From Candidatus Aenigmatarchaeota archaeon (GTDB taxonomy: Archaea; Aenigmatarchaeota; Aenigmatarchaeia; QMZP01; QMZT01): a stretch of DNA of 64,000 nt. Shown here one piece after another: positions 1 through 64,000 of this stretch. The stretch is from NCBI GenBank assembly GCA_026397315.1, contig JAPLVC010000001.1:62001-126000 (forward strand). Direction: 5' to 3'. The notes under the pieces were generated by a model, which did no database searches, had not been told where the DNA came from, and saw only the letters and a program-made list of their open reading frames with translations. A program made the position numbers and the translations under genes. The first letter of the stretch is position 1, and every line of letters starts with the position of its first letter.

Positions 1-1115
1 CACGACACCATCTCGCGGAAAGCGCCCTGCGCGGGCATCCACGCCTCGAGGTCGTATTTTATCGCTGCGTTGTCGTTCATCTCGCCAGAGCAGACGGATA
101 TCACCCTGTAAGGGATGCCCAGCTTCTGGTAAATCGCTTCGGCATTGCCTATGAGCTTCTCGAACCATTTCTCCGATTCGCATGGCTTGCAGAAGACGAA
201 CTGCTCGACCTTGTCGAACTGATGGACGCGGAATATGCCTTTCGTGTCCTTGCCGTGCGACCCTGCCTCGCGCCTGAAGTTCGTGGAGAAACCGGCGTAT
301 GTTTTAGGCAGGTCTTTCTCCTGGAATATTTCTCCCATGTGATACGCGGCCAGCGTCTGTTCGGCGGTTGCTATCAGGTAAAGGTCCTCGCCTTCGATCT
401 TGTAGAGCTGGCTCTCGAAGTCCGCCAGCTCGGCCGCGGCGGAAATCGCCGCCTTCTGCAGCATGAAAGGGGTCCACATCGGAGTGAATCCTTGTTCTAT
501 AAGGAAGTCAAAAGCGAATCTTATGAGAGCGAGGTTGAGAATGACCAGCTCGTTTTTCAGGTAGTAAAACCTCGCTCCAGCGAGCTTCGCCGCCTTGTCC
601 GTGTCGGCCAGGTCGAGGCTCTGCAGAAGTTCCGTATGGCCTTTCGGCTCGAAATGCATCGGCTCGAATTCCAGCTTGCCGCGCGTGTCGCGCTTGAAGC
701 TTTCCATGTCCTTGAGAAGCACGAGAGGCTTGCCCCACGCGCGTATGAACTTGTTCTCCTGGTCGCCATTGCCAACATTGACGTCCTTGTGCAGGATGTT
801 GCCTATCTTATACCTGTAAATGTCGCGCTCGGCGAGAAGCGCTTCGGCCTTCTTGTCGCTGTGTTCTATCTCCTCGTTTATCTTCCTCATCTCGTGGATT
901 TTTTCATCCGCTTTCTTGCCCGCCTTCTTCATCTCGGCAATCTCGCGGGAAACAGTGTTCCTCTTGCATTTCAGCGCCTCGACGTGCTTCAGTACGTCAC
1001 GCCATTCCTTGTCAAGCTCCACGACCTTCTCGACGACGGCCGGGTTCTTGTACCTTTTCTTTTCCGAGTCTATGACTGCCTCCGGATTTGTCCTGAAAAT
1101 CTGTATGTCAAGCAT
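1..1115 (-). CDS. serS: Seryl-tRNA synthetase (C-terminus runs off the window)
   Basis: Minus-strand translation from ATG at 1115: MLDIQIFRTNPEAV...; class II aaRS-like segments ...FRREAGSHGKDTKGIFRVHQFDKVEQF...; no stop in window. Confidence 0.93.
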   Translation of the reverse strand, partial: MLDIQIFRTNPEAVIDSEKKRYKNPAVVEKVVELDKEWRDVLKHVEALKCKRNTVSREIAEMKKAGKKADEKIHEMRKINEEIEHSDKKAEALLAERDIYRYKIGNILHKDVNVGNGDQENKFIRAWGKPLVLLKDMESFKRDTRGKLEFEPMHFEPKGHTELLQSLDLADTDKAAKLAGARFYYLKNELVILNLALIRFAFDFLIEQGFTPMWTPFMLQKAAISAAAELADFESQLYKIEGEDLYLIATAEQTLAAYHMGEIFQEKDLPKTYAGFSTNFRREAGSHGKDTKGIFRVHQFDKVEQFVFCKPCESEKWFEKLIGNAEAIYQKLGIPYRVISVCSGEMNDNAAIKYDLEAWMPAQGAFREMVS

Positions 1116-1123
1116 GTTAGCAC

Positions 1124-1660
1124 CTACTCTTCGGCGTCGTAATTGACTACGCTGAAAACATCATAACCCTTAAGCTTCTCCCGCCCCTTGAGGAAGCTCA
1201 GCTCTATCAGTATCGATATGCCTACAACGTTGCCACCGAGCCTTTCGACGAGTTTCGTCGCCGCTTCCAGCGTCCCTCCGGTCGCCAGCAAATCGTCGAC
1301 TATGAGAACCGTTTCGCCTTTCTTTATCGCGTCCTCGTGTATTTCGAACGCGTCTTTCGAATATTCCGTATCGAACTCCTCGCGCAGCTTTTTCCACGGC
1401 AGTTTGCCCGGCTTGCGCAAAGGCACGAAGCCCGCGCCAAGCTCGTAAGCTATCGCTGAACCCAGGATGAAGCCGCGGCTCTCGGCGGAAACGACTTTAT
1501 CTATGCGTCTGCCATCGAAATGCGACATCATCTGCTTCACGGAACTGCGGAAAGCATTCGCGTCCTGCAGGAGCGTGGTGATGTCCTTGAACATTATGCC
1601 TTTCTTCGGAAAATCAGGCACGGTGCGTATCTTTGACCTCAAATCAACCTTGTTCTCCAT
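1124..1660 (-). CDS. apt: Adenine phosphoribosyltransferase
   Basis: PRPP-binding motif VLIVDDLLATGGT; N-terminus IRTVPDFPKKGIMFKDITTLL. Confidence 0.93.
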   Translation of the reverse strand: MENKVDLRSKIRTVPDFPKKGIMFKDITTLLQDANAFRSSVKQMMSHFDGRRIDKVVSAESRGFILGSAIAYELGAGFVPLRKPGKLPWKKLREEFDTEYSKDAFEIHEDAIKKGETVLIVDDLLATGGTLEAATKLVERLGGNVVGISILIELSFLKGREKLKGYDVFSVVNYDAEE

Positions 1661-1769
1661 GTTATCAATATTGTTTCAGCGGTTTTAAATAAAATATAGC
1701 GTCCTTGGGTTAAACTTTTTTTAGACCTATTTACTTACAACGCTACCTTATAGAAACGAGAGTGGTGGT

Positions 1770-3014
1770 ATGAAAGAGGGAGACGAAATTTGGGCTAGAA
1801 TGGAAAAAATAAAAAATATGGACGTAAACGCAGAAAACATAAAGACTGTGGTTGAGTTCGACAAGTTGAATGAAATAAACGGACTAACGCCGGGAACAAG
1901 AGTCGGTCACCTAACAATGCTGAGGCATCTTCTGACATATTGTGGCGGCAAACCATTTACCGAGTTGACTGGCTCAGACATAAGGGAGTTCATGGGATTG
2001 CTGAAAGAGAGTAAGGTTGAAACGCAGGTTGATATGAGATTTAACCGTAATGTAGCAAAAAGGGGTGGAAAATTAGAGCAGGGCACCATGAACACATACA
2101 CGCAAAAGGTCAAAAGATTTTTCCGCTACCTCCACAATACCGGAAGAGACACCCCAAAAGTCATACGAGACGCAGACCTCAAGCAGAAACAGGTGGCATT
2201 CAAGCTAACCAGTGCAGACCTGCCCACCGAACAGGAAATACTGAATATGATAAATGCGACCGAAAGTCCACTCTATAAGGCGCTTTTGGCGGTCATGTAT
2301 GACACTGGTATGCGAATAGGGGACATACTTGACCTTAAGTTTAAAGACCTAATGGTGACCGAAAACGAGGTAAGGCTTCGATTTTACATAAGAAAGACGA
2401 AACAACACCTGCTTTACAGTCTTGGCAGTTCGGTAGGCTTTCTTATGAACTGGCACAACCTGCACCCCACCAAAGACCCAGAAAGCCCTCTTTTCTGCAC
2501 AACAGCGACAAACTGCCGTGGTAAGAGGATGTCGCACACAAACGCATACAACATGGTCAAAATGCTCGCAGAAAAGGCTAATATACACAAGAAAGTGTCC
2601 TGCCATACCTTCCGGCATTGTGCGACTGCGAGAGATAAGCCGCATTATAGCGATGAAGAGCTTCGCGTACTTCGTGGATGGACGAGGAATAGCACTATGC
2701 CTTTGAGATATGCGCCAGTCTCAAATGATGCCGTATTTCGAAAGAAACAGATTTTAGAGGGCAAGATTAAGGATGAATTGCAACCAAAAATCATAGAAGC
2801 CCGTAGCTGTCCGAGGTGCAAGAACACTGTCACGCCTGATTCCGCTTACTGTTGCGTGTGTGGTCAACTGCTATCGAAAAAGGTTATCGGTCTCAAGGAC
2901 ATGCTCGAAAACCCTCTCATTTATGAGACCATGAAATCCGAAATCGAAAGGCGGGAAGATTTGAGGCAAAAATACCAGCAACAACTCAATGAGCGGGTCA
3001 TGGCTTTTTCATGA
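1770..3014 (+). CDS. Tyrosine recombinase/integrase with C-terminal zinc ribbon
   Basis: MYDTGMRIGDILDLKFKDL (Arg I), CHTFRHCATARD (HxxR), PLRYAP (Tyr); C-terminal CPRCKNTVTPDSAYCCVCG. Confidence 0.9.
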   Translation: MKEGDEIWARMEKIKNMDVNAENIKTVVEFDKLNEINGLTPGTRVGHLTMLRHLLTYCGGKPFTELTGSDIREFMGLLKESKVETQVDMRFNRNVAKRGGKLEQGTMNTYTQKVKRFFRYLHNTGRDTPKVIRDADLKQKQVAFKLTSADLPTEQEILNMINATESPLYKALLAVMYDTGMRIGDILDLKFKDLMVTENEVRLRFYIRKTKQHLLYSLGSSVGFLMNWHNLHPTKDPESPLFCTTATNCRGKRMSHTNAYNMVKMLAEKANIHKKVSCHTFRHCATARDKPHYSDEELRVLRGWTRNSTMPLRYAPVSNDAVFRKKQILEGKIKDELQPKIIEARSCPRCKNTVTPDSAYCCVCGQLLSKKVIGLKDMLENPLIYETMKSEIERREDLRQKYQQQLNERVMAFS

Positions 3015-4059
3015 CCTCACTTCTTTTTTCTCTTTCAAACTTTGTCATCGTAACCTCAATCTTTCTATCTTCCTTTTTCAACTCATCGAAAAGTTTTTCC
3101 ATTTCTTTCATTTTAGAGTGAAAGTTAACAATGTCTTCTTTCTCATTCAACAACCCATTACACTCTTCAAAAAGCTTCAGACCTCTTTTGCCTATATCTT
3201 CAATATTGGAAAAATATTTTCCCTGCAGGTCAATTATTTTTTGAAAATATTCCTTTTTTTGTTCAAACAACATTTTTTCCATTATATTAATGAATTCCAA
3301 TGTTCTGTATCTCTCATTGATTTTTTTCTGTTTTTCGTTAATTTTATCAATTATTAATCTCCGTATCCTTTCTGGTACATCATATTCGCTTAACCTTTCT
3401 ATTTCTTCCCTCGTTCTATTACCAACAACGATGAGTTTGCCAAAATTTTCAGGTTCTGGGAACAAAACAGATAGCAATGCAAGTCTTATATCCTCTTGCT
3501 CATTTGTTGTGATATTTCTTTTAACGTAACTTTCTACTTCTCCCCGAACATTATTATAACCCATTGTCTTGAGGATTGTTTGTATTTTTAGTGGGTCAGG
3601 TTCTATCCCTAAAATCTGAGAGAATATGTTACAAAATCCAAAATTTTCTTCTTGATCTAAATTCATCACTTTAAAACCTCTACAATACAAACCATTGACT
3701 TTAGCATATTCAAGATAACATTCTATTATGAAATTGACATCCGCTTGATATTTTTCGGGAATTTCAACTGCTCCCCCTCGTGTTAATTTTTTCTTCACAA
3801 GATTTTTTAACATTAGTCTTTTCAAATAGCCGCTTGCATCTTTAGCATCTGTCTTTTTTAAGAGTTTTTTAAAATCATCACATCTTACGACTCTTTTTTC
3901 CAATATATAGAGAAGAATTGCATTTGTTTTTGTATATTTCTTCAACTCATCAATTATTTTTGTTGAATAGTTTTTAGAGTGCATTTTTGTAATATGTATC
4001 TTTCTATTCCTCTCGCTTTCAAACTCATCTCCGCATTCTTCGCATCTCATAAAAAACAT
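2998..4059 (-). CDS. C2H2 zinc-finger protein with winged-helix-like and coiled-coil segments
   Basis: CEECGDEFESERNRKIHITKMH = C-x2-C-x12-H-x4-H; AT-rich ORF; converges on and overlaps integrase 3' end by 17 nt. Confidence 0.7.
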   Translation of the reverse strand: MFFMRCEECGDEFESERNRKIHITKMHSKNYSTKIIDELKKYTKTNAILLYILEKRVVRCDDFKKLLKKTDAKDASGYLKRLMLKNLVKKKLTRGGAVEIPEKYQADVNFIIECYLEYAKVNGLYCRGFKVMNLDQEENFGFCNIFSQILGIEPDPLKIQTILKTMGYNNVRGEVESYVKRNITTNEQEDIRLALLSVLFPEPENFGKLIVVGNRTREEIERLSEYDVPERIRRLIIDKINEKQKKINERYRTLEFINIMEKMLFEQKKEYFQKIIDLQGKYFSNIEDIGKRGLKLFEECNGLLNEKEDIVNFHSKMKEMEKLFDELKKEDRKIEVTMTKFEREKRSEVMKKP

Positions 4060-4128
4060 TCCTTTTTTTCATGTTTTACTTTACGCAATATATACCTTTA
4101 AAAAAACGTTTTTTTTGGGTGGCGTAAC

Positions 4129-4281
4129 GTGGACAAACAAAAACTTATCAAGCGACTTCGACAAAGTGCAGACCCGGATGACGCTTTACTATCAAAATTA
4201 TTAGAGGATAACGTACTCGAAATGCCTAAAGTCGAAGAAAAGAAAGTGGCGGAGGGCAAGGAGGTTCGTCATGAATCCTGA
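4129..4281 (+). CDS. Small acidic ORF (50 aa, GTG start)
   Basis: Not in ORF track; VDKQKLIKRLRQSADPDDALLSKLLEDNVLEMPKVEEKKVAEGKEVRHES; overlaps the start of the next ORF. Confidence 0.45.
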   Translation: MDKQKLIKRLRQSADPDDALLSKLLEDNVLEMPKVEEKKVAEGKEVRHES

Positions 4282-4561
4282 CCTCGCCCCTAAAAAGCAG
4301 TTAACGGTGGCTAATTTAATAGGTTTAGCCTTTCTGGACAAGATTTCAGACGGACAAATACACGGTGTCAAGGAAATTCGCTTAACGTCTAATTGTTTCT
4401 TTAGGGGATTCACGCTGTCAAAAAAACAGGTTAATCATGTCTTGCTTGGTCTCGAAAGAGGCGGCTACATCGAAATTAGACGGCGTGGGTTCGGCATAGA
4501 TGGGATAAAAATCACCGATTATGGTCTCGCATTTATTAAAGAAAGTGGAGGTTGTTTATGA
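4271..4561 (+). CDS. Winged-helix protein
   Basis: LTVANLIGLAFLDKI...SKKQVNHVLLGLERGGYIEIRRRGFGIDGIKITDYGLAFI wHTH-like pattern. Confidence 0.65.
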   Translation: MNPDLAPKKQLTVANLIGLAFLDKISDGQIHGVKEIRLTSNCFFRGFTLSKKQVNHVLLGLERGGYIEIRRRGFGIDGIKITDYGLAFIKESGGCL

Positions 4562-5040
4562 CTGAAAATAATAAGGTACTGGAAAAGCTCGATACTCTGA
4601 TTGAAGGGCAAAATCGAATAGTGGAGATGCTCCACAAAAAGGGGTATAGTTCCGAACTTGATATCAAAAAACTTATCGAAATGGTGAAGATGAGAAAAAC
4701 AATTAACAGGGAAACTGTTTGTAGAGAGTTTCAGATTTCTTCGCCAACTGCATTAAAACTCATGAAAAGAATCGATAAGGTCGAAGGAATTAGGTACGGT
4801 ATTGGCATCGGTCGTGTTCAATCTTTTCTGATGTGTGTTGAGCCAAATTCCGTCACCGATAAGGCGTTCGACATCGTTAATGATGTGCCCAAAAAAAGTT
4901 CCATGACCATTGACGAAGCAATGAAAAAATTCAAAATTAATGGCGATGATGAATTTTGGGCAGTGATTCGAAAAATACGTGACTTATTTTCCAATGTAAT
5001 TTTCACGCAAAACGGGAAGCTTGTGAGGTCAGGATTATGA
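4558..5040 (+). CDS. Putative HTH DNA-binding protein
   Basis: MTENNKVLEKLDTLIEG...REFQISSPTALKLMKRIDKV; ATGA overlap with upstream stop favours start 4558 over the track start 4552. Confidence 0.6.
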   Translation: MTENNKVLEKLDTLIEGQNRIVEMLHKKGYSSELDIKKLIEMVKMRKTINRETVCREFQISSPTALKLMKRIDKVEGIRYGIGIGRVQSFLMCVEPNSVTDKAFDIVNDVPKKSSMTIDEAMKKFKINGDDEFWAVIRKIRDLFSNVIFTQNGKLVRSGL

Positions 5041-5252
5041 CGTCATTAATTGATATAATAAGCGTTAAGGTATTAGGCGGTGGTTTAAATGGGAAAGTAC
5101 CTATAGTTCGTTTAGCGCTTACCTTAACGAATATTGTAATTATTATAAGAAACATAAAAGTAAGTACTATAGAAAAAAACTTCCTTCTTCTTCAAAATAC
5201 CATTACTACTACGTTAACGCCTCTTGTAGCCATTATGAGGGTGTTTGAATGA
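5037..5252 (+). CDS. Small hypothetical ORF (frame uncertain)
   Basis: ATGA overlaps with both neighbours; unusual composition; an alternative frame reads a K/Y-rich peptide. Confidence 0.35.
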   Translation: MTSLIDIISVKVLGGGLNGKVPIVRLALTLTNIVIIIRNIKVSTIEKNFLLLQNTITTTLTPLVAIMRVFE

Positions 5253-5524
5253 AACGAGGAAGAAAGACAAACGAAGAAGCGAGAAAATGCATAAAAGAGC
5301 TCTTAAATAATTCTCTAAAAGGAGTGGTCACACGCGAAGACCTGTGGCGAAAGTTTAAACATGATTACGGCAATGTATGCTCAAAAAGCCTATTCTTCTC
5401 GATTTTAGATGACTTTGAAAGAAAGGGCTGGATTAAGCGAGAAGTTATTTACAAGTTCTCAAAAATAGCGGCGTACAAAGTGCTTAAAATTATCGTAGAC
5501 GCGGTCATAGCAAATGTAAAGTAA
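5249..5524 (+). CDS. Small HTH protein
   Basis: VVTREDLWRKFKHDYGNVCSKSLFFSILDDFERKGWIKREVIYKFSKIAAYKVLK wHTH-like. Confidence 0.6.
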   Translation: MKRGRKTNEEARKCIKELLNNSLKGVVTREDLWRKFKHDYGNVCSKSLFFSILDDFERKGWIKREVIYKFSKIAAYKVLKIIVDAVIANVK

Positions 5525-5602
5525 GTAGGAAATAAAACTGAGACTGTCCTATTAGAAAAACATTTTCGATATGCGTTTATAGCCTAAATACAACATTATG
5601 AC

Positions 5603-6280
5603 ATGATTGAAATAGACACTGCGATTTTACAATTACTCTTTACAGCAGTTGGTGGTTTCATAGGATTTTGTGGAGCCTATTTCATATTCAGACGTCAGGA
5701 AAAAGTCAAAATACAGCTAATGCACTTCGAGAGAATAAAGTTAGAAGTCTTGGAGCCTTGGTTGGATTTCTTGTTACAGGAGGATGTAATGGAGAATTGG
5801 GAAGATGGACAATGGACGGAAGCAATGAATGAGTATGAATCCATGAACAAACAACTATTAAATGACGTTCTGATAAATCATTTTCCTAAACTAAAAATTC
5901 TTAAGAGGTCTTTTGAGAAGGAAAAAAGAATAATGAAAGTGAAGATAAAACAATTGGAGGAAATTTATAAAGGTCGATTTCCAGAACTTGAAACAGTTGT
6001 CGGTAAATCTATAATGAATTTTTTCATAAATGAATCGGATTTGTATAAATTGCATTTGGAAACTACAAATTTGTCTTTCGGTGTAAAGGTTATTGCTCAT
6101 GGAGAAGAAAGGCTATTGAGCAAACTCAAGACTGAGTTAGAAAAAGATTACGGTGGTAAATTAGGAAAGGAAACAAGAAAGATTAACCATAACATAATCA
6201 AAAAATCGAGTTTGATACATACCGAAATAGAGAAGGCTTTGGCAATAGAAAAACTGCCGGGAAAATGTAATCTTATCTGA
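5603..6280 (+). CDS. N-terminally membrane-anchored helical protein
   Basis: N-terminal hydrophobic segment ILQLLFTAVGGFIGFCGAYFIFRR, then charged helical sequence. Confidence 0.65.
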   Translation: MIEIDTAILQLLFTAVGGFIGFCGAYFIFRRQEKVKIQLMHFERIKLEVLEPWLDFLLQEDVMENWEDGQWTEAMNEYESMNKQLLNDVLINHFPKLKILKRSFEKEKRIMKVKIKQLEEIYKGRFPELETVVGKSIMNFFINESDLYKLHLETTNLSFGVKVIAHGEERLLSKLKTELEKDYGGKLGKETRKINHNIIKKSSLIHTEIEKALAIEKLPGKCNLI

Positions 6281-6327
6281 AATTCAAGTCAAATGAAATT
6301 TTTAACTCTCTTCGACAACCTTCCATT

Positions 6328-7362
6328 ATGAAGAGAAAACGGCTTCCCACATTAGTAGCAATGATTTTAACAATCCTGTTTATTTTCGTATTAAACCCGA
6401 GTGTTACATGGATAGCTTATGTGAACTATCCGTTATGCGATATGCGTTTGCATGATTTAGCATCAGAAATAACCAAAAACTCTACGAATGATACACAAGT
6501 TGTTTATGATATAGCATGGTGGGTTTCTAACAACGTAAACTGGAGCGCACAATTCTACTGTCAAAGGTTTCTGTCGGATTGCGAAACTGTATACAAACAG
6601 TGCGGTTCTTGCGGCGGCAAGGCAGACCTCGTAAGAAGCCTCCTCTACACGCTAGGATTTAACGAGGCGACGAAGGGCGGAACCCAAGGTGAAGACCATG
6701 AATGGAACGAAGTCTTTGTAGATGGCAGCTGGATTGCTCTAGATGCATCGGGGGACAGGTATGTTCTCTGGAACTTCTCGAAGAGGGAGCTGGAAGAGAT
6801 AAAGGGAGGAGGCAACGGCTCGTTAAGGCGGTATTCCATAATCAAGAAGTACTACCCTAACGGCACTGTGGTCGATGTCACGAACGAGTACACCGATACG
6901 GGTCATGTCGTTTTAATGGTCTTGGACGAGTATGGAAAGCCAATCGATTCCGCCACAGCGACTGCGAAGAGCCACTCGCTCATGGAAAGCGACCCAACCT
7001 TCACCGCCCCGAAGGACTCGGAACATTGCATTACGAACTCTAGCGGCATCTGCGAATTGAACTTAGGTGGTAACAACTACACATTCGCTGTCTCAAAATA
7101 TTTATTCGTCTACATGAACGAGACGGAGAGTCTTGTAAGCGAGAACTCCAACCTTGAAATAACCATAACATCAAAAATAGACCCAGAAAAGGCGGTTTTA
7201 CTGTTTGTCATAATTGCAGTAACGTCGGTTACAATTCTGTATATCTTTATCAGGTTTTATGTCCCCATGATGCGTAATTGTGTAGTTCGAAAAATTCAAA
7301 ATATATCTCATTCAAGAATTTTAATACAAGAAAGGAAAACAATTATGCTGTCTGAGAGCTGA
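6328..7362 (+). CDS. Membrane-anchored transglutaminase-like protein
   Basis: CGSCGGKADLVRSLLYTLGFNEA...GEDHEWNEVFVDGSWIALDASGD (Cys-His-Asp triad pattern); N- and C-terminal hydrophobic segments. Confidence 0.8.
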   Translation: MKRKRLPTLVAMILTILFIFVLNPSVTWIAYVNYPLCDMRLHDLASEITKNSTNDTQVVYDIAWWVSNNVNWSAQFYCQRFLSDCETVYKQCGSCGGKADLVRSLLYTLGFNEATKGGTQGEDHEWNEVFVDGSWIALDASGDRYVLWNFSKRELEEIKGGGNGSLRRYSIIKKYYPNGTVVDVTNEYTDTGHVVLMVLDEYGKPIDSATATAKSHSLMESDPTFTAPKDSEHCITNSSGICELNLGGNNYTFAVSKYLFVYMNETESLVSENSNLEITITSKIDPEKAVLLFVIIAVTSVTILYIFIRFYVPMMRNCVVRKIQNISHSRILIQERKTIMLSES

Positions 7363-7964
7363 TGATGATGTCAAAGAAATTCAACGCTGTGGAAATAAGT
7401 TCAGATTTTAGAAAACAAATCGATGGAGAGATATCTTGGATAGAAAAATCCTGTAACGACTATAAATATTTCAGACAATTTATTATAATCTCGTACATAG
7501 ATATTGATTTGTTTGTCGAAAAAACTCTAATAATTTTTTTTAACTGGTTACAAGAAAATGTTAGATATGCGAAAGCAGGGAGTAAAGAAGAATCGTTATT
7601 ATTTAAAGTGAGTAATTTTCATCTCGGAGGTCTTTTTCTGGATGCAATAAATGGAAAAAAACTGCACAGTAAGATGGAAATTTTGGAAAAATATTTAAGC
7701 AAAGAAAGTAAAACTGATTTCAAAAATTTCCGAAAAAATGTCAATATCATCAGGGATTTGAGAAACCAAGCTGCCCACGGACTTGTTACTGAAGATATGA
7801 TTAAATTCAAAGGGGAAAACGTAAGGATGAATATGGAAGTTTTCGAGGAGATAAAAAGCCTCGTTATAGGTACGATAAAATTACTTGAAGATATAGAAAT
7901 AGACCCGTATATGGACAATAAAAATTTTATGAAGAAACTTTTTCAGATTAAAACAAGTATGTAG
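7362..7964 (+). CDS. HEPN-like protein (candidate RNase/toxin)
   Basis: RDLRNQAAHGL contains R-x4-H; helical; TGATG overlap with the transglutaminase stop. Confidence 0.6.
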   Translation: MMMSKKFNAVEISSDFRKQIDGEISWIEKSCNDYKYFRQFIIISYIDIDLFVEKTLIIFFNWLQENVRYAKAGSKEESLLFKVSNFHLGGLFLDAINGKKLHSKMEILEKYLSKESKTDFKNFRKNVNIIRDLRNQAAHGLVTEDMIKFKGENVRMNMEVFEEIKSLVIGTIKLLEDIEIDPYMDNKNFMKKLFQIKTSM

Positions 7965-7990
7965 AAATCATTTTATGTTTCATATGATGA

Positions 7991-8290
7991 TTATTTCATA
8001 ACTTTGTACCCACACCTTTCCAGCAACTTCTTCGCGTTCTCTATCTCGTTGTTCTTCGGCTCAAAAATCTCTCTCAGAATTTCCAGCACGTGGTCGTTTC
8101 TAAATTCTTTATCGTTCTTGATGGACTCATAATAACTTTTTAATGCCCTGATTTCAGACTGTCTCGCCTCTTTCATTGCATTTTGAAAATCGGCATCATT
8201 TTTGAACTTCTCCCCCATTTCTTTTTCCATGTAGCGCAGTCCAAACATTCTCAATATGCTATCGAAAATCTCGGATTTTATTTGGTTCAT
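7991..8290 (-). CDS. Small charged helical hypothetical protein
   Basis: 99-aa ORF directly downstream of the R-M-like pair. Confidence 0.5.
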   Translation of the reverse strand: MNQIKSEIFDSILRMFGLRYMEKEMGEKFKNDADFQNAMKEARQSEIRALKSYYESIKNDKEFRNDHVLEILREIFEPKNNEIENAKKLLERCGYKVMK

Positions 8291-8316
8291 TTTTCTTTCT
8301 CATATCGCATAAATTT

Positions 8317-10086
8317 TTAGTTGAAAATTCTCATTTCTGGTTTCTTGTGCTTTGGATTTTTCATGGTTTCTATCAACTTTTCTCTTAATGCCGGTTTGTA
8401 AGCACAATTGATTAAATAATTTTTTGTAACGAATAGAACACTAACCGCATCGGACATGATATCGGAAATAATCTTTTTGGATTTTCCATCAAGATTACCC
8501 TCATAAACTATTGTTATAGAATCTGATTTAACTTCATCAATGTAGGTCTGATATATGATAAATTCTTTGGGTATACTCTTGACATTGGTTAAGGGGTATC
8601 GCCATTCTCCTATACTCTTACATTCAACCAATGATTCTATGCCGTTCTTTATCAGCATGTCCGGATTATTTTCAAAGAAACGAGCGATGTATGATTTATG
8701 GCATCTATCTGCAAGCTGACCCTGATACTTAATCGCATTGAGTTTAAGAAGCCGAAGCAATATTGCAACTTCTTTCTCAAAATCGCTTCTGTATTGATTT
8801 AGAATTCCTGTTGAAGGTATAATCTTTTCAACCCTTTCCAAAACTGGGTCTTCTATTATCCTCGTGTTTTCAGAGAATTTGTTTACAATCCCGATTTTGA
8901 GTTTGTTATGTTCAGTTTCAAGCATAGATTTAAGCGTACTTATGGAATAAATTTCTGTCATCTTGATTACGTCACTAATACTCTTCGAATATAATTTTGA
9001 TAGTCGCTTAAGAATGCTAAATATTTCATCTTTATTTTCAGGAGGTACATCATATTCCAAAGTGAAATCTATTTCTGTATGAAGCGCTGAAAATCCTCTC
9101 TCAAACTTAATGTTATTTTCTTTAGTAAGAGCATGAAGGATATCTCTGACCTTCATTCTCACCAGACCGAACGCTATCTCTGAATCTAAAAATTTCGAGT
9201 TTATGTCGAGTTTAATATGCTTAAGAAAATCACAAAATATCAACAACGAAGCCTTCAAACTTTCGTGTTTTTTTAGGTCTATGAACCACAAAGGCGTCTT
9301 TTTTCTGTATATTTCAAGTATCTTCAAACCTCGGTCAGTTAAGGTGTACCATCTTCCTCTAACGCCCTCTATATCACTTGACGCAATAAGACCGAGGGAT
9401 TCGCACCAATCAAGGAGCGGTCTCATATTTCTACTCATATTAATTCGGTTTCTTTTGCTTATGGAAAAATCACTATAGAATTTTTCAATGGTAACCTTGT
9501 TCTTCTCTTTATATGCAGATACAGAACGCAATAATCTTTTTTCTGTCGAGCCCATGAGAACTGGGTCAGATTTTTTTGTCCCGCATTCTAAAGCAATTTG
9601 ATGTTCATGCAAACCAGCAACACTATTCAATAAACTAAGGATATACAAACACGGTCTTGAACGAATATCCAAATATTGACCACCAGATTGAATATCAAAT
9701 ACGTTGGTAATTTTCATTCGCATTAGTTTGTCGATAAATACAGATTCCTCGTTCTCATCATTTGGACATTCTTGGTCAAAGGTATACTTAGATAGCATCT
9801 TACCCGATTCTGTGCAAAAGTAGCGGAAAGGTCTGCCCTTTCTACTAATCAACCCCATATAAGAGGCTGTGAGCAAATGGTCCCTTGCCCTGCGCATTAT
9901 CCTATCTTTCATTTTTTCTTTTCTAAATTTGCTCAACTTTGATTCTGCGAGAACCTTTGCTATCTCCTTATCATTTGGGTATTTGCTTTTTTCATTCTCT
10001 TGGTAAACCGCATTAGATATTGTCCTAATCCTGAATATGTTATGGACTCTCGTAATTGGTTTCATGTATTCCTGTTTGCCAATCAT
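8317..10086 (-). CDS. Putative restriction endonuclease: winged-helix region(s) plus C-terminal PD-(D/E)XK nuclease
   Basis: C-terminal NPDMLIKNGIESLVECKSIGEW (PD...ECK); internal wHTH-like GLIASSDIEGVRGRWYTLTDRGLKILEIY; 1 nt from a DNA methyltransferase. Confidence 0.7.
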   Translation of the reverse strand: MIGKQEYMKPITRVHNIFRIRTISNAVYQENEKSKYPNDKEIAKVLAESKLSKFRKEKMKDRIMRRARDHLLTASYMGLISRKGRPFRYFCTESGKMLSKYTFDQECPNDENEESVFIDKLMRMKITNVFDIQSGGQYLDIRSRPCLYILSLLNSVAGLHEHQIALECGTKKSDPVLMGSTEKRLLRSVSAYKEKNKVTIEKFYSDFSISKRNRINMSRNMRPLLDWCESLGLIASSDIEGVRGRWYTLTDRGLKILEIYRKKTPLWFIDLKKHESLKASLLIFCDFLKHIKLDINSKFLDSEIAFGLVRMKVRDILHALTKENNIKFERGFSALHTEIDFTLEYDVPPENKDEIFSILKRLSKLYSKSISDVIKMTEIYSISTLKSMLETEHNKLKIGIVNKFSENTRIIEDPVLERVEKIIPSTGILNQYRSDFEKEVAILLRLLKLNAIKYQGQLADRCHKSYIARFFENNPDMLIKNGIESLVECKSIGEWRYPLTNVKSIPKEFIIYQTYIDEVKSDSITIVYEGNLDGKSKKIISDIMSDAVSVLFVTKNYLINCAYKPALREKLIETMKNPKHKKPEMRIFN

Positions 10087-10087
10087 A

Positions 10088-11365
10088 TCACACCTTCTGA
10101 AATATTACAATGCTTTCTCTCGAAATTGTCTCTCCAGTTGGAGTCTTCCAAGGTATCATTTTCATAGGTATTTTTCGGAAGAAACTATTAACATGTCTGA
10201 ACCCTGCCGCATTACCAAGCTCAACCGTGACCTTTTCCATGTCTAAAGATCTTTTTCTTATCATTCTGTCACCGACAACAACGCAGTAGTATGCTCCATC
10301 TTTAACTATTCGATAAACTTCCTCAAAAGTTTTCAGATAGTCAAAAAAGAAAGGTAAAGCATCTATCACTCTTTCTTCATCCGTTTTGGCAAGTTCATAT
10401 AATACATTTATTGTTGTTTTTGATGGTAACTCTTTTAGTCTGCCTACGACATCTTTATTGACCATTGAACCCAAAGCGTTCTTTTCGGCTTTATTCATCG
10501 AACCATGATTCATTTTTAGCCAAGCAACAGAAAGTTTTGACCATCTTGCGTAGCCTATGGTATTTTTCTCCTCTCCATATGGAGGTGAAGTTATAGAACA
10601 ATCGAATTCATTGTCCTTGAATGGGAGTTTTCTTGCATCATTTTTTGTGATTCTGACTGTGGGTATTCTTTTTAATCCAAGTTTTTCTATTTCTCTTACG
10701 AACTCGTTCATCATTTTCAGAGAGTCAAATGTGTTTTTGCTGAAAACCGCAAAAGTATTGGGTTTGAATTTTGACAATTCATCCGGCTGTAATATTCTAA
10801 TGAATCTGCTGGAACGATGGTCTATGTTCGACACATCGAACACTGTTTTTGAGAAAACTACCTTGAGAAAATCTTTTATATCATCATTTTTTACTTTGTT
10901 TATCTCATTCAAAATAAAATCCAACCGACAGGCAACGTCTTCCCTAAACCAATGTAGAAGATTGGGCAATATATCCTTCGGTGGTTCGATAAGTTTATTG
11001 GTTTTAAACCCGTCGTTAATGCCAGAAAGAAAATCTGTCATATTAAAATTTAACTTCCTGAATTCGATGGGTGTTGATTTTACTTTTGTGAGTAAAACAG
11101 CAAGAGGATTTATGTCATTACCAACCGAGTTTCTCCTCAGAAGCAAAGATTCGACAAGTACCGTACCACTACCACAAAAAGGGTCGAGAATAGTATCGTC
11201 TTCCTTAGAATAGACTTTAATCAATCTATTTGCTATTTGTGGTATCATCCTGGCTGGATACTTATGTATTCCATGAGTAAGATAACTCGTATCAGCTCCA
11301 GCAAAATCCCAATCTTCTATCTTTTTCCCACTCAATGTAGTTTGTGCGGTTTTCCTATTCTTCAT
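10088..11365 (-). CDS. Site-specific DNA methyltransferase
   Basis: THGIHKYPARMIPQIANRLI, DPFCGSGTVLVESLL (SAM motif I), TSPPYGEE (catalytic motif IV). Confidence 0.88.
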   Translation of the reverse strand: MKNRKTAQTTLSGKKIEDWDFAGADTSYLTHGIHKYPARMIPQIANRLIKVYSKEDDTILDPFCGSGTVLVESLLLRRNSVGNDINPLAVLLTKVKSTPIEFRKLNFNMTDFLSGINDGFKTNKLIEPPKDILPNLLHWFREDVACRLDFILNEINKVKNDDIKDFLKVVFSKTVFDVSNIDHRSSRFIRILQPDELSKFKPNTFAVFSKNTFDSLKMMNEFVREIEKLGLKRIPTVRITKNDARKLPFKDNEFDCSITSPPYGEEKNTIGYARWSKLSVAWLKMNHGSMNKAEKNALGSMVNKDVVGRLKELPSKTTINVLYELAKTDEERVIDALPFFFDYLKTFEEVYRIVKDGAYYCVVVGDRMIRKRSLDMEKVTVELGNAAGFRHVNSFFRKIPMKMIPWKTPTGETISRESIVIFQKV

Positions 11366-11510
11366 GAAATATTGTTATGTTAATTGCTTAAAAACCAAAT
11401 TTTACAGTACATGAATAACAATAAAATATTTGATTTTCAAATTTGACATTTTTCTTTTATACAAAAATGTTTAAACATATCTTTTTATAACGTACAGATA
11501 ACCCTAAAAT

Positions 11511-11642
11511 ATGCACGCAAGCTCTGAACTCAATGTGGACAAAAGTATTGTAGATTCTATAGCTGAAATCACAAAGAGAGTTATCAGAGAAGATTCTCTG
11601 GAAATAAGAACTTTACCTAAAAACAAAGGGATAGTGAAATGA
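11511..11642 (+). CDS. Small ORF (43 aa) coupled to the downstream nuclease-like ORF
   Basis: Not in ORF track; MHASSELNVDKSIVDSIAEITKRVIREDSLEIRTLPKNKGIVK; ATGA overlap with 11639; T-rich TATA-like sequence upstream. Confidence 0.5.
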   Translation: MHASSELNVDKSIVDSIAEITKRVIREDSLEIRTLPKNKGIVK

Positions 11643-12118
11643 AGAACGTTGGTGACTACGGAGAAAAGATGGTTAGGGATATCCTAAGAAGAAAGGGATT
11701 TAACGCTAAAATCAAGGGAAAACGAACTCACGGTTATGATTTAGCCGTCAAAAAAAATGATAAGAAGACAGAAGTACAGGTTAAAACTATTCAAAAAGGG
11801 AAATTATTTCAGTTGACAGTAACGAATTTTCTTAAAATCGACATCATCGACGGAAAACAGAAGGTAAAAGGAAAAAATGATATCGGCTTGGATATTCCAT
11901 GGGTATTCGTGAAAAAAATTAAAAATGGTAATGAGTTTTTCATTCTTAGCAAATCGAACGTGCAGGATATCGTCTTGAGGAGCTATAGAGCAATGCTGAT
12001 AAAAAATAAGGGTTTTAGACCTCAAAATCATTACTCCTTTCATTGTACAATCGATGCAGACAAATTGACAAAATGGAAGAATAATTGGAAGCTTATAAAA
12101 AATAGCCTCCACCCGTAA
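11639..12118 (+). CDS. PD-(D/E)XK-like nuclease domain protein
   Basis: VGDYGEKMVRDILRRKGFNAK...GYDLAVKKNDKKTEVQVKTIQ (E...D...E-x-K arrangement). Confidence 0.65.
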   Translation: MKNVGDYGEKMVRDILRRKGFNAKIKGKRTHGYDLAVKKNDKKTEVQVKTIQKGKLFQLTVTNFLKIDIIDGKQKVKGKNDIGLDIPWVFVKKIKNGNEFFILSKSNVQDIVLRSYRAMLIKNKGFRPQNHYSFHCTIDADKLTKWKNNWKLIKNSLHP

Positions 12119-12180
12119 CGAGTAGTTCAAAACAGCAAGTATCTATGTATTAAAATAGAAAAATTATACATGATGATAGA

Positions 12181-13278
12181 ATGAAAACAGTAAAGTTAAT
12201 ACACACATCAGATTTACACCTTGGGAAAACATTCAGTGAGCTAGGGGATGAGTCAAAGCTCCATAGAAATGATTGTCAAAACGTGTTTTCAAACATTATT
12301 GACTTGTGCATAAAAGAAAAGGTAAATGCACTGCTTATTGCTGGTGACCTGTTTGATAGTCCAGAACCTAATAAATCGCTAGTAAAATTTGTTATCGGAG
12401 AATTCGAAAGACTAAAAAACGAGAAAATTAGCGTTTTTATCTCATCCGGTAACCATGATCCATACAAAAAGGGGAGCGTCTGGCTTGAGCATAGATTTCC
12501 ATCGAATGTAATAGTTTTCAGTTCTGTCGATATGGAAGCCAAGGAGCTTGATGGAATAACAATATACGGGTTAGCTTATACAAACGATGCAAAAGAGCCG
12601 ATGAAGAACTTTGAGGCTGAAGATTCCGATAACTTCAAGGTTGGTTTGGTTCATGGCTCTACGACGGATATCAATTGGAATGAAGAGCCTGAAGCCGGAT
12701 ATAGGAGAATAACAAAAACTGACGTGGACAACTGCAAACTAGACTATGTCGCACTCGGTCATTTTCATGACATTATAGAAATCAAAAGCAAAACGAGGTG
12801 TTTCTATTCAGGCTCACCAGAGCCATTATCATTCAAAAACAAAGGAGATTCTTGTGTTCTATTGGTTACCCATGTAGATGGTAAAACTGTCGTTAAACCC
12901 ATAAAAACTAACATCAAGACATTCGAAACTTTGGAGATAGACTGCACAAATATGGAGTCAGACTCTGACATAAGAAAAATTCTTGAGAAAAATTCTGGTG
13001 AAAACAAGATTTTAAGACTAGTAATAACGGGCAGTCCATCTCTTGACTTGAATCTGGATAAAGAATTTCTTAAAAAGGAATTTGAGTCCAAGTACTTTTG
13101 CCTAAAAGTTGTTGATAATGTTCATTTACCTGAGAATCTAACCGAAGATGAGACAATCAGAGGACACTTCATCAGATTGGTTAAATCGGAAATAGATAAA
13201 GAGAAAGACTCTGAAAAGAAAAAAAGGCTTGAAAATGCTCTCAGACTGGGCGTAGGCTATCTGGATAAAAAACTGTGA
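12181..13278 (+). CDS. Mre11/SbcD/YhaO-like metallophosphoesterase
   Basis: TSDLHLGKTF, LIAGDLFDS, SSGNHDPY, GLVHGS, LGHFHD metallophosphatase motifs. Confidence 0.9.
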   Translation: MKTVKLIHTSDLHLGKTFSELGDESKLHRNDCQNVFSNIIDLCIKEKVNALLIAGDLFDSPEPNKSLVKFVIGEFERLKNEKISVFISSGNHDPYKKGSVWLEHRFPSNVIVFSSVDMEAKELDGITIYGLAYTNDAKEPMKNFEAEDSDNFKVGLVHGSTTDINWNEEPEAGYRRITKTDVDNCKLDYVALGHFHDIIEIKSKTRCFYSGSPEPLSFKNKGDSCVLLVTHVDGKTVVKPIKTNIKTFETLEIDCTNMESDSDIRKILEKNSGENKILRLVITGSPSLDLNLDKEFLKKEFESKYFCLKVVDNVHLPENLTEDETIRGHFIRLVKSEIDKEKDSEKKKRLENALRLGVGYLDKKL

Positions 13279-13282
13279 ATGT

Positions 13283-15004
13283 ATGGTTCAACTACTAAGG
13301 CTCGATGTTGAAGGATTTGGGAAGTTCGATAGACACAAAACCATCAATTTTGAAAACGGCATAAATTTTATTACAGGACTAAACGAGACTGGCAAGAGCA
13401 CCATTCTTGAAGCAATTATGGCATCTATTTTCAAATACACCAGAGGTCAAATCGAACAGTTTCTATGCTGGAAAAATAATGATGTGTGCCGAACTGCCCT
13501 TACGTACAAGACAGAAAAAGGCGAAACATTCAAGATAACTTCGGACTACAAGTCTGGGAGAAGAAGACTTGACAAAATAAAGAAAGGCAATTCTGAAGAA
13601 ATAGCGACTCTGGACAAAACAATCGAGCCTTTCATAAAGAAACACTTCGGTTTTGATGACAAGAAAGTATTCGAGAATACCGCCTTCATAAGACAGTCTC
13701 AAATGGCTATCTTAGATGATAATTCTGTTAGAAATAAGATTAAGGACATGATTGAAGAGGTATTTGCCGGCAGAGCTGAGGCATCGGCAACAAAGGCGCT
13801 CGCAAAAATAAGAAAGATAGCAAAAGATGCGACAAAGGAAACAGAGGTTCTTGAAGCGGAACAACACGAGCTAAAGAAAAATCTCAGGTCGGCGGAGGAT
13901 AAAAGAGAATCTGTTTCTAGAGACAGCGGAGAGTTTGAGAAGGTAGACAAACAACTCAATGAGAAGAGCAAGGAACTTGAAAAACAACAGAAAAACAAGA
14001 AACTCTTCGATGAAAAAGAAAAACTACTGAAGGAAAAGGAACATCTGGACGAACAGATGACAAAGGTCGATGAGTTGTTAGAAACGCTTTCTGAGGGAAA
14101 AGAACCCCAGAGAGAACAACCTTCCAACAAGAAAACAACCAGTGTCATTTTAATGGTCATAGGTGGTTTGCTCTCGATTACTGTAATAGGAGCAATAATA
14201 GGCATTCCGTTGATAATCTGGGGAATTATGAAATTAAGAAAGAAAGAAGTAGCGATTAAACCGATAAAAAGTGACGACGAAAAAATATCCAAATACAGAA
14301 AGGAAAAGAAGGAAATCCTCAACAAAAAAGCGGTCATTGAAACGAGACTAGAAGAGTATAGTCTAGTAAATTTTAATATAAATGATTTCGACGAACTTGA
14401 GACTCTTAAAAAAGATGTGGACTCGCTGAAGGAGAAAAAAACAGAACTAAAGACTAGCATCAAAACCACGACCTCTCTTGTAGAGAGTCCTGAAGATGTA
14501 AGAGAAATACTAGATGCGAATAAAGAAAAGCGACTCGGTTTTATTATGAAAATCGAGGAGCACGAACTAGCAGCAAAATTCTTGGAGATGGCTGAATCAG
14601 AAGTACATCACAAATTAACTCCAGCCATTGAGAAAAATTCCAAACCCATTTTAAAGAAAATAACGAACGAGAGGTACTCCGATTTAAGGGTGGAGGAGGA
14701 TACCCTCGATATCAAAATCAAGGCTCCCGAAATTAAAGATTATGTTGACGTGTTCTTTCTTAGTCAAGGCGCAAGAGACCAGTTATATTTCGTGTTAAGA
14801 GTAGTAATGTCAGATTTGCTTGGAGGAGAAGCAAACATACCTCTCATACTTGACGACCCTTTCCATAACTTTGACGACCCGAGACTAAGGAATACAATCG
14901 ACACTCTAAAACAAATCGCTAAAAACAAACAAATAATTTTGATTTCCCATAGACCTTATCATCATGAATTCAAAACTGTTTGCGATAATGTTGTTGAGTT
15001 ATGA
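13283..15004 (+). CDS. Rad50/SbcC/YhaN-like SMC-type ATPase with central hydrophobic segment
   Basis: Walker A GLNETGKST, signature FLSQGARDQL, Walker B LILDDPFHNFD; coiled coils; hydrophobic VILMVIGGLLSITVIGAIIGIPLIIWGIM; no CxxC hook. Confidence 0.9.
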   Translation: MVQLLRLDVEGFGKFDRHKTINFENGINFITGLNETGKSTILEAIMASIFKYTRGQIEQFLCWKNNDVCRTALTYKTEKGETFKITSDYKSGRRRLDKIKKGNSEEIATLDKTIEPFIKKHFGFDDKKVFENTAFIRQSQMAILDDNSVRNKIKDMIEEVFAGRAEASATKALAKIRKIAKDATKETEVLEAEQHELKKNLRSAEDKRESVSRDSGEFEKVDKQLNEKSKELEKQQKNKKLFDEKEKLLKEKEHLDEQMTKVDELLETLSEGKEPQREQPSNKKTTSVILMVIGGLLSITVIGAIIGIPLIIWGIMKLRKKEVAIKPIKSDDEKISKYRKEKKEILNKKAVIETRLEEYSLVNFNINDFDELETLKKDVDSLKEKKTELKTSIKTTTSLVESPEDVREILDANKEKRLGFIMKIEEHELAAKFLEMAESEVHHKLTPAIEKNSKPILKKITNERYSDLRVEEDTLDIKIKAPEIKDYVDVFFLSQGARDQLYFVLRVVMSDLLGGEANIPLILDDPFHNFDDPRLRNTIDTLKQIAKNKQIILISHRPYHHEFKTVCDNVVEL

Positions 15005-16386
15005 AAAAATTTGATTTGAACATCGAGAAGGTACTTGAAGATTGGGAAGTTTTTCACGCGTTGAGGGAAGTTATAGCCAATGCGATTGACGAACAACTGC
15101 TGACAAAAACGAAGGAAATTCAAATTTTGAAGGATAAACATAATAAATGGCACATACGAGATTTTGGAAGAGGGCTAAAATACGAGCATCTAACACAGAA
15201 TGAATGTGAGGAGAAGTTAAAACATCCAGAGTTAGTTATCGGAAAGTTTGGCGTTGGCTTAAAGGACGCTCTGGCTACGTTCGAGAGGAGAAAAATCAAA
15301 GTCATAATAAAATCGAGACATGACGACATAACTCTTGGAATGTCTTCAAAGCACGGATTTGAAGATATGTTGACCTTACATGCGTTTATCTCGGAGCCCT
15401 CGGACAAAAATTTAATAGGAACGGAGTTTATTTTTGAGGGAGTAAAGGACAAAGACATAGAACTAGCAAAGGAGTTCTTTTTAAAATTCTCTGAGGAAAC
15501 CTTATTGGAAGATACGCCGCTTGGACAAGTCCTTAGAAAAGGTAAATCCAAAGCCAAAATATTCATTAATGGTTTAAGAGTTGCTGAAGAAGAAAATTTC
15601 CTATTTTCTTATAACATAACTTCCCTGACCAAAGCCATGAGAAAGGCACTAAACAGGGAAAGAACCCATGTTGGTAGAACAGCATATACGGATAGAATAA
15701 AGTCTATCCTTCTAGAGTGTAAGAAAAAAGAGGTTGCTGAATTATTGGTCGACGATTTGGACAACTTTGAAACGGGAAATTTGCACGACGAATTAGCTTG
15801 GGTTGATGTTTCTGCTCATGCCTGTAAACTGTTAAACGCTGCAGAGAAGGTAGTGTTTTTAACCTCATCTGAATTGATTCGAGCCAAGGATATGGTAGAT
15901 AGGGCTAAGAATGATGGCTTTGACATTGTAATGGTTCCCGAAAACGTAAAACAGAAGATAAGGGGAATTAAAGACCTTGAGGGGAATGTGATAAGAGACC
16001 TGGAAGAATACAGAGCAGAGTGGAATGAAAGTTTTGAATTCAAATTTGTCAAAGAAAAAGAGTTAACAAAACAGGAAAGAGAAGTGTTTTCTAAAACAGA
16101 TTTGATACTAAAGCTAATTGGCGGGAGACCAAAAAACGTAAAAGATATATTAATTTCCGAGACAATGAGACTAGAAACTATGGGTTATAGCGAAGCAGTT
16201 GGATTATGGGAAGCGGATAACCAACGAATAATTATTAAAAGGGAACAGCTTAGAAACTTAAGACCGTACGCAGGAACGCTTTTACATGAAGTAGCGCATG
16301 CAATAAGTGGCGCGTCTGATATTTCCAGAGAATTTGAAAATGAACTAACTAAAGTTATAGGCATTGTTTCATCAGAAAAACTATGA
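15001..16386 (+). CDS. GHKL (Hsp90-like) ATPase with C-terminal HExxH metalloprotease-like domain
   Basis: REVIANAIDE (N box), DFGRGL, GKFGVGLKDA; C-terminal LLHEVAHAISGASDISREFENEL; ATGA overlap with the Rad50-like ORF. Confidence 0.85.
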   Translation: MKKFDLNIEKVLEDWEVFHALREVIANAIDEQLLTKTKEIQILKDKHNKWHIRDFGRGLKYEHLTQNECEEKLKHPELVIGKFGVGLKDALATFERRKIKVIIKSRHDDITLGMSSKHGFEDMLTLHAFISEPSDKNLIGTEFIFEGVKDKDIELAKEFFLKFSEETLLEDTPLGQVLRKGKSKAKIFINGLRVAEEENFLFSYNITSLTKAMRKALNRERTHVGRTAYTDRIKSILLECKKKEVAELLVDDLDNFETGNLHDELAWVDVSAHACKLLNAAEKVVFLTSSELIRAKDMVDRAKNDGFDIVMVPENVKQKIRGIKDLEGNVIRDLEEYRAEWNESFEFKFVKEKELTKQEREVFSKTDLILKLIGGRPKNVKDILISETMRLETMGYSEAVGLWEADNQRIIIKREQLRNLRPYAGTLLHEVAHAISGASDISREFENELTKVIGIVSSEKL

Positions 16387-16478
16387 CATCAAACTTTGAT
16401 TATTTATTTTCGGAATATATCTTTACCTAATAAGCCTGCTAAACGACCTTTTCATTAAGGAGAAAAACACAAAAAGAA

Positions 16479-16817
16479 CTACTTTTTGCCAATAATTATG
16501 TTCAATCTATACTGCTTATCTATTTTCGGGTCAACCTTGAAATCCCACATTATTGCGGAATCCTTGCCTGCTTTGAACGATTCTACGATGTTATCAGCAA
16601 TTTCCTTATTGACTAAATCCTTACTTTTTGCCGTGAAGTTCAGCAAAATCCCCGTTGCATTTCTTTTGATTTTTGTTAGCTCTTTCATAGCCGCTTGTTC
16701 AATATCATCACTTTCGATTATCACCTGTGAGATGGAATTTGCTGACGATAATAAAGTCATTAAGTCTGCCTTATCGAACCTCTTTCCTAAAATCTCATCT
16801 TTTATTATCCTATCCAT
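16479..16817 (-). CDS. FtsZ C-terminal-domain-like mini protein (112 aa)
   Basis: FDKADL resembles T7 loop LDFADV; ATGILLNFTAKSKDLVNKEIADNIVESFKAGKDSAIMWDFKVDPKIDKQYRLNIIIGKK aligns by eye to the FtsZ at 28597 (ATGALINVCGGEDITIKECQEIVEAVTTKLNPDAKIIWGAQIVKELGDTIRSMLIITGVK). Confidence 0.65.
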   Translation of the reverse strand: MDRIIKDEILGKRFDKADLMTLLSSANSISQVIIESDDIEQAAMKELTKIKRNATGILLNFTAKSKDLVNKEIADNIVESFKAGKDSAIMWDFKVDPKIDKQYRLNIIIGKK

Positions 16818-16948
16818 ATTTACCGCCCCCTTAATTATTTAGTAAAGCGAAATATATTGCATACTTTTTGATACCTATTTTAGCTAAAGGGGTAAGCAAA
16901 ACGACCCTTTTATTAGGGAGAAAATAGGCTTTTTGCTAAATCTCAGTT

Positions 16949-17464
16949 TTATTTTATCCTATCAGTATGTTCATGTACAATTTTCCTTCGCTTCGTATTT
17001 ATCTTCTCTTTATTCTTATGGTAATAATCAAGATGATATTTTCGATACCATTCTTTGTACCTTTCCTTATATTTTTTGTCCCGAGCCTTTACATAAGGTC
17101 TTTTTGCGTATTCCTTTCTGTATTGCTTTATTTTCTCCGTGTTCTCAGGTTTCGAAACGTACTCTTTGAAGCGGACTTTTTGGCGTTCTTTGTGTTCTTT
17201 ATTGTATTTTTGATGATACTTCTGGTACCATTCATTCTTTTCTTGTTTCCGCTTCTTGTCGGCTTTCCTAAATTTAGGACTTCGGACATATTTTTTGTTA
17301 TATTTCTTCCTTTTCTCCTTGTTTTCAGTATTTGAAAGATAAGCCTTCAGATATGCTTTCTTCTTTTCTTTGTTTTTCTGATAGTATTGTTTCATATGAG
17401 TAAGTAATCTTTCTTTGTTTCGCAGATAATATTGACGATTGTATTCAGTTAAATCTTTAGGCAT
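16949..17464 (-). CDS. Lys/Tyr-rich repetitive protein
   Basis: Recurring YxxxYxxxxKEKxxxYxKxY pattern; AT-rich island ORF. Confidence 0.6.
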   Translation of the reverse strand: MPKDLTEYNRQYYLRNKERLLTHMKQYYQKNKEKKKAYLKAYLSNTENKEKRKKYNKKYVRSPKFRKADKKRKQEKNEWYQKYHQKYNKEHKERQKVRFKEYVSKPENTEKIKQYRKEYAKRPYVKARDKKYKERYKEWYRKYHLDYYHKNKEKINTKRRKIVHEHTDRIK

Positions 17465-17470
17465 ATTTTC

Positions 17471-18106
17471 TCAACCCATCTTTCTCCCAACAGGAACTCC
17501 TAACAAATGTAAAGCCCTTGCTGTCAGCGAATCTGTATAAATGACATAAATCCTTCTATCTTTTCTGATTGGAAATTTCTTTTTGAACACTTTTTGGAGT
17601 TTCCTTCCCAACCTATTCAGTTCGAAAGAGTCTGCACTCCATATTTTTGCCATGTTCAGTTTATTGTGTATATGTCCGTGGTCATGGGTATAGTTAACAA
17701 TGAAGTCCAAATCTTCGGATTTCCTCAACGGAAGCCACCTACACGATTTCAACATTTTGTAAACAGTGGGAGACATCGTCTCGTTTGCATAATAGCCAAC
17801 AGAGGATGGGCTTAATTTCATGTCTTTAGCGATTTGAATTATTCTTCCTCCCCTTTGCCTTGCTTTCATAATTTCAGGATATTTAATTACCCTTTCTCTT
17901 GTCATTAGTGAGTACGTTTCGAGTAAATCCTCAACCGAAACAGCTATGTTATCACCATTTTCCATAGTTTTGAGGCTTTTTGGGATTCTTTTAGGCTTAT
18001 TGAATCTACTTTCCCAGAAACATTGTCTTGAACAATATCGGGAACTTTTTCTATATACAATAATATGTTTTCCACAAGTTGAACATTTAATGATGCGACG
18101 TGGCAT
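17471..18106 (-). CDS. Zinc-finger/HTH protein with degenerate LAGLIDADG homing-endonuclease-like domain
   Basis: CSTCGKHI...RYCSRQC; GGRIIQIAKDMKLSPSSVGYYA (HTH); EDLDFIVNYTHDHGHIHNKLNMAKIWSADSFELNRLGRKLQKVF...ALHLLGVPVGRKMG. Confidence 0.6.
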   Translation of the reverse strand: MPRRIIKCSTCGKHIIVYRKSSRYCSRQCFWESRFNKPKRIPKSLKTMENGDNIAVSVEDLLETYSLMTRERVIKYPEIMKARQRGGRIIQIAKDMKLSPSSVGYYANETMSPTVYKMLKSCRWLPLRKSEDLDFIVNYTHDHGHIHNKLNMAKIWSADSFELNRLGRKLQKVFKKKFPIRKDRRIYVIYTDSLTARALHLLGVPVGRKMG

Positions 18107-18169
18107 ATTTGAGAATTTGAACTTGGATATAAATGGCTATGTTTAAACGAATGTTTAAACTTTTTGTTC

Positions 18170-18420
18170 CGATAGGATTGCAATCACATTATTGCTATGG
18201 GATTGCGTAGATTGCAATTGGAACATTATTGCAATCGGATTGGTGCAACATTGCATATCAGCAGATTGCACCTTCGGAAAAATATTTGTAGTAGGTATCT
18301 ATCTTTATAGAGTAGCATATTGAGGGATTGCAGTACATTGCTATTGGGGATTGCAATTGCACCATTATTATTGGAGGATTGTTGTTATAGCAATAATGTA
18401 TTGCAATGGTGGCGCAATAA
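18170..18420. repeat. Clustered ATTGC/ATTGCAAT iteron-like motifs
   Basis: About 13-14 copies of ATTGC or GCAAT in ~250 bp, several as the palindrome ATTGCAAT. Confidence 0.7.
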
Positions 18421-18428
18421 TAATCTTA

Positions 18429-19199
18429 TTATTTTGTGTTGTATCCTATGCCCTCTATATCATTTCTGCCAACAGAATTAGTGATTTCAGAACATTGAGT
18501 AGAATGGATTTCTGCACCATCCAGGTCTTCTTCTGAGGGAATATCGAGGGTATTTATATTCTGAGATAATACTTCAAAGCTATCTTTGTTTACCACGCTT
18601 TCTTTACCGCTTGAATATTTGAGTCTAACAAAAAATCCTTTGAGGTCTACGCTACCAGTATTGAACAATCCCAAAGATAAAATCCCATCGGAAAAGGATG
18701 CTCTCTGTATCAGTATCGCAGCTTTTCCGCAAAACAAATTTTTCTCCTTCTGTGGTTCATAATAAATGTCAAAAAGGGAACCATAACAATACTTTGAATA
18801 AGGCGTCAAATCGCCAACAAGAGGTATATGACCTTCCCAATTAGACATCGGTACATGACAAGACATTTCATCTCCTACATGAAAATTTATTTCTGGCGTT
18901 GGGTTTTTCATGTCTGATACGACATATCTTACAATGCAGGTATCACCACTTTTGGTGAGGTCAATTTTAAATTTCACATACTTTTCAGAATTTCCAACTG
19001 TCGAATAAACAATTGAATCGGTACATGAAGTCATGTAGACTTGGCTTGTTTTTGCACACTCTTGGTCATCAGGAGAACAATCATAAGTTGCTTTGACAGG
19101 ACTAATGACACCGACATTACTCCCAGTCGTACAACCAGAAATTAAAACAACGCCAAATAACAAAACCGCTAGACTGCAATGAATTAATTTAGCCTTCAT
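18429..19199 (-). CDS. Predicted lipoprotein
   Basis: Signal peptide and lipobox LLFGVVLISGC; Cys-containing ectodomain. Confidence 0.7.
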   Translation of the reverse strand: MKAKLIHCSLAVLLFGVVLISGCTTGSNVGVISPVKATYDCSPDDQECAKTSQVYMTSCTDSIVYSTVGNSEKYVKFKIDLTKSGDTCIVRYVVSDMKNPTPEINFHVGDEMSCHVPMSNWEGHIPLVGDLTPYSKYCYGSLFDIYYEPQKEKNLFCGKAAILIQRASFSDGILSLGLFNTGSVDLKGFFVRLKYSSGKESVVNKDSFEVLSQNINTLDIPSEEDLDGAEIHSTQCSEITNSVGRNDIEGIGYNTK

Positions 19200-19292
19200 A
19201 TACTAATATAGTATCGAAGACTAATAAATCTACTACCTTTCTACGCTCTTTTAATAACTATGCAGTTATTCCGTTCAAACTAAAAATATTTT

Positions 19293-19562
19293 ATGGTTAA
19301 TATTGATTGGGAACTATATAGCTGGCTCGTAAGAGGCAGTCAAAGAAAAGCAATAATTGAGGCTTTAGAAAAACCTAAGATTCCCAGCCAGATAAGGAAC
19401 GACACAAAGTTATCAATTGCTAACGTATCAAAAATACTCAAGTTGTTTGTTGATAATGGAATTGCAGAATGTCTTAATCCGAATACGAAAATGGGCAAGC
19501 TCTACAAATTGACTCCGAAAGGTCAAGCTTTAAGAGAGGAACTGATAAGAAAAGAAGCCTGA
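19293..19562 (+). CDS. Winged-helix transcriptional regulator
   Basis: SQRKAIIEALEKPKIPSQIRNDTKLSIANVSKILKLFVDNGIAECLNPNTKMGKLYKLTPKG. Confidence 0.8.
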   Translation: MVNIDWELYSWLVRGSQRKAIIEALEKPKIPSQIRNDTKLSIANVSKILKLFVDNGIAECLNPNTKMGKLYKLTPKGQALREELIRKEA

Positions 19563-19631
19563 ACGAGTTTGTCGAAGAAGGCATAGCGAAATATCCATTC
19601 TATATAAAAAAACAATAGATAAACAGATATT

Positions 19632-20708
19632 ATGTATTTCAGAGATAATAAAAAATCATGTAAAAGTATTTCTTTTGGTGATGGTCTCTATTTTCCTTAT
19701 TATGAATTTAGCAAGTTACAACAATGGTTGGAAGTTGGACAAAGAATAGAAAGGGTTTATAATTTGCATAGAGAACTATCAATCCTTTTAGATGGTTTAG
19801 ATTCAAAACATGGACCGATATTACAAAAAACGTATGATAAAACAACTGGATTCACATCAGCAACTGCTAAGCCAGTAAAACAATTTCTTCAAGATGAACA
19901 GATAAAATATTTATGCAGACTAATAGAAGAACTGTTTAACAAAGATTTAGAGTTGATTTCAAAGGCTGATATTAGAATTAGAGAAATGAGACCATTCAAA
20001 AATTTGATGGAAAATTTAAAGATTTACAAAGATGGAAATAATGTATCAAAGGAAAATGTTGAAAAATATTTTGACTTTATGATTTTAGATTCGTTGCGTC
20101 ATGATCTATTAGAATTATGGGATGATATTAGAAAATTTCTGGATGATAAAACAAATGAAATTATACTCCCTGAACCAACGATTGAGAATAGAGAATTTTA
20201 CTCGTATTTTCTTCAAAGTAGAGATTGTTATGTCGAGGCTAACGAAGAAATCGCATTAGCAGTAATTAGAAAAGCCGTTGAGGATATTCTAACCAGACTG
20301 TGGATTTTACATTTTGATAAATTAAATGATATTGATTTGAAGAACAGAAAGGAATTAGATAATCTTCCGGGATTTTTAAAGGGTAGACAAATATTATCGG
20401 AACAAGAGTTTAGAGAAGCTCAACCATTTGTAAAATATGGAAATGCAGGAATTCATATTTTAGGTGAAATTCCAAAGGAAAAATTAACGGAAAATGCAAG
20501 AAGAATGATTAATAATGGCATTAATTTTGTTAATAGTCTATCAAAAAAATACATCGAATTGATGAGAAAAAAGAATTACAGTAATATTGAATTTACCAAA
20601 ACAGGTTTTTCAATCAACATTGGGAAATTAGAAAATTATATCTGTAGCAAGACTTCTGACGATATTTTTAATAAAGAAGATATAGACGAATTTAGAGAAG
20701 AAGAATAG
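19632..20708 (+). CDS. Hypothetical protein with HEPN/DUF4145-like C-terminal half
   Basis: EANEEIALAVIRKAVEDILTRLW...FLKGRQILSEQEFREAQPFVKYGNAGIHILGEIPKE resembles DUF4145-type sequences. Confidence 0.55.
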   Translation: MYFRDNKKSCKSISFGDGLYFPYYEFSKLQQWLEVGQRIERVYNLHRELSILLDGLDSKHGPILQKTYDKTTGFTSATAKPVKQFLQDEQIKYLCRLIEELFNKDLELISKADIRIREMRPFKNLMENLKIYKDGNNVSKENVEKYFDFMILDSLRHDLLELWDDIRKFLDDKTNEIILPEPTIENREFYSYFLQSRDCYVEANEEIALAVIRKAVEDILTRLWILHFDKLNDIDLKNRKELDNLPGFLKGRQILSEQEFREAQPFVKYGNAGIHILGEIPKEKLTENARRMINNGINFVNSLSKKYIELMRKKNYSNIEFTKTGFSINIGKLENYICSKTSDDIFNKEDIDEFREEE

Positions 20709-20757
20709 TGGTTCGAAATTATTTCATTGAGAAGCATTAACTACAATGTGAGAATCT

Positions 20758-20904
20758 TTACTCAGGCACTTCCATCAAAACCAAGTCTCCATTAGGATAT
20801 TCCGACCAGTCAAGAACCTGACCCTTCTTCCATCCCTTGCGCCTGATTTTCTCGTATGGTATGCTTATAACGAAAGTCCCACTGATTTGTTGAAGTTTTG
20901 GCAT
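20758..20904 (-). CDS. SpoVT/AbrB-like small protein (48 aa)
   Basis: Not in ORF track; MPKLQQISGTFVISIPYEKIRRKGWKKGQVLDWSEYPNGDLVLMEVPE. Confidence 0.65.
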   Translation of the reverse strand: MPKLQQISGTFVISIPYEKIRRKGWKKGQVLDWSEYPNGDLVLMEVPE

Positions 20905-21036
20905 CTAATCACCTTTAGTTTATACCTATAAATAAACTATATGCAATATAAAGTTTTAAGGGTATAATTAATTAGGTGGCGCTAAAAAGCTTAACCTAGG
21001 ATACTGATTATTAAATAAAATTAATTTTGCCTTTTA

Positions 21037-21804
21037 TCATACGCTCTCGCTCTTCTCGAAGAAATAAGCGCCCAGAAAAACCATGACCGCGGATATGCAC
21101 AAAAGCACGGCGAAATCCAGCGCGGCCGGGAACGTCGACTGGCCTATCAGGGAGGCGCGCATGCCGTCGATGCCATAGGTGAGCGGGTCGATGTAAGACA
21201 CGACCTTTATGAAAGGGGGCAGGTTGTCAATCGGGTAGAGCGCTCCTGAGAGGAAGAACATCGGGAAAATGACGAAGTTCATTATCAGGTTGAAACCCTG
21301 CATGTCTTTCATCTTGGATGCGAATATCAGGCCGAGGCCTATGAACGAAGTCGATATGAGGAACATGAAAACCACCGCCAGCGCTAGCGAAAACAGGCTG
21401 GTCACTGCGAAGCCGAGAACCATCGAGATTAGCAGGATCGCCATGCCCTGTATGAGCGAAGTGGTCGCTCCGCCGGCTATCCTGCCGAGAACGATCGAGA
21501 CGCGGCTCACGGGCGCTATCATTATTTCCTTGAGGAAGCCGAACTCCCTGTCCCAGAGGACTGATATGCCCGCGAACATCGAAGTGAATAGCATGCCCAT
21601 GCCCACTATGCCGGGCACGAGAAACGTGATATAGCCTACGCCGCCTTCCACACCGGGTATTGCCATTTTCGAGAATCCCATCCCGAGGAACGCCAGGAAA
21701 AGCAGCGGCATGGCCAGCATGCCTATTATCCTGGACTTGGCCCTGACAAACCTTTTCATCTCCCTCAGCCACAAAACGTAAATAGCGGTAAAGTTTATTA
21801 TCAT
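21037..21804 (-). CDS. ABC-2 type transporter permease
   Basis: Six hydrophobic segments; NLPPFIKVVSYIDPLTYGIDGMR typical of ABC-2 permeases. Confidence 0.88.
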   Translation of the reverse strand: MIINFTAIYVLWLREMKRFVRAKSRIIGMLAMPLLFLAFLGMGFSKMAIPGVEGGVGYITFLVPGIVGMGMLFTSMFAGISVLWDREFGFLKEIMIAPVSRVSIVLGRIAGGATTSLIQGMAILLISMVLGFAVTSLFSLALAVVFMFLISTSFIGLGLIFASKMKDMQGFNLIMNFVIFPMFFLSGALYPIDNLPPFIKVVSYIDPLTYGIDGMRASLIGQSTFPAALDFAVLLCISAVMVFLGAYFFEKSESV

Positions 21805-21815
21805 GACAACAACCC

Positions 21816-22808
21816 TTACATGCCGTGACCCCTTCTCATCATCGGGCCGCGGAATCCGTTATGATCCGCTTCCTGCTCTCTGATGGTCTTGCCCGTGAAA
21901 TACAGGAACACGTCCTCGAGGCTCGGTTTATGCAGGTCAACGGAGCTTATGGTCATGCCGTGCTTTGGCGCGGCACACACGAGCTCGGGTATCCTTTTTT
22001 CCCCGTGATCCATCGTGAGGCACAGCTCGCCTTCGCGCATCTTGTGGTTTTTTATCCACTTGAGCGTCTTTACGAATTTCATGTATTTGCCCGTGCTGCC
22101 CTCTATCCTGAGGCACACGACATCGCCTCCCAGAACGTCTTTCAGCTTCTTCGGGGTGTCGAGCGCTATGATCTTGCCGCGGTCGATTATGGCTATCCTG
22201 TCGCAGAGGTAATCCGCTTCCTCCATGTAATGCGTAGTGAGTATGATGGTCACGCCGGCCTCCTTGTTGAGCTTCCTTATGTATTCCCATATGTGGCGCC
22301 TGGTCTGAGCATCGAGGCCAAGCGTAGGCTCGTCGAGGAACAGCACTTTCGGCCTGTGAATAAGGCCCCTCGCAATCTCCAGCCGCCGCTTCATGCCGCC
22401 GGAGTATTTTTCCACCAGAACGTCTGCCTTGTCCGTGAGTTCGACCAGCGCCAGAACGTCTCTTACCCTTTCCCTTATCACGCCGGCCTTCATGCCATAC
22501 ATCATGCCGTGGAACTCGAGATTCTCCTTGCCCGTCAGCTTGTTGTCGAGGGCAGGGTCCTGGAACACGATGCCTATGCTTTTCCTCACGTCTTCCCTGC
22601 TCTTGTTCACGTCGAAGCCGGCAACCTCCGCGCTGCCTGACGTCGTCTTTAGAAGTGTGCACAGCATGTTTATGGTCGTCGTCTTGCCGGCTCCGTTGGG
22701 ACCCAGCAGGCCGAACAGTTCGCCGGACTCGACCGAGAACGAGATGCCGTCGACTGCAGTGAAAGAATTGAACTTCCTGATCAGCTTATCGACTTTTATA
22801 GCGTACAT
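21816..22808 (-). CDS. ABC transporter ATP-binding protein (DrrA-like)
   Basis: GPNGAGKTTT, YSGGMKRRLEIARGLIHRP, VLFLDEPTLGLD. Confidence 0.93.
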   Translation of the reverse strand: MYAIKVDKLIRKFNSFTAVDGISFSVESGELFGLLGPNGAGKTTTINMLCTLLKTTSGSAEVAGFDVNKSREDVRKSIGIVFQDPALDNKLTGKENLEFHGMMYGMKAGVIRERVRDVLALVELTDKADVLVEKYSGGMKRRLEIARGLIHRPKVLFLDEPTLGLDAQTRRHIWEYIRKLNKEAGVTIILTTHYMEEADYLCDRIAIIDRGKIIALDTPKKLKDVLGGDVVCLRIEGSTGKYMKFVKTLKWIKNHKMREGELCLTMDHGEKRIPELVCAAPKHGMTISSVDLHKPSLEDVFLYFTGKTIREQEADHNGFRGPMMRRGHGM

Positions 22809-22891
22809 AAAATCACACGGTTATTTCTTGCTCAGAAGAGAGATAAATGCATTCGGATGTTTAAATGCTTTTCATGCGGCTGTTGCAAATG

Positions 22892-23377
22892 TCACCCGAA
22901 AAGCGTCGCTATGGCGTCGCCCACATAATGCGTTATGATTATAACGACCAGCATTATGCCGACGTGCTCGAAAATCACGTTTAACGGCTTCTGTTTCGAT
23001 GACTTGGCAATCTGGTAGCTTGCGAAAGTCATTATTATTAGGCCCCACGCTATGCTCACGAGCACTGCCGCAGGAAGCTCAAACAGCATTACCGGCACCA
23101 GGAAAGTCATGGCGAAAAGGAACTTGGCTATGAAAGTCGAGAATGTCGCCATCCATATCTCCCTGTTCGTGTGCTTGTTTTCAGCCTCTTCGGAGACGTG
23201 TATGCCCAGAGCGTCCGAGAACGCGTCAGCTATCGCTATCGTCAGAATGCCGCCCAAGACTATAAGCTTCGACTTGGTCCCAGCCTCGAGACCTGCCATG
23301 AGGCCGAGCGTGGTTATCGTTGCCGAAGTCAGCCCGAAACTGAACCCGGTCTTTAGCGAATGGTTAAGCTTCATCAT
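22892..23377 (-). CDS. VIT-family-like membrane protein
   Basis: GFSFGLTSATITTLGLMAGLEAGTKSKLIVLGGILTIAIADAFSDALGIHVSEEAE. Confidence 0.65.
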   Translation of the reverse strand: MMKLNHSLKTGFSFGLTSATITTLGLMAGLEAGTKSKLIVLGGILTIAIADAFSDALGIHVSEEAENKHTNREIWMATFSTFIAKFLFAMTFLVPVMLFELPAAVLVSIAWGLIIMTFASYQIAKSSKQKPLNVIFEHVGIMLVVIIITHYVGDAIATLFG

Positions 23378-23480
23378 ATAGAAATTGCACAGCTTTCTTA
23401 AAAAAGTTCACAGAAAATGATAAAAAGAAAAAAGGGCGAAAAACCGCCTTGAGTATAATTTTTGGAAGCCTGGGAAGCCC

Positions 23481-23585
23481 TCAGAACTCCTCTTCTTCCT
23501 CTTCTGTCGATTCCTCTTCCGTCGACTCTTCTTCCTTCTCTTCCTCTTCTACTTCTTTTTTCTTGCCTTTCTTGCCGAATGTCAT
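23481..23585 (-). CDS. Basic-head/acidic-tail mini protein (34 aa)
   Basis: Not in ORF track; MTFGKKGKKKEVEEEEKEEESTEEESTEEEEEEF; T-rich run downstream. Confidence 0.45.
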   Translation of the reverse strand: MTFGKKGKKKEVEEEEKEEESTEEESTEEEEEEF

Positions 23586-23770
23586 AATCCCACACTCCCG
23601 TTTATAAACATCGAAAACAGTCTTTGATTTTTTATGCGCCGGACCGGAATATAAAGCTTACGCTGCCATGCGGATTTAAGCTTTAACGCCCATATAATTT
23701 CCAGTTATTCCGGCTGTCCTGCGACCGTTCTGCTTTTCTGGTTTTTATGGTATGAAGCCCAATTAAAAAC

Positions 23771-24589
23771 ATGCACATTTTTCTCGGTCCTGCCGGTATC
23801 CCGCTGACGACGAAAGGCCCTTCGACAGTCGATGGTATTAGACGCGTCGCCGAGCTGGGCCTCAACGCCATGGAAGTCGAGTTCGTGCGCGGAGTACACA
23901 TGAGCATCGCGACAGCGAAGGAAGCCGGAGTCGTCGCTAGAGATGCGAACGTCGTGCTGTCGATACACGCACCCTATTTCATCAACCTGTGCAACCCCGA
24001 GAAAGCCGCAGCATCGAAGAAGCGTATCCTTGATTCGTGCGAGAGGGCGTATCACCTCGGCGCGTGGGTCGTGGTTTTCCACCCGGGCTTCTATGGCGCG
24101 CTCGAAAAAACAAAGGCGTTCGAGATGGTTCTCAGCGAGTGTGAAGCCATGAATGAAACGTTGCTAGCGAATGGATGGGATGTGAAGCTAGGTCTTGAGA
24201 CGACAGGCAAACCGTCGCAGTTCGGCACTTTGGACGAGACCATGGCGATACACCATAAAATAAAGAACTGCATACCAGCCGTCGATTTCTCCCACATCTT
24301 CGCCAGGGACGCCGGCCATATCGATTTTCACGAAGTCCTGAAGAAAATGGAGGCACTGGGCATGGACAGACATCACTGTCATTTCTCCGGCATAGAATAC
24401 ACCATGAAAGGCGAGAGACGACATCTAACCATCGACAGCAACCAGCCCGACTTCCCGGCGCTGGCGAAAGGCCTGCTGAAGACAAAAATAAGAAACATCA
24501 CGATAATTTCCGAGAGTCCCGTTCTGGAAAAGGATTCTATGAAAATGCTCGAAATATTAAAACAGGAAGGATACGCATGGAAAAAATAA
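23771..24589 (+). CDS. Endonuclease IV-like TIM-barrel (AP endonuclease family 2)
   Basis: LSIHAPYFINLCNPEKAAASKKRILDSCERAYHLGAWVVVFHPGFYG; LGLETTGKPSQFGTLDE; AVDFSHIFARD. Confidence 0.85.
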   Translation: MHIFLGPAGIPLTTKGPSTVDGIRRVAELGLNAMEVEFVRGVHMSIATAKEAGVVARDANVVLSIHAPYFINLCNPEKAAASKKRILDSCERAYHLGAWVVVFHPGFYGALEKTKAFEMVLSECEAMNETLLANGWDVKLGLETTGKPSQFGTLDETMAIHHKIKNCIPAVDFSHIFARDAGHIDFHEVLKKMEALGMDRHHCHFSGIEYTMKGERRHLTIDSNQPDFPALAKGLLKTKIRNITIISESPVLEKDSMKMLEILKQEGYAWKK

Positions 24590-25002
24590 AAATTTACACT
24601 GACGGCGCTTCGCGCGGCAATCCCGGCCCGGGGGCAATCGCTTACATGATAGTGGATGAAAAAGGCGCTCTGATCGCGGAGCGTGCCGAATTCATAGGCG
24701 CGTGCACCAACAACATCGCCGAATACAAGGCCCTCATAGCCGGCCTCAAGGCCGCTGAAAAGCTCGCGCATGCAGGCGAGCTCACATGCATATCGGACAG
24801 CCAGCTGATGATAAGCCAGATGAAGGGGGAATACAAAGTCAAGAAAGGCCACCTCAAGGACCTGCACGACGAGGCGAAGGCGCTCGAGAAAAAATTCGCC
24901 AAAGTCGAATATGTCAATGTCAGGAGAACCGATCCTGTCATACAGAAAGCCGACAGGATGGTAAACTATGTTCTGGATTCGATGTCAAGATTCAGAAAAT
25001 GA
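24577..25002 (+). CDS. rnhA: Ribonuclease HI family protein
   Basis: IYTDGASRGNPGPGAIAYMI; NNIAEYKALIAGL; SDSQLMISQM. Confidence 0.92.
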   Translation: MEKIKIYTDGASRGNPGPGAIAYMIVDEKGALIAERAEFIGACTNNIAEYKALIAGLKAAEKLAHAGELTCISDSQLMISQMKGEYKVKKGHLKDLHDEAKALEKKFAKVEYVNVRRTDPVIQKADRMVNYVLDSMSRFRK

Positions 25003-25686
25003 TTTTTGCTTTTCGACCAGCTCTGCATTCTCGATTACGTATTCGCCTCTCGCGCCGTCCCATTCCTTGTGCGCGCGCAGTATCCTTATCTTCTTTTTGA
25101 ATATCGGCGCGTCAAGGACGAACGATTCGTACTCCCCGCCCTCGCCTCCCACGTGCACGCCGTATTTCTCGTGCAGCTTTTCCAGGTCTTTCAGCGCTTC
25201 TGCGTCGAGCCGCCTGCCGAGCCACTTCTCGGTCAGGCCTTCGGCCGCGACGGCCGTGAAAATGACGTCGAAGCCGAGCATCAGCAGTTCGCTCATGTAG
25301 TCCTTCATCGGCCTCTCCCAGTGGGGCGCGAACGATTCGAGGCCTATCTCCCTGCACACGTTGTCGATGCGTACGCGCTGGTAGCGGCTCGCGAGCGCGC
25401 CGGAAACGACGCCCTCTATCTCGGGCTTCAGCGACTTCAGTATTTCCTTCATCTCCTCGACTTCTTTCGTTTCTTCTCCGCTTACTTCCCTGAAGACTAT
25501 GGGGATGCCCATCGCCTCCGCGTGGAGTTTCGCCCAGCGCGCGTTGGGGTGGTGGAACATGTACGAGTCGCTCCTTGCCGGCACGAACGTGAGCAGCATC
25601 TTGACGTGCAGCCCCATGGCCAGCGCCTTGTATACCGCGAACGTCGAATCTTTAGCGCCGGAGAAAAGAACTGCTACGTTTTTCAT
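24985..25686 (-). CDS. Diphthine--ammonia ligase family (Dph6-like) ATP-binding protein
   Basis: VLFSGAKDSTFAVYKAL PP-loop; GVVSGALASRYQRVRIDNVCREIGLESFAPHW; GEGGEYESFVLDAPIF. Confidence 0.88.
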   Translation of the reverse strand: MKNVAVLFSGAKDSTFAVYKALAMGLHVKMLLTFVPARSDSYMFHHPNARWAKLHAEAMGIPIVFREVSGEETKEVEEMKEILKSLKPEIEGVVSGALASRYQRVRIDNVCREIGLESFAPHWERPMKDYMSELLMLGFDVIFTAVAAEGLTEKWLGRRLDAEALKDLEKLHEKYGVHVGGEGGEYESFVLDAPIFKKKIRILRAHKEWDGARGEYVIENAELVEKQKSFSES

Positions 25687-25713
25687 ATTATCAATTATCT
25701 TTTCGCGGGAGAA

Positions 25714-26517
25714 TTAAAAAAGGTCTTTGAGCTCGCCGAGGAACGTGCCGTCGAGCATGTAGACTTTAGCCGTTCTTAATCTGGCCGAGCGCACGAGAAC
25801 GCCTATGCCGCTCTGCTCGTTCTTGTGCTCCCTTTCTATTTCCGGCATCGAGTAGTTCATGGATATTCCTCCTGAGAGTCGGTTGAACTTCGGCACCATT
25901 ATAAGCTCCGGCAGCTTTGACGGGAGATTTTTGTATTTTTTCGCTAGCTTCACCCTGTCCAGCTCCGCGCGTATCCACACCTGCTCGTAAAACCTGTGGC
26001 CGAGCTTGTCGCGGAACTCGATTTGCGGATGCTCGTGGCCCACGAAAACATAATCAGCCTTCAGGAATTTTTCATCGGGCCATGCGTGGCCATGCAGGAA
26101 AAAGAAGCCGTCCTTTGCGAAGCCTGCGCTGGGATGCAGACGCACGTTCTCTGGCAGGAAGTTCTTCAGGTCCGTATCATGGTTGCCTGTAGCTATGTCT
26201 ATCGAAGTTTTTCTGCCCAGCTCGGAGAGGAATTCCGGTATCTCGCGCAGCTCCTGTTTCGTCGAGCCGGGGACCTTGTGCTTCACGTCGCCTAGCATTA
26301 TAAGGTTCCTGGCGCCCGTCAGGCCTATGAGCTCCTTAATGGCCTTCAGCAGGCCCGGCGTGTTGGAAGGTATGCGTATGCCGGATTTGTAATAACCATA
26401 TTCGACGCCTATGTGAAGGTCCGCGATGACCAGCGTGTCGTTCACCAGCACTGCAGGCTGGCCTGTCACGAACTTTATCTCCTGCTTCTGCACGACCGGT
26501 GCTTTCCTCATGGCCAT
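25714..26517 (-). CDS. Metallophosphoesterase
   Basis: VIADLHIGVEYG, MLGDVKHKVPG, GNHD, FFLHGHAWPD, VFVGHEHPQI. Confidence 0.88.
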   Translation of the reverse strand: MAMRKAPVVQKQEIKFVTGQPAVLVNDTLVIADLHIGVEYGYYKSGIRIPSNTPGLLKAIKELIGLTGARNLIMLGDVKHKVPGSTKQELREIPEFLSELGRKTSIDIATGNHDTDLKNFLPENVRLHPSAGFAKDGFFFLHGHAWPDEKFLKADYVFVGHEHPQIEFRDKLGHRFYEQVWIRAELDRVKLAKKYKNLPSKLPELIMVPKFNRLSGGISMNYSMPEIEREHKNEQSGIGVLVRSARLRTAKVYMLDGTFLGELKDLF

Positions 26518-26565
26518 GTGATTTATTTGCGGTTTGTTTTTAAAATCTGATTACAAGAATAAGGC

Positions 26566-27495
26566 ATGGACGAGCGACGGATGGAGAATGAAATCCGCGA
26601 AGAACAGAAGCGCCTCCGCGATGAGATAAAGGCGGACGAGAAAGAAGCGGACGACAGGCTTGACCAGATACTTTTCAAGAGGAAGATTGATTTCTGCCCG
26701 CGCTGCGGCAGCAAGATAACGTCGCGCGCGGACTGGGCAGGCAGGTGCATGCACGAAGGCTGCGTCGAGATGCTCTGCTCCTCATGCTGGTCTTCCGAAG
26801 ATAAACGCTACTGCAAGAAGCACGAGAAAGACGTCGTGACGAGAGAGGAAGCTACTGCCGACGATGCAAAGAATCTCACGCTCAATTACATGGACTTCGT
26901 ACAGGAGCGGCTGAAGAAGTTTCACCTCGATTGGAACCACGAGGGCTACATAAAGAAGGCGAAGGCCTTCCGCAAAAACAAGAGATACGGCGAGTTCGAG
27001 ATGCTCGTGTGCGAGAGGAAGTTCTTCTCCAAGAAGCCAAAGGTCAGGATTCTCGTGAGGCCGCTTGCAGAAGCCTACCAGAACGAGATTAACATGGTCA
27101 TAGAAAATTCCGAGGACAGCGAAATTTACACTGTCTTTGTTTTCCTGGGCGGCGAGCCGCGGCTTGGCATGAAGGCCGTAAGACTGGCGAACGATTTCTC
27201 GAACAAGAAAGCCTCGCTTTTCGTCATGGACATGGAGAGCGGCAGGCTTAATTTCAACGCATCTGAAAAATTGTCCGAGCGTTACTCGTTCTGGCTCGAT
27301 CCGTCGAAAGTGCCTGTGACGTTCGCCGGAATGCTGGCGAGCGTCGCCGAAAGCGTGTCCGGCAGGAAGATCGTCCATGCACTGGACTTCGGCAAGATGC
27401 TCGGCAAGCCGGAAGACGAAGCTGCCAATATGCTGCGAAAGAGCGGCCTGCTCGAGGAAGCGAAGGGCACGAATTCTTTCATCATGAAGGAGTAG
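26566..27495 (+). CDS. Conserved hypothetical with zinc-finger-like cysteines
   Basis: CPRCGSKITSRADWAGRCMHEGCVEMLCSSCWSSEDKRYCKKHEKD; GC-rich codon-biased ORF. Confidence 0.75.
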   Translation: MDERRMENEIREEQKRLRDEIKADEKEADDRLDQILFKRKIDFCPRCGSKITSRADWAGRCMHEGCVEMLCSSCWSSEDKRYCKKHEKDVVTREEATADDAKNLTLNYMDFVQERLKKFHLDWNHEGYIKKAKAFRKNKRYGEFEMLVCERKFFSKKPKVRILVRPLAEAYQNEINMVIENSEDSEIYTVFVFLGGEPRLGMKAVRLANDFSNKKASLFVMDMESGRLNFNASEKLSERYSFWLDPSKVPVTFAGMLASVAESVSGRKIVHALDFGKMLGKPEDEAANMLRKSGLLEEAKGTNSFIMKE

Positions 27496-27557
27496 AGTCG
27501 CTGGCCCAGCGAAGGAAACTTATAAATTGCAGCGCTCTTTTATAGATATAAGTCAGG

Positions 27558-27673
27558 GGTCCCGTGGCTCAGCCTGGTTAGAGCGCCCGACTGATAAACT
27601 GCCAGCGTCATTCGAAATATCCGCTGGTGATTTCGATATCGGGAGGCCCTGGGTTCAAATCCCAGCGGGACCA
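27558..27673 (+). tRNA. tRNA-Ile(GAT) with 41-nt BHB intron at 37/38 (exons 27558-27596, 27638-27673)
   Basis: Acceptor GGTCCCG/CGGGACC, D-arm GCTC..GAGC, anticodon stem CCCGA/TCGGG with loop CTGATAA, T-arm CTGGG-TTCAAAT-CCCAG; intron 27597-27637. Confidence 0.93.
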
Positions 27674-27674
27674 T

Positions 27675-27699
27675 TAAAGCTTTTTGGGAAAAAGCTTTA
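27675..27699 (+). terminator. Perfect 11-bp hairpin downstream of tRNA-Ile
   Basis: TAAAGCTTTTT-GGG-AAAAAGCTTTA. Confidence 0.45.
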
Positions 27700-27756
27700 G
27701 CAAAAAACGAGAAAAGAAAAACTGAAAACGGATGCTTTCGGAAAATATGTGGAGGT

Positions 27757-28455
27757 ATGATTATGCAGCATGGAGATTTCGTTGAAGTGGATTACGTGGG
27801 AAGGGTAAAGATCACGGGGGATATTTTCGACCTGACAAACGAAGAGGTCGCGAAAAAGGAGAAGATACACGACCCCAAGGCGCCGTACGGGCCCGCGCTG
27901 ATAATCGTCGGCTCGCAGATGACCGTGCACGGCGTCATGAAGGAGCTGGAGCAGATGAACATCGGCGAGGAGCGCACGTTCGACGTGCTGCCGCAGGAGG
28001 CGTTCGGCCAGAGGGACGTGAGACTCATCAAGATACTGCCCACCTCGAAGTTCATAGAGAACAAAATCAATCCCGTGCCTGGAGAGTATTTCGACATCGA
28101 CGGCACGCAGGCGAAGATACAGAGCGTTTCCGGCGGGCGCGTGCGCGTCGACTTCAACAACCCGCTTGCAGGCAAGGCTCTCACATACGACCTGAAGGTC
28201 GTCAGGAAAATCGAAGACGATAAGGAAAAAATCGAAAAGCTGCTGAAGTACTACAGGGTCGACTACACGCACGTCGTCATCAAGGGCAAGGAAGCGGAGA
28301 TAAAAACCAAGAAGCCCGTCAACCAGATGCTCAGGAAGTTCATCGGCGACATCGTCACGAAATGGATAAAGGCCGTCGAGAAAGTTGAATACGTTTCCGA
28401 AGAGGACAAGAAAACGGAAGAAAAAAGCGAAAGCCAGGACGCGAAGAAGGAATGA
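27757..28455 (+). CDS. FKBP-type peptidyl-prolyl isomerase (archaeal long type)
   Basis: GDFVEVDYVGRVKITGDIFDLT...ALIIVGSQMTVHGVMKELEQMNIGEERTFDVLPQEAFGQRD. Confidence 0.9.
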   Translation: MIMQHGDFVEVDYVGRVKITGDIFDLTNEEVAKKEKIHDPKAPYGPALIIVGSQMTVHGVMKELEQMNIGEERTFDVLPQEAFGQRDVRLIKILPTSKFIENKINPVPGEYFDIDGTQAKIQSVSGGRVRVDFNNPLAGKALTYDLKVVRKIEDDKEKIEKLLKYYRVDYTHVVIKGKEAEIKTKKPVNQMLRKFIGDIVTKWIKAVEKVEYVSEEDKKTEEKSESQDAKKE

Positions 28456-28596
28456 CGTTTTTGCGCAATAAAATTCCGCAACTCTTGCCGCTTTTTCAAA
28501 GGCTGGAGTAAATAAAATTTAAATAGTTTATTCCCATTATTTTCTTATGAATATTGTTGAACTGATAATTATTCGAGTTTAATGGAGGGGTTTTGT

Positions 28597-29706
28597 ATGG
28601 GCGTAAGAAGTGTTGATGCTAAGGACGTAATAAAGGAAAGGGAGAGGAAACCGCATCCAGAGGTCGACGAGGAACTCAGGAAGATTCTCGAGTCCAAGAG
28701 GGCCGAGATCAAGGTCATCGGCGTCGGCGGCGCGGGAGGCAACACGATTTCCCGCATGGTGCAGGTAGGCATCATCGGCGCGGAGATGCTGGCCATGAAC
28801 ACTGACGCCCAGGACCTGCTTTACACTGATGCTGACACCAAGGTTCTCATCGGCAGGGAGCTTACCGGCGGCCTTGGATCGGGCGCTGACCCGAAGACGG
28901 GCGCGGAAGCCGCAAAAGAATCGAAGGAAGACATTAAGAAGGCGGTTGAAGGCGCAGACCTCGTATTCGTCACGTGCGGCCTTGGAGGCGGCACTGGAAC
29001 TGGAGCCGCACCCGTGATTGCGGACATCGCCAAGAAGAACGGCGCGCTTACGGTCGGCGTCGTAACGCTGCCTTTCACCATGGAAGGCAGGCAGAGAGCG
29101 AGGAACGCTCAGGAAGGCCTTGAAAACCTTCAGGCTGTTGCCGACACGATAATAATCATACCCAACGACAAGTTGCTGGAAATAGTCCCGGACGTCTCGA
29201 TAACGACCGCGTTCAAAGTCGCGGACGAGATTCTGGTAAACGCCGTGAAAGGCGTGACTGAGCTTGTCACGAAACCCGGTCTTGTAAACCTTGACTTCGC
29301 AGACGTGCGCGCTGTCATGGGCGCTGGCGGAGTAGCGATGATAGGCATGGGCGAGAGCGACACGGACAACCGAGCTATCGAATCGGTAGAGAAGTCGCTG
29401 AACAACCCGCTGCTGGATGTCGATATTGAAGGCGCGACGGGCGCCCTGATAAATGTCTGCGGCGGCGAGGACATCACGATAAAGGAATGCCAGGAGATTG
29501 TCGAGGCCGTCACGACTAAGCTTAACCCGGACGCCAAGATAATCTGGGGAGCGCAGATAGTCAAGGAGCTTGGCGACACCATCAGGTCGATGCTGATAAT
29601 CACGGGAGTGAAGACTCCGCATCTTTACGGCCCTTCGGAGAAGAAGATAACCAACGCCAAGCAGAAGGAAATAGAAAGGGTCCTGGGCATAGACTTCGTC
29701 GAGTAA
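28597..29706 (+). CDS. ftsZ: Cell division protein FtsZ
   Basis: GVGGAGGNTISRM; GLGGGTGTGAAPVIADIAKK; T7 loop NLDFADVRAVM; ATG 28597 favoured over track start 28582. Confidence 0.97.
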   Translation: MGVRSVDAKDVIKERERKPHPEVDEELRKILESKRAEIKVIGVGGAGGNTISRMVQVGIIGAEMLAMNTDAQDLLYTDADTKVLIGRELTGGLGSGADPKTGAEAAKESKEDIKKAVEGADLVFVTCGLGGGTGTGAAPVIADIAKKNGALTVGVVTLPFTMEGRQRARNAQEGLENLQAVADTIIIIPNDKLLEIVPDVSITTAFKVADEILVNAVKGVTELVTKPGLVNLDFADVRAVMGAGGVAMIGMGESDTDNRAIESVEKSLNNPLLDVDIEGATGALINVCGGEDITIKECQEIVEAVTTKLNPDAKIIWGAQIVKELGDTIRSMLIITGVKTPHLYGPSEKKITNAKQKEIERVLGIDFVE

Positions 29707-29803
29707 AGCAGGTCTTTAGCCCTTGGTTTTTTTCCCTTTTCCAAACCTTTTTAAAGCAGTTATTTAAACAGATATCCTATATAATACAGAATAAGGTATC
29801 TAC

Positions 29804-29989
29804 ATGAAGTTCAAGGAAACCATTGAAAACTGGAAGAGAGTGCTGCAGGTGGCGAGGAAGCCGGACAAATTTGAATTTACCTCGACCAGCAAGATATGCG
29901 CCATAGGCCTTGTGCTCATAGGCGTGATAGGATTCGTGATATTCATGGGTTCTGTGCTGGCATGTTCGTTCGGAGGTTTTTGCTTATGA
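29804..29989 (+). CDS. secE: Preprotein translocase SecE/Sec61-gamma-like
   Basis: 61 aa, single C-terminal TM, located directly upstream of spt5. Confidence 0.8.
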   Translation: MKFKETIENWKRVLQVARKPDKFEFTSTSKICAIGLVLIGVIGFVIFMGSVLACSFGGFCL

Positions 29990-30528
29990 CCATATATACG
30001 GTAAGGACAACCGCGGGAAGAGAACTCATAGTAATAGACATGATAAACAACAGGGTGCGCGCGGACAACCTCAGGGTCAAGAGCATTTCTCATCCCGGCG
30101 AACTCAAGGGCTACGTTTTCATCGAGGGTCCGGAGGGCGACGTAAGGAAATCCGTCCAGGGAGTCATGCACATAAAGGGCTTCATAGAGAAGCCTGTCAC
30201 GCTGCCTGAAATCCAGCAGTTCTTCGAAACCAAGAATGTCAAGATAACCGTTAGCGAAGGCGATATTGTCGAGATTGTTGGCGGCCCGTTCAAGGGCGAG
30301 AAAGGCAGGGTCCAGAGAATCGACAAGGTAAAAGACGAAGTGACGGTCGAGCTTCTGGAGGCGAGCATTCCCATACCGGTCACGATTTCGGTAGAGCTGC
30401 TTAAGCTCATCAAGAGGGACAAGCCCGCACCCGAGGAGCAGGCCAAGCCAACGCAGCGCGAGCAAGAGGAGAAAAAGGAGCGCGCTTACAACCCGTTCGA
30501 GGACGAACCGAGCGAGCCGAAGGATTAA
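29986..30528 (+). CDS. spt5: Transcription elongation factor Spt5/NusG
   Basis: MTIYTVRTTAGRELIVIDMI...GDIVEIVGGPFKGEKGRVQRID (KOW); ATGA overlap with secE. Confidence 0.92.
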   Translation: MTIYTVRTTAGRELIVIDMINNRVRADNLRVKSISHPGELKGYVFIEGPEGDVRKSVQGVMHIKGFIEKPVTLPEIQQFFETKNVKITVSEGDIVEIVGGPFKGEKGRVQRIDKVKDEVTVELLEASIPIPVTISVELLKLIKRDKPAPEEQAKPTQREQEEKKERAYNPFEDEPSEPKD

Positions 30529-30554
30529 TATTTAAATTTATGTGAACAATAAGG

Positions 30555-31169
30555 ATGATTATGCCGACGGAAAAGATAAGCGTCATGGTTGAAGGTGGAA
30601 AGGCGACGGCAGCGCCGCCGCTAGGACCAGCCCTTGGACCGCTCGGAGTCCCGATAAAGAAAATCATAGACGAGATAAACAACAAGACCAAGGGCCTTGC
30701 GGGCATGCAGGTCCCCGTTACTGTCATAATTGACAAAGCCACCAAGAATTTCGAGATAAAGGTCGGCACGCCGCCGGTCAGCGCGCTCATAAAGAAAGAG
30801 CTCGGCCTCGAAAAAGGATGCAGCGAATCCGGCAAGGTAAGGGCTGGCGACCTTACGGATGAGCAGGTCAGGAAAATCGCGCTCGCGAAATTCGGCTCCG
30901 ACGCTCCGCGTTATTACAACATGATCATCGGTTCTGCAAGAAGCATGGGCGTAACAGTGGGCAAAGGCCCGCTTTCCGAAGCTGAAGCGAAGGAATTAAA
31001 GAACGCCATGAAAAGAGCCGCAGAAGCGAAGCTTGGCGCAGCGGCGCCGGCAGCGGCAGCACCAGGCGCAGAAGGCGCTCCAGCTGCGGCGGCGCCAGTA
31101 GCGGCCGAACCCAAGAAAGAGGAAAAGAAAAAGGAAGAGAAGAAGAGAAAGGTCATGAGAGGCAAGTAA
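30555..31169 (+). CDS. rpl11: Ribosomal protein L11 with Ala/Pro-rich charged C-terminal extension
   Basis: VEGGKATAAPPLGPALGPLGVPIKKIIDEIN; ...RSMGVTVGKG; tail AAAPAAAAPGAEGAPAAAAPVAAEPKKEEKKKEEKKRK. Confidence 0.95.
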   Translation: MIMPTEKISVMVEGGKATAAPPLGPALGPLGVPIKKIIDEINNKTKGLAGMQVPVTVIIDKATKNFEIKVGTPPVSALIKKELGLEKGCSESGKVRAGDLTDEQVRKIALAKFGSDAPRYYNMIIGSARSMGVTVGKGPLSEAEAKELKNAMKRAAEAKLGAAAPAAAAPGAEGAPAAAAPVAAEPKKEEKKKEEKKRKVMRGK

Positions 31170-31246
31170 GCTTCCCTTCCGCTTTTTACTTTATTTTCAA
31201 AATTTTCTTTTCCAGCTTGTTTTTCAGGTTACATTACTTTTCAGAA

Positions 31247-31765
31247 CTAGTAGTCGGTCATCTCTATCTTTTCAGCGAGGCCTTTCTTTACGAGGAGATC
31301 AGCATTAGGAGCAGGGATTGTCGCTATGTCGCCTTTACTGAAGGGACCGTATGCCTTCATGTTCATGCCCACGAACTTCGGCACGCCGTCCAGAAGCGTG
31401 ACCAGCACGAGGTTCTCGTCCTTCTTCTCCATCCTGCCCTCGCGCATCTTCTGGAACTCGTTGATGCACTCGACGACGCGCTCGAAGAACTTTCGCTCTT
31501 CATCGCTCATGTGCTCCGGCACGACGCCGGACTCGATGAAGCCGTGCGCGGAGTTGAGCATTTTCCTCTCGCGCCTCTCGAATATCGTCTTAAGCCTGCG
31601 CTTGACCGCGTCAAACGCCCATTTTTCGCTCTCGTCCCTCGCCATTTTCTCCTTCTTTTCCACGTAGGCGCGGACCTCGTCGAAAAAGCCGTCCGGCAGC
31701 TTTGACAATCCCGCTGTATTCCGCTCTTCTTCAGCGATTTTCCTGATAGTCTCGTCGGTGAGCAT
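31247..31765 (-). CDS. GINS complex subunit (Gins51-like)
   Basis: LSKLPDGFFDEVRAYVEKKE...MLNSAHG; C-terminal VLVTLLDGVPKFVGMNMKAYGPFSKGDIATIPAPNADLLVKKGLAEKI. Confidence 0.75.
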   Translation of the reverse strand: MLTDETIRKIAEEERNTAGLSKLPDGFFDEVRAYVEKKEKMARDESEKWAFDAVKRRLKTIFERRERKMLNSAHGFIESGVVPEHMSDEERKFFERVVECINEFQKMREGRMEKKDENLVLVTLLDGVPKFVGMNMKAYGPFSKGDIATIPAPNADLLVKKGLAEKIEMTDY

Positions 31766-31827
31766 GATTAATGGTTAAAAGAAGGAAATATAAATTGTTT
31801 TATTTATAGCAATATCATACATAGTAA

Positions 31828-33558
31828 GTGATTCCTATGCCCATACGACAGCCGATAATATCAGTGCTGGGTCACGTTGACTCGGGGAAGACGACTTTGC
31901 TGGACCGCATCAGGGGTAGCACCGTCGCTAGCGGTGAGGCTGGCGGCATAACCCAGCACATAGGAGCCAGCGAGGTGCCGATAAACAAGATAATGGGCGT
32001 GTGCGGCAGCCTCGCCAAGAAGATGAACGTTGATGTAAAGATACCGGGACTTTTATTCATAGACACGCCCGGCCACGAGGCGTTCATTACGTTACGCCGC
32101 CGCGGCGGCTCAATCGCTGATCTCGCAATCCTGATTATCGACGTGAACGAGGGCCTGCAGAAACAGACGGAAGAAAGCCTCACGTTCCTGAAGGAGTTCA
32201 AGACCCCGTTCGTCGTGGCCGCGACGAAAATCGACCGCATACTCGGTTGGCGTTCCGAGGAGAATGCATGTTTTCTAAAGGGATACTCAACGCAGGACGC
32301 GCGCGCGCAGGACGAACTCGAGGAGAAGATATACAGGATAGTCGGCCAGCTTGCCGAGCGGAACATAAAATCAGAGCGCTTCGACCGCGTCGAGGATTTC
32401 TCCAAGCAGGTATGCATCGTTCCCGTCTCGTCATTAACGGGCGAGGGGATTCCCGATCTTCTCATGCTGCTCACGGGGCTTGCGCAGAAATACCTTGAAA
32501 AGCGGCTCAAGGTAACGGAAGGCATAGGCAAGGGGACGATACTCGAGGTAAAGGAATACCGCGGCCTGGGGGCGACCATAGACGTCATCCTTTACGACGG
32601 CTGCGTCAGCCGCGGCGACATTCTCATCATCGGCGGACGAGACGTGATAGTCACGAAAGTCAAAGCTCTCCTCAAGCCGGAGCCGCTCAAGGAGATGCGC
32701 GTGGAGCGCGTGTTCCAGACCATTGAAAGCGCGACGGCCGCATGCGGCGTGAAAATATCATCCCCGGATTTGAGTGGCGTCATCGCCGGTTCCCCGGTGC
32801 GCTTCGTGAAAAGCGAGAAAGACGTCGAAGCCGCGACGGCTGACATAGCGAAGGAGATAGAGGAAGTCGAGATAGAGACTGAAAACGACGGCGTCATAAT
32901 CAAAGCCGATACGCTGGGAAGCCTCGAAGGCCTGATAAAGGTGCTTAAAGACAACGGCATACCGATAAGGAAGGCAAAGGTCGGTAATGTGCTCAAGGGG
33001 GACGTGATGGAAAGCTCCAGCATGAAGAAGCCCGTAGTTTTCGCCTTCAACGTCGATGTCCTTCCCGATGCCGACGAGAGCGCGAAGAAGGCCGGCGTAG
33101 AGATTTTCAAGTCCAACATAATCTACCGGCTAATCGAGGGATACCAGAAATGGGAAGCGGACCTCAAGAAGAACGCGGAGGCGAAACTTCTCGACAGCGT
33201 GACGCATCCCGGGAGAATGATAATATTGCGCGGCTACGTTTTCCGCCAGTCTAAGCCGGCGATTTTTGGCGTCGAAATTCTTGCGGGCCAGGTGAAGACC
33301 GGATACAAGCTGAAGAAGAACGGCATCATGATCGGCGAGGTAAAGGAGCTGCAGGCGGAGGGTGACAACGTCCCGATGGCGAAGGCTGGGGACAAGGTTG
33401 CAGTGTCGATGGACGGCGTCACGATAGGGCGCCAGATAAACGAGGGCGACGAACTGGAGAACGCGCTCTCCGGCCGCGACCTGGAAATTCTGGCGAGGGT
33501 GAAGCACAAACTGCCAGAAGACGAGCGCAGAATGCTCGATGAAATGCAACAGATTTAA
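31828..33558 (+). CDS. infB: Translation initiation factor aIF5B/IF-2
   Basis: GHVDSGKTTLLD, GLLFIDTPGHEAF, AATKID; no intein. Confidence 0.96.
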   Translation: MIPMPIRQPIISVLGHVDSGKTTLLDRIRGSTVASGEAGGITQHIGASEVPINKIMGVCGSLAKKMNVDVKIPGLLFIDTPGHEAFITLRRRGGSIADLAILIIDVNEGLQKQTEESLTFLKEFKTPFVVAATKIDRILGWRSEENACFLKGYSTQDARAQDELEEKIYRIVGQLAERNIKSERFDRVEDFSKQVCIVPVSSLTGEGIPDLLMLLTGLAQKYLEKRLKVTEGIGKGTILEVKEYRGLGATIDVILYDGCVSRGDILIIGGRDVIVTKVKALLKPEPLKEMRVERVFQTIESATAACGVKISSPDLSGVIAGSPVRFVKSEKDVEAATADIAKEIEEVEIETENDGVIIKADTLGSLEGLIKVLKDNGIPIRKAKVGNVLKGDVMESSSMKKPVVFAFNVDVLPDADESAKKAGVEIFKSNIIYRLIEGYQKWEADLKKNAEAKLLDSVTHPGRMIILRGYVFRQSKPAIFGVEILAGQVKTGYKLKKNGIMIGEVKELQAEGDNVPMAKAGDKVAVSMDGVTIGRQINEGDELENALSGRDLEILARVKHKLPEDERRMLDEMQQI

Positions 33559-33582
33559 ATCCCCCCGCGCTATTTGTAGTTA

Positions 33583-34008
33583 TTGATATTCATGCAGCCG
33601 GAAAATTCATACGACACTCTTTTGAAGCAGGCATTTGACAAACTGCCGAAGAAGTCGGAGGGGACCGACCGCTTCCAGATGCCGAGGGCGAATGTCCAGC
33701 CGGCAGGCGCGCGCACGATAATCATAAACTTCATAGACATAGCGAACACCTTCCGCCGCGAGCCGGACCACATGCAGAAATTCATTCTCAAGGAACTAGC
33801 GACTTCAGGCGAGATGCAGAGCGGCAGGCTGGTCGTGCAGGGCAGGTTCAGACCCGATGTTGTAGACAAGAAGATCGAGCTTTACGCGAAGGAATACGTC
33901 CTCTGCCCGGACTGCAACAAGCCCGACACGAAATTCATCAAAGACGACCGCTTCCTTTTTCTCAAGTGCGAGGCCTGCGGCTCGAAACATCCCATAAAAA
34001 AAGTGTAG
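33583..34008 (+). CDS. eif2b: Translation initiation factor aIF2 beta
   Basis: TIIINFIDIANTFRREPDHMQKFILKELATSG; C-terminal zinc ribbon CPDC...CEAC. Confidence 0.95.
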   Translation: MIFMQPENSYDTLLKQAFDKLPKKSEGTDRFQMPRANVQPAGARTIIINFIDIANTFRREPDHMQKFILKELATSGEMQSGRLVVQGRFRPDVVDKKIELYAKEYVLCPDCNKPDTKFIKDDRFLFLKCEACGSKHPIKKV

Positions 34009-34014
34009 AAACGT

Positions 34015-35085
34015 TTATAATCCGCCGGCCAGCTTGTTCATGTCCGGTATCTTGACGCAGTCGCACAGAGTTCCCCCGTGCGCCGAGCATACTTCCGCGT
34101 TCTGCATTATCTGCTCGTTGGTTATGCCCGTCACGCTCATGTCCTGCGGGAACGTTATAGCTAGCGTGAATTCTTCTCCCTGAAATTCTGTCTTCTGCAA
34201 GATAAGGACCTTGCGCCCGGTCGCGCTTTCTATGCTCGCCTTGAGCGCCTCGTCCATGTAGGCGCTCTCGCTGCCCACCATGTTTATGCCCTGGCTCATA
34301 AGTATGCGGACCGTCGGCACGCAGCCTTCGGGCAGCGAAGTCCCGCCTGTGAGGGCCTTGAACTGCTCGTCGTTCATGCCTAGCATCGAAGCCACTCCCT
34401 CGGTCACGCTGGGCAGGCCTTTGAAAAACAACACCGAGAAAACAAGCAGGGCTATTATCAAGGCTATGCCGCCCAGCCTGAACGGGTCTGAAAATGGCGT
34501 TTTTGCATAGTCTATCTTTTTGACCTCGCCCGTGTATGCTCCCATCACGACGACGGCTTTCTTCTTGTCTTTCTCCAGCAACACTTCCCAGTCCGTGTTC
34601 TTGAGATTAGCCTGTTTCGCTTTATACCCTTTCACCAGCGCCTCGGCCGTCTTTTTGACTTCATCTTCCTTGAGCGTGGTAACCTTGCTCTTGACAAGCA
34701 GTCCCTCGAGCAGTTTGACGCGCTCCGTGAGCTTCTTCACCATGCTCGTGTCCGTTTCCTCTTCCTCGTCGCGCGTTATGAGGTAGAAGGCTGCGCCAAG
34801 GCAGCCGGCCGCTATTATGCCGCCGATGAACAGGTCGAGCTGTATCATCTCGAATATCGTGCCCTTGAAGAAGAACATGAAGCCGCGTATGGCAGCTCCC
34901 GCCATGACGCACAGGAAGCCGGCGCCGAGCATGGCTACTATCCTTATGGCGAACGGAATTTTCTTCTTCATGCCGCGAAAAGCGAAGGAGCCGAAAATCC
35001 ACGAGAGAACAAAATACATCACTATCTGAGCGAGCATGAGAAGCTGCGGCAGCGTTTCCATGATGTCCGATAGCGAAAGCGCCAT
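34015..35085 (-). CDS. Multi-TM membrane protein with extracytoplasmic C-terminal domain
   Basis: N-terminal TM cluster and a second TM ALIIALLVFSVLFF. Confidence 0.7.
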   Translation of the reverse strand: MALSLSDIMETLPQLLMLAQIVMYFVLSWIFGSFAFRGMKKKIPFAIRIVAMLGAGFLCVMAGAAIRGFMFFFKGTIFEMIQLDLFIGGIIAAGCLGAAFYLITRDEEEETDTSMVKKLTERVKLLEGLLVKSKVTTLKEDEVKKTAEALVKGYKAKQANLKNTDWEVLLEKDKKKAVVVMGAYTGEVKKIDYAKTPFSDPFRLGGIALIIALLVFSVLFFKGLPSVTEGVASMLGMNDEQFKALTGGTSLPEGCVPTVRILMSQGINMVGSESAYMDEALKASIESATGRKVLILQKTEFQGEEFTLAITFPQDMSVTGITNEQIMQNAEVCSAHGGTLCDCVKIPDMNKLAGGL

Positions 35086-35106
35086 GAATAATATTTGCCG
35101 GGGCTG

Positions 35107-35343
35107 CTATAAATTGGATATGTTGAAGAAACCGCTCTGCAGGAGCTTGATTATTTTTTCCTCTTCGGGCATGTTCGCGGCAAGCAGTATTTTCAGGTCC
35201 TGCAGCGCCTCCGAGTAGAGTGTAGCGCCGATGGCGTTCGTGTCGCGCAGCTCCCATTCTTTGTCGCGTATTTTCGTGTAGATGAAGAACGCTTTCCCGT
35301 CCGTCGTAATCTTATGCTCCTGTCCCTCAAAAATAGTTTTCAT
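35107..35343 (-). CDS. Small hypothetical protein
   Basis: GC-rich codon-biased 78-aa ORF. Confidence 0.6.
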   Translation of the reverse strand: MKTIFEGQEHKITTDGKAFFIYTKIRDKEWELRDTNAIGATLYSEALQDLKILLAANMPEEEKIIKLLQSGFFNISNL

Positions 35344-35426
35344 TATTTTCTAATTCGGTTAGTACGGATTTAAACATATGTTGTCCCAAGCTCGCCTTTT
35401 TAAATACAGGCCGCCACTATAATCTC

Positions 35427-35481
35427 AAGAACAAGACAGTTCGTCAGGAACTAGCTTGTATCCGCGACATTTCTTGTTCTT
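35427..35481 (+). promoter_or_regulatory. Structured 5' leader of S15 mRNA with two mutually exclusive stems
   Basis: AAGAACAAG (35427) pairs with CTTGTTCTT (35473); ACAAG (35431) can instead pair with CTTGT (35455), extending hairpin AGTTC/GAACT; TATA-like TTTAAATA just upstream. Confidence 0.5.
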
Positions 35482-35513
35482 ATAAATTCCATAAAACGGA
35501 GAAAGGTGTTTAT

Positions 35514-35936
35514 ATGACAGAAAATAATGAGAGCGAAAAGAAAGCGGCCAATTGGGTCGACTATAAACCAAAGGAAATCGAAGACCTTATCATAAAATAC
35601 GCGAAGCAGGGCACAACGAGCGCGCACATAGGCCTGATGCTGCGCGACCAGTACGGCATACCATCGGTGAAAGCGGTCACGAAGAAAACCATCAGCCAGA
35701 TACTGAAGGAAAACAAGGCTTACCCGAAGCTTCCGGAAGACATCCTGAACCTCATGAAGCGTGTCGTCGAACTCCGCGTCCACCTGGAGCGCAACAAGAA
35801 GGACTACCAATCTTACAGGGGCCTCGAATTGGCCGAGTCGAAAATCAGGCGCCTTGCAAAGTATTACAGGAAGAAAGGCATTCTGGCAAAGACTTGGAAA
35901 TACAATTCGGAGCAGGCAAAGCTGTTAATCCGATAA
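35514..35936 (+). CDS. rps15: Ribosomal protein S15
   Basis: KEIEDLIIKYAKQGTTSAHIGLMLRDQYGIPSVKAVTKKTISQIL; DYQSYRGLELAESKIRRLAKYYRKKG. Confidence 0.95.
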   Translation: MTENNESEKKAANWVDYKPKEIEDLIIKYAKQGTTSAHIGLMLRDQYGIPSVKAVTKKTISQILKENKAYPKLPEDILNLMKRVVELRVHLERNKKDYQSYRGLELAESKIRRLAKYYRKKGILAKTWKYNSEQAKLLIR

Positions 35937-36017
35937 GTCCGAAAATATTTTCAAAATTCAAGCGGCTTTATTTTTCCGCTCACTTTTATTTTTATTGTTT
36001 TTAATAACAATATACAC

Positions 36018-36917
36018 ATGGATAAAACCTACACGGAGAAAATTAAAAGATTATTTTATTTCGCCTGGCTGGAGCTGAAGAGGAACTTGGCCGGTGTCAA
36101 ATATTTTGCGGAAGCTGACGTGACTGACAATTGCAATCTCCGGTGCAGGCATTGCTATCATTTTCACGGCAAAAATGATTTTGAAAAAAAGGAGTTCACG
36201 GCGGCTGAATGGAGAAAAAGGTTCAAAAGTCTGCATGAAACCGGGGTGAGAATTATCATGTTAGTTGGCGGCGAGCCCGCCCTGCGGCAGGACGTTCTCA
36301 TGTTAGCCGACGAAATTTTTCCTATCGTCTACGTCATCACAAATGGTACCATAAGGATACGCGATGACTTCAAGCACATATTATTTGTTTCATTGGAAGG
36401 CGGCCAGAAAATAAACGATTATATTAGAGGAGAGGGCACTTTTCAAAAAACATTGAAAAATTATTCAGGTGACGGGCGTGTTATTATCAACATGACGCTG
36501 CAAATGGAAAATTATAAAGAACTCGAAAAAGTCGTCAAGATAGCAAAGGATAACGGCTTCCGCGGCGTGGTGTGTAATATATGCCAATCGGGAACACACG
36601 CTGACAAAGTCTTATATCAAAAAAGCGTGAAAATTCGTGAGAGGGAAATTATAATTAAAGAGGTCGAACGAGTGAAAGCTTTATATCCGAAAGACTTTCT
36701 TATTAGCAAGTCCATGATAAAATGGTACAAAAAACCAGACCATAAAGATGGGTGCTATTGGAGCAGAGAATGCCTGCATTTCGATGTTTCATGGAACAAA
36801 AGGAGATGTTTTTTAAAAAACGTTGACTGCTCAAACTGCGGATGCTTCGCTGGCACATTTCAAAACCCGCTTTTGACAGCATTAAGGTATCCGCGGGAAA
36901 CAAAAATGCTAGTTTAG
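36018..36917 (+). CDS. Radical SAM protein
   Basis: DNCNLRCRHCYHFHG CxxxCxxC motif; C-terminal Cys cluster; lower GC than neighbours. Confidence 0.88.
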   Translation: MDKTYTEKIKRLFYFAWLELKRNLAGVKYFAEADVTDNCNLRCRHCYHFHGKNDFEKKEFTAAEWRKRFKSLHETGVRIIMLVGGEPALRQDVLMLADEIFPIVYVITNGTIRIRDDFKHILFVSLEGGQKINDYIRGEGTFQKTLKNYSGDGRVIINMTLQMENYKELEKVVKIAKDNGFRGVVCNICQSGTHADKVLYQKSVKIREREIIIKEVERVKALYPKDFLISKSMIKWYKKPDHKDGCYWSRECLHFDVSWNKRRCFLKNVDCSNCGCFAGTFQNPLLTALRYPRETKMLV

Positions 36918-36940
36918 ATTGCGCGCGTATGCAGTTTAAC

Positions 36941-38140
36941 CTATTTGTAGTTCTCTTTCACGTATTCTTCCAGCTTGTTCAGCGATTCCTCGAGCACGTT
37001 CATGGGCGGGAGGAACACGATGCGGAAGTGGTCCGGCTTTGGATAGCCGAAACCGGATCCGAAGACTGCTAGAATGTGTTTTTTGTATAAGACGTCCATG
37101 ATGAACTGCTTGTCGTCCTTTATGTCCAGCTCGATTTTCGGGAACGCGTAAAAGGCGCCCTTGGGTTTCGTGCAGGAAAAGCCCTCGATTTCGTTGAAGC
37201 GCTTGTATATCAGGTCGCGTCTCTGCCTGAGTTTCCTGTTCATTTCTGGAATGTGGTCCTGCGGTCCTTCCAACGCTGGTTTAATGGCATACTGGAACGG
37301 GCCCGGCGCGGACAGTCGCGATCTAGCGAGCTTGGAAACAGTCTCCTGAAAATCAGCGCGAAGCTCCTGCGGTCCGCTGAATATCATCCAGCCGACGCGC
37401 CATCCGGGCACGATGTAGTTCTTCGAGAGCCCGTTGAACGTAAGGATGGGAATGTCGTTCGCCAGCGACGCGGTCGAAACGTGCCTGTCGTCGTCGAGCA
37501 GTATCTTGCTGTAAATCTCGTCGGAGAAAATGAGCAGGTTGTACTCGCGCGCGATGTCGATTATCTCTTTCAGCGTTTCTTTGGGGTAGAGCGCGCCCGT
37601 GGGGTTGTTCGGATTGATGAGTATTATGCCTTTCGTTTTAGAGTTGATTTTCTTCCGGATGTCGTCAACGTCCGGCTGCCAGCCTTCCTCTTCGATGCAG
37701 TTGTAGCGGTTGTGCACGGCGCCTATCTTGTTGACGATCGCGGAATAAACCGGGTATCCCGGAATGGGTGTCAGCACGTTCTCGCCGGGGTTGAGCAGCG
37801 CGTTCATCGCCATCTCTATGCCCTCGCTCACGCCGGCCGAGATGAGCACGTCGTTCTTCGTTACGCCTTTGATGCCGTCCCTGGCCGCTTCTTTCACAAT
37901 CGCTTCTCTCGCCTCCTCGATGCCTGCTGAATCCGCGTAATTGTTGAGGTTCTTTTTCATCGCTGTGTAAACGGCCTCCACGAGGTGTGCTGGCGTTACG
38001 AAATCGTAGACGTTCGGGTCGCCTATGTTGAGATGGAGAATCTTCTTACCCTGAGCCTTGAGCTTGTTCGCCTCGACAACGACGTCTCGTATAGCATAAG
38101 TGACCCTGCTCGCCCTTTCGGCCGGGATTATCTTTTTCAT
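36941..38140 (-). CDS. PLP-dependent aminotransferase (class I/II)
   Basis: INPNNPTGALYPKE; FNGLSKNYIVPGWRVGWM. Confidence 0.93.
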   Translation of the reverse strand: MKKIIPAERASRVTYAIRDVVVEANKLKAQGKKILHLNIGDPNVYDFVTPAHLVEAVYTAMKKNLNNYADSAGIEEAREAIVKEAARDGIKGVTKNDVLISAGVSEGIEMAMNALLNPGENVLTPIPGYPVYSAIVNKIGAVHNRYNCIEEEGWQPDVDDIRKKINSKTKGIILINPNNPTGALYPKETLKEIIDIAREYNLLIFSDEIYSKILLDDDRHVSTASLANDIPILTFNGLSKNYIVPGWRVGWMIFSGPQELRADFQETVSKLARSRLSAPGPFQYAIKPALEGPQDHIPEMNRKLRQRRDLIYKRFNEIEGFSCTKPKGAFYAFPKIELDIKDDKQFIMDVLYKKHILAVFGSGFGYPKPDHFRIVFLPPMNVLEESLNKLEEYVKENYK

Positions 38141-38242
38141 AACATCACCGCCAATAAACCATAACTGAAATATCTGTAATAATCGTCTCTATATTAAATA
38201 CATTAGTCTGGCAAAATTAAAAAGTTAAAAGTAGATTTTCGA

Positions 38243-38268
38243 TAAACCTTTTTTTCAAAAGGTTTTTA
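38243..38268. terminator. Hairpin AAACCTTTT...AAAAGGTTT
   Basis: Inverted repeat at the 3' end of the 38266-39048 gene. Confidence 0.4.
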
Positions 38269-39048
38269 ATCGCAATTCTCGAAGCTTTTTTCCGTGAATG
38301 CTGATATCGCACCGCTCGTGCCGAAGTCCTGCAGTTCCATCTTCGACGTAACGTCTTTGCCGGCAACTGTCATGTTCGTCTCGCTCCAGACAAGCACGAA
38401 AGGCACCTGGCCACTGTACCAGTATTCCCCTATCACGCCACCGATGGCTGTCCTGTATTTGGTGACTGCCACTGATTTGCCTGTCGGGGTCGTGTATGTG
38501 CCCGCGCCAAGTTGCGTTACGCCGCTAGTCGGCTTCTCGTACGGGTCTGACGTGACCGGTAAGGTGTTGGGCGCGGTTGTTAACGAGTTGCAGAGAGTTA
38601 TCTGGCCGAACTTGCTGAGGGAGTAAATCTTCGTCCCGGGTGTGCTGGCATCCTTGCCTTTCTCCCACATGACCAGCGACGAGCCAGAAACCGTCTCCGT
38701 CTCCGTGCCCGTGTACACCACAGCGCCGAGGGTTTTCTCGACGTATTTGTAGGTGAACTCGACCGGCTTGGCGCTTGTCGTGGTCAGGGCAATCTTGGCC
38801 CATGAGCCCGGCTGCGTGACCGGCTGCTGGAAGACGTTCTGAGGCGGCTGATTAGTATTCTGGTCTCCTCCGTTGGTTGCAGGTGCTGCGGGCTGCTGAG
38901 TGCAGCCGCTGGCCAGAACCGTTGCGACTAAAAGCATTGCCAGAACGGCAAATGTTTTTTTCATGGTATAGTTTTCGGTTTTCGCCTTATTAATCTGCAG
39001 GCTATTCCCAGACGTATTCGAAGCCCCTTTCGCCGAACTTTTTCTCAC
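38266..39048 (-). CDS. Predicted lipoprotein (start likely internal, MKKTFAVLAMLL)
   Basis: MKKTFAVLAMLLVATVLASGC lipobox. Confidence 0.75.
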   Translation of the reverse strand: MRKSSAKGASNTSGNSLQINKAKTENYTMKKTFAVLAMLLVATVLASGCTQQPAAPATNGGDQNTNQPPQNVFQQPVTQPGSWAKIALTTTSAKPVEFTYKYVEKTLGAVVYTGTETETVSGSSLVMWEKGKDASTPGTKIYSLSKFGQITLCNSLTTAPNTLPVTSDPYEKPTSGVTQLGAGTYTTPTGKSVAVTKYRTAIGGVIGEYWYSGQVPFVLVWSETNMTVAGKDVTSKMELQDFGTSGAISAFTEKSFENCD

Positions 39049-39685
39049 GATGGGCGAGCGTCCACACGGCCATTATGAGCAGACCGGTGACTATGCCGCC
39101 GACGTGGCCGAAATTCGCCACTCCTGGCTGCAGCCCCATGACGCCGAGGAACGTTTCCTCTATTATCAGGAAGACCAGCAGGACAGCCGCGGGCATGGGA
39201 AAGAAGCCGAAGATATAGACCCATGACCTAGGATATTTGAACGCGTATGCGGCTATCACGCCGAACACCGCCCCGGACGCGCCTATGAGCGAAGCCGTCT
39301 CGCCTGTCAGGAAAAGCGGCATGAGGTAAACGTAAAAAAGAGCCGAGCCTATGCCGGACAGGAAGTAAAGCGCGGCGAACTTTTTCCTGCCGAGTCCCTG
39401 TTCCAACTGGAAGCCGAATATGGCCAGCACGAACATGTTCATAACAAGGTGGACCGGGTAGATTGTTATACCTCCGCTTGCGGTTTCGGCGAACGTGGCG
39501 TGCAGGAACATGTAAGTGATGAACTGATATACATGACCCGCATCGAGTGTAGCCGGATCCAGAGCCAGCGTGTCCTCAAGGATGGGATAAGCTGCTATCT
39601 GCGCGAACCATATCGCTACATTCACCATGATGATGGCGAAAGTGAGCGTTTCGAAAAAAGTGTATTTTCTCCTGACCAGCGCCAT
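39002..39685 (-). CDS. Rhomboid-family membrane protease
   Basis: HLVMNMF, LIGASGAVFGVIAAY, FGHVGGIVTG. Confidence 0.9.
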   Translation of the reverse strand: MALVRRKYTFFETLTFAIIMVNVAIWFAQIAAYPILEDTLALDPATLDAGHVYQFITYMFLHATFAETASGGITIYPVHLVMNMFVLAIFGFQLEQGLGRKKFAALYFLSGIGSALFYVYLMPLFLTGETASLIGASGAVFGVIAAYAFKYPRSWVYIFGFFPMPAAVLLVFLIIEETFLGVMGLQPGVANFGHVGGIVTGLLIMAVWTLAHREKKFGERGFEYVWE

Positions 39686-39689
39686 TCGT

Positions 39690-40391
39690 TCACCTGTTAA
39701 TTTTTTGTTTTGGTTTTGAAACTCTTATCTTATTGGAATTATAATAGGCGCAAATCTTTTTCAGTTCGCATATCCCGCACTTCGGCTTTCGCGTGACGCA
39801 TATTTCCTTGCCGAAGCTGACGAGGCCTAGGTTCACGATGTACCGCCCGCTCTCAGGCACGAGCTTCTCAAGGTTAGCGCGGATTTCTTCGTATCTCGCA
39901 TTCGCCCGCGCGAAGCCGAGCCGCTTGGAGACGACGTCGACATGAACATCTACCGCAATCACAGGCACGCCATACCCATACGAAAGCACGATGTCCGCGG
40001 TCTTGGGCCCGACGCCGTAAAGCGACATCAGCGCCTCTCGCGTGCGCGGGAAGGAGTTTTTGTATTCTTTTTCGAGCGTCCTTGAAATCGCGATTATCTT
40101 TTTCGCCTTCTGGCGGAAGGGACCGGACTGCCGGATGAGCGACTCGAGTTTTGCGCGCCTGAGCTTCAGGATGTCCGCAGGCGTTTTGACCTTCGAGAAT
40201 AAACGTTCGCTGACGACTTCCGTCGTCTCGTCGAGCGCGCGCTGGGACAGCACGGTCGAGATGAGCAGGCGAAACAGGTCGTTGCGCTTCTTGAGAATCG
40301 ACATGTCGACTTCGCGGCCGTATTTTCTCTCAAGGTATGCGAGAACGATACGCATCTTTTGCCTGCATGCTTCTTCCGGCTTCTTGGCCAT
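39690..40391 (-). CDS. nth: Endonuclease III
   Basis: LMSLYGVGPKTADIVLSYGYGVPVIAVDVHVDVVSKRLGFA; Cys cluster CVTRKPKCGICELKKIC. Confidence 0.93.
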   Translation of the reverse strand: MAKKPEEACRQKMRIVLAYLERKYGREVDMSILKKRNDLFRLLISTVLSQRALDETTEVVSERLFSKVKTPADILKLRRAKLESLIRQSGPFRQKAKKIIAISRTLEKEYKNSFPRTREALMSLYGVGPKTADIVLSYGYGVPVIAVDVHVDVVSKRLGFARANARYEEIRANLEKLVPESGRYIVNLGLVSFGKEICVTRKPKCGICELKKICAYYNSNKIRVSKPKQKINR

Positions 40392-40438
40392 GTAGTTAAT
40401 ATTGGATTGGGATTTTAATTTTCACAGAATCTAGGAGT

Positions 40439-41209
40439 TTATTTTTTGGCCACTTCTTTCATGCTTTTGGACATGTGGTACATGCCGAAGCCTATCGTAA
40501 AGAATGCTATGGTGAATATGATGTCCACCCAGGATGCCGTGTAATATGCGCCTATGCTGGTGGTGTAAGAAAACGCGAAATCTGCCACGGCCTCTATTAT
40601 AAACCCTAGGCTGATTATGCCGAGCGACTTGAAAAGCATGCTGCCGTAGGTGATGGTCAGTATGGCTAAGGCAAATGACAGGAAAACCACGTCCCCAAGC
40701 GGATAAACGACGTTGAGTATTTTCGTGAGCATCGGTACTTCCTCGAAAAGTTTCTCATAAATGAAAATGGGGAATATGACCAAGAACACGAGCAACGGTG
40801 GTATTATGACTTTGGCGACTGTCTTGGCGTCCAGCTTGACTTTGACACTTTTCAGTAGAAGAAAAAGCCCGTACGCTGCAAATGGTATAGTTCCAAGATA
40901 TCCTATGTCCGCCAGGGAAGGATACGGGACCTCCGAGCCAGATATGTTGTAAAAGAACCACACGAGATTTCCCAGCCCCCAAGACAGCAGACCGATTGAG
41001 ATGTAAAAAAGCGACTTTCCGAATGCGCTTTTGAATGTGAAAGTCCTTGCGCTGTCGACGCCGACCCAGGTGCAAATGAACAGGATTATGGTCGTGTTCA
41101 GCAAAAGCAAATATCTTGTTAAAGCGGGGCTGTCCTGGGTCTGCAACATCATTCCTATAACGGTCAATACCGTCAGAATGGACAGCAAAAGTATCTTTTT
41201 TGGCATCAT
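40439..41209 (-). CDS. Multi-TM membrane protein
   Basis: Seven or more hydrophobic segments. Confidence 0.7.
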   Translation of the reverse strand: MMPKKILLLSILTVLTVIGMMLQTQDSPALTRYLLLLNTTIILFICTWVGVDSARTFTFKSAFGKSLFYISIGLLSWGLGNLVWFFYNISGSEVPYPSLADIGYLGTIPFAAYGLFLLLKSVKVKLDAKTVAKVIIPPLLVFLVIFPIFIYEKLFEEVPMLTKILNVVYPLGDVVFLSFALAILTITYGSMLFKSLGIISLGFIIEAVADFAFSYTTSIGAYYTASWVDIIFTIAFFTIGFGMYHMSKSMKEVAKK

Positions 41210-41286
41210 CTGTTATAAAATTTGGTTCCGCCTGAATATAAACTACGTTTAAACACGCAACGTCGCATCCGGCTATCCGTTTCGTC

Positions 41287-42489
41287 TCAGAAATCCCCTA
41301 GTCGCCGCTGTTTCAGGATGATGCTCTTCTTGACGTATTCTGCGACCGGCGTTCTCAGCCGCGGGCCGATGTAGGCCAGCGCTTCGCGGAGCGTCGCGAA
41401 CTTCGCCGGCTTCTGGCGGAGCGCGTTCCTCGTGTTTTCCAGACACTGCCACACGCCGACAGGGATGGTATAGCCTTCATGTATTTCGCGGAAGATGACA
41501 CAGCGCGCTTGCCGCCGCATTTTCTCGAGACCTTCGGCGAGGCCCAGTCGATTCGCATAGAACCCGCCGCCCTGTTCGCTGGCATATGTGGTGCGGCCTT
41601 TGTGGGGCTCGTATTCCTGGGTTATCTCGGGCGCTTTAAGACTCTGCGCCCAGTACGCGCCCGGAGACCAGCACTCGAAATTCTCGTATTCCCAGTTGCC
41701 GGGCATGAGCAGTATCTCGTAATGGTTGTCCAAGTATTCGCTGGAATAGACATGGTAATCGTTTATCGACGGGTAATCCTTGATGTTGCTGATGAGCTGG
41801 TTGGCAAGCATCGTATGCGTGGCTGTTATGCTCCAGCGCGTCGGCACCAGTTTCCGCCGGTCTTTCATTCCAAAGATGCCTGACGAGAGGATTGTTATGA
41901 GCTTGTATATGTCCGTGCCATGCGTGTAAAGCTCGTAGCTGGCTTCGACTGTCTTCATTTCATCGTTGATGATTTTCTCGACTTTCTGCGGCACCTTGGG
42001 GTTGCCAACGACCTTGAACTTGTCTATCGTCCCGGAAGGGCCCATGGGATGGGTGATGTCCGAGAACTCGAAGGACATCTTGGGCACGTTCTTGAACAGT
42101 ATTTCGACATCCGTCGGCTTCGATGCGAGAGCGAGCTCCTGGTTCTGCTCTATGAAGCGCGAGCGGGAGAAGACGTTTTCCCTGAACTGTGACCTGAGGA
42201 GCAGCGAGCGGAACTGGATTATGTCGCCATATGGCATGCCGAACCAGTTCTGGGGGGCGTCGGCAATCTCGGCCTTGCTCGCATCTAACGCGGCCATGGG
42301 CCCTACATACACGTCCGGGTAGAAATTATGGCCGACAAACACGGATGTGCTCGGACCGAAGAAGTCCTTCTTGAGCGAGGACTGGATTTGAGGAGCTAGC
42401 TTAATCTTGGAATATAACGGGCACGTGCGCCAGCCGCAGAGGTTGCGCGAGCCCTTGCACACGATGCATAGCCTGGCCGGAGAAGTCAT
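41287..42489 (-). CDS. Nre-family DNA repair protein
   Basis: N-terminal CIVCKGSRNLCGWRTCP; C-terminal KQRRLGDF resembles a PIP motif. Confidence 0.85.
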   Translation of the reverse strand: MTSPARLCIVCKGSRNLCGWRTCPLYSKIKLAPQIQSSLKKDFFGPSTSVFVGHNFYPDVYVGPMAALDASKAEIADAPQNWFGMPYGDIIQFRSLLLRSQFRENVFSRSRFIEQNQELALASKPTDVEILFKNVPKMSFEFSDITHPMGPSGTIDKFKVVGNPKVPQKVEKIINDEMKTVEASYELYTHGTDIYKLITILSSGIFGMKDRRKLVPTRWSITATHTMLANQLISNIKDYPSINDYHVYSSEYLDNHYEILLMPGNWEYENFECWSPGAYWAQSLKAPEITQEYEPHKGRTTYASEQGGGFYANRLGLAEGLEKMRRQARCVIFREIHEGYTIPVGVWQCLENTRNALRQKPAKFATLREALAYIGPRLRTPVAEYVKKSIILKQRRLGDF

Positions 42490-42703
42490 ATGATTAATTA
42501 ATATAGTAAAAATTATAAGGCTTTCCGCCTCTCAAAAGGCCGTTTGTGCTGTCTGGATTGCTGCTCGGGCGCCTTATACTTAGAATAGGAAAAATAGGCA
42601 ACTTTAAATTGGAATAAAAAGGATTTATATGTATAACGGTCATATATAAGATTCTTTAAACGGTCCCGCAAAACACCACAAGCGGCCGGCAAAGCCATCC
42701 ATA

Positions 42704-43093
42704 ATGTCGAATGATGTTCAAAAAGTCCTGACACGGACTGAAAAGAGGTATATGCTTATGGAAAAGGACAAAAATATAGACGTATTGGAAGAAATCAAAA
42801 CCGCTGAAAAGGAAGCCAACAGGACGCTCGAGAAAGCACAGGAGCGCAAGAGCGAGATAATTCTTGAGATGCACAACAAGGCAAGGCAGATGGAAGAAAG
42901 AGAGATGGCCAGGATAAAGAGAGAGATGGAAGAGGCGATAAAGAGTTTTGATGCCAAGGCCGACAAGGACAGGGAACGTCTTCTGGCAGACAAGAAAAGC
43001 GAGACTGAGAGGCTCAAGAAATCCGCATCTTCCAAGGTCAGCAAGGCCGTGGAGAACATTAAGAAGGAATTAAACGCCTTCTTGGGAGAGTGA
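42704..43093 (+). CDS. ahaH: A/V-type ATPase subunit H
   Basis: Coiled-coil stalk protein at head of the ATPase operon. Confidence 0.75.
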   Translation: MSNDVQKVLTRTEKRYMLMEKDKNIDVLEEIKTAEKEANRTLEKAQERKSEIILEMHNKARQMEEREMARIKREMEEAIKSFDAKADKDRERLLADKKSETERLKKSASSKVSKAVENIKKELNAFLGE

Positions 43094-44943
43094 AACTGAT
43101 GTTTTTTCCCAATGAGATGAAAAGGATAACGGTAGTTTCCCATAAAATACACCTCCAGGAAGCCGTAAAAGCGCTTTACGACGCCGGCGTCCTGCATCTC
43201 AAGGAATACGTGCCCAGCGAGGGCGATCACTACCCCATAGGAACGCCTATGGAGAACGCGGAGAAAATATCCGAGCTGCTGCTGATGCTCAATTCCATAA
43301 AGACCCAGGTCGACCTGAAAGCCGTGACGAAAACGAAAGCGGAGTTTGACCTGGAAAGGCATGAGAATTTACTCAGAAACTTCCAGGCCGATGTCAACAG
43401 GATCAACGAGGGCATAAAGCAGGCAGAAGATGCGCTGAAAGCCGGCGAGAGGCGCAGGGAAATACTCGAATTCCATTTGAAAGCGGGCGTGCAGAAATTC
43501 GATGCGCTGAAAGGCTACGACTCCCTGGACGTCCTGAACGGCTACGTGCCCGACATCGACGTGCTGAAAGTGAGGATGGCCAACGTGGAGCACGAACTCA
43601 TGGCAGGTGTGGAGAAGATGGCCGGCGGCTTCCCCGTAATAATTTTCGTCAAGAAAAGCGACATGGAAACGGCAAGACATGCGCTAGCGTCGGCGGAGTT
43701 CACCAGAGTCGACGTGGACATGGACTGGAGAACTGCAACGCCTCAGGAGGAGAGCGCCATTTTCACCAAGGAAAGGAATGCCCTGGTGAAGAAGGCTGAC
43801 GACCTCAGGAAAGAGCTGGCCGACTTGACGAAGGCGAAGGGCGGGGAGATTCTGGGAACGGAAGACGCCCTCACGACTGAGATACGCAAGTCGGAAGCGC
43901 CTCTCAAGTTCGCGGTAAGCAATCACAGCTTCATGATCCAGGGATGGGTTCCGAAAGGCAAGGAGTCCAGTCTGGAACAGAAGCTCGCGTCCATAACGGA
44001 CAACATGTATTTCTCCGCGGAGGACGTGGGCGAGGACGAGCCGGCTCCGATACAGCTCAAGAACAAGGGCCCGGTCAAGCCGTTCGAGTTCTTCCTGCGT
44101 TTGTATTCGCTTCCCAGCTACAAGGAAATGGACCCGACCTTTCTCATTTTCCTCACTTACCCCATCATCTTCGGCATAATGATGGGAGACATAGGCTACG
44201 GCCTGGTGCTGTTCCTGGGATTCGCGTTCATCAAATACAAGATGAAGAAGATGCGCTCTGTCGCTTCGGTGCTCATGATTTCATCGCTGTTCAGCATACT
44301 GTTCGGCTTCGTATTTGGAGAATTTTTCGGCTTCGAGGCGATAGGCGGGATAACGCTCCACCCGATGATAGCAAGGGCAGAAGGCCTGAACGCCATGCTG
44401 CCCGTATCCCTCATGATAGGCCTGGTGCACCTGAACTTGGGCATCACGACCGGCCTGATAAACGAGCTGCGCGAGCACAAGCTCAGGCATGCCATGGGCA
44501 AGGCCAGCTGGTTCATACTGGAGGCGGGCGGCATACTCTACCTGATGTCGACATTCTTGAAGATGGAGACCGGAGTCGACCCGAACCTTAGCCTCGGCAT
44601 ATTCCTTGTAGGAGTTGTTTTGTTAACCATAGGCGAGAGCTACCGCGGGCTGATAGAGATTCCAGCGCTCGCCAGCAACGTGCTTTCATACGCTCGTATA
44701 GCGGCGCTAGGGCTTGCCGGCGTGCAGCTGGCGCTGGTCATAAACGGCATGGCGGATGGCATGTTTCATGCGGGGGGAATGTTCATGGTGATGGGGGTCG
44801 CGCTGCTCTTCGCAGGCCATGCGGTGAACATGCTGCTGGCGCTCATGGGCTCGTTCCTGCAGTCGCTCAGGCTCCACTACGTGGAGATGTTTTCAAAGTT
44901 TTATCATGGTGACGGTGAACCTTACAAGCCGTTCGGAAGTTAA
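43090..44943 (+). CDS. atpI: A/V-type ATPase subunit I
   Basis: 617 aa; C-terminal multi-TM FGIMMGDIGYGLVLF, YARIAALGLAG. Confidence 0.93.
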   Translation: MKLMFFPNEMKRITVVSHKIHLQEAVKALYDAGVLHLKEYVPSEGDHYPIGTPMENAEKISELLLMLNSIKTQVDLKAVTKTKAEFDLERHENLLRNFQADVNRINEGIKQAEDALKAGERRREILEFHLKAGVQKFDALKGYDSLDVLNGYVPDIDVLKVRMANVEHELMAGVEKMAGGFPVIIFVKKSDMETARHALASAEFTRVDVDMDWRTATPQEESAIFTKERNALVKKADDLRKELADLTKAKGGEILGTEDALTTEIRKSEAPLKFAVSNHSFMIQGWVPKGKESSLEQKLASITDNMYFSAEDVGEDEPAPIQLKNKGPVKPFEFFLRLYSLPSYKEMDPTFLIFLTYPIIFGIMMGDIGYGLVLFLGFAFIKYKMKKMRSVASVLMISSLFSILFGFVFGEFFGFEAIGGITLHPMIARAEGLNAMLPVSLMIGLVHLNLGITTGLINELREHKLRHAMGKASWFILEAGGILYLMSTFLKMETGVDPNLSLGIFLVGVVLLTIGESYRGLIEIPALASNVLSYARIAALGLAGVQLALVINGMADGMFHAGGMFMVMGVALLFAGHAVNMLLALMGSFLQSLRLHYVEMFSKFYHGDGEPYKPFGS

Positions 44944-44952
44944 AATGGAGGT

Positions 44953-45180
44953 GTGAATATGTCTGATATAGCAGTAATCGCAGCAGCAGCGACGATATGC
45001 ATAAGTGCGATAGCGACGGCGTGGGCTGAAAAAGAGCTGGGAACGTCGGCGATAGGCGCCATGGCGGAGAAGGAAAGCCTTTTCGCCAAGGGTCTTATCA
45101 TTACGGTCATCCCGGAAACCATAATCATTTTCGGCCTGGTCGTGGCGTTGCAGATAATCGGCATGGCCGGAGGCGCGTAA
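44953..45180 (+). CDS. atpK: A/V-type ATPase subunit K (proteolipid)
   Basis: Two hydrophobic helices; ALIITVIPETIIIFGLVVALQI-type sequence. Confidence 0.88.
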   Translation: MNMSDIAVIAAAATICISAIATAWAEKELGTSAIGAMAEKESLFAKGLIITVIPETIIIFGLVVALQIIGMAGGA

Positions 45181-45192
45181 AGGCGAATTGAT

Positions 45193-45756
45193 ATGAGTCT
45201 GAACAAAGTATCATCTGAAATACGGATGAAAGCGGATAAGGAAGCCCAGGGCATACTCGGCGAAGGCAGGAGAGAAGGGGACAAGACAATCGAGGCAACT
45301 AAAAAACGCCTGAAGGAATACGAGAATGCTATGAAAATCGAGATTGAGAACGCTTTAGGGCAGATAAACATGCGAAGCCAGGCCGTCATGAAAAAGCAGC
45401 TCAAAGAATTCGCCATGAACACCAAGAAGGAAATGGTGGAAATGGTTTACAATGAGTTTCTCGACTACCTGAAGAACATGAAGGGGGATGAGAGAACAAG
45501 AATTTACAGGAAGATGGCGGAAAGCACGAAAAGCCAGATAAGCAAACCGGGAGTCGTTTACGTAAGGAAAGACGATATCGCGCTCGTGAAGAAGCTGTTC
45601 AGAGGACTCGAAATCAGGACGCAGGAAATGGAAGGCGGCTTAATGCTGGAAAGCAGCGACGGCAAGGAATTGGTTGACTTCAGGTTCGAGACGCTCGTGG
45701 AATTGCTGAAGGGGCGCACGCTCAAAAGCGTATCAAGGATTATGTTCGGTGAATAA
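45193..45756 (+). CDS. atpE: A/V-type ATPase subunit E
   Basis: Coiled-coil N-terminus; operon position. Confidence 0.85.
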   Translation: MSLNKVSSEIRMKADKEAQGILGEGRREGDKTIEATKKRLKEYENAMKIEIENALGQINMRSQAVMKKQLKEFAMNTKKEMVEMVYNEFLDYLKNMKGDERTRIYRKMAESTKSQISKPGVVYVRKDDIALVKKLFRGLEIRTQEMEGGLMLESSDGKELVDFRFETLVELLKGRTLKSVSRIMFGE

Positions 45757-46962
45757 ATGAGAATACCTTTCAGGAGAAACCCGGAGGGAGCAAAAAAGAG
45801 AATAAAGAGGCTGAGGTTCAAGTCTTACCCTTACACGGTAACGAGGGTAAGGGTGATGAAGTCGAAGCTTCTCGGTGAGGAAGATTACCTCAGGATGAGG
45901 AAGATGGGCCTCAACGAAACGATACGCTTCCTCGAGGAAAGCGAATACAAGCACGAAATAGATTTGCACTCGAAGGAATACCGCGGCGCGGAGCTTATAG
46001 AGCTCGCGCTCAACGAGAATCTCGCCAACGTGATAAACAAGCTGCTTTCAATTTCGCTCCATGAAGAACTGAAAATGCTGATACAGTTCTACTCTCTGAA
46101 ATGGATACTGAACAACATAAAGCTCGTGCTCAGGACGCGCATGAACAAGCTGTCGGAGAGCGACCTGAAATACGGCGTGATCCCGATACAGCCGACGGAT
46201 TATGAGACGTGCATAAAGCTCTACCGCGGCGGAGGAGACGAGTTCATTGAAACGCTGAGCGGCATAACGAGCATAGAGCCGCACAGGCTCAGGGAACTTT
46301 ATGCAGCGAATGACCTGGTCGGGCTGGAGAATGAGATTGACCTGACGTTCTACAACCGCATGATAGAATTGTACAAGAGGATAAAGATGAGGCGATCCGA
46401 CCCTCTGAAGCAGTTCTTCGACAACATCGTCCAGCTCAACAACCTGCGCAACATAGCGAGGTTCAAGAATGAGGGCATAAACGAGGAGACCATACGCAGC
46501 ATGCTGGTCATGGAGCACAAGAGCAAGATCACGGTAAAGACCTCGGTAATATTGATGAAGATGATGAGGTTCAGGGTCAGGCTGATCAAATTCAGGTTCA
46601 AGAAAAGCAAAAGGGAAGACAAGCTCATAGAGGCCATGATAAAGGCCGAGGACATGAAAGCGCTCTTCGATGCGCTGAAAAAAAGCAGGTACAAAGAGCT
46701 CGTCACGCCGGACGTCGAAAAGAACCCGTCGAGGCTCGAAGGGACGATAGACAAGTTCCTGCTGAACTACGCGACGAAGCTTCTGCACAGGAAACCGCTT
46801 TCGGTTTCGCCGATATTCGGTTACCTGCTATGGAAGGAGATAGAGACGAAAAACATCAAGCTGCTCGTCCACGCTAAGGCGATGAATCTCGATGAAAACG
46901 TCGTGGACACCAATCTCATAGTGGTTAATGATTCATGGATGAAGGTGATGAAGCACGCATGA
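45757..46962 (+). CDS. atpC: A/V-type ATPase subunit C
   Basis: Helical subunit C/d-like sequence; operon position. Confidence 0.85.
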   Translation: MRIPFRRNPEGAKKRIKRLRFKSYPYTVTRVRVMKSKLLGEEDYLRMRKMGLNETIRFLEESEYKHEIDLHSKEYRGAELIELALNENLANVINKLLSISLHEELKMLIQFYSLKWILNNIKLVLRTRMNKLSESDLKYGVIPIQPTDYETCIKLYRGGGDEFIETLSGITSIEPHRLRELYAANDLVGLENEIDLTFYNRMIELYKRIKMRRSDPLKQFFDNIVQLNNLRNIARFKNEGINEETIRSMLVMEHKSKITVKTSVILMKMMRFRVRLIKFRFKKSKREDKLIEAMIKAEDMKALFDALKKSRYKELVTPDVEKNPSRLEGTIDKFLLNYATKLLHRKPLSVSPIFGYLLWKEIETKNIKLLVHAKAMNLDENVVDTNLIVVNDSWMKVMKHA

Positions 46963-46972
46963 AATAGCCGTA

Positions 46973-47269
46973 ATGGGAAGCGAATACTTCACCCTGGGTT
47001 TCCAGGCAGCCGGCGTACGCAACGCGTTCGTCGTGACCAGGGAGACGATAAACAGGAAGTTCGAGGCAGTCATGGAGAGCAAGGACATCGGCATCCTGAT
47101 AATGAACAACGACGATTTCCAGATGCTGCACGAGCGCTCGAAAGAACGCGCATTGGTCCAGGTCAAGCCGACCGTCGTCATACTCTCTCACGACATCTCC
47201 GCGGAGGAGAATCTCCGCATCATGATCAGAAGATCTCTAGGCGTAGATCTTTGGAATAAGAAAGATTGA
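46973..47269 (+). CDS. atpF: A/V-type ATPase subunit F
   Basis: GFQAAGVRNAFVV..DIGILIMNNDDF; start may lie slightly upstream. Confidence 0.85.
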   Translation: MGSEYFTLGFQAAGVRNAFVVTRETINRKFEAVMESKDIGILIMNNDDFQMLHERSKERALVQVKPTVVILSHDISAEENLRIMIRRSLGVDLWNKKD

Positions 47270-47277
47270 AAGGTTAG

Positions 47278-49050
47278 GTGATATTGATGAAAGGAAAAAC
47301 AGACGCTAGTGCGAAAGGCAGGATTTTCAGGGTATCCGGACCCGTTGTTATAGCTGAGGGCATAGACGCCAGGATGCACGACCTCATGCGCGTCGGCAAA
47401 GAGCAGCTCATGGGCGAGGTCATCCAGATAAATCCGGACAAGATTACCATTCAGGTTTACGAGGACACGTCCGGCATAAAGCCGGATGAGCCCGTCGAGA
47501 ACACGGGCCAGCCGCTTATAGCGGAACTTGGCCCAGGCCTGCTCACGAGCATTTACGACGGCATACAGCGACCGCTTCCCGTGCTTCAGAGCATGATGGG
47601 CGACTACATATTGAGAGGCGCGAAGACGCCGGGCCTTGACAGGAAGAAGAAATGGCATTTCAAGCCGGTCGTCAAGAAAGGCGAGGACGTCAAGGAAGGC
47701 CAGATAATCGGCACCGTCAAGGAAACGAACGTCATCGAACACAAGGTCATGGTGCCTCCTGGCGTCTCTGGCAAGATAAAGGCCATAGAGGAAGGCGACT
47801 TCACCGTCGAAGAAACGGTAGCATCGCTAGCGAACGGCAGGAAGCTGACGATGATGCAGATATGGCCCATTCGCAAGTCGCGCCCGTGCAAGGAAAAGCT
47901 CACTCCAGAAATTCCGCTCATAACAGGTCAGCGCATTCTCGATGCACTGTTCCCGCTCGCGAAAGGCGGTGCAGGCGGCATACCGGGTCCGTTCGGTTCC
48001 GGAAAGACGGTCACGCAGCAGCAGCTTGCGAAATGGTCGGACGCTGATATTGTCGTATACATCGGGTGCGGAGAGCGAGGCAACGAAATGACCGAAGTCC
48101 TCAAGGACTTCCCGAAACTCATAGACCCGAAAACGAACAGGCCGCTCATGGAGAGAACCGTTCTTATCGCGAACACGTCGAACATGCCCGTCGCCGCTAG
48201 GGAAGCTTCCATTTACACTGGCATAACCATCGCTGAATACTACAGGGACATGGGCTACGACGTCGCGCTTATGGCTGATTCGACGAGCCGATGGGCCGAA
48301 GCGATGAGAGAGATCTCGTCACGTCTGGAAGAGATGCCGGGAGAGGAAGGATACCCGGCGTACCTGTCCGCGAGGCTCGCGGAATTCTACGAGCGCGCGG
48401 GAAGGGTGAAGCCGCTTGGCGTGGCCAAGATAGGCTCGGTCAGCATCATCGGCGCGGTATCGCCGCCCGGAGGCGACCTTTCCGAACCCGTGACGCAGTC
48501 GACGCTGCGCGTCGTGAAGACGTTCTGGGCACTGGATGCGAAGCTCGCGCACAGGCGACATTTCCCGTCGATTAACTGGCTCAATTCGTATTCGCTTTAC
48601 GAGACCATACTTGAGCCGTGGTACACGAAGAACGTGGCCGCCGACTGGAAAAGCACAGTCAACGAGTGCAAGAAAATCCTCCAGGAAGAGGACAAGCTGC
48701 AGGAAATCGTGCAGCTGGTCGGTTCCGACGCTTTGCCGGAGAACGAGCAGCTAACGCTCGAAATCGCCAGGATGATACGCGAGTTCTTCCTGCAGCAGAG
48801 CGCTTATCACGAGGTCGACACGTTCTGCGACCTGAGGAAGAGCTACAAGATGATGAAATCCATCCTGCACTACGCCGACAAGGCGAGATACGCGCTGAAG
48901 GCTGGCGTGCACGTCAGGAATCTTCTCGAGATAAAGGCCAGGAACAGGATCGCTGACGCTAAATTCGAGAAGAATCACGAGAAAATACTTTCAGATGCCG
49001 AGCAGGCGATAGACAAGGAAATAGAGTCGCTGCTCATGGAGATCAAGTAG
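47278..49050 (+). CDS. atpA: A/V-type ATPase subunit A
   Basis: [42 protein letters not shown]; no intein. Confidence 0.97.
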
Positions 49051-49060
49051 TCGGGAGGTC

Positions 49061-50584
49061 ATGAACATGGAAATGAAAGAATACAAGACGATAACAAGGA
49101 TTGCGGGTCCTTTGCTTTTTGTGGAGAAGACGCATCCCGTAGGCTACGGAGAGATAGTCAAGGTCACGCTTTCAAACGGAGAGAAGCGGCTGGGCCAGGT
49201 GCTCGACACCTCGAAGGATATCGTGATAATCCAGAGCTTCGAGGGCACGAGCGGCATGGACAAGAAATCGAGCGTCCGCTTCCTCGGAGACGTCATGCGT
49301 TTGAAGGTCTCAGAGGACATGCTGGGCCGCATCCTAAATGGCCGTGGAGAGCCGATAGATAACGGGCCGGAAATAATCCCGGACGAGGAGCTGGACATCA
49401 ACGGAGCCGCGATAAACCCTTACGCGCGCGGTCCGCCTGAGGAGTTCATCCAGACCGGCATCTCGACGATAGACGGCATGAACACGCTGGTCAGGGGGCA
49501 GAAGCTGCCGATATTCTCTGGCAGCGGATTGCCGCACAACGACATCGCGCTGCAGATAGCCAGGCAGGCGAAAGTGCTCGGCGAGAAGGAAACGTTCGCC
49601 GTAATCTTCGCGGCGATGGGCATCACGAACGAGGAAGCGCAGAAATTCATCCGCGACTTCGAGGAGACCGGCGCTATCGAACACGCGGTCGTGTTCCTCA
49701 ACCTAGCTGACGACCCGGCTGTCGAGAGATTAATCACACCGAGGCTCGCGCTAACGACGGCGGAGTTTTTCGCTTACCAGAAGGGCATGCACGTGCTGGT
49801 CATACTCACTGACATGACCAACTACTGCGAGTCGCTGCGTGAGATCAGCTCGGCGAGAGAGGAGATTCCGGGCCGCCGCGGCTACCCGGGATACATGTAT
49901 ACCGACCTCGCGAACATATACGAGCGTGCCGGCATGATAAAAGGCAAGAAGGGCAGCGTCACGCAGATTCCGATCCTTACGATGATAGGCGACGACATCA
50001 CGCATCCGATAGCCGACCTTACGGGCTACATCACCGAAGGGCAGGTGGTGCTGAGCAGGGAGCTGCACATGAAAGGCATATACCCGCCCGTCGATGTTTT
50101 GCCGTCGCTTTCGCGTTTAATGAACCAGGGCATCGGCAAGGGCAAGACCCGAGAAGACCACCGACAAGTGTCCGACCAGCTTTACGCAGGCTACGCAGAA
50201 GGCAGGGACCTCCGCGGTCTTGTGGCGATAGTCGGTGAAGAGGCGTTGTCCGCCAGAGACAGGCGGTTACTAAAGTTCGCAGAGGCTTTCGAGAACACGT
50301 TCGTCCGCCAGGGCATAAAGGAGAATCGAGGCATTGAGAAGACTCTCGACGTCTCATGGAACCTGCTTTCCGTCATACCGAGGGACGAGCTCACGAGGCT
50401 GAGCGAGGACTTCAAGCGTCGCTTCTACAAGGGCGAAGGCGCGGAGCATGCCTACGTGAAAGAAGAAGTTGAAGAGAAGGTGGAGAAACGCGAAACAGAG
50501 AAAGCGGCGCCCAAAAAGGAAATCAAAGAAGCGAAGAAGAAGGCCGCTCCCGTCCACAAGAAACACAAGGCCAAAAAGAAGTGA
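49061..50584 (+). CDS. atpB: A/V-type ATPase subunit B
   Basis: [28 protein letters not shown]; Lys/Glu-rich C-terminal extension. Confidence 0.97.
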
Positions 50585-50619
50585 ACGAGGTAAAAACAAG
50601 ATTCGATTCAAGGTGAACT

Positions 50620-51234
50620 ATGACAGACGTAAAGGCGACGAGGTCGGAGCTGCTGAACCTCAAGAGAAAGATTAAGCTGGCTAATGCAGGCCACAAGCTG
50701 CTGAAAAAGAAACGCGATGGATTGATACTGGAATTCTTCGACATACTGAAGAACGCCAGGAACCTGCGCAAGGAACTCAACGAGCGCTATATACTGGCAC
50801 ACAACAAGATGAGGGAATGCACCGCGCTCGATGGTATGGTCAGCATAAAGTCAGTCGCCTTCGCGCTGCGTGAACATCCTGCTATCGAACTTGAAGTGAA
50901 GAACATCATGGGCGTCACCGTGCCGGTGATAAAGGCCGGCAGCATGAGGAAGAACCTCGTCGAGCGCGGATACGGCATGATGTCGACCAGCATGCGCATC
51001 GACGAGATGGTCAAAGGCTACGAATCGCTGCTTGAACAGATAATAACCGCGGCCGAAATCGAAACGACGATGAGGAAGCTGCTCAAGGAGATAGAATCGA
51101 CGAAACGCAGGGTAAACGCCCTCGAATTCGTGGTCATACCGCGCATCAAGAAGGAGGCCGCTTTTATTAACTTCAGACTCGAAGAGATGGAAAGGGAAAA
51201 CATATTCAGGATGAAGAGGATAAAGGGAAAATAA
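50620..51234 (+). CDS. atpD: A/V-type ATPase subunit D
   Basis: ATRSELLNLKRKIKLANAGHKLLKKKRDGL. Confidence 0.94.
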   Translation: MTDVKATRSELLNLKRKIKLANAGHKLLKKKRDGLILEFFDILKNARNLRKELNERYILAHNKMRECTALDGMVSIKSVAFALREHPAIELEVKNIMGVTVPVIKAGSMRKNLVERGYGMMSTSMRIDEMVKGYESLLEQIITAAEIETTMRKLLKEIESTKRRVNALEFVVIPRIKKEAAFINFRLEEMERENIFRMKRIKGK

Positions 51235-51244
51235 AGGAGATATT

Positions 51245-51691
51245 ATGAACAACATGACCAAGAAAAGGATCATGGCCATATTCATCGGCGTGGTAATGCT
51301 GGCTTCCATCGCTGAAGTCGCGCTCCTGCGTAACAACCAGACCCAGAACACGGAACCGGCGCAGCTGCCGAACGTCATAAACCGCAAGCTCACCATCACA
51401 GAGATGAGAAGCGTGCTTTTGAGCAGCAGGGCGCTGATAGAGTATTTCTACAACGAATCCTGCAGCGATTGCGCGGCTAAAGAAGCGCTTTATCAGGAAT
51501 TCGCCAACTCCGACAACTTCAACGGCTATGTAGTCGTATCGTATGGTGTCTACAACGAAACGTCAGACTGGCTGCTTGACCTGACGGGCACGCAGACGGA
51601 CCTCACGAACATAACGACCCAGGCCGGCCTGAAGAAGATGTTCTGCGACACTGATATATCCACACTGAAGCCGAACGTCTGCCTGCTCTAG
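51245..51691 (+). CDS. Membrane-anchored thioredoxin-like protein
   Basis: N-terminal TM; YFYNESCSDCAAKEALYQEFA (CxxC). Confidence 0.65.
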   Translation: MNNMTKKRIMAIFIGVVMLASIAEVALLRNNQTQNTEPAQLPNVINRKLTITEMRSVLLSSRALIEYFYNESCSDCAAKEALYQEFANSDNFNGYVVVSYGVYNETSDWLLDLTGTQTDLTNITTQAGLKKMFCDTDISTLKPNVCLL

Positions 51692-51792
51692 AGCCTGTAA
51701 AGCGGGAAAAGAAGACCCAGAAGCTTAATAAATTAGGAAAATCTTATAAATATAACTCAACAGTTATAAAGTTATATTCCGCAGGTGATGCC

Positions 51793-52389
51793 ATGTACAA
51801 GATTTTTGACGTAAGCGACAAGGTAAGAGTTGCGCCGGACAAGTTCGGCCTTAAGCTCCAGGAAGCAGTCAAGACGAGCCTTGAGGAGAAGCTCGAGGGC
51901 TCGATAGACAAGAACCTGGGCGTGATAATGTCCGTAATGTCCGTGGAGAAGATAGGCGAGGGCATTATAATGCCAGGCGATGGAGCGCTGTACTACCCGG
52001 TCGACTTCAAAGTCCTCACGTACGTCCCGGAGCAGCACGAGATGGTGAAAGGCGAGGTAATAGACGTAACGGAATTCGGCGTTTTCGTGCGCCTTGGCCC
52101 GGTGGACGGCATGATACACGTCTCGCAGCTGATGGATGATTTCGTATCTTACGATTCCAAGAATATGATGTTCACGGGCAAGAAGACCAAGAGACGCGTA
52201 AAAGAGAAGTCGGTCGTCATGGCCCGCATAATATCCGTCTCCATGGCGGAGAACCAGTACAAGATAGGCTTGACGACGCGTCAGCCCGGTCTGGGAGCGC
52301 TCGATTGGTTCACGAAGGAAGACGAGGGCAAAGAGGCCGCGCCAGCCAAGAAGGACGAGAAATCCGCCAAGCCGGAAAAGAAAAAGTAA
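51793..52389 (+). CDS. rpoE1: RNA polymerase subunit Rpo7 (E')
   Basis: FDVSDKVRVAPDKFG; S1 domain GEVIDVTEFGVFVRLGPVDGMIHVSQL. Confidence 0.94.
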   Translation: MYKIFDVSDKVRVAPDKFGLKLQEAVKTSLEEKLEGSIDKNLGVIMSVMSVEKIGEGIIMPGDGALYYPVDFKVLTYVPEQHEMVKGEVIDVTEFGVFVRLGPVDGMIHVSQLMDDFVSYDSKNMMFTGKKTKRRVKEKSVVMARIISVSMAENQYKIGLTTRQPGLGALDWFTKEDEGKEAAPAKKDEKSAKPEKKK

Positions 52390-52401
52390 GTGGTGAATTT
52401 T

Positions 52402-52593
52402 ATGGTCGATAAGGAAAAAGTCTGCAAGACATGCAAGAGGTTCGTTTACGACGAGAAATGCCCCGCGTGCGGCACCAAGGACTTCACCAAGACGTGGAAG
52501 GGAATCGTCGTCATAAACGACCCGAACGAGTCTGAGATAGCGAAGCTGCTCGGCATAAACGTGCCGGGCAAATATGCATTGTGGGTGAAATGA
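52402..52593 (+). CDS. spt4: Transcription elongation factor Spt4 (RpoE'')
   Basis: CKTCKRFVYDEKCPACGTKDFTKTWKGIVVINDPNESEIAKLLGINVPGKYALWV. Confidence 0.93.
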   Translation: MVDKEKVCKTCKRFVYDEKCPACGTKDFTKTWKGIVVINDPNESEIAKLLGINVPGKYALWVK

Positions 52594-52916
52594 TGACATT
52601 GAAGATTATAGAGCACAAGAAGAACGCCCTCATGGGGCGTGACGAGGTTAAGGCGTTATACGAGCATCCTGGCAAGCCTACACCGACGCGCGAGGAAATC
52701 CTGCCGTCGCTGGAAAGCGTGCTGAAGATGAGCGGTGAGCACATAATTATCGAAAGGATATTCACTACGAAAGGCAAGGGAGAATCGCTCGTCAAGGCGC
52801 TCGTTTACGAGGAAAAGTCGAAGATGCCGAAGCACAAGCTGGACGTCATCGAGAAGCGCAAGGCAAAGAGAGGCGCGAAGACCGCAGGTGCAGAGGCTAC
52901 AGCGGCCAAGAAGTAA
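52593..52916 (+). CDS. rps24e: Ribosomal protein S24e
   Basis: [45 protein letters not shown]. Confidence 0.93.
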
Positions 52917-52941
52917 GCGTTTCGCTAGGAGGAGTGATTGT

Positions 52942-53106
52942 ATGGTTTCGAAATTCTTTCATGTAAAGTGCGAGAAGTGCAAGAACGAGCAGGTTGTTTT
53001 TGAGAAATCCGCGACCATGGTGAAATGCCTGGTATGCGGCGAGGTTCTTGTCAAGCCCACCGGCGGCAAAGCCGTGATAGCGAACGAAGGCGCTTCCGAG
53101 GTCTGA
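52942..53106 (+). CDS. rps27e: Ribosomal protein S27e
   Basis: [40 protein letters not shown]. Confidence 0.93.
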
Positions 53107-53107
53107 A

Positions 53108-53860
53108 ATGAAGGACAGACTGCCGAGATACGGGGAACTTGTCGTATGCAGGATAACTAGGATAAACCCGCACTCGGCCATAGCGCAGATAATCGAATAC
53201 GAAACGACGGGCATGATTCACGTCTCAGAGGTTGCGTCGCGCTGGGTAAGGGACATACGAGAGTTCGTCAGGGAAAACGAATACATAGTATGCCGCGTCA
53301 TCGACGTGAGGCCGGAAGGCATTTCCCTTTCGATGAAGCGAGTCCATCGTGAGGACACGGTGCGCAAGCTCAACGAGTTCAAGCGCGAGAAACGCACTGA
53401 GAAACTTTTAGAGATGTCCGCCAAGAGCATCGGCAAAACGCTCGAGCAGGCCAAGAAGGATATAGGAGACTTCATCATCGAGGAATTCGGCTCCTACACC
53501 AAGCTTTTCGAGATCGCGGCGAAGACGCCGGACCTTCTCGACAGGAAAGGCCTGCCGGACAAGTGGTCCAGCGCCATAAAGGACATAGCCAAGAAGAACT
53601 ATTCGGAGAAGATATTCATAGTCAAAGGCCGGCTCAGCCTCATCACAAACGCACCGAATGGCGTGGAAATCATAAAGAAAATCCTGCTTACTGTGAAAGG
53701 CCAGGGCATAAAGGTCCAATACGTCTCGGCGCCGAAATACATGATCGTGGGCGAGGGGAACAACTACAAGGAAGTCGAGGGCAGGATCCGCACAATCTGT
53801 GAGGACGTCGTGAAAGAGTTCAACAAGTTCGGGGAAGCGTCTTTCGAGCTGGAAAAGTAA
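53108..53860 (+). CDS. eif2a: Translation initiation factor aIF2 alpha
   Basis: LPRYGELVVCRITRINPHSAIAQIIEYETTGMIHVSEVASRWVRDIREFV. Confidence 0.95.
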   Translation: MKDRLPRYGELVVCRITRINPHSAIAQIIEYETTGMIHVSEVASRWVRDIREFVRENEYIVCRVIDVRPEGISLSMKRVHREDTVRKLNEFKREKRTEKLLEMSAKSIGKTLEQAKKDIGDFIIEEFGSYTKLFEIAAKTPDLLDRKGLPDKWSSAIKDIAKKNYSEKIFIVKGRLSLITNAPNGVEIIKKILLTVKGQGIKVQYVSAPKYMIVGEGNNYKEVEGRIRTICEDVVKEFNKFGEASFELEK

Positions 53861-53867
53861 ATATTTT

Positions 53868-54101
53868 TCAGAATAAAGGAATATAATGCTGGTCGTAAGA
53901 TTTGGCTAATTTTTTCCCATCTGCGTTTACTTCGGCCATTACTTTTTTGAGATTGGTACCGGAAACCCTTGTAAATATCGTGTGATCGGGGCCTAAATCT
54001 GTATCGCCTATTATACCGAAAAAGATCTGTCGCATTCTTCCGCTTCTGTCAAAAACATAATTCTTAAGGGCCACAGTACCAGTATATGTTGCGAATGTCA
54101 T
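53868..54101 (-). CDS. Small hypothetical protein (77 aa)
   Basis: Internal start MTFATYTGTVALKNYVFDRSGRMRQIFFGIIGDTDLGPDHTIF; upstream part of the 53868-54284 track ORF lies antisense-frame to the Tat-type gene. Confidence 0.5.
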   Translation of the reverse strand: MTFATYTGTVALKNYVFDRSGRMRQIFFGIIGDTDLGPDHTIFTRVSGTNLKKVMAEVNADGKKLAKSYDQHYIPLF

Positions 54102-54129
54102 AAATCCACCATATTTTAATTTTACAGCA

Positions 54130-54633
54130 CTAGATGTCTGGAATATACAGCAATCCGTTTTCTTTAACGGCTTCAGCGAGCTGGCCGAAATCGTTTGAGT
54201 GATTAAACTTAAGCACCCTGTTTTTGTACAGCTCCCAGCACTGGCTTTCCGTTTCTTTAATTTTCCCGTATCTTTTGGGTGCAAATATACTCATGAAAAT
54301 TTTTCCCGGCTCAGATACGCGGACAGGGTTCACAGCATCGAATTTTACACCGATCAGGCTTTCCATTTCGTCGGGTTTAAACTCCGGCGTTCCGTGAAAT
54401 CCTTCCGGTGAGAGGTTTTCAGTCCTGAAAGACGTGCCGTTTAGCCTTTCGACAAAACCGCTCATGTTTTCAAGAGAATCCCTAGTTTCGACATTAGTGT
54501 AAGCATTACCTACCACATAACCTAAGCCAGCGCCAGCTAAAACAGTGGTCCCGATGTTTAAAAATTTGCGCCTGCTCATGGCTGCATAATCATGGTCTAT
54601 CTCTTTCTTGATTTGGTCCGCGTTCATTATCAA
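54130..54633 (-). CDS. Hypothetical protein with Tat-type signal sequence
   Basis: MSRRKFLNIGTTVLAGAGLGYVVGNA twin-arginine pattern. Confidence 0.65.
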   Translation of the reverse strand: MIMNADQIKKEIDHDYAAMSRRKFLNIGTTVLAGAGLGYVVGNAYTNVETRDSLENMSGFVERLNGTSFRTENLSPEGFHGTPEFKPDEMESLIGVKFDAVNPVRVSEPGKIFMSIFAPKRYGKIKETESQCWELYKNRVLKFNHSNDFGQLAEAVKENGLLYIPDI

Positions 54634-54825
54634 ATCACCCTCAATTATTTATGACTATTTGTCACTTGTTAATAGTTAAAATATACTACATTATTGGTTC
54701 AAGGGTATATAAAGCTTTCGGTAAACCGGGCTTTTAGCCGAGTGCGGTTTATGCCAATTCTACCTCTAAAGGTATATAAGGCAGAACGTTCAAACAATAT
54801 TATAAAATTCTAAGGGGTGTAAACT

Positions 54826-54981
54826 ATGGCTAAGAAAGTTGCTTTTGGTGGTTACACAATTTGCTTTGCCGGCAGGAAAGAAACTCTTGAAGATGTTTTC
54901 GGCAAGGGCAAGATAACTCCAAGCGAAATGACAAAGAAATTGTGGGTCGTCGTTAAGAGCAAGAAACTCGCAGGAAAGTAA
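54826..54981 (+). CDS. Small basic protein (51 aa)
   Basis: Not in ORF track; MAKKVAFGGYTICFAGRKETLEDVFGKGKITPSEMTKKLWVVVKSKKLAGK; strong AAAGGTATATAAGG TATA box about 55 nt upstream. Confidence 0.7.
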   Translation: MAKKVAFGGYTICFAGRKETLEDVFGKGKITPSEMTKKLWVVVKSKKLAGK

Positions 54982-55109
54982 ACGGGTTTCTTCTCTTGTT
55001 TTTTTCTTTTTGTTTTCATTTATATTTTCGCTTGCTTCCCGTTTAGCTGTTTCTCCGTCGTGGAATATTTATATACTGCCAATAATTCTATAACATCGCT
55101 AGGGAGAAC

Positions 55110-56447
55110 ATGGTACTGGACAAGTTCGGTTCGGGCATAAAGGACGTGTTCAAACGGGTCATGGGACTCGGCGTCGTCGACAAAGAGGCAGTCGAAGCCA
55201 TACTGCGCGATTTGCAGCGGACGATGATACAGTCCGATGTCGACGTCAAGCTCGTGTTCGAGATGACCAAGAGCATAAAGGAAAAGGTCCTCAAAGAAAC
55301 GCCGAAGGGAATGACGCTCAAGGAATTCTTCATCAAGACACTTTACGACGAGATAGTCGGCCTGCTCGGCCGGGAGAAAGGGAAGCTGGAACTGAAGAAC
55401 CAGCGCATACTTCTCGTAGGACTGTTCGGTTCCGGCAAGACGACGACCTGCGGCAAGCTCGCATTATGGTTCAAGAAGCGCGGCCTTTCCGTCGCTCTCG
55501 TCGCCTGCGACACGCACCGCGCGGCTGCGCAGGAACAGCTCAGGCAGCTTGGAAAGCAGCTGGACGTCCATGTTTACGACGAAGGCAAAAAACCTGAAGA
55601 CATCGCCAAGAACGCCGCGCAAAAGGCGAAAGAGGGTGTGGTCATATTCGACTCTGCCGGTCGCGACGCGCTTGATGGCGAACTGGCGAAAGAACTGAAG
55701 AAAATGGGCGAGGTCATAAAGCCCGACGAAGTCTTCCTAGTCATACCCGCGGACATAGGCCAGGCCGCGAGGAAACAGGCGGAAGAATTCAACAAGCTGG
55801 TGGGCATAACCGGCGTGATAATCACCAAGATGGACGGCACGGCAAGAGGCGGCGGATCGCTCGCGGCGACCAGAGTATCAGGCTCGAACGTCCGCATGAT
55901 AGGCGTCGGGGAGAAAGTCGATGACTTCGAGGAATACGATCCGCAGCGCTTCGTCTCGAGGCTCATAGGCTACGGCGACCTGCAGGGACTGCTGGAAAAG
56001 GCTAAGGATGCCGGCGCCGAAGAGACGGCGAAAAAGATGATGGAAGGCAAATTCACGATGAACGAGTTCTTCGAGCAGCTCAACTCGCTGCAGAAGATGG
56101 GCTCGCTATCGAAGGTCATGGACATGATACCGGGCATGTCTGGCGGCGGGATGATGAAGAAGCTGCCGCCGAACTTCCTAGACGTGCAGGAAGGGAAAAT
56201 GAAGAAGTGGAAGCACATAATAAATTCCATGACCAAGTCCGAACGTGACGACCCGGAACTGATAAAGCAGAACCGCATAACGAGAATAGCGAAGGGCTCA
56301 GGCACCCAGCCGTCCGACGTGAAGGAACTTCTTAAGAGCTACGAGCAGATAAAGAAGATGCTGAAAATGACAGGCAGCGCAAAGGCCTTCAAGCGCGGCC
56401 CGCTCGCTAAACTCGCTAAACAGTTCGGCATGGGCGCAATGGGTTAA
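55110..56447 (+). CDS. srp54: Signal recognition particle 54 kDa protein
   Basis: GLFGSGKTTTCGKLALWF; TKMDGTARGGGSLAA; Met-rich M domain. Confidence 0.97.
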   Translation: MVLDKFGSGIKDVFKRVMGLGVVDKEAVEAILRDLQRTMIQSDVDVKLVFEMTKSIKEKVLKETPKGMTLKEFFIKTLYDEIVGLLGREKGKLELKNQRILLVGLFGSGKTTTCGKLALWFKKRGLSVALVACDTHRAAAQEQLRQLGKQLDVHVYDEGKKPEDIAKNAAQKAKEGVVIFDSAGRDALDGELAKELKKMGEVIKPDEVFLVIPADIGQAARKQAEEFNKLVGITGVIITKMDGTARGGGSLAATRVSGSNVRMIGVGEKVDDFEEYDPQRFVSRLIGYGDLQGLLEKAKDAGAEETAKKMMEGKFTMNEFFEQLNSLQKMGSLSKVMDMIPGMSGGGMMKKLPPNFLDVQEGKMKKWKHIINSMTKSERDDPELIKQNRITRIAKGSGTQPSDVKELLKSYEQIKKMLKMTGSAKAFKRGPLAKLAKQFGMGAMG

Positions 56448-56557
56448 CCCGATACTTGTTTCTGAGTCGCAGACCGAAAGAAAACCGCACCATTTAAATT
56501 CCCGGCGAACCAATATTTTTATATTAGGTATGAAAATCGAACTTTTGATTTTGCTTC

Positions 56558-59500
56558 GTGGAGGCTGAGAATATGAATGTCGGTTGTAACTCTAAGAAAA
56601 TTTTGTTTGGTCTTATTCTGTGTGTGTTTTTGTTTTCGCTCGTATCGTCTGTTTCTGCTGCGGAATATTGCGGCGACGGTACGTGTGAATATAAACAAAA
56701 AAGATTGTACCTGGGACAAACCTATCCGTTTCAGCTTTACGGAGCCAGCCATACCGCAAAATTTAAAAGCTTTAACATCACGAGCAAAAGCTCTGCGGTA
56801 GAAATAGACGGCGTAACTCAGATAATGTTCAGAGGTATAATGTACACTCTCTCTGGCGTTCCTGTATATGAGATGAGTTATAGTTACGATTCTACCGCTT
56901 CAAACGAGAGTTACGTTACTGTGAGATTGGGCGAGTTTGGACAATCATGCTCCAGCGACTGCAACACGCAAAAATGCATGCCTTACGTAGATGGCGTATG
57001 CCCCCAGACATGTTCTCTGGGTGTTGATGCAGACTGCTGCACCAACGCTAGTAAATATTGGCTGCAAACCGACTTTGGATTTTCATGTTATGACAATTTT
57101 TACAATTTATGGTGCAATCCCGAACAGCCATGCAGCAGCACTGCGGATGACTGCTGCCCCAACTGGTGCGCGGCAGGCTCAGACTACGACTGCTGCACAC
57201 AGAAAGGAATGTGCTGGACAAATAATGGCTGTTATACCTGTCAGAATAACACATGCACCGACTCCGACGGCGGCAAGAACTATTACGTGAAGGGAACAAC
57301 TACAGGACCGGGCTATGGTAACACAAGTAAACTAATCACATCCACCGACTATTGCGACGGCAACCTTCTAAAAGAAAGATACTGTGATGAAAATGATAAA
57401 TTTAATTCAGAAGATTACGCCTGCTCATACGGCTGCCTAGATGGCAGATGCAAAACAGGCCCTTATGTATGTGTTGATTATGAAGGTGAGAAAAATTATT
57501 ATAAGAAGGGTACAATTACCAATCAGTTCAATCAAAACTACACAGACTCTTGCACAAATAATACTTTAAGAGAATGGTATTGTGATCAGTACGGATCAGG
57601 CGCAAATGAATATTATGCTTGCCCGAACGGCTGCAAGGACGGAGCTTGTAATAATTTTGTTAACGCGTTAAAAGTAATAACGCCGAACGGCAACGAACAA
57701 TTCACAACAGAAAAGATAATAAAATTTTCTTTCTTAGTTAACTCTTATAAAAGTGGTTTGCTTAAATACTGGATTAAGAATTTTGCTACCGGCACAATTT
57801 ACAACATAGGTTCAGTTAGCGCCATACCATCTGCATTTGGTTACGTATATAACCTTGACTGGAATCTTCCCGTCCTTAAAGGGATGGGTGAAGTAATGCC
57901 TTCTGATGGCAAACAATACAAGGCATTCGTGGAATGGAAAAGTGATGATGGATCTGAAATACTTTCAGACGAAAGCGACAATTATTTCACAATCACTAAC
58001 CCACAGACATGCACAGATTCCGACGGCGGTAAAAATTATTATACGAAAGGAACAGTTACAGATGGCAATGGAGTCTCTACCGATGGTTGCTTTGTCCAAG
58101 GAAATAAAGATCCAAGTGCCCCACCAGAATGTTTTGGGTCCGATGGTACTGGAAATGGTAAGTGTATCAATGAAGGATTCTGCGAGAATGAAAAAACAAA
58201 TTATGCAATAGTTATGTGCCCGAACGGCTGCAAGGACGGGGCATGTGTTGGCGGCGACAACGTTAAAGAGCAGGTCAAGTGCGTTTTTGACGGGGCAACG
58301 GAAGATAACAAATGCTATTCCGATGCCGGCTTCAGCTGCCACGGTATCGGGAGCTGCGTGGCCGACGTCTACGGCAGCAAGGGACAGCAGTTGACGTGGA
58401 AAAGCAGTTGCGGTGGATACGCTTACACCGTAATAGACGGTCAGAACGAATATGCCAATTTCTACTGCAAACCCTCATCGTATTGCGGCAACGGCGTTTG
58501 TGAAATAGGAGAGACCCAGCAGAGCTGTCCTCAGGACTGCGTAAAAAATTGCCCTATATGGATAGACATGAGCTTCAACAAAGAGGTTTACTATCCCGGA
58601 GATTATTTTGAGGTGACCATTAAGCTCTATGACTATAACAAGAAACTGATGCCAAACCACGCCTTCAACCTGTATTACACAAATAATGGCAATGAATATC
58701 CGACATCGACAATGTATACCGACTCTGCCGGCATATACAAATCTTCTTCACAAATACCGAAGGATTTCCATGATTTTGGCGAATTCATCTTCGTGGCTTC
58801 AGCAGCAGAGGAAGGCTGCAATTACGTATATGACAAAGAGAATATTTACATAAACAATCTCGGCAGCTGCGGAGACAGCTACTGCAGCAAAGATGAAAAG
58901 GAACTTGTATGCACGACTACATGCGCCACTTGCCCGGTTGAACCAATCTCGGCTACTTCGAGCGTGGCATCCGCTGCCATAACCGGAGCTATAACGACGG
59001 CTGCGACAAATGATGTTTCGACATGCGGCTGCAATGAATATTGTTATGTGAAATGCGCCCGCGACTGCACGCCAAACTGTGGCAATGGTGTTTGTGATAC
59101 CATAGCATGCCTTGCTGAAGGCTGTCCTGTCCCTGAAAACGAGAAGAACTGCCCGAGCGACTGCGGCACAATCAATTATTGCGGTTCGCAGTCACAGGAC
59201 TATAACTGCGTCTGCCAGGAAGGCTTCAAAAAAGAGAAGTTTGAAGCGCCGTGTTCTGCAGTAACGGAAACTGCAAGCAGTACGGCAATTACAACGACAA
59301 ATAATACGATATGCACAGATTCCGACGGCGGGAAGAACTATTATGTTAAAGGATACTCAACCGGGTCAGATGGGTTGGACGGGACTTGGTCAAAAGAAGA
59401 TAAATGTCTGAAGGGTACGGGCGTTTTGGATTATGTCGAGAGTTGCAGCGGTAATGATTGTTATCTTCATGAGGCTATTTGCATAGGCAATCTTGCAACA

Positions 59501-61624
59501 GTTGAGGTTGGCGTTAAATGCCCGAACGGCTGCAAGGACGGGGCGTGCAACAAAACAAATGAAGAGGCTTATTTTAAATTCACTGATGGACACAATACAT
59601 TTATTTTCAAATTAACAGATTCGAAAAAGATACAAGAAGCTAGAGCCATACTTAATGGAAGCCAAACTAATGCTATACATGTTTCAGGCACAATTGATAA
59701 AAAAAGTATTGAAAAATCCGTTGATTACAATTCGCCATGGAACTATTATCTTATCCCTGCAACAATACATTTTTTTGATAACGCTGTTGAAGTTTGTGAT
59801 GCCAGTATTCAATATCTGGAAGACCATCTAAATGAATCTTGCGGCAGTTTTTTGCCAAATTGTGTGTGGTGTCCTTGGGGTTCTAAACTTATTGAAGAGG
59901 TTAAAATAAATCAAACACAAACCTGCACAGACACCGACGGCGGGATTAACTATGACGTGAGAGGCGATATCGTAGTCGTTTACAGTGATGGCACAGAGTC
60001 AGCATCGTGGGATCAGTGCAATTCGGTGGCGAACATATCCGGATATGGCGTGAATACATTATTGGAAAGATATTGCGGAAATGACCAGATTCAAACAATA
60101 TTCTATAACTGCCCCAACGGCTGCAAGGACGGGGCGTGCATAAAGGCTGATACCTGCACATACTACCGATGTATTCCATCATTCACATACCTTAATTTAC
60201 AGACGGACAAATACTATTACGACATAGGCGAGCAGGTGACAATAAGCACAAATTATTTAGACAAAGAAAAGATGACCTTGCAGGAGCTGACTGTGTCTGT
60301 CAAGGACCCTTACGGCAACCTGCAGGAAATCGTCATGAAGCCTGAATGCAACACGGCTGAAGAGTGCCCGCTATGCAAGCCGGGGGGTTATTGCCCGCCG
60401 TGCAGTAGCGTCACAACATGTCAGTTCAAGGGAGTTTACGCAGGAACAAAGATGGTTGGCCTTTACAGCGTGCAATCAGAAATGGCGATGAATAGCGCGT
60501 ATTTCAGGGTTTATGACTACTCCCTGCTAAAAAAATACCTGATACTCAGCGACATAGACGGCTACGTGTATAAGGATTCAAATTTGATGCAAGGCTCTGA
60601 GGACATCACTGTATATTTAGCGAGATATGAAAAGTCAGGCAAGACTTATGACGCGATGGTTGGTGAATTTGAAAGCAGGGACATCCTGAATAAATATCTT
60701 AGTGAAATTTTGAAATCCAATCCTCCAAGCGAGGAGAAGTTTGGCGGTCAGTACATATATGTTCTGAAAAGCGGCAGCCAGAAGGTATACTTCTGGACAA
60801 ACGGCCCATTCCTGATAGTGATATCCGAGGAGATGTATGCCCAGATGAGTGCTGCTGTCAAATCAGTCATTGAGCCAAGCAGCACGGAGACTTCTACCAG
60901 CATTGCCATCGCTGCAAGCGAGACTGCGACGTCTGCTTCCGGCGGGGGTTTATTCACGGGCATGATAACCGGCATGCCTGTTGCTACTGAATCAACAGAA
61001 AGCTTCAAACACTGCGGCGCGGATTCTGTATCATCTGAATGCGCGTGCATGGAAGGCGAGACTAAAGAGGAATTCATGCCATCATGCAAACAGGGCAGCG
61101 AATGCGAAATGGTCTTACATTACAGATGCGTGCAGAGAGAACCGACAGAACTGATAAATGCATACCTCGACAAATACCCGAGCGATATAAAGGCGACCGG
61201 GACGGAGTGCGAAACGAAGAACGGATACTGCATATACTTCCAGGACTCGTGCAAGGACGGCTTCGAGGATTCGGCTCTCGCGTGCAAGACGAAATCCGAG
61301 AAATGCTGCGTCAAGGAAGTGAACAGGGAAGACTTCATTGAAATTTCGCTGAAGCTTGAAAGCATGAGGGTGAAGATGGACACGTTCGAAACGAAGGCGG
61401 AAGCCCTCGCGGCCTATTACATGTCAGTGGGAGATGAGCAAAGAGCCGCTAAATTCCAGGAAGTGGCAGGCATGCTCTCCATGGCAAAGGAAAAGATAGA
61501 CCGCATAATCACAAAGATAAAGGACAACATGGACGACCTCGAGAGCGTAAGGGAAGAAATAAAAAGCGACATTAAAGGCCTGAGGAGTTACATAAGAAAC
61601 ATTCTTGTAAAGATGGTTTCCTAA
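56558..61624 (+). CDS. Giant Cys-rich secreted/surface repeat protein (1688 aa)
   Basis: Signal peptide; repeated CTDSDGGKNYYVKG...CPNGCKDGAC modules; C-terminal coiled coil. Actual start may be ATG 56573. Confidence 0.85.
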   Translation: MEAENMNVGCNSKKILFGLILCVFLFSLVSSVSAAEYCGDGTCEYKQKRLYLGQTYPFQLYGASHTAKFKSFNITSKSSAVEIDGVTQIMFRGIMYTLSGVPVYEMSYSYDSTASNESYVTVRLGEFGQSCSSDCNTQKCMPYVDGVCPQTCSLGVDADCCTNASKYWLQTDFGFSCYDNFYNLWCNPEQPCSSTADDCCPNWCAAGSDYDCCTQKGMCWTNNGCYTCQNNTCTDSDGGKNYYVKGTTTGPGYGNTSKLITSTDYCDGNLLKERYCDENDKFNSEDYACSYGCLDGRCKTGPYVCVDYEGEKNYYKKGTITNQFNQNYTDSCTNNTLREWYCDQYGSGANEYYACPNGCKDGACNNFVNALKVITPNGNEQFTTEKIIKFSFLVNSYKSGLLKYWIKNFATGTIYNIGSVSAIPSAFGYVYNLDWNLPVLKGMGEVMPSDGKQYKAFVEWKSDDGSEILSDESDNYFTITNPQTCTDSDGGKNYYTKGTVTDGNGVSTDGCFVQGNKDPSAPPECFGSDGTGNGKCINEGFCENEKTNYAIVMCPNGCKDGACVGGDNVKEQVKCVFDGATEDNKCYSDAGFSCHGIGSCVADVYGSKGQQLTWKSSCGGYAYTVIDGQNEYANFYCKPSSYCGNGVCEIGETQQSCPQDCVKNCPIWIDMSFNKEVYYPGDYFEVTIKLYDYNKKLMPNHAFNLYYTNNGNEYPTSTMYTDSAGIYKSSSQIPKDFHDFGEFIFVASAAEEGCNYVYDKENIYINNLGSCGDSYCSKDEKELVCTTTCATCPVEPISATSSVASAAITGAITTAATNDVSTCGCNEYCYVKCARDCTPNCGNGVCDTIACLAEGCPVPENEKNCPSDCGTINYCGSQSQDYNCVCQEGFKKEKFEAPCSAVTETASSTAITTTNNTICTDSDGGKNYYVKGYSTGSDGLDGTWSKEDKCLKGTGVLDYVESCSGNDCYLHEAICIGNLATVEVGVKCPNGCKDGACNKTNEEAYFKFTDGHNTFIFKLTDSKKIQEARAILNGSQTNAIHVSGTIDKKSIEKSVDYNSPWNYYLIPATIHFFDNAVEVCDASIQYLEDHLNESCGSFLPNCVWCPWGSKLIEEVKINQTQTCTDTDGGINYDVRGDIVVVYSDGTESASWDQCNSVANISGYGVNTLLERYCGNDQIQTIFYNCPNGCKDGACIKADTCTYYRCIPSFTYLNLQTDKYYYDIGEQVTISTNYLDKEKMTLQELTVSVKDPYGNLQEIVMKPECNTAEECPLCKPGGYCPPCSSVTTCQFKGVYAGTKMVGLYSVQSEMAMNSAYFRVYDYSLLKKYLILSDIDGYVYKDSNLMQGSEDITVYLARYEKSGKTYDAMVGEFESRDILNKYLSEILKSNPPSEEKFGGQYIYVLKSGSQKVYFWTNGPFLIVISEEMYAQMSAAVKSVIEPSSTETSTSIAIAASETATSASGGGLFTGMITGMPVATESTESFKHCGADSVSSECACMEGETKEEFMPSCKQGSECEMVLHYRCVQREPTELINAYLDKYPSDIKATGTECETKNGYCIYFQDSCKDGFEDSALACKTKSEKCCVKEVNREDFIEISLKLESMRVKMDTFETKAEALAAYYMSVGDEQRAAKFQEVAGMLSMAKEKIDRIITKIKDNMDDLESVREEIKSDIKGLRSYIRNILVKMVS

Positions 61625-61635
61625 GGGGGTAGACT

Positions 61636-61902
61636 ATGACGAAAGACCTCTATGACAAAATAGCAGAAGAGGATAAAGGTAAAAAAGAAGGCAAAGGCGG
61701 CTCTAAAAAAATGCTGGCCTTGGTGCTGATAGCGGTGATTGCAGTCGCCGGAGTGGCGGGCTTTTTCATCATGAACGGCGGCCTGCCAAGAGGCGGAGAA
61801 ACAATAGCGAATAAGGATCAGGCGACCGACACGCTTTCCGGCCTTGGCAACGACGTCAATGGATTAGCCGAAGATCTTAAAGGCTTGGAAGGGAATCTTT
61901 AA
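61636..61902 (+). CDS. Small single-TM protein
   Basis: MLALVLIAVIAVAGVAGFFIM TM; downstream of the surface protein. Confidence 0.65.
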   Translation: MTKDLYDKIAEEDKGKKEGKGGSKKMLALVLIAVIAVAGVAGFFIMNGGLPRGGETIANKDQATDTLSGLGNDVNGLAEDLKGLEGNL

Positions 61903-61903
61903 A

Positions 61904-63247
61904 ATGAACATGAAACTAAAAATTATCTTAGCTTGCACTTTTCTATTTTTCATATTCGTGCCTCTCGTCAGGGCGGACGGCATGGCATTCAATACCGGGT
62001 ATGATTTTTCTTCGAACGCATTGCACGGAGAGAATGTGCAGATAGCCGCGATAAACTATGAAAACGGTATGGAAAAGCTGGTTATAGCGGTAAAGATGGA
62101 CCAGATAAATGACAGTTCTGTCATTTGGATAGTGCCCGTGCCTTCAAAGCCCGAGAATGTAAAAATAAACGTACTCAAAAGCTTCCCGCTATTCGATGGT
62201 TATGAAATAATAAAAGGGGCTAGAAACAAAGTGAACCAGTTCACGAATAATGTCGGATTCGTGGTCATGCTTAACCAATTATGGCCAATTCCTATGATAC
62301 TTTTCGGGACAGGGTTTACTTCGCTTGCATCCCAGGGAGGAGTGCAAGTTTATGCCGAAACCCAGAAAGAAGGCATAACTACACAGGTCGTGACAGCGGA
62401 AACTTCACAGGGCCTTTATGATTACATCAGATCCAAGGGAGTGAACGTAAACTCTGTTTCCATACCTGTCATCGACGAATACATAGGAAAAAATTATTGC
62501 TTCGTAGTAAGCTGGATAAATGCAAAAACCAGTAAGGTTAATTACAATACTCCTTCAATTTTTGTCGAGTTCCCGACGGAGAGGATTTTCTACCCTCTCA
62601 AACCAACGAGCGTTTATGGCGAAAGGACCATACCGGTCATCATTTACATAATGGGCTTCGCCAAGCCGGAATTCTACGACGATATAAAGAGCTACGCAAG
62701 ATACAAATATTTCGTCAGAGAAAGCGGATATGTGCCTGAAAACTGGCCTTCTGAATTTTACAGCAAAGAGGAAGCTGGAAAATTATTTTATTACACCCGC
62801 ATGACCATAGGATATGAAAGAAGTTTCGGCTTTGAACCGGATATGATAAATATACCGACTCCGGCTGCTAGCAAATTCGTAGACGATTTGTGGATGGAAA
62901 AACTTGAAAAGGTACCGCCTGAAATAGAAGCCATTATCGCCAAGGCGGACCTATTGGACGCCATCTCAAAAAACAATTTTCTGCCGGTTGTATGGATCGC
63001 GCTCATGTCAATGATAACAGGAATGATAGCTGGGGTAATTGTGTTCAGGGACTTGAGAATAATCGGCTATGCCATTCTAGGGCTGGCAAACTGCCTGACG
63101 CTGCTCGGAGTGATTGCAGCAACTTACAAATTCATGAAAGATGAAAGCGGCAAAAAGAAAAAGGCTTTCATTATAGTTTTCATGCTGCTTTTCCTTGCGC
63201 TCAATTACGCAGGCCTTATGGTTCTGAGTGCTTTGATTCTAAACTAG
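61904..63247 (+). CDS. Membrane protein with large ectodomain (DUF2330-like)
   Basis: Signal peptide ...VPLVRADGMAFNTG; VIWIVPVPSKPENVKI; C-terminal TMs. Confidence 0.6.
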   Translation: MNMKLKIILACTFLFFIFVPLVRADGMAFNTGYDFSSNALHGENVQIAAINYENGMEKLVIAVKMDQINDSSVIWIVPVPSKPENVKINVLKSFPLFDGYEIIKGARNKVNQFTNNVGFVVMLNQLWPIPMILFGTGFTSLASQGGVQVYAETQKEGITTQVVTAETSQGLYDYIRSKGVNVNSVSIPVIDEYIGKNYCFVVSWINAKTSKVNYNTPSIFVEFPTERIFYPLKPTSVYGERTIPVIIYIMGFAKPEFYDDIKSYARYKYFVRESGYVPENWPSEFYSKEEAGKLFYYTRMTIGYERSFGFEPDMINIPTPAASKFVDDLWMEKLEKVPPEIEAIIAKADLLDAISKNNFLPVVWIALMSMITGMIAGVIVFRDLRIIGYAILGLANCLTLLGVIAATYKFMKDESGKKKKAFIIVFMLLFLALNYAGLMVLSALILN

Positions 63248-64000
63248 AACCCGCAACGTCCTCGCGCTGATTGCGTAAAGTATTTTCTTTCCCTCGTCGG
63301 ACTTCTTTTTTATGCGCACCTCGCCCTTGCCGCCTATGACAGGCGAGAAGAGATACGTCTCTCCGTCGTATATGTCTATCTGCTTGCCGACGTGCTCATT
63401 CCCCAGTATTATGCTGAACGCCTTGCCGCGCTCGCCTATCTCGAATGAGACGTCATGCTTGAACGTGTTCTGCAGCGGCTCGACCGTGATGCGTATGCCC
63501 GCGCGTCTCTCGAGCTCTTCGATGTTCCTGCCCTTCTTGCCTATGACCTGGGCTATGGCATCGTTGTTGACGCGCAGCACGACGCGGTTGTCCGAGGCGA
63601 ATTCGAGCTCGAAGTTCTCGTCTATCTGGCCCATCTCCTGCTTGATTATCCTCGTCACTTTCTCCACGACGGGCTTCGAGGCTTCCTTTATCGGGATGAC
63701 GACGTTCTCCTCGCCGAATGTGTAAATCTCGTATTCGAGCTTCTTCGTCTCGAAGTCGCGCACTTCCACGACCGGACGGGCGAGATCCGCCTCGGTCATG
63801 CCGCTAGGGACTTTGACGAGCAGGCCAAGCGTGTATATCCTCTCTATCCTGCCGTTGCGTATGTAGATTATCGTGTCGACCACGTGCGGGATCATGCCCA
63901 GCTCGATGCGTCCCATGAATCGCTGGACGGCAGAGATTATGTCGGTCGCGTGCACGACGCCTATCATGCCCACGCCCGCGAGGCGCATGTCCGCGAAGAC
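63239..64000 (-). CDS. PIN/KH-domain ATPase C-terminal region (runs off window)
   Basis: KH motif VIGKKGRNIEELERRAGIRITVEPL; N-terminal segment DIISAVQRFMGRIELGMIPHVVDTIIYIRNG. Confidence 0.8.
   Translation of the reverse strand, partial: VFADMRLAGVGMIGVVHATDIISAVQRFMGRIELGMIPHVVDTIIYIRNGRIERIYTLGLLVKVPSGMTEADLARPVVEVRDFETKKLEYEIYTFGEENVVIPIKEASKPVVEKVTRIIKQEMGQIDENFELEFASDNRVVLRVNNDAIAQVIGKKGRNIEELERRAGIRITVEPLQNTFKHDVSFEIGERGKAFSIILGNEHVGKQIDIYDGETYLFSPVIGGKGEVRIKKKSDEGKKILYAISARTLRVLV

What the first reader, a model, noticed from the sequence alone, without database searches (positions are those of the whole stretch)
12181..16386. Candidate undescribed conflict system: Mre11-like phosphoesterase, membrane-linked Rad50/YhaN-like ATPase, and GHKL-ATPase/HExxH-protease fusion
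Three same-strand genes are packed with a 4-nt gap and then an ATGA overlap inside the mobile island. Seen directly: full metallophosphatase motifs; Walker A/signature/Walker B; GHKL motifs plus a C-terminal HEVAH. Established: Mre11-Rad50/SbcCD and YhaO-YhaN pairs act on DNA ends, and GHKL ATPases act as ATP-gated clamps (Hsp90, MutL, MORC, Topo VI). Inference: DNA-end sensing by the nuclease/SMC pair is coupled through an ATP-gated GHKL module to proteolysis, giving an abortive-type defence.
Basis: partly seen in the sequence, partly recalled or inferred. Interest (0 to 1): 0.88.

Follow-up and report, generated by a model that had tools for sequence, protein, structure and literature searches.

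The report
Mobile Hsp90-like ATPase–metalloprotease with Mre11–Rad50
A mobile DNA island in a small archaeon carries a very conserved, undescribed protein that joins an Hsp90/gyrase-type ATP switch to a predicted zinc protease; here it is co-transcribed with an extra Mre11–Rad50 DNA-end machine, but most relatives across bacteria and archaea stand alone, so the protease is the real unit and the trio is one recurrent use of it.

Summary
The three genes are real, intact and positioned as described. Gene 1 is an Mre11/SbcD nuclease with all catalytic motifs. Gene 2 is a 573-aa Rad50-like ATPase with a hydrophobic, probably membrane-inserting, segment where the zinc hook would be (YhaN-like). Gene 3 is a GHKL ATPase with a C-terminal HExxH zincin domain.

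The island is real: in a same-family relative the flanking genes lie about 55 bp apart, so window ~1.66–23.77 kb is an insertion, with an integrase at its left edge. The host has its own Mre11 and Rad50 elsewhere.

A dedicated three-part system is only partly supported. The GHKL–zincin protein is a separately mobile family (at least 225 relatives), mostly without Mre11–Rad50. The exact trio was found in two other archaea. The order Mre11–Rad50–GHKL recurs with unrelated zinc-hook Rad50s in a Nitrosopumilus and in Novosphingobium: three independent pairings against 0.2 expected.

Best reading: an ATP-gated metalloprotease of mobile/defence islands, laid out like the anti-phage GHKL–nuclease VcSduA, sometimes coupled to a DNA-end sensor. 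Function is untested. No library model or paper that I could search describes the fusion or the trio.

The parts
12181..13278 (+). Mre11/SbcD-type (YhaO-like) phosphoesterase, 365 aa, accessory copy
   Evidence: 71% and 67% identical to L011 and L012. The host has a separate Mre11-like gene of 425 aa, L104:4547-5824.
13283..15004 (+). Short Rad50-like (YhaN-like) coiled-coil ABC ATPase, 573 aa, no zinc hook
   Evidence: 66% and 56% identical to L011 and L012. A separate 783-aa Rad50 with a CPVC hook is elsewhere in the genome.
14132..14239 (+). Hydrophobic, probably membrane-inserting segment of the Rad50-like protein (residues 284-319)
   Evidence: Hydropathy, also in L011 and L012; DUF5362 match to residues 284-336, 5.1e-7. 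Similar hydrophobic stretches lie mid-chain in the Monoglobus AAA ATPase of L122.
15001..16386 (+). GHKL (Hsp90/gyrase-type) ATPase fused to a C-terminal zincin, 461 aa
   Evidence: AlphaFold2 pLDDT 89; Foldseek full-length Hsp90/HtpG 2e-9, then GyrB/ParE.
16123..16383 (+). C-terminal zincin-like domain, HEVAH 429-433 plus invariant D440 and E446
   Evidence: Invariant in alignment A7, including remote phage and plasmid relatives; most of the best, sub-significant PDB matches are zincins (Wss1 0.011, WLM, M48, projannalysin).
1770..3014 (+). Tyrosine integrase at the left edge of the island
   Evidence: Phage_integrase 5.7e-17.
1661..23770 (.). Inserted island carrying the trio (relative to same-family genome G139)
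   Evidence: In L125 the homologues of window 1124-1660 and 23771-24589 are about 55 bp apart, with collinearity continuing to about window 33.5 kb. The AT-rich part is about 2.5-20.7 kb.

Best explanation
The core is gene 3: a mobile, self-contained ATP-gated metalloprotease. Its N-terminal GHKL plus middle region (Hsp90/gyrase fold) would dimerise and close on ATP, clamping a DNA or protein ligand and positioning or releasing the C-terminal zincin to cut proteins. This copies the layout of the anti-phage protein VcSduA, with a protease in place of the nuclease. In this island, in two other archaea, in a Nitrosopumilus and in Novosphingobium it is placed behind an accessory Mre11-Rad50 pair that most likely supplies DNA-end recognition (here at the membrane). 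Foreign or protein-blocked DNA ends would be processed by Mre11-Rad50 while the GHKL protease is activated to cut DNA-bound or essential proteins, stopping the invader or the infected cell. Shown: gene order, motifs, family conservation, horizontal mobility, island setting and recurrent independent pairing. Inferred: dimer clamping, proteolysis, physical coupling and the defence role.
For: The motifs of both domains are conserved in 85 of 88 homologues across archaea and bacteria. The fold matches full-length Hsp90 and GyrB/ParE. The C-terminal domain ranks nearest to zincins. Horizontal spread: 45-72% identity between archaea and many bacterial phyla, on plasmids and in viral contigs, but in only 2 of 158 genomes of the window's phylum. 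Neighbours in other loci include type I and III R-M genes, PARIS/Lamassu-type ATPases, Fic, toxin-antitoxin genes, pAgo and a RAMP-superfamily (CRISPR-type) protein. The window island also carries a type II R-M methylase (1.9e-92). In that phylum the Rad50-like and GHKL genes occur in exactly the same two genomes. Mre11-Rad50 lies directly upstream of GHKL in three independent groups against 0.2 expected (P about 0.001). A solitary GHKL-nuclease, VcSduA, protects against phage and was tested with ATPase- and nuclease-site variants (PMC12137116).
Against: No activity, phage or expression data exist. Most GHKL-zincin genes have no Mre11-Rad50 neighbour, and some lie among ordinary metabolic genes (L002), so neither the trio nor a defence role is obligatory. 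Excluding the window's own group from the count leaves two independent pairings (about 0.02 by the same Poisson estimate). Similarity of the C-terminal domain to named zincin families is not significant on its own (best 0.011). One halophile copy has lost HExxH. Some phage relatives lack it entirely, so the family core can exist without protease activity.
Confidence: 0.45

Rival explanations
1. DNA-protein-crosslink processing. The GHKL-zincin protein is a DNA-clamping protease like Wss1/SPRTN that digests proteins covalently or tightly bound to DNA (terminal proteins, relaxases, trapped topoisomerases), and Mre11-Rad50 then cleans the blocked end. It protects the mobile element or host DNA rather than killing the cell.
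For: The best, though weak, structure-library match of the zincin domain is Wss1, followed by WLM and minigluzincins; Wss1 and Spartan are described as minigluzincins (PMC4559962). Mre11-Rad50 acting on protein-linked DNA ends is established (discussed in PMC10586767). The GHKL fold includes gyrase/topoisomerase-type ATPases.
Against: Match E-values are not significant. A repair enzyme would be expected to be less sporadic and less mobile. Many neighbours are defence or mobile genes. No known DNA-binding module was recognised.
Confidence: 0.22
2. A solitary GHKL-zincin cargo gene happens to sit behind an unrelated accessory YhaO-YhaN pair; the two are co-transcribed but have no shared function, as in many defence islands.
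For: Most GHKL loci lack Mre11-Rad50. Near relatives L010, L015, L018 and L022 lack it. Three of four sphingomonad plasmids with the related SbcC have no GHKL hit.
Against: Same order and tight spacing in three independent groups, above the loci's own background. ATGA overlap in the window. Exact co-occurrence in the phylum.
Confidence: 0.25
3. A Lamassu-like system: the Rad50-like protein is an LmuB-type sensor and the GHKL-zincin protein is its protease effector.
For: An LmuB profile matches residues 2-563 of the Rad50-like protein at 4.1e-12. Lamassu effectors include proteases (PMC10586767).
Against: No LmuC and no recognised LmuA among the proteins scanned. Walker B has Asp rather than the Gln substitution. 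A motif-complete Mre11 is present, and Rad50 profiles score better.
Confidence: 0.05

Closest known systems
VcSduA (Shedu type I-D, GHKL + PD-(D/E)xK nuclease), PMC12137116
   Same: Single protein: N-terminal GHKL ATPase, clamp-like middle domain, C-terminal hydrolytic effector; sporadic, on mobile regions
   Different: Effector is a zincin with HExxH, not a DUF4263 nuclease; no PADLOC match; here in one operon with Mre11-Rad50
MORC / paraMORC GHKL ATPases of restriction-modification islands, PMC2292703
   Same: GHKL + S5-type module, laterally mobile, found among R-M genes
   Different: The described C-terminal partners are RE-fold nuclease, TIR or unknown domains; no zincin fusion and no Mre11-Rad50 partner is described in the text read
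YhaO-YhaN (bacterial metallophosphoesterase + Rad50-like ATPase pair)
   Same: Monoglobus pair L122: Mre11 28% identical over 99%; ATPase of 701 aa with mid-chain hydrophobic stretches and no zinc hook
   Different: Window Rad50 is shorter (573 aa) and archaeal; no GHKL gene next to the bacterial pair examined
SbcCD / Mre11-Rad50
   Same: All catalytic motifs; solved Mre11 and Rad50 structures matched
   Different: Accessory copy; no zinc hook; host has its own set
phrog_6077 phage proteins (function unknown)
   Same: GHKL + middle region homologous, 1.5e-19; some viral-contig members keep HExxH
   Different: 23-30% identity; many lack the zincin; distinct from T4 rIIA (phrog_612)
Lamassu (LmuB)
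   Same: Rad50-like protein of similar size; protease effectors known in some Lamassu
   Different: No LmuC or LmuA recognised; Mre11 present

Membership tests
Mre11/SbcD nuclease | Calcineurin-type phosphoesterase with all metal/catalytic motifs | tested here: met
Mre11/SbcD nuclease | DNA nuclease activity on ends | not testable with these tools
   Needs purified protein
Rad50 (canonical) | ABC ATPase head halves with Walker A, signature, Walker B | tested here: met
Rad50 (canonical) | Zinc hook CxxC at the coiled-coil apex | tested here: not met
   No CxxC; hydrophobic segment 284-319 instead
YhaN-like Rad50 | Paired with a YhaO-like phosphoesterase | tested here: met
   4-nt gap to the Mre11 gene
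YhaN-like Rad50 | Membrane segment in place of the hook | tested here: inconclusive
   Predicted by hydropathy in all three trio loci and in Monoglobus, but not in the Sphingobium YhaN protein; topology untested
GHKL ATPase superfamily | N-box Asn and G1/G2 glycine motifs | tested here: met
   100% conserved in 88 homologues; fold match to Hsp90 and GyrB
Zincin metallopeptidase | HExxH with a downstream third ligand | tested here: met
   HExxH plus conserved D440/E446; which one is the ligand is not known
Zincin metallopeptidase | Proteolytic activity | not testable with these tools
   No assay
Wss1/SPRTN-type protease | Significant homology to a WLM or SprT domain | tested here: inconclusive
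   Best E 0.011 (PDB, Wss1) and about 0.05 (Pfam WLM, SprT-like)
MORC/paraMORC | GHKL + S5 module with the described family-specific C-terminal domains | tested here: inconclusive
   GHKL met; C-terminal zincin not among the partners described
Lamassu | LmuB together with LmuC | tested here: not met
   LmuB-like profile hit only; no LmuC in the proteins scanned
Shedu | DUF4263 nuclease domain | tested here: not met
   No SduA/DUF4263 hit in gene 3
Dedicated three-gene system | GHKL gene consistently found with Mre11-Rad50 | tested here: not met
   6 loci (3 independent groups), window included, of 88 homologues

The most novel reading that the evidence does not exclude
A conserved, undescribed class of ATP-gated (Hsp90/gyrase-type) metalloproteases acts as a stand-alone anti-invader effector across bacteria and archaea and has repeatedly been wired to different Mre11-Rad50 complexes. 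This makes a DNA-end-triggered protease system: a prokaryotic counterpart of nuclease-plus-protease handling of protein-blocked or foreign DNA ends.
Probability: 0.27. Interest if true: 0.85.

Novelty: new variant of a known kind. Interest (0 to 1): 0.64.

Why it matters
If gene 3 is an ATP-switched protease of mobile islands, it adds proteolysis to the effectors that GHKL ATPases are known to control (so far nucleases and TIR domains). The conserved family would be easy to test from cultured bacteria that carry it (Priestia, Lysinibacillus, Myroides, Janthinobacterium). The recurrent link to Mre11–Rad50 would give a simple model for how DNA-end recognition can switch on a protease, bearing on defence and on DNA–protein-crosslink processing.

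Tried and rejected
T4 rIIA relationship: window gene 3 matches phrog_6077, not the rIIA families. PADLOC-known system: gene 3 has no match; gene 2 only LmuB/mad/GajA-type ATPase matches. att repeats for the island: none convincing. Relatives of the short Rad50 in viral contigs: none. In plasmids, only partial matches below 80% coverage. Citrobacter HExxH fragment (L009): probably an IS-truncated remnant, not a separate family. Structure of the Rad50-like protein: job never finished. Fold search against viral structures: machine busy. Papers: ten searches; none found describes a GHKL–HExxH fusion or the trio, but subscription journals and preprints are mostly not held.
Full report
What is there. 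The three genes at 12181-16386 are exactly as described: a 4-nt gap between genes 1 and 2, and an ATGA overlap between genes 2 and 3. Gene 1 is an Mre11/SbcD-type phosphoesterase with every catalytic motif. Gene 2 is a Rad50-like ABC ATPase of only 573 aa. It has a complete Walker A, signature (LSQG), Walker B (LILDD) and H-loop, no CxxC zinc hook, and one hydrophobic segment of about 36 residues at the place where the hook would be. Gene 3 has a GHKL ATPase at its N terminus and HEVAH near its C terminus.

The surroundings. The genes lie in an AT-rich island (about 35% GC against about 52%) that begins with a tyrosine integrase at 1770-3014. In a genome of the same family (G139, L125), the homologues of the two genes that flank it here (1124-1660 and 23771-24589) lie about 55 bp apart, and the neighbouring genes stay collinear to about window 33.5 kb. 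Everything from about 1661 to 23770 is therefore an insertion relative to that genome. The island also carries a methylase matching type II R-M methylases (10088-11365, 1.9e-92), followed 1 nt downstream by a 589-aa gene with an E-C-K stretch that may be its endonuclease (direct reading only). The host genome has its own 783-aa Rad50 with a CPVC hook (L105:7096-9447) and a separate 425-aa Mre11-like gene (L104:4547-5824), so the window pair is an accessory copy.

Gene 3 is the real unit. A profile scan of species genomes found 225 relatives, of which the best 80 were returned (47-72% identity). Plasmids gave seven full-length relatives (44.6-55.6%) and viral contigs a few more. By record titles, carriers include Aenigmatarchaeota, Nanoarchaeota, Nitrosopumilus, Lokiarchaeota and halophilic archaea, Chloroflexi, Bacillota, Proteobacteria, Bacteroidetes and Acidobacteria. 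In 88 aligned sequences the ATP-site residues are invariant, and HExxH with E446 is kept in 85. In the window's own phylum only 2 of 158 genomes carry it. This is the pattern of a mobile gene under strong functional constraint.

Fold. The AlphaFold2 model is confident (mean pLDDT 89). Foldseek finds full-length Hsp90/HtpG first (2e-9), then GyrB/ParE ATPase fragments; TM-scores are low (about 0.3), so the domains are arranged differently. A profile of the C-terminal domain gives no significant match, but most of its best matches are zincin proteases: Wss1 (0.011), WLM, M48, projannalysin and proabylysin. Pfam gives MPTase-PolyVal, SprT-like and M85, also below threshold. I read this as a small, unnamed zincin domain.

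Is the trio a system? The exact trio, with orthologous Mre11 and Rad50, occurs in L011 (Aenigmatarchaeota) and L012 (Nanoarchaeota). The same order with unrelated, zinc-hook Rad50s occurs in L025 (Nitrosopumilus: 372 aa, -4, 809 aa, +41, GHKL) and in L072/L073 (Novosphingobium: 381 aa, -4, 1024 aa, +39, GHKL). In L004, a sphingomonad plasmid, a related SbcCD pair lies about 3 kb away. All other loci read lack the pair directly upstream of GHKL, including L010 and L015, which group with the trio proteins, and L018 and L022, the sisters of L025. Using the rate of Mre11-like genes elsewhere in these loci as background (3 of 970 ORFs), 0.2 would be expected at this position and three independent groups are seen (P about 0.001). 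The numbers are small, and one group is the one that prompted the question; without it there are two groups (about 0.02 by the same Poisson estimate). My conclusion is repeated, optional coupling rather than a fixed three-gene system.

How it most likely works. The nearest tested analogue is VcSduA, a single protein with a GHKL ATPase, clamp-like middle region and C-terminal nuclease that protects against phage and was tested with ATPase- and nuclease-site variants (PMC12137116). Gene 3 has the same plan with a protease in place of the nuclease. MORC and paraMORC GHKL proteins in restriction islands follow the same logic with nuclease or TIR partners (PMC2292703). I therefore favour an ATP-gated metalloprotease used in conflict with mobile elements, which in some lineages receives its DNA-end signal from Mre11–Rad50. 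The main rivals are crosslink processing (Wss1/SPRTN-like protease plus end-cleaning nuclease) and simple cohabitation.

Compared with the known. Gene 1 is a member of the Mre11/SbcD family. Gene 2 is Rad50-like but fails the zinc-hook test; its best relatives by layout are YhaN-type ATPases paired with YhaO-type phosphoesterases (Monoglobus L122). Lamassu was considered because an LmuB profile spans gene 2 (4.1e-12), but no LmuC was found and a complete Mre11 is present. Gene 3 belongs to the GHKL superfamily. Its GHKL-plus-middle part is homologous to phrog_6077 phage proteins of unknown function, some relatives of which also carry HExxH, and a clostridial plasmid protein has three GHKL copies followed by one HExxH domain.

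Limits. Only 80 of 225 relatives could be read. The paper library lacks most subscription journals. The Rad50 model did not finish and the viral fold search could not be run. The background estimate for co-occurrence comes from the same small set of loci. Everything about activity is inference.

Noticed in passing
window 1661-23770: Empty site: in same-family relative G139 the flanking genes are about 55 bp apart, so a 22-kb insertion with an integrase at one edge sits beside an adenine-phosphoribosyltransferase-like gene; relative G140 has about 3.4 kb of other DNA between homologues of the same two genes.
   Followed up: partly
window 8317-11365 (-): Adjacent methylase (type II R-M profile, 1.9e-92) and 589-aa gene with no significant Pfam, NCBIfam or PADLOC match, a likely but unnamed restriction partner.
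   Followed up: no
L121:3943-7257: Alkaliphilus plasmid protein of 1104 aa with three tandem GHKL modules and one C-terminal HExxH domain (HEEVHH), near a cas3 gene.
   Followed up: partly
L112:7974-9248, L113:7968-9299: Viral contigs encode single GHKL + HExxH proteins (about 24-30% identical to gene 3); other phage relatives (L118-L120) lack HExxH.
   Followed up: partly
window 16949-17464 (-): 171-aa protein made of lysine/tyrosine-rich near-repeats, function unknown.
   Followed up: no
window 6328-7362: Transglutaminase-like protein with hydrophobic segments at both ends inside the island.
   Followed up: no
L005:5949-14204: Salinibacter plasmid: a GHKL-zincin gene lies inside a type I R-M operon, between S and R, followed by a SprT-family protease gene.
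   Followed up: no
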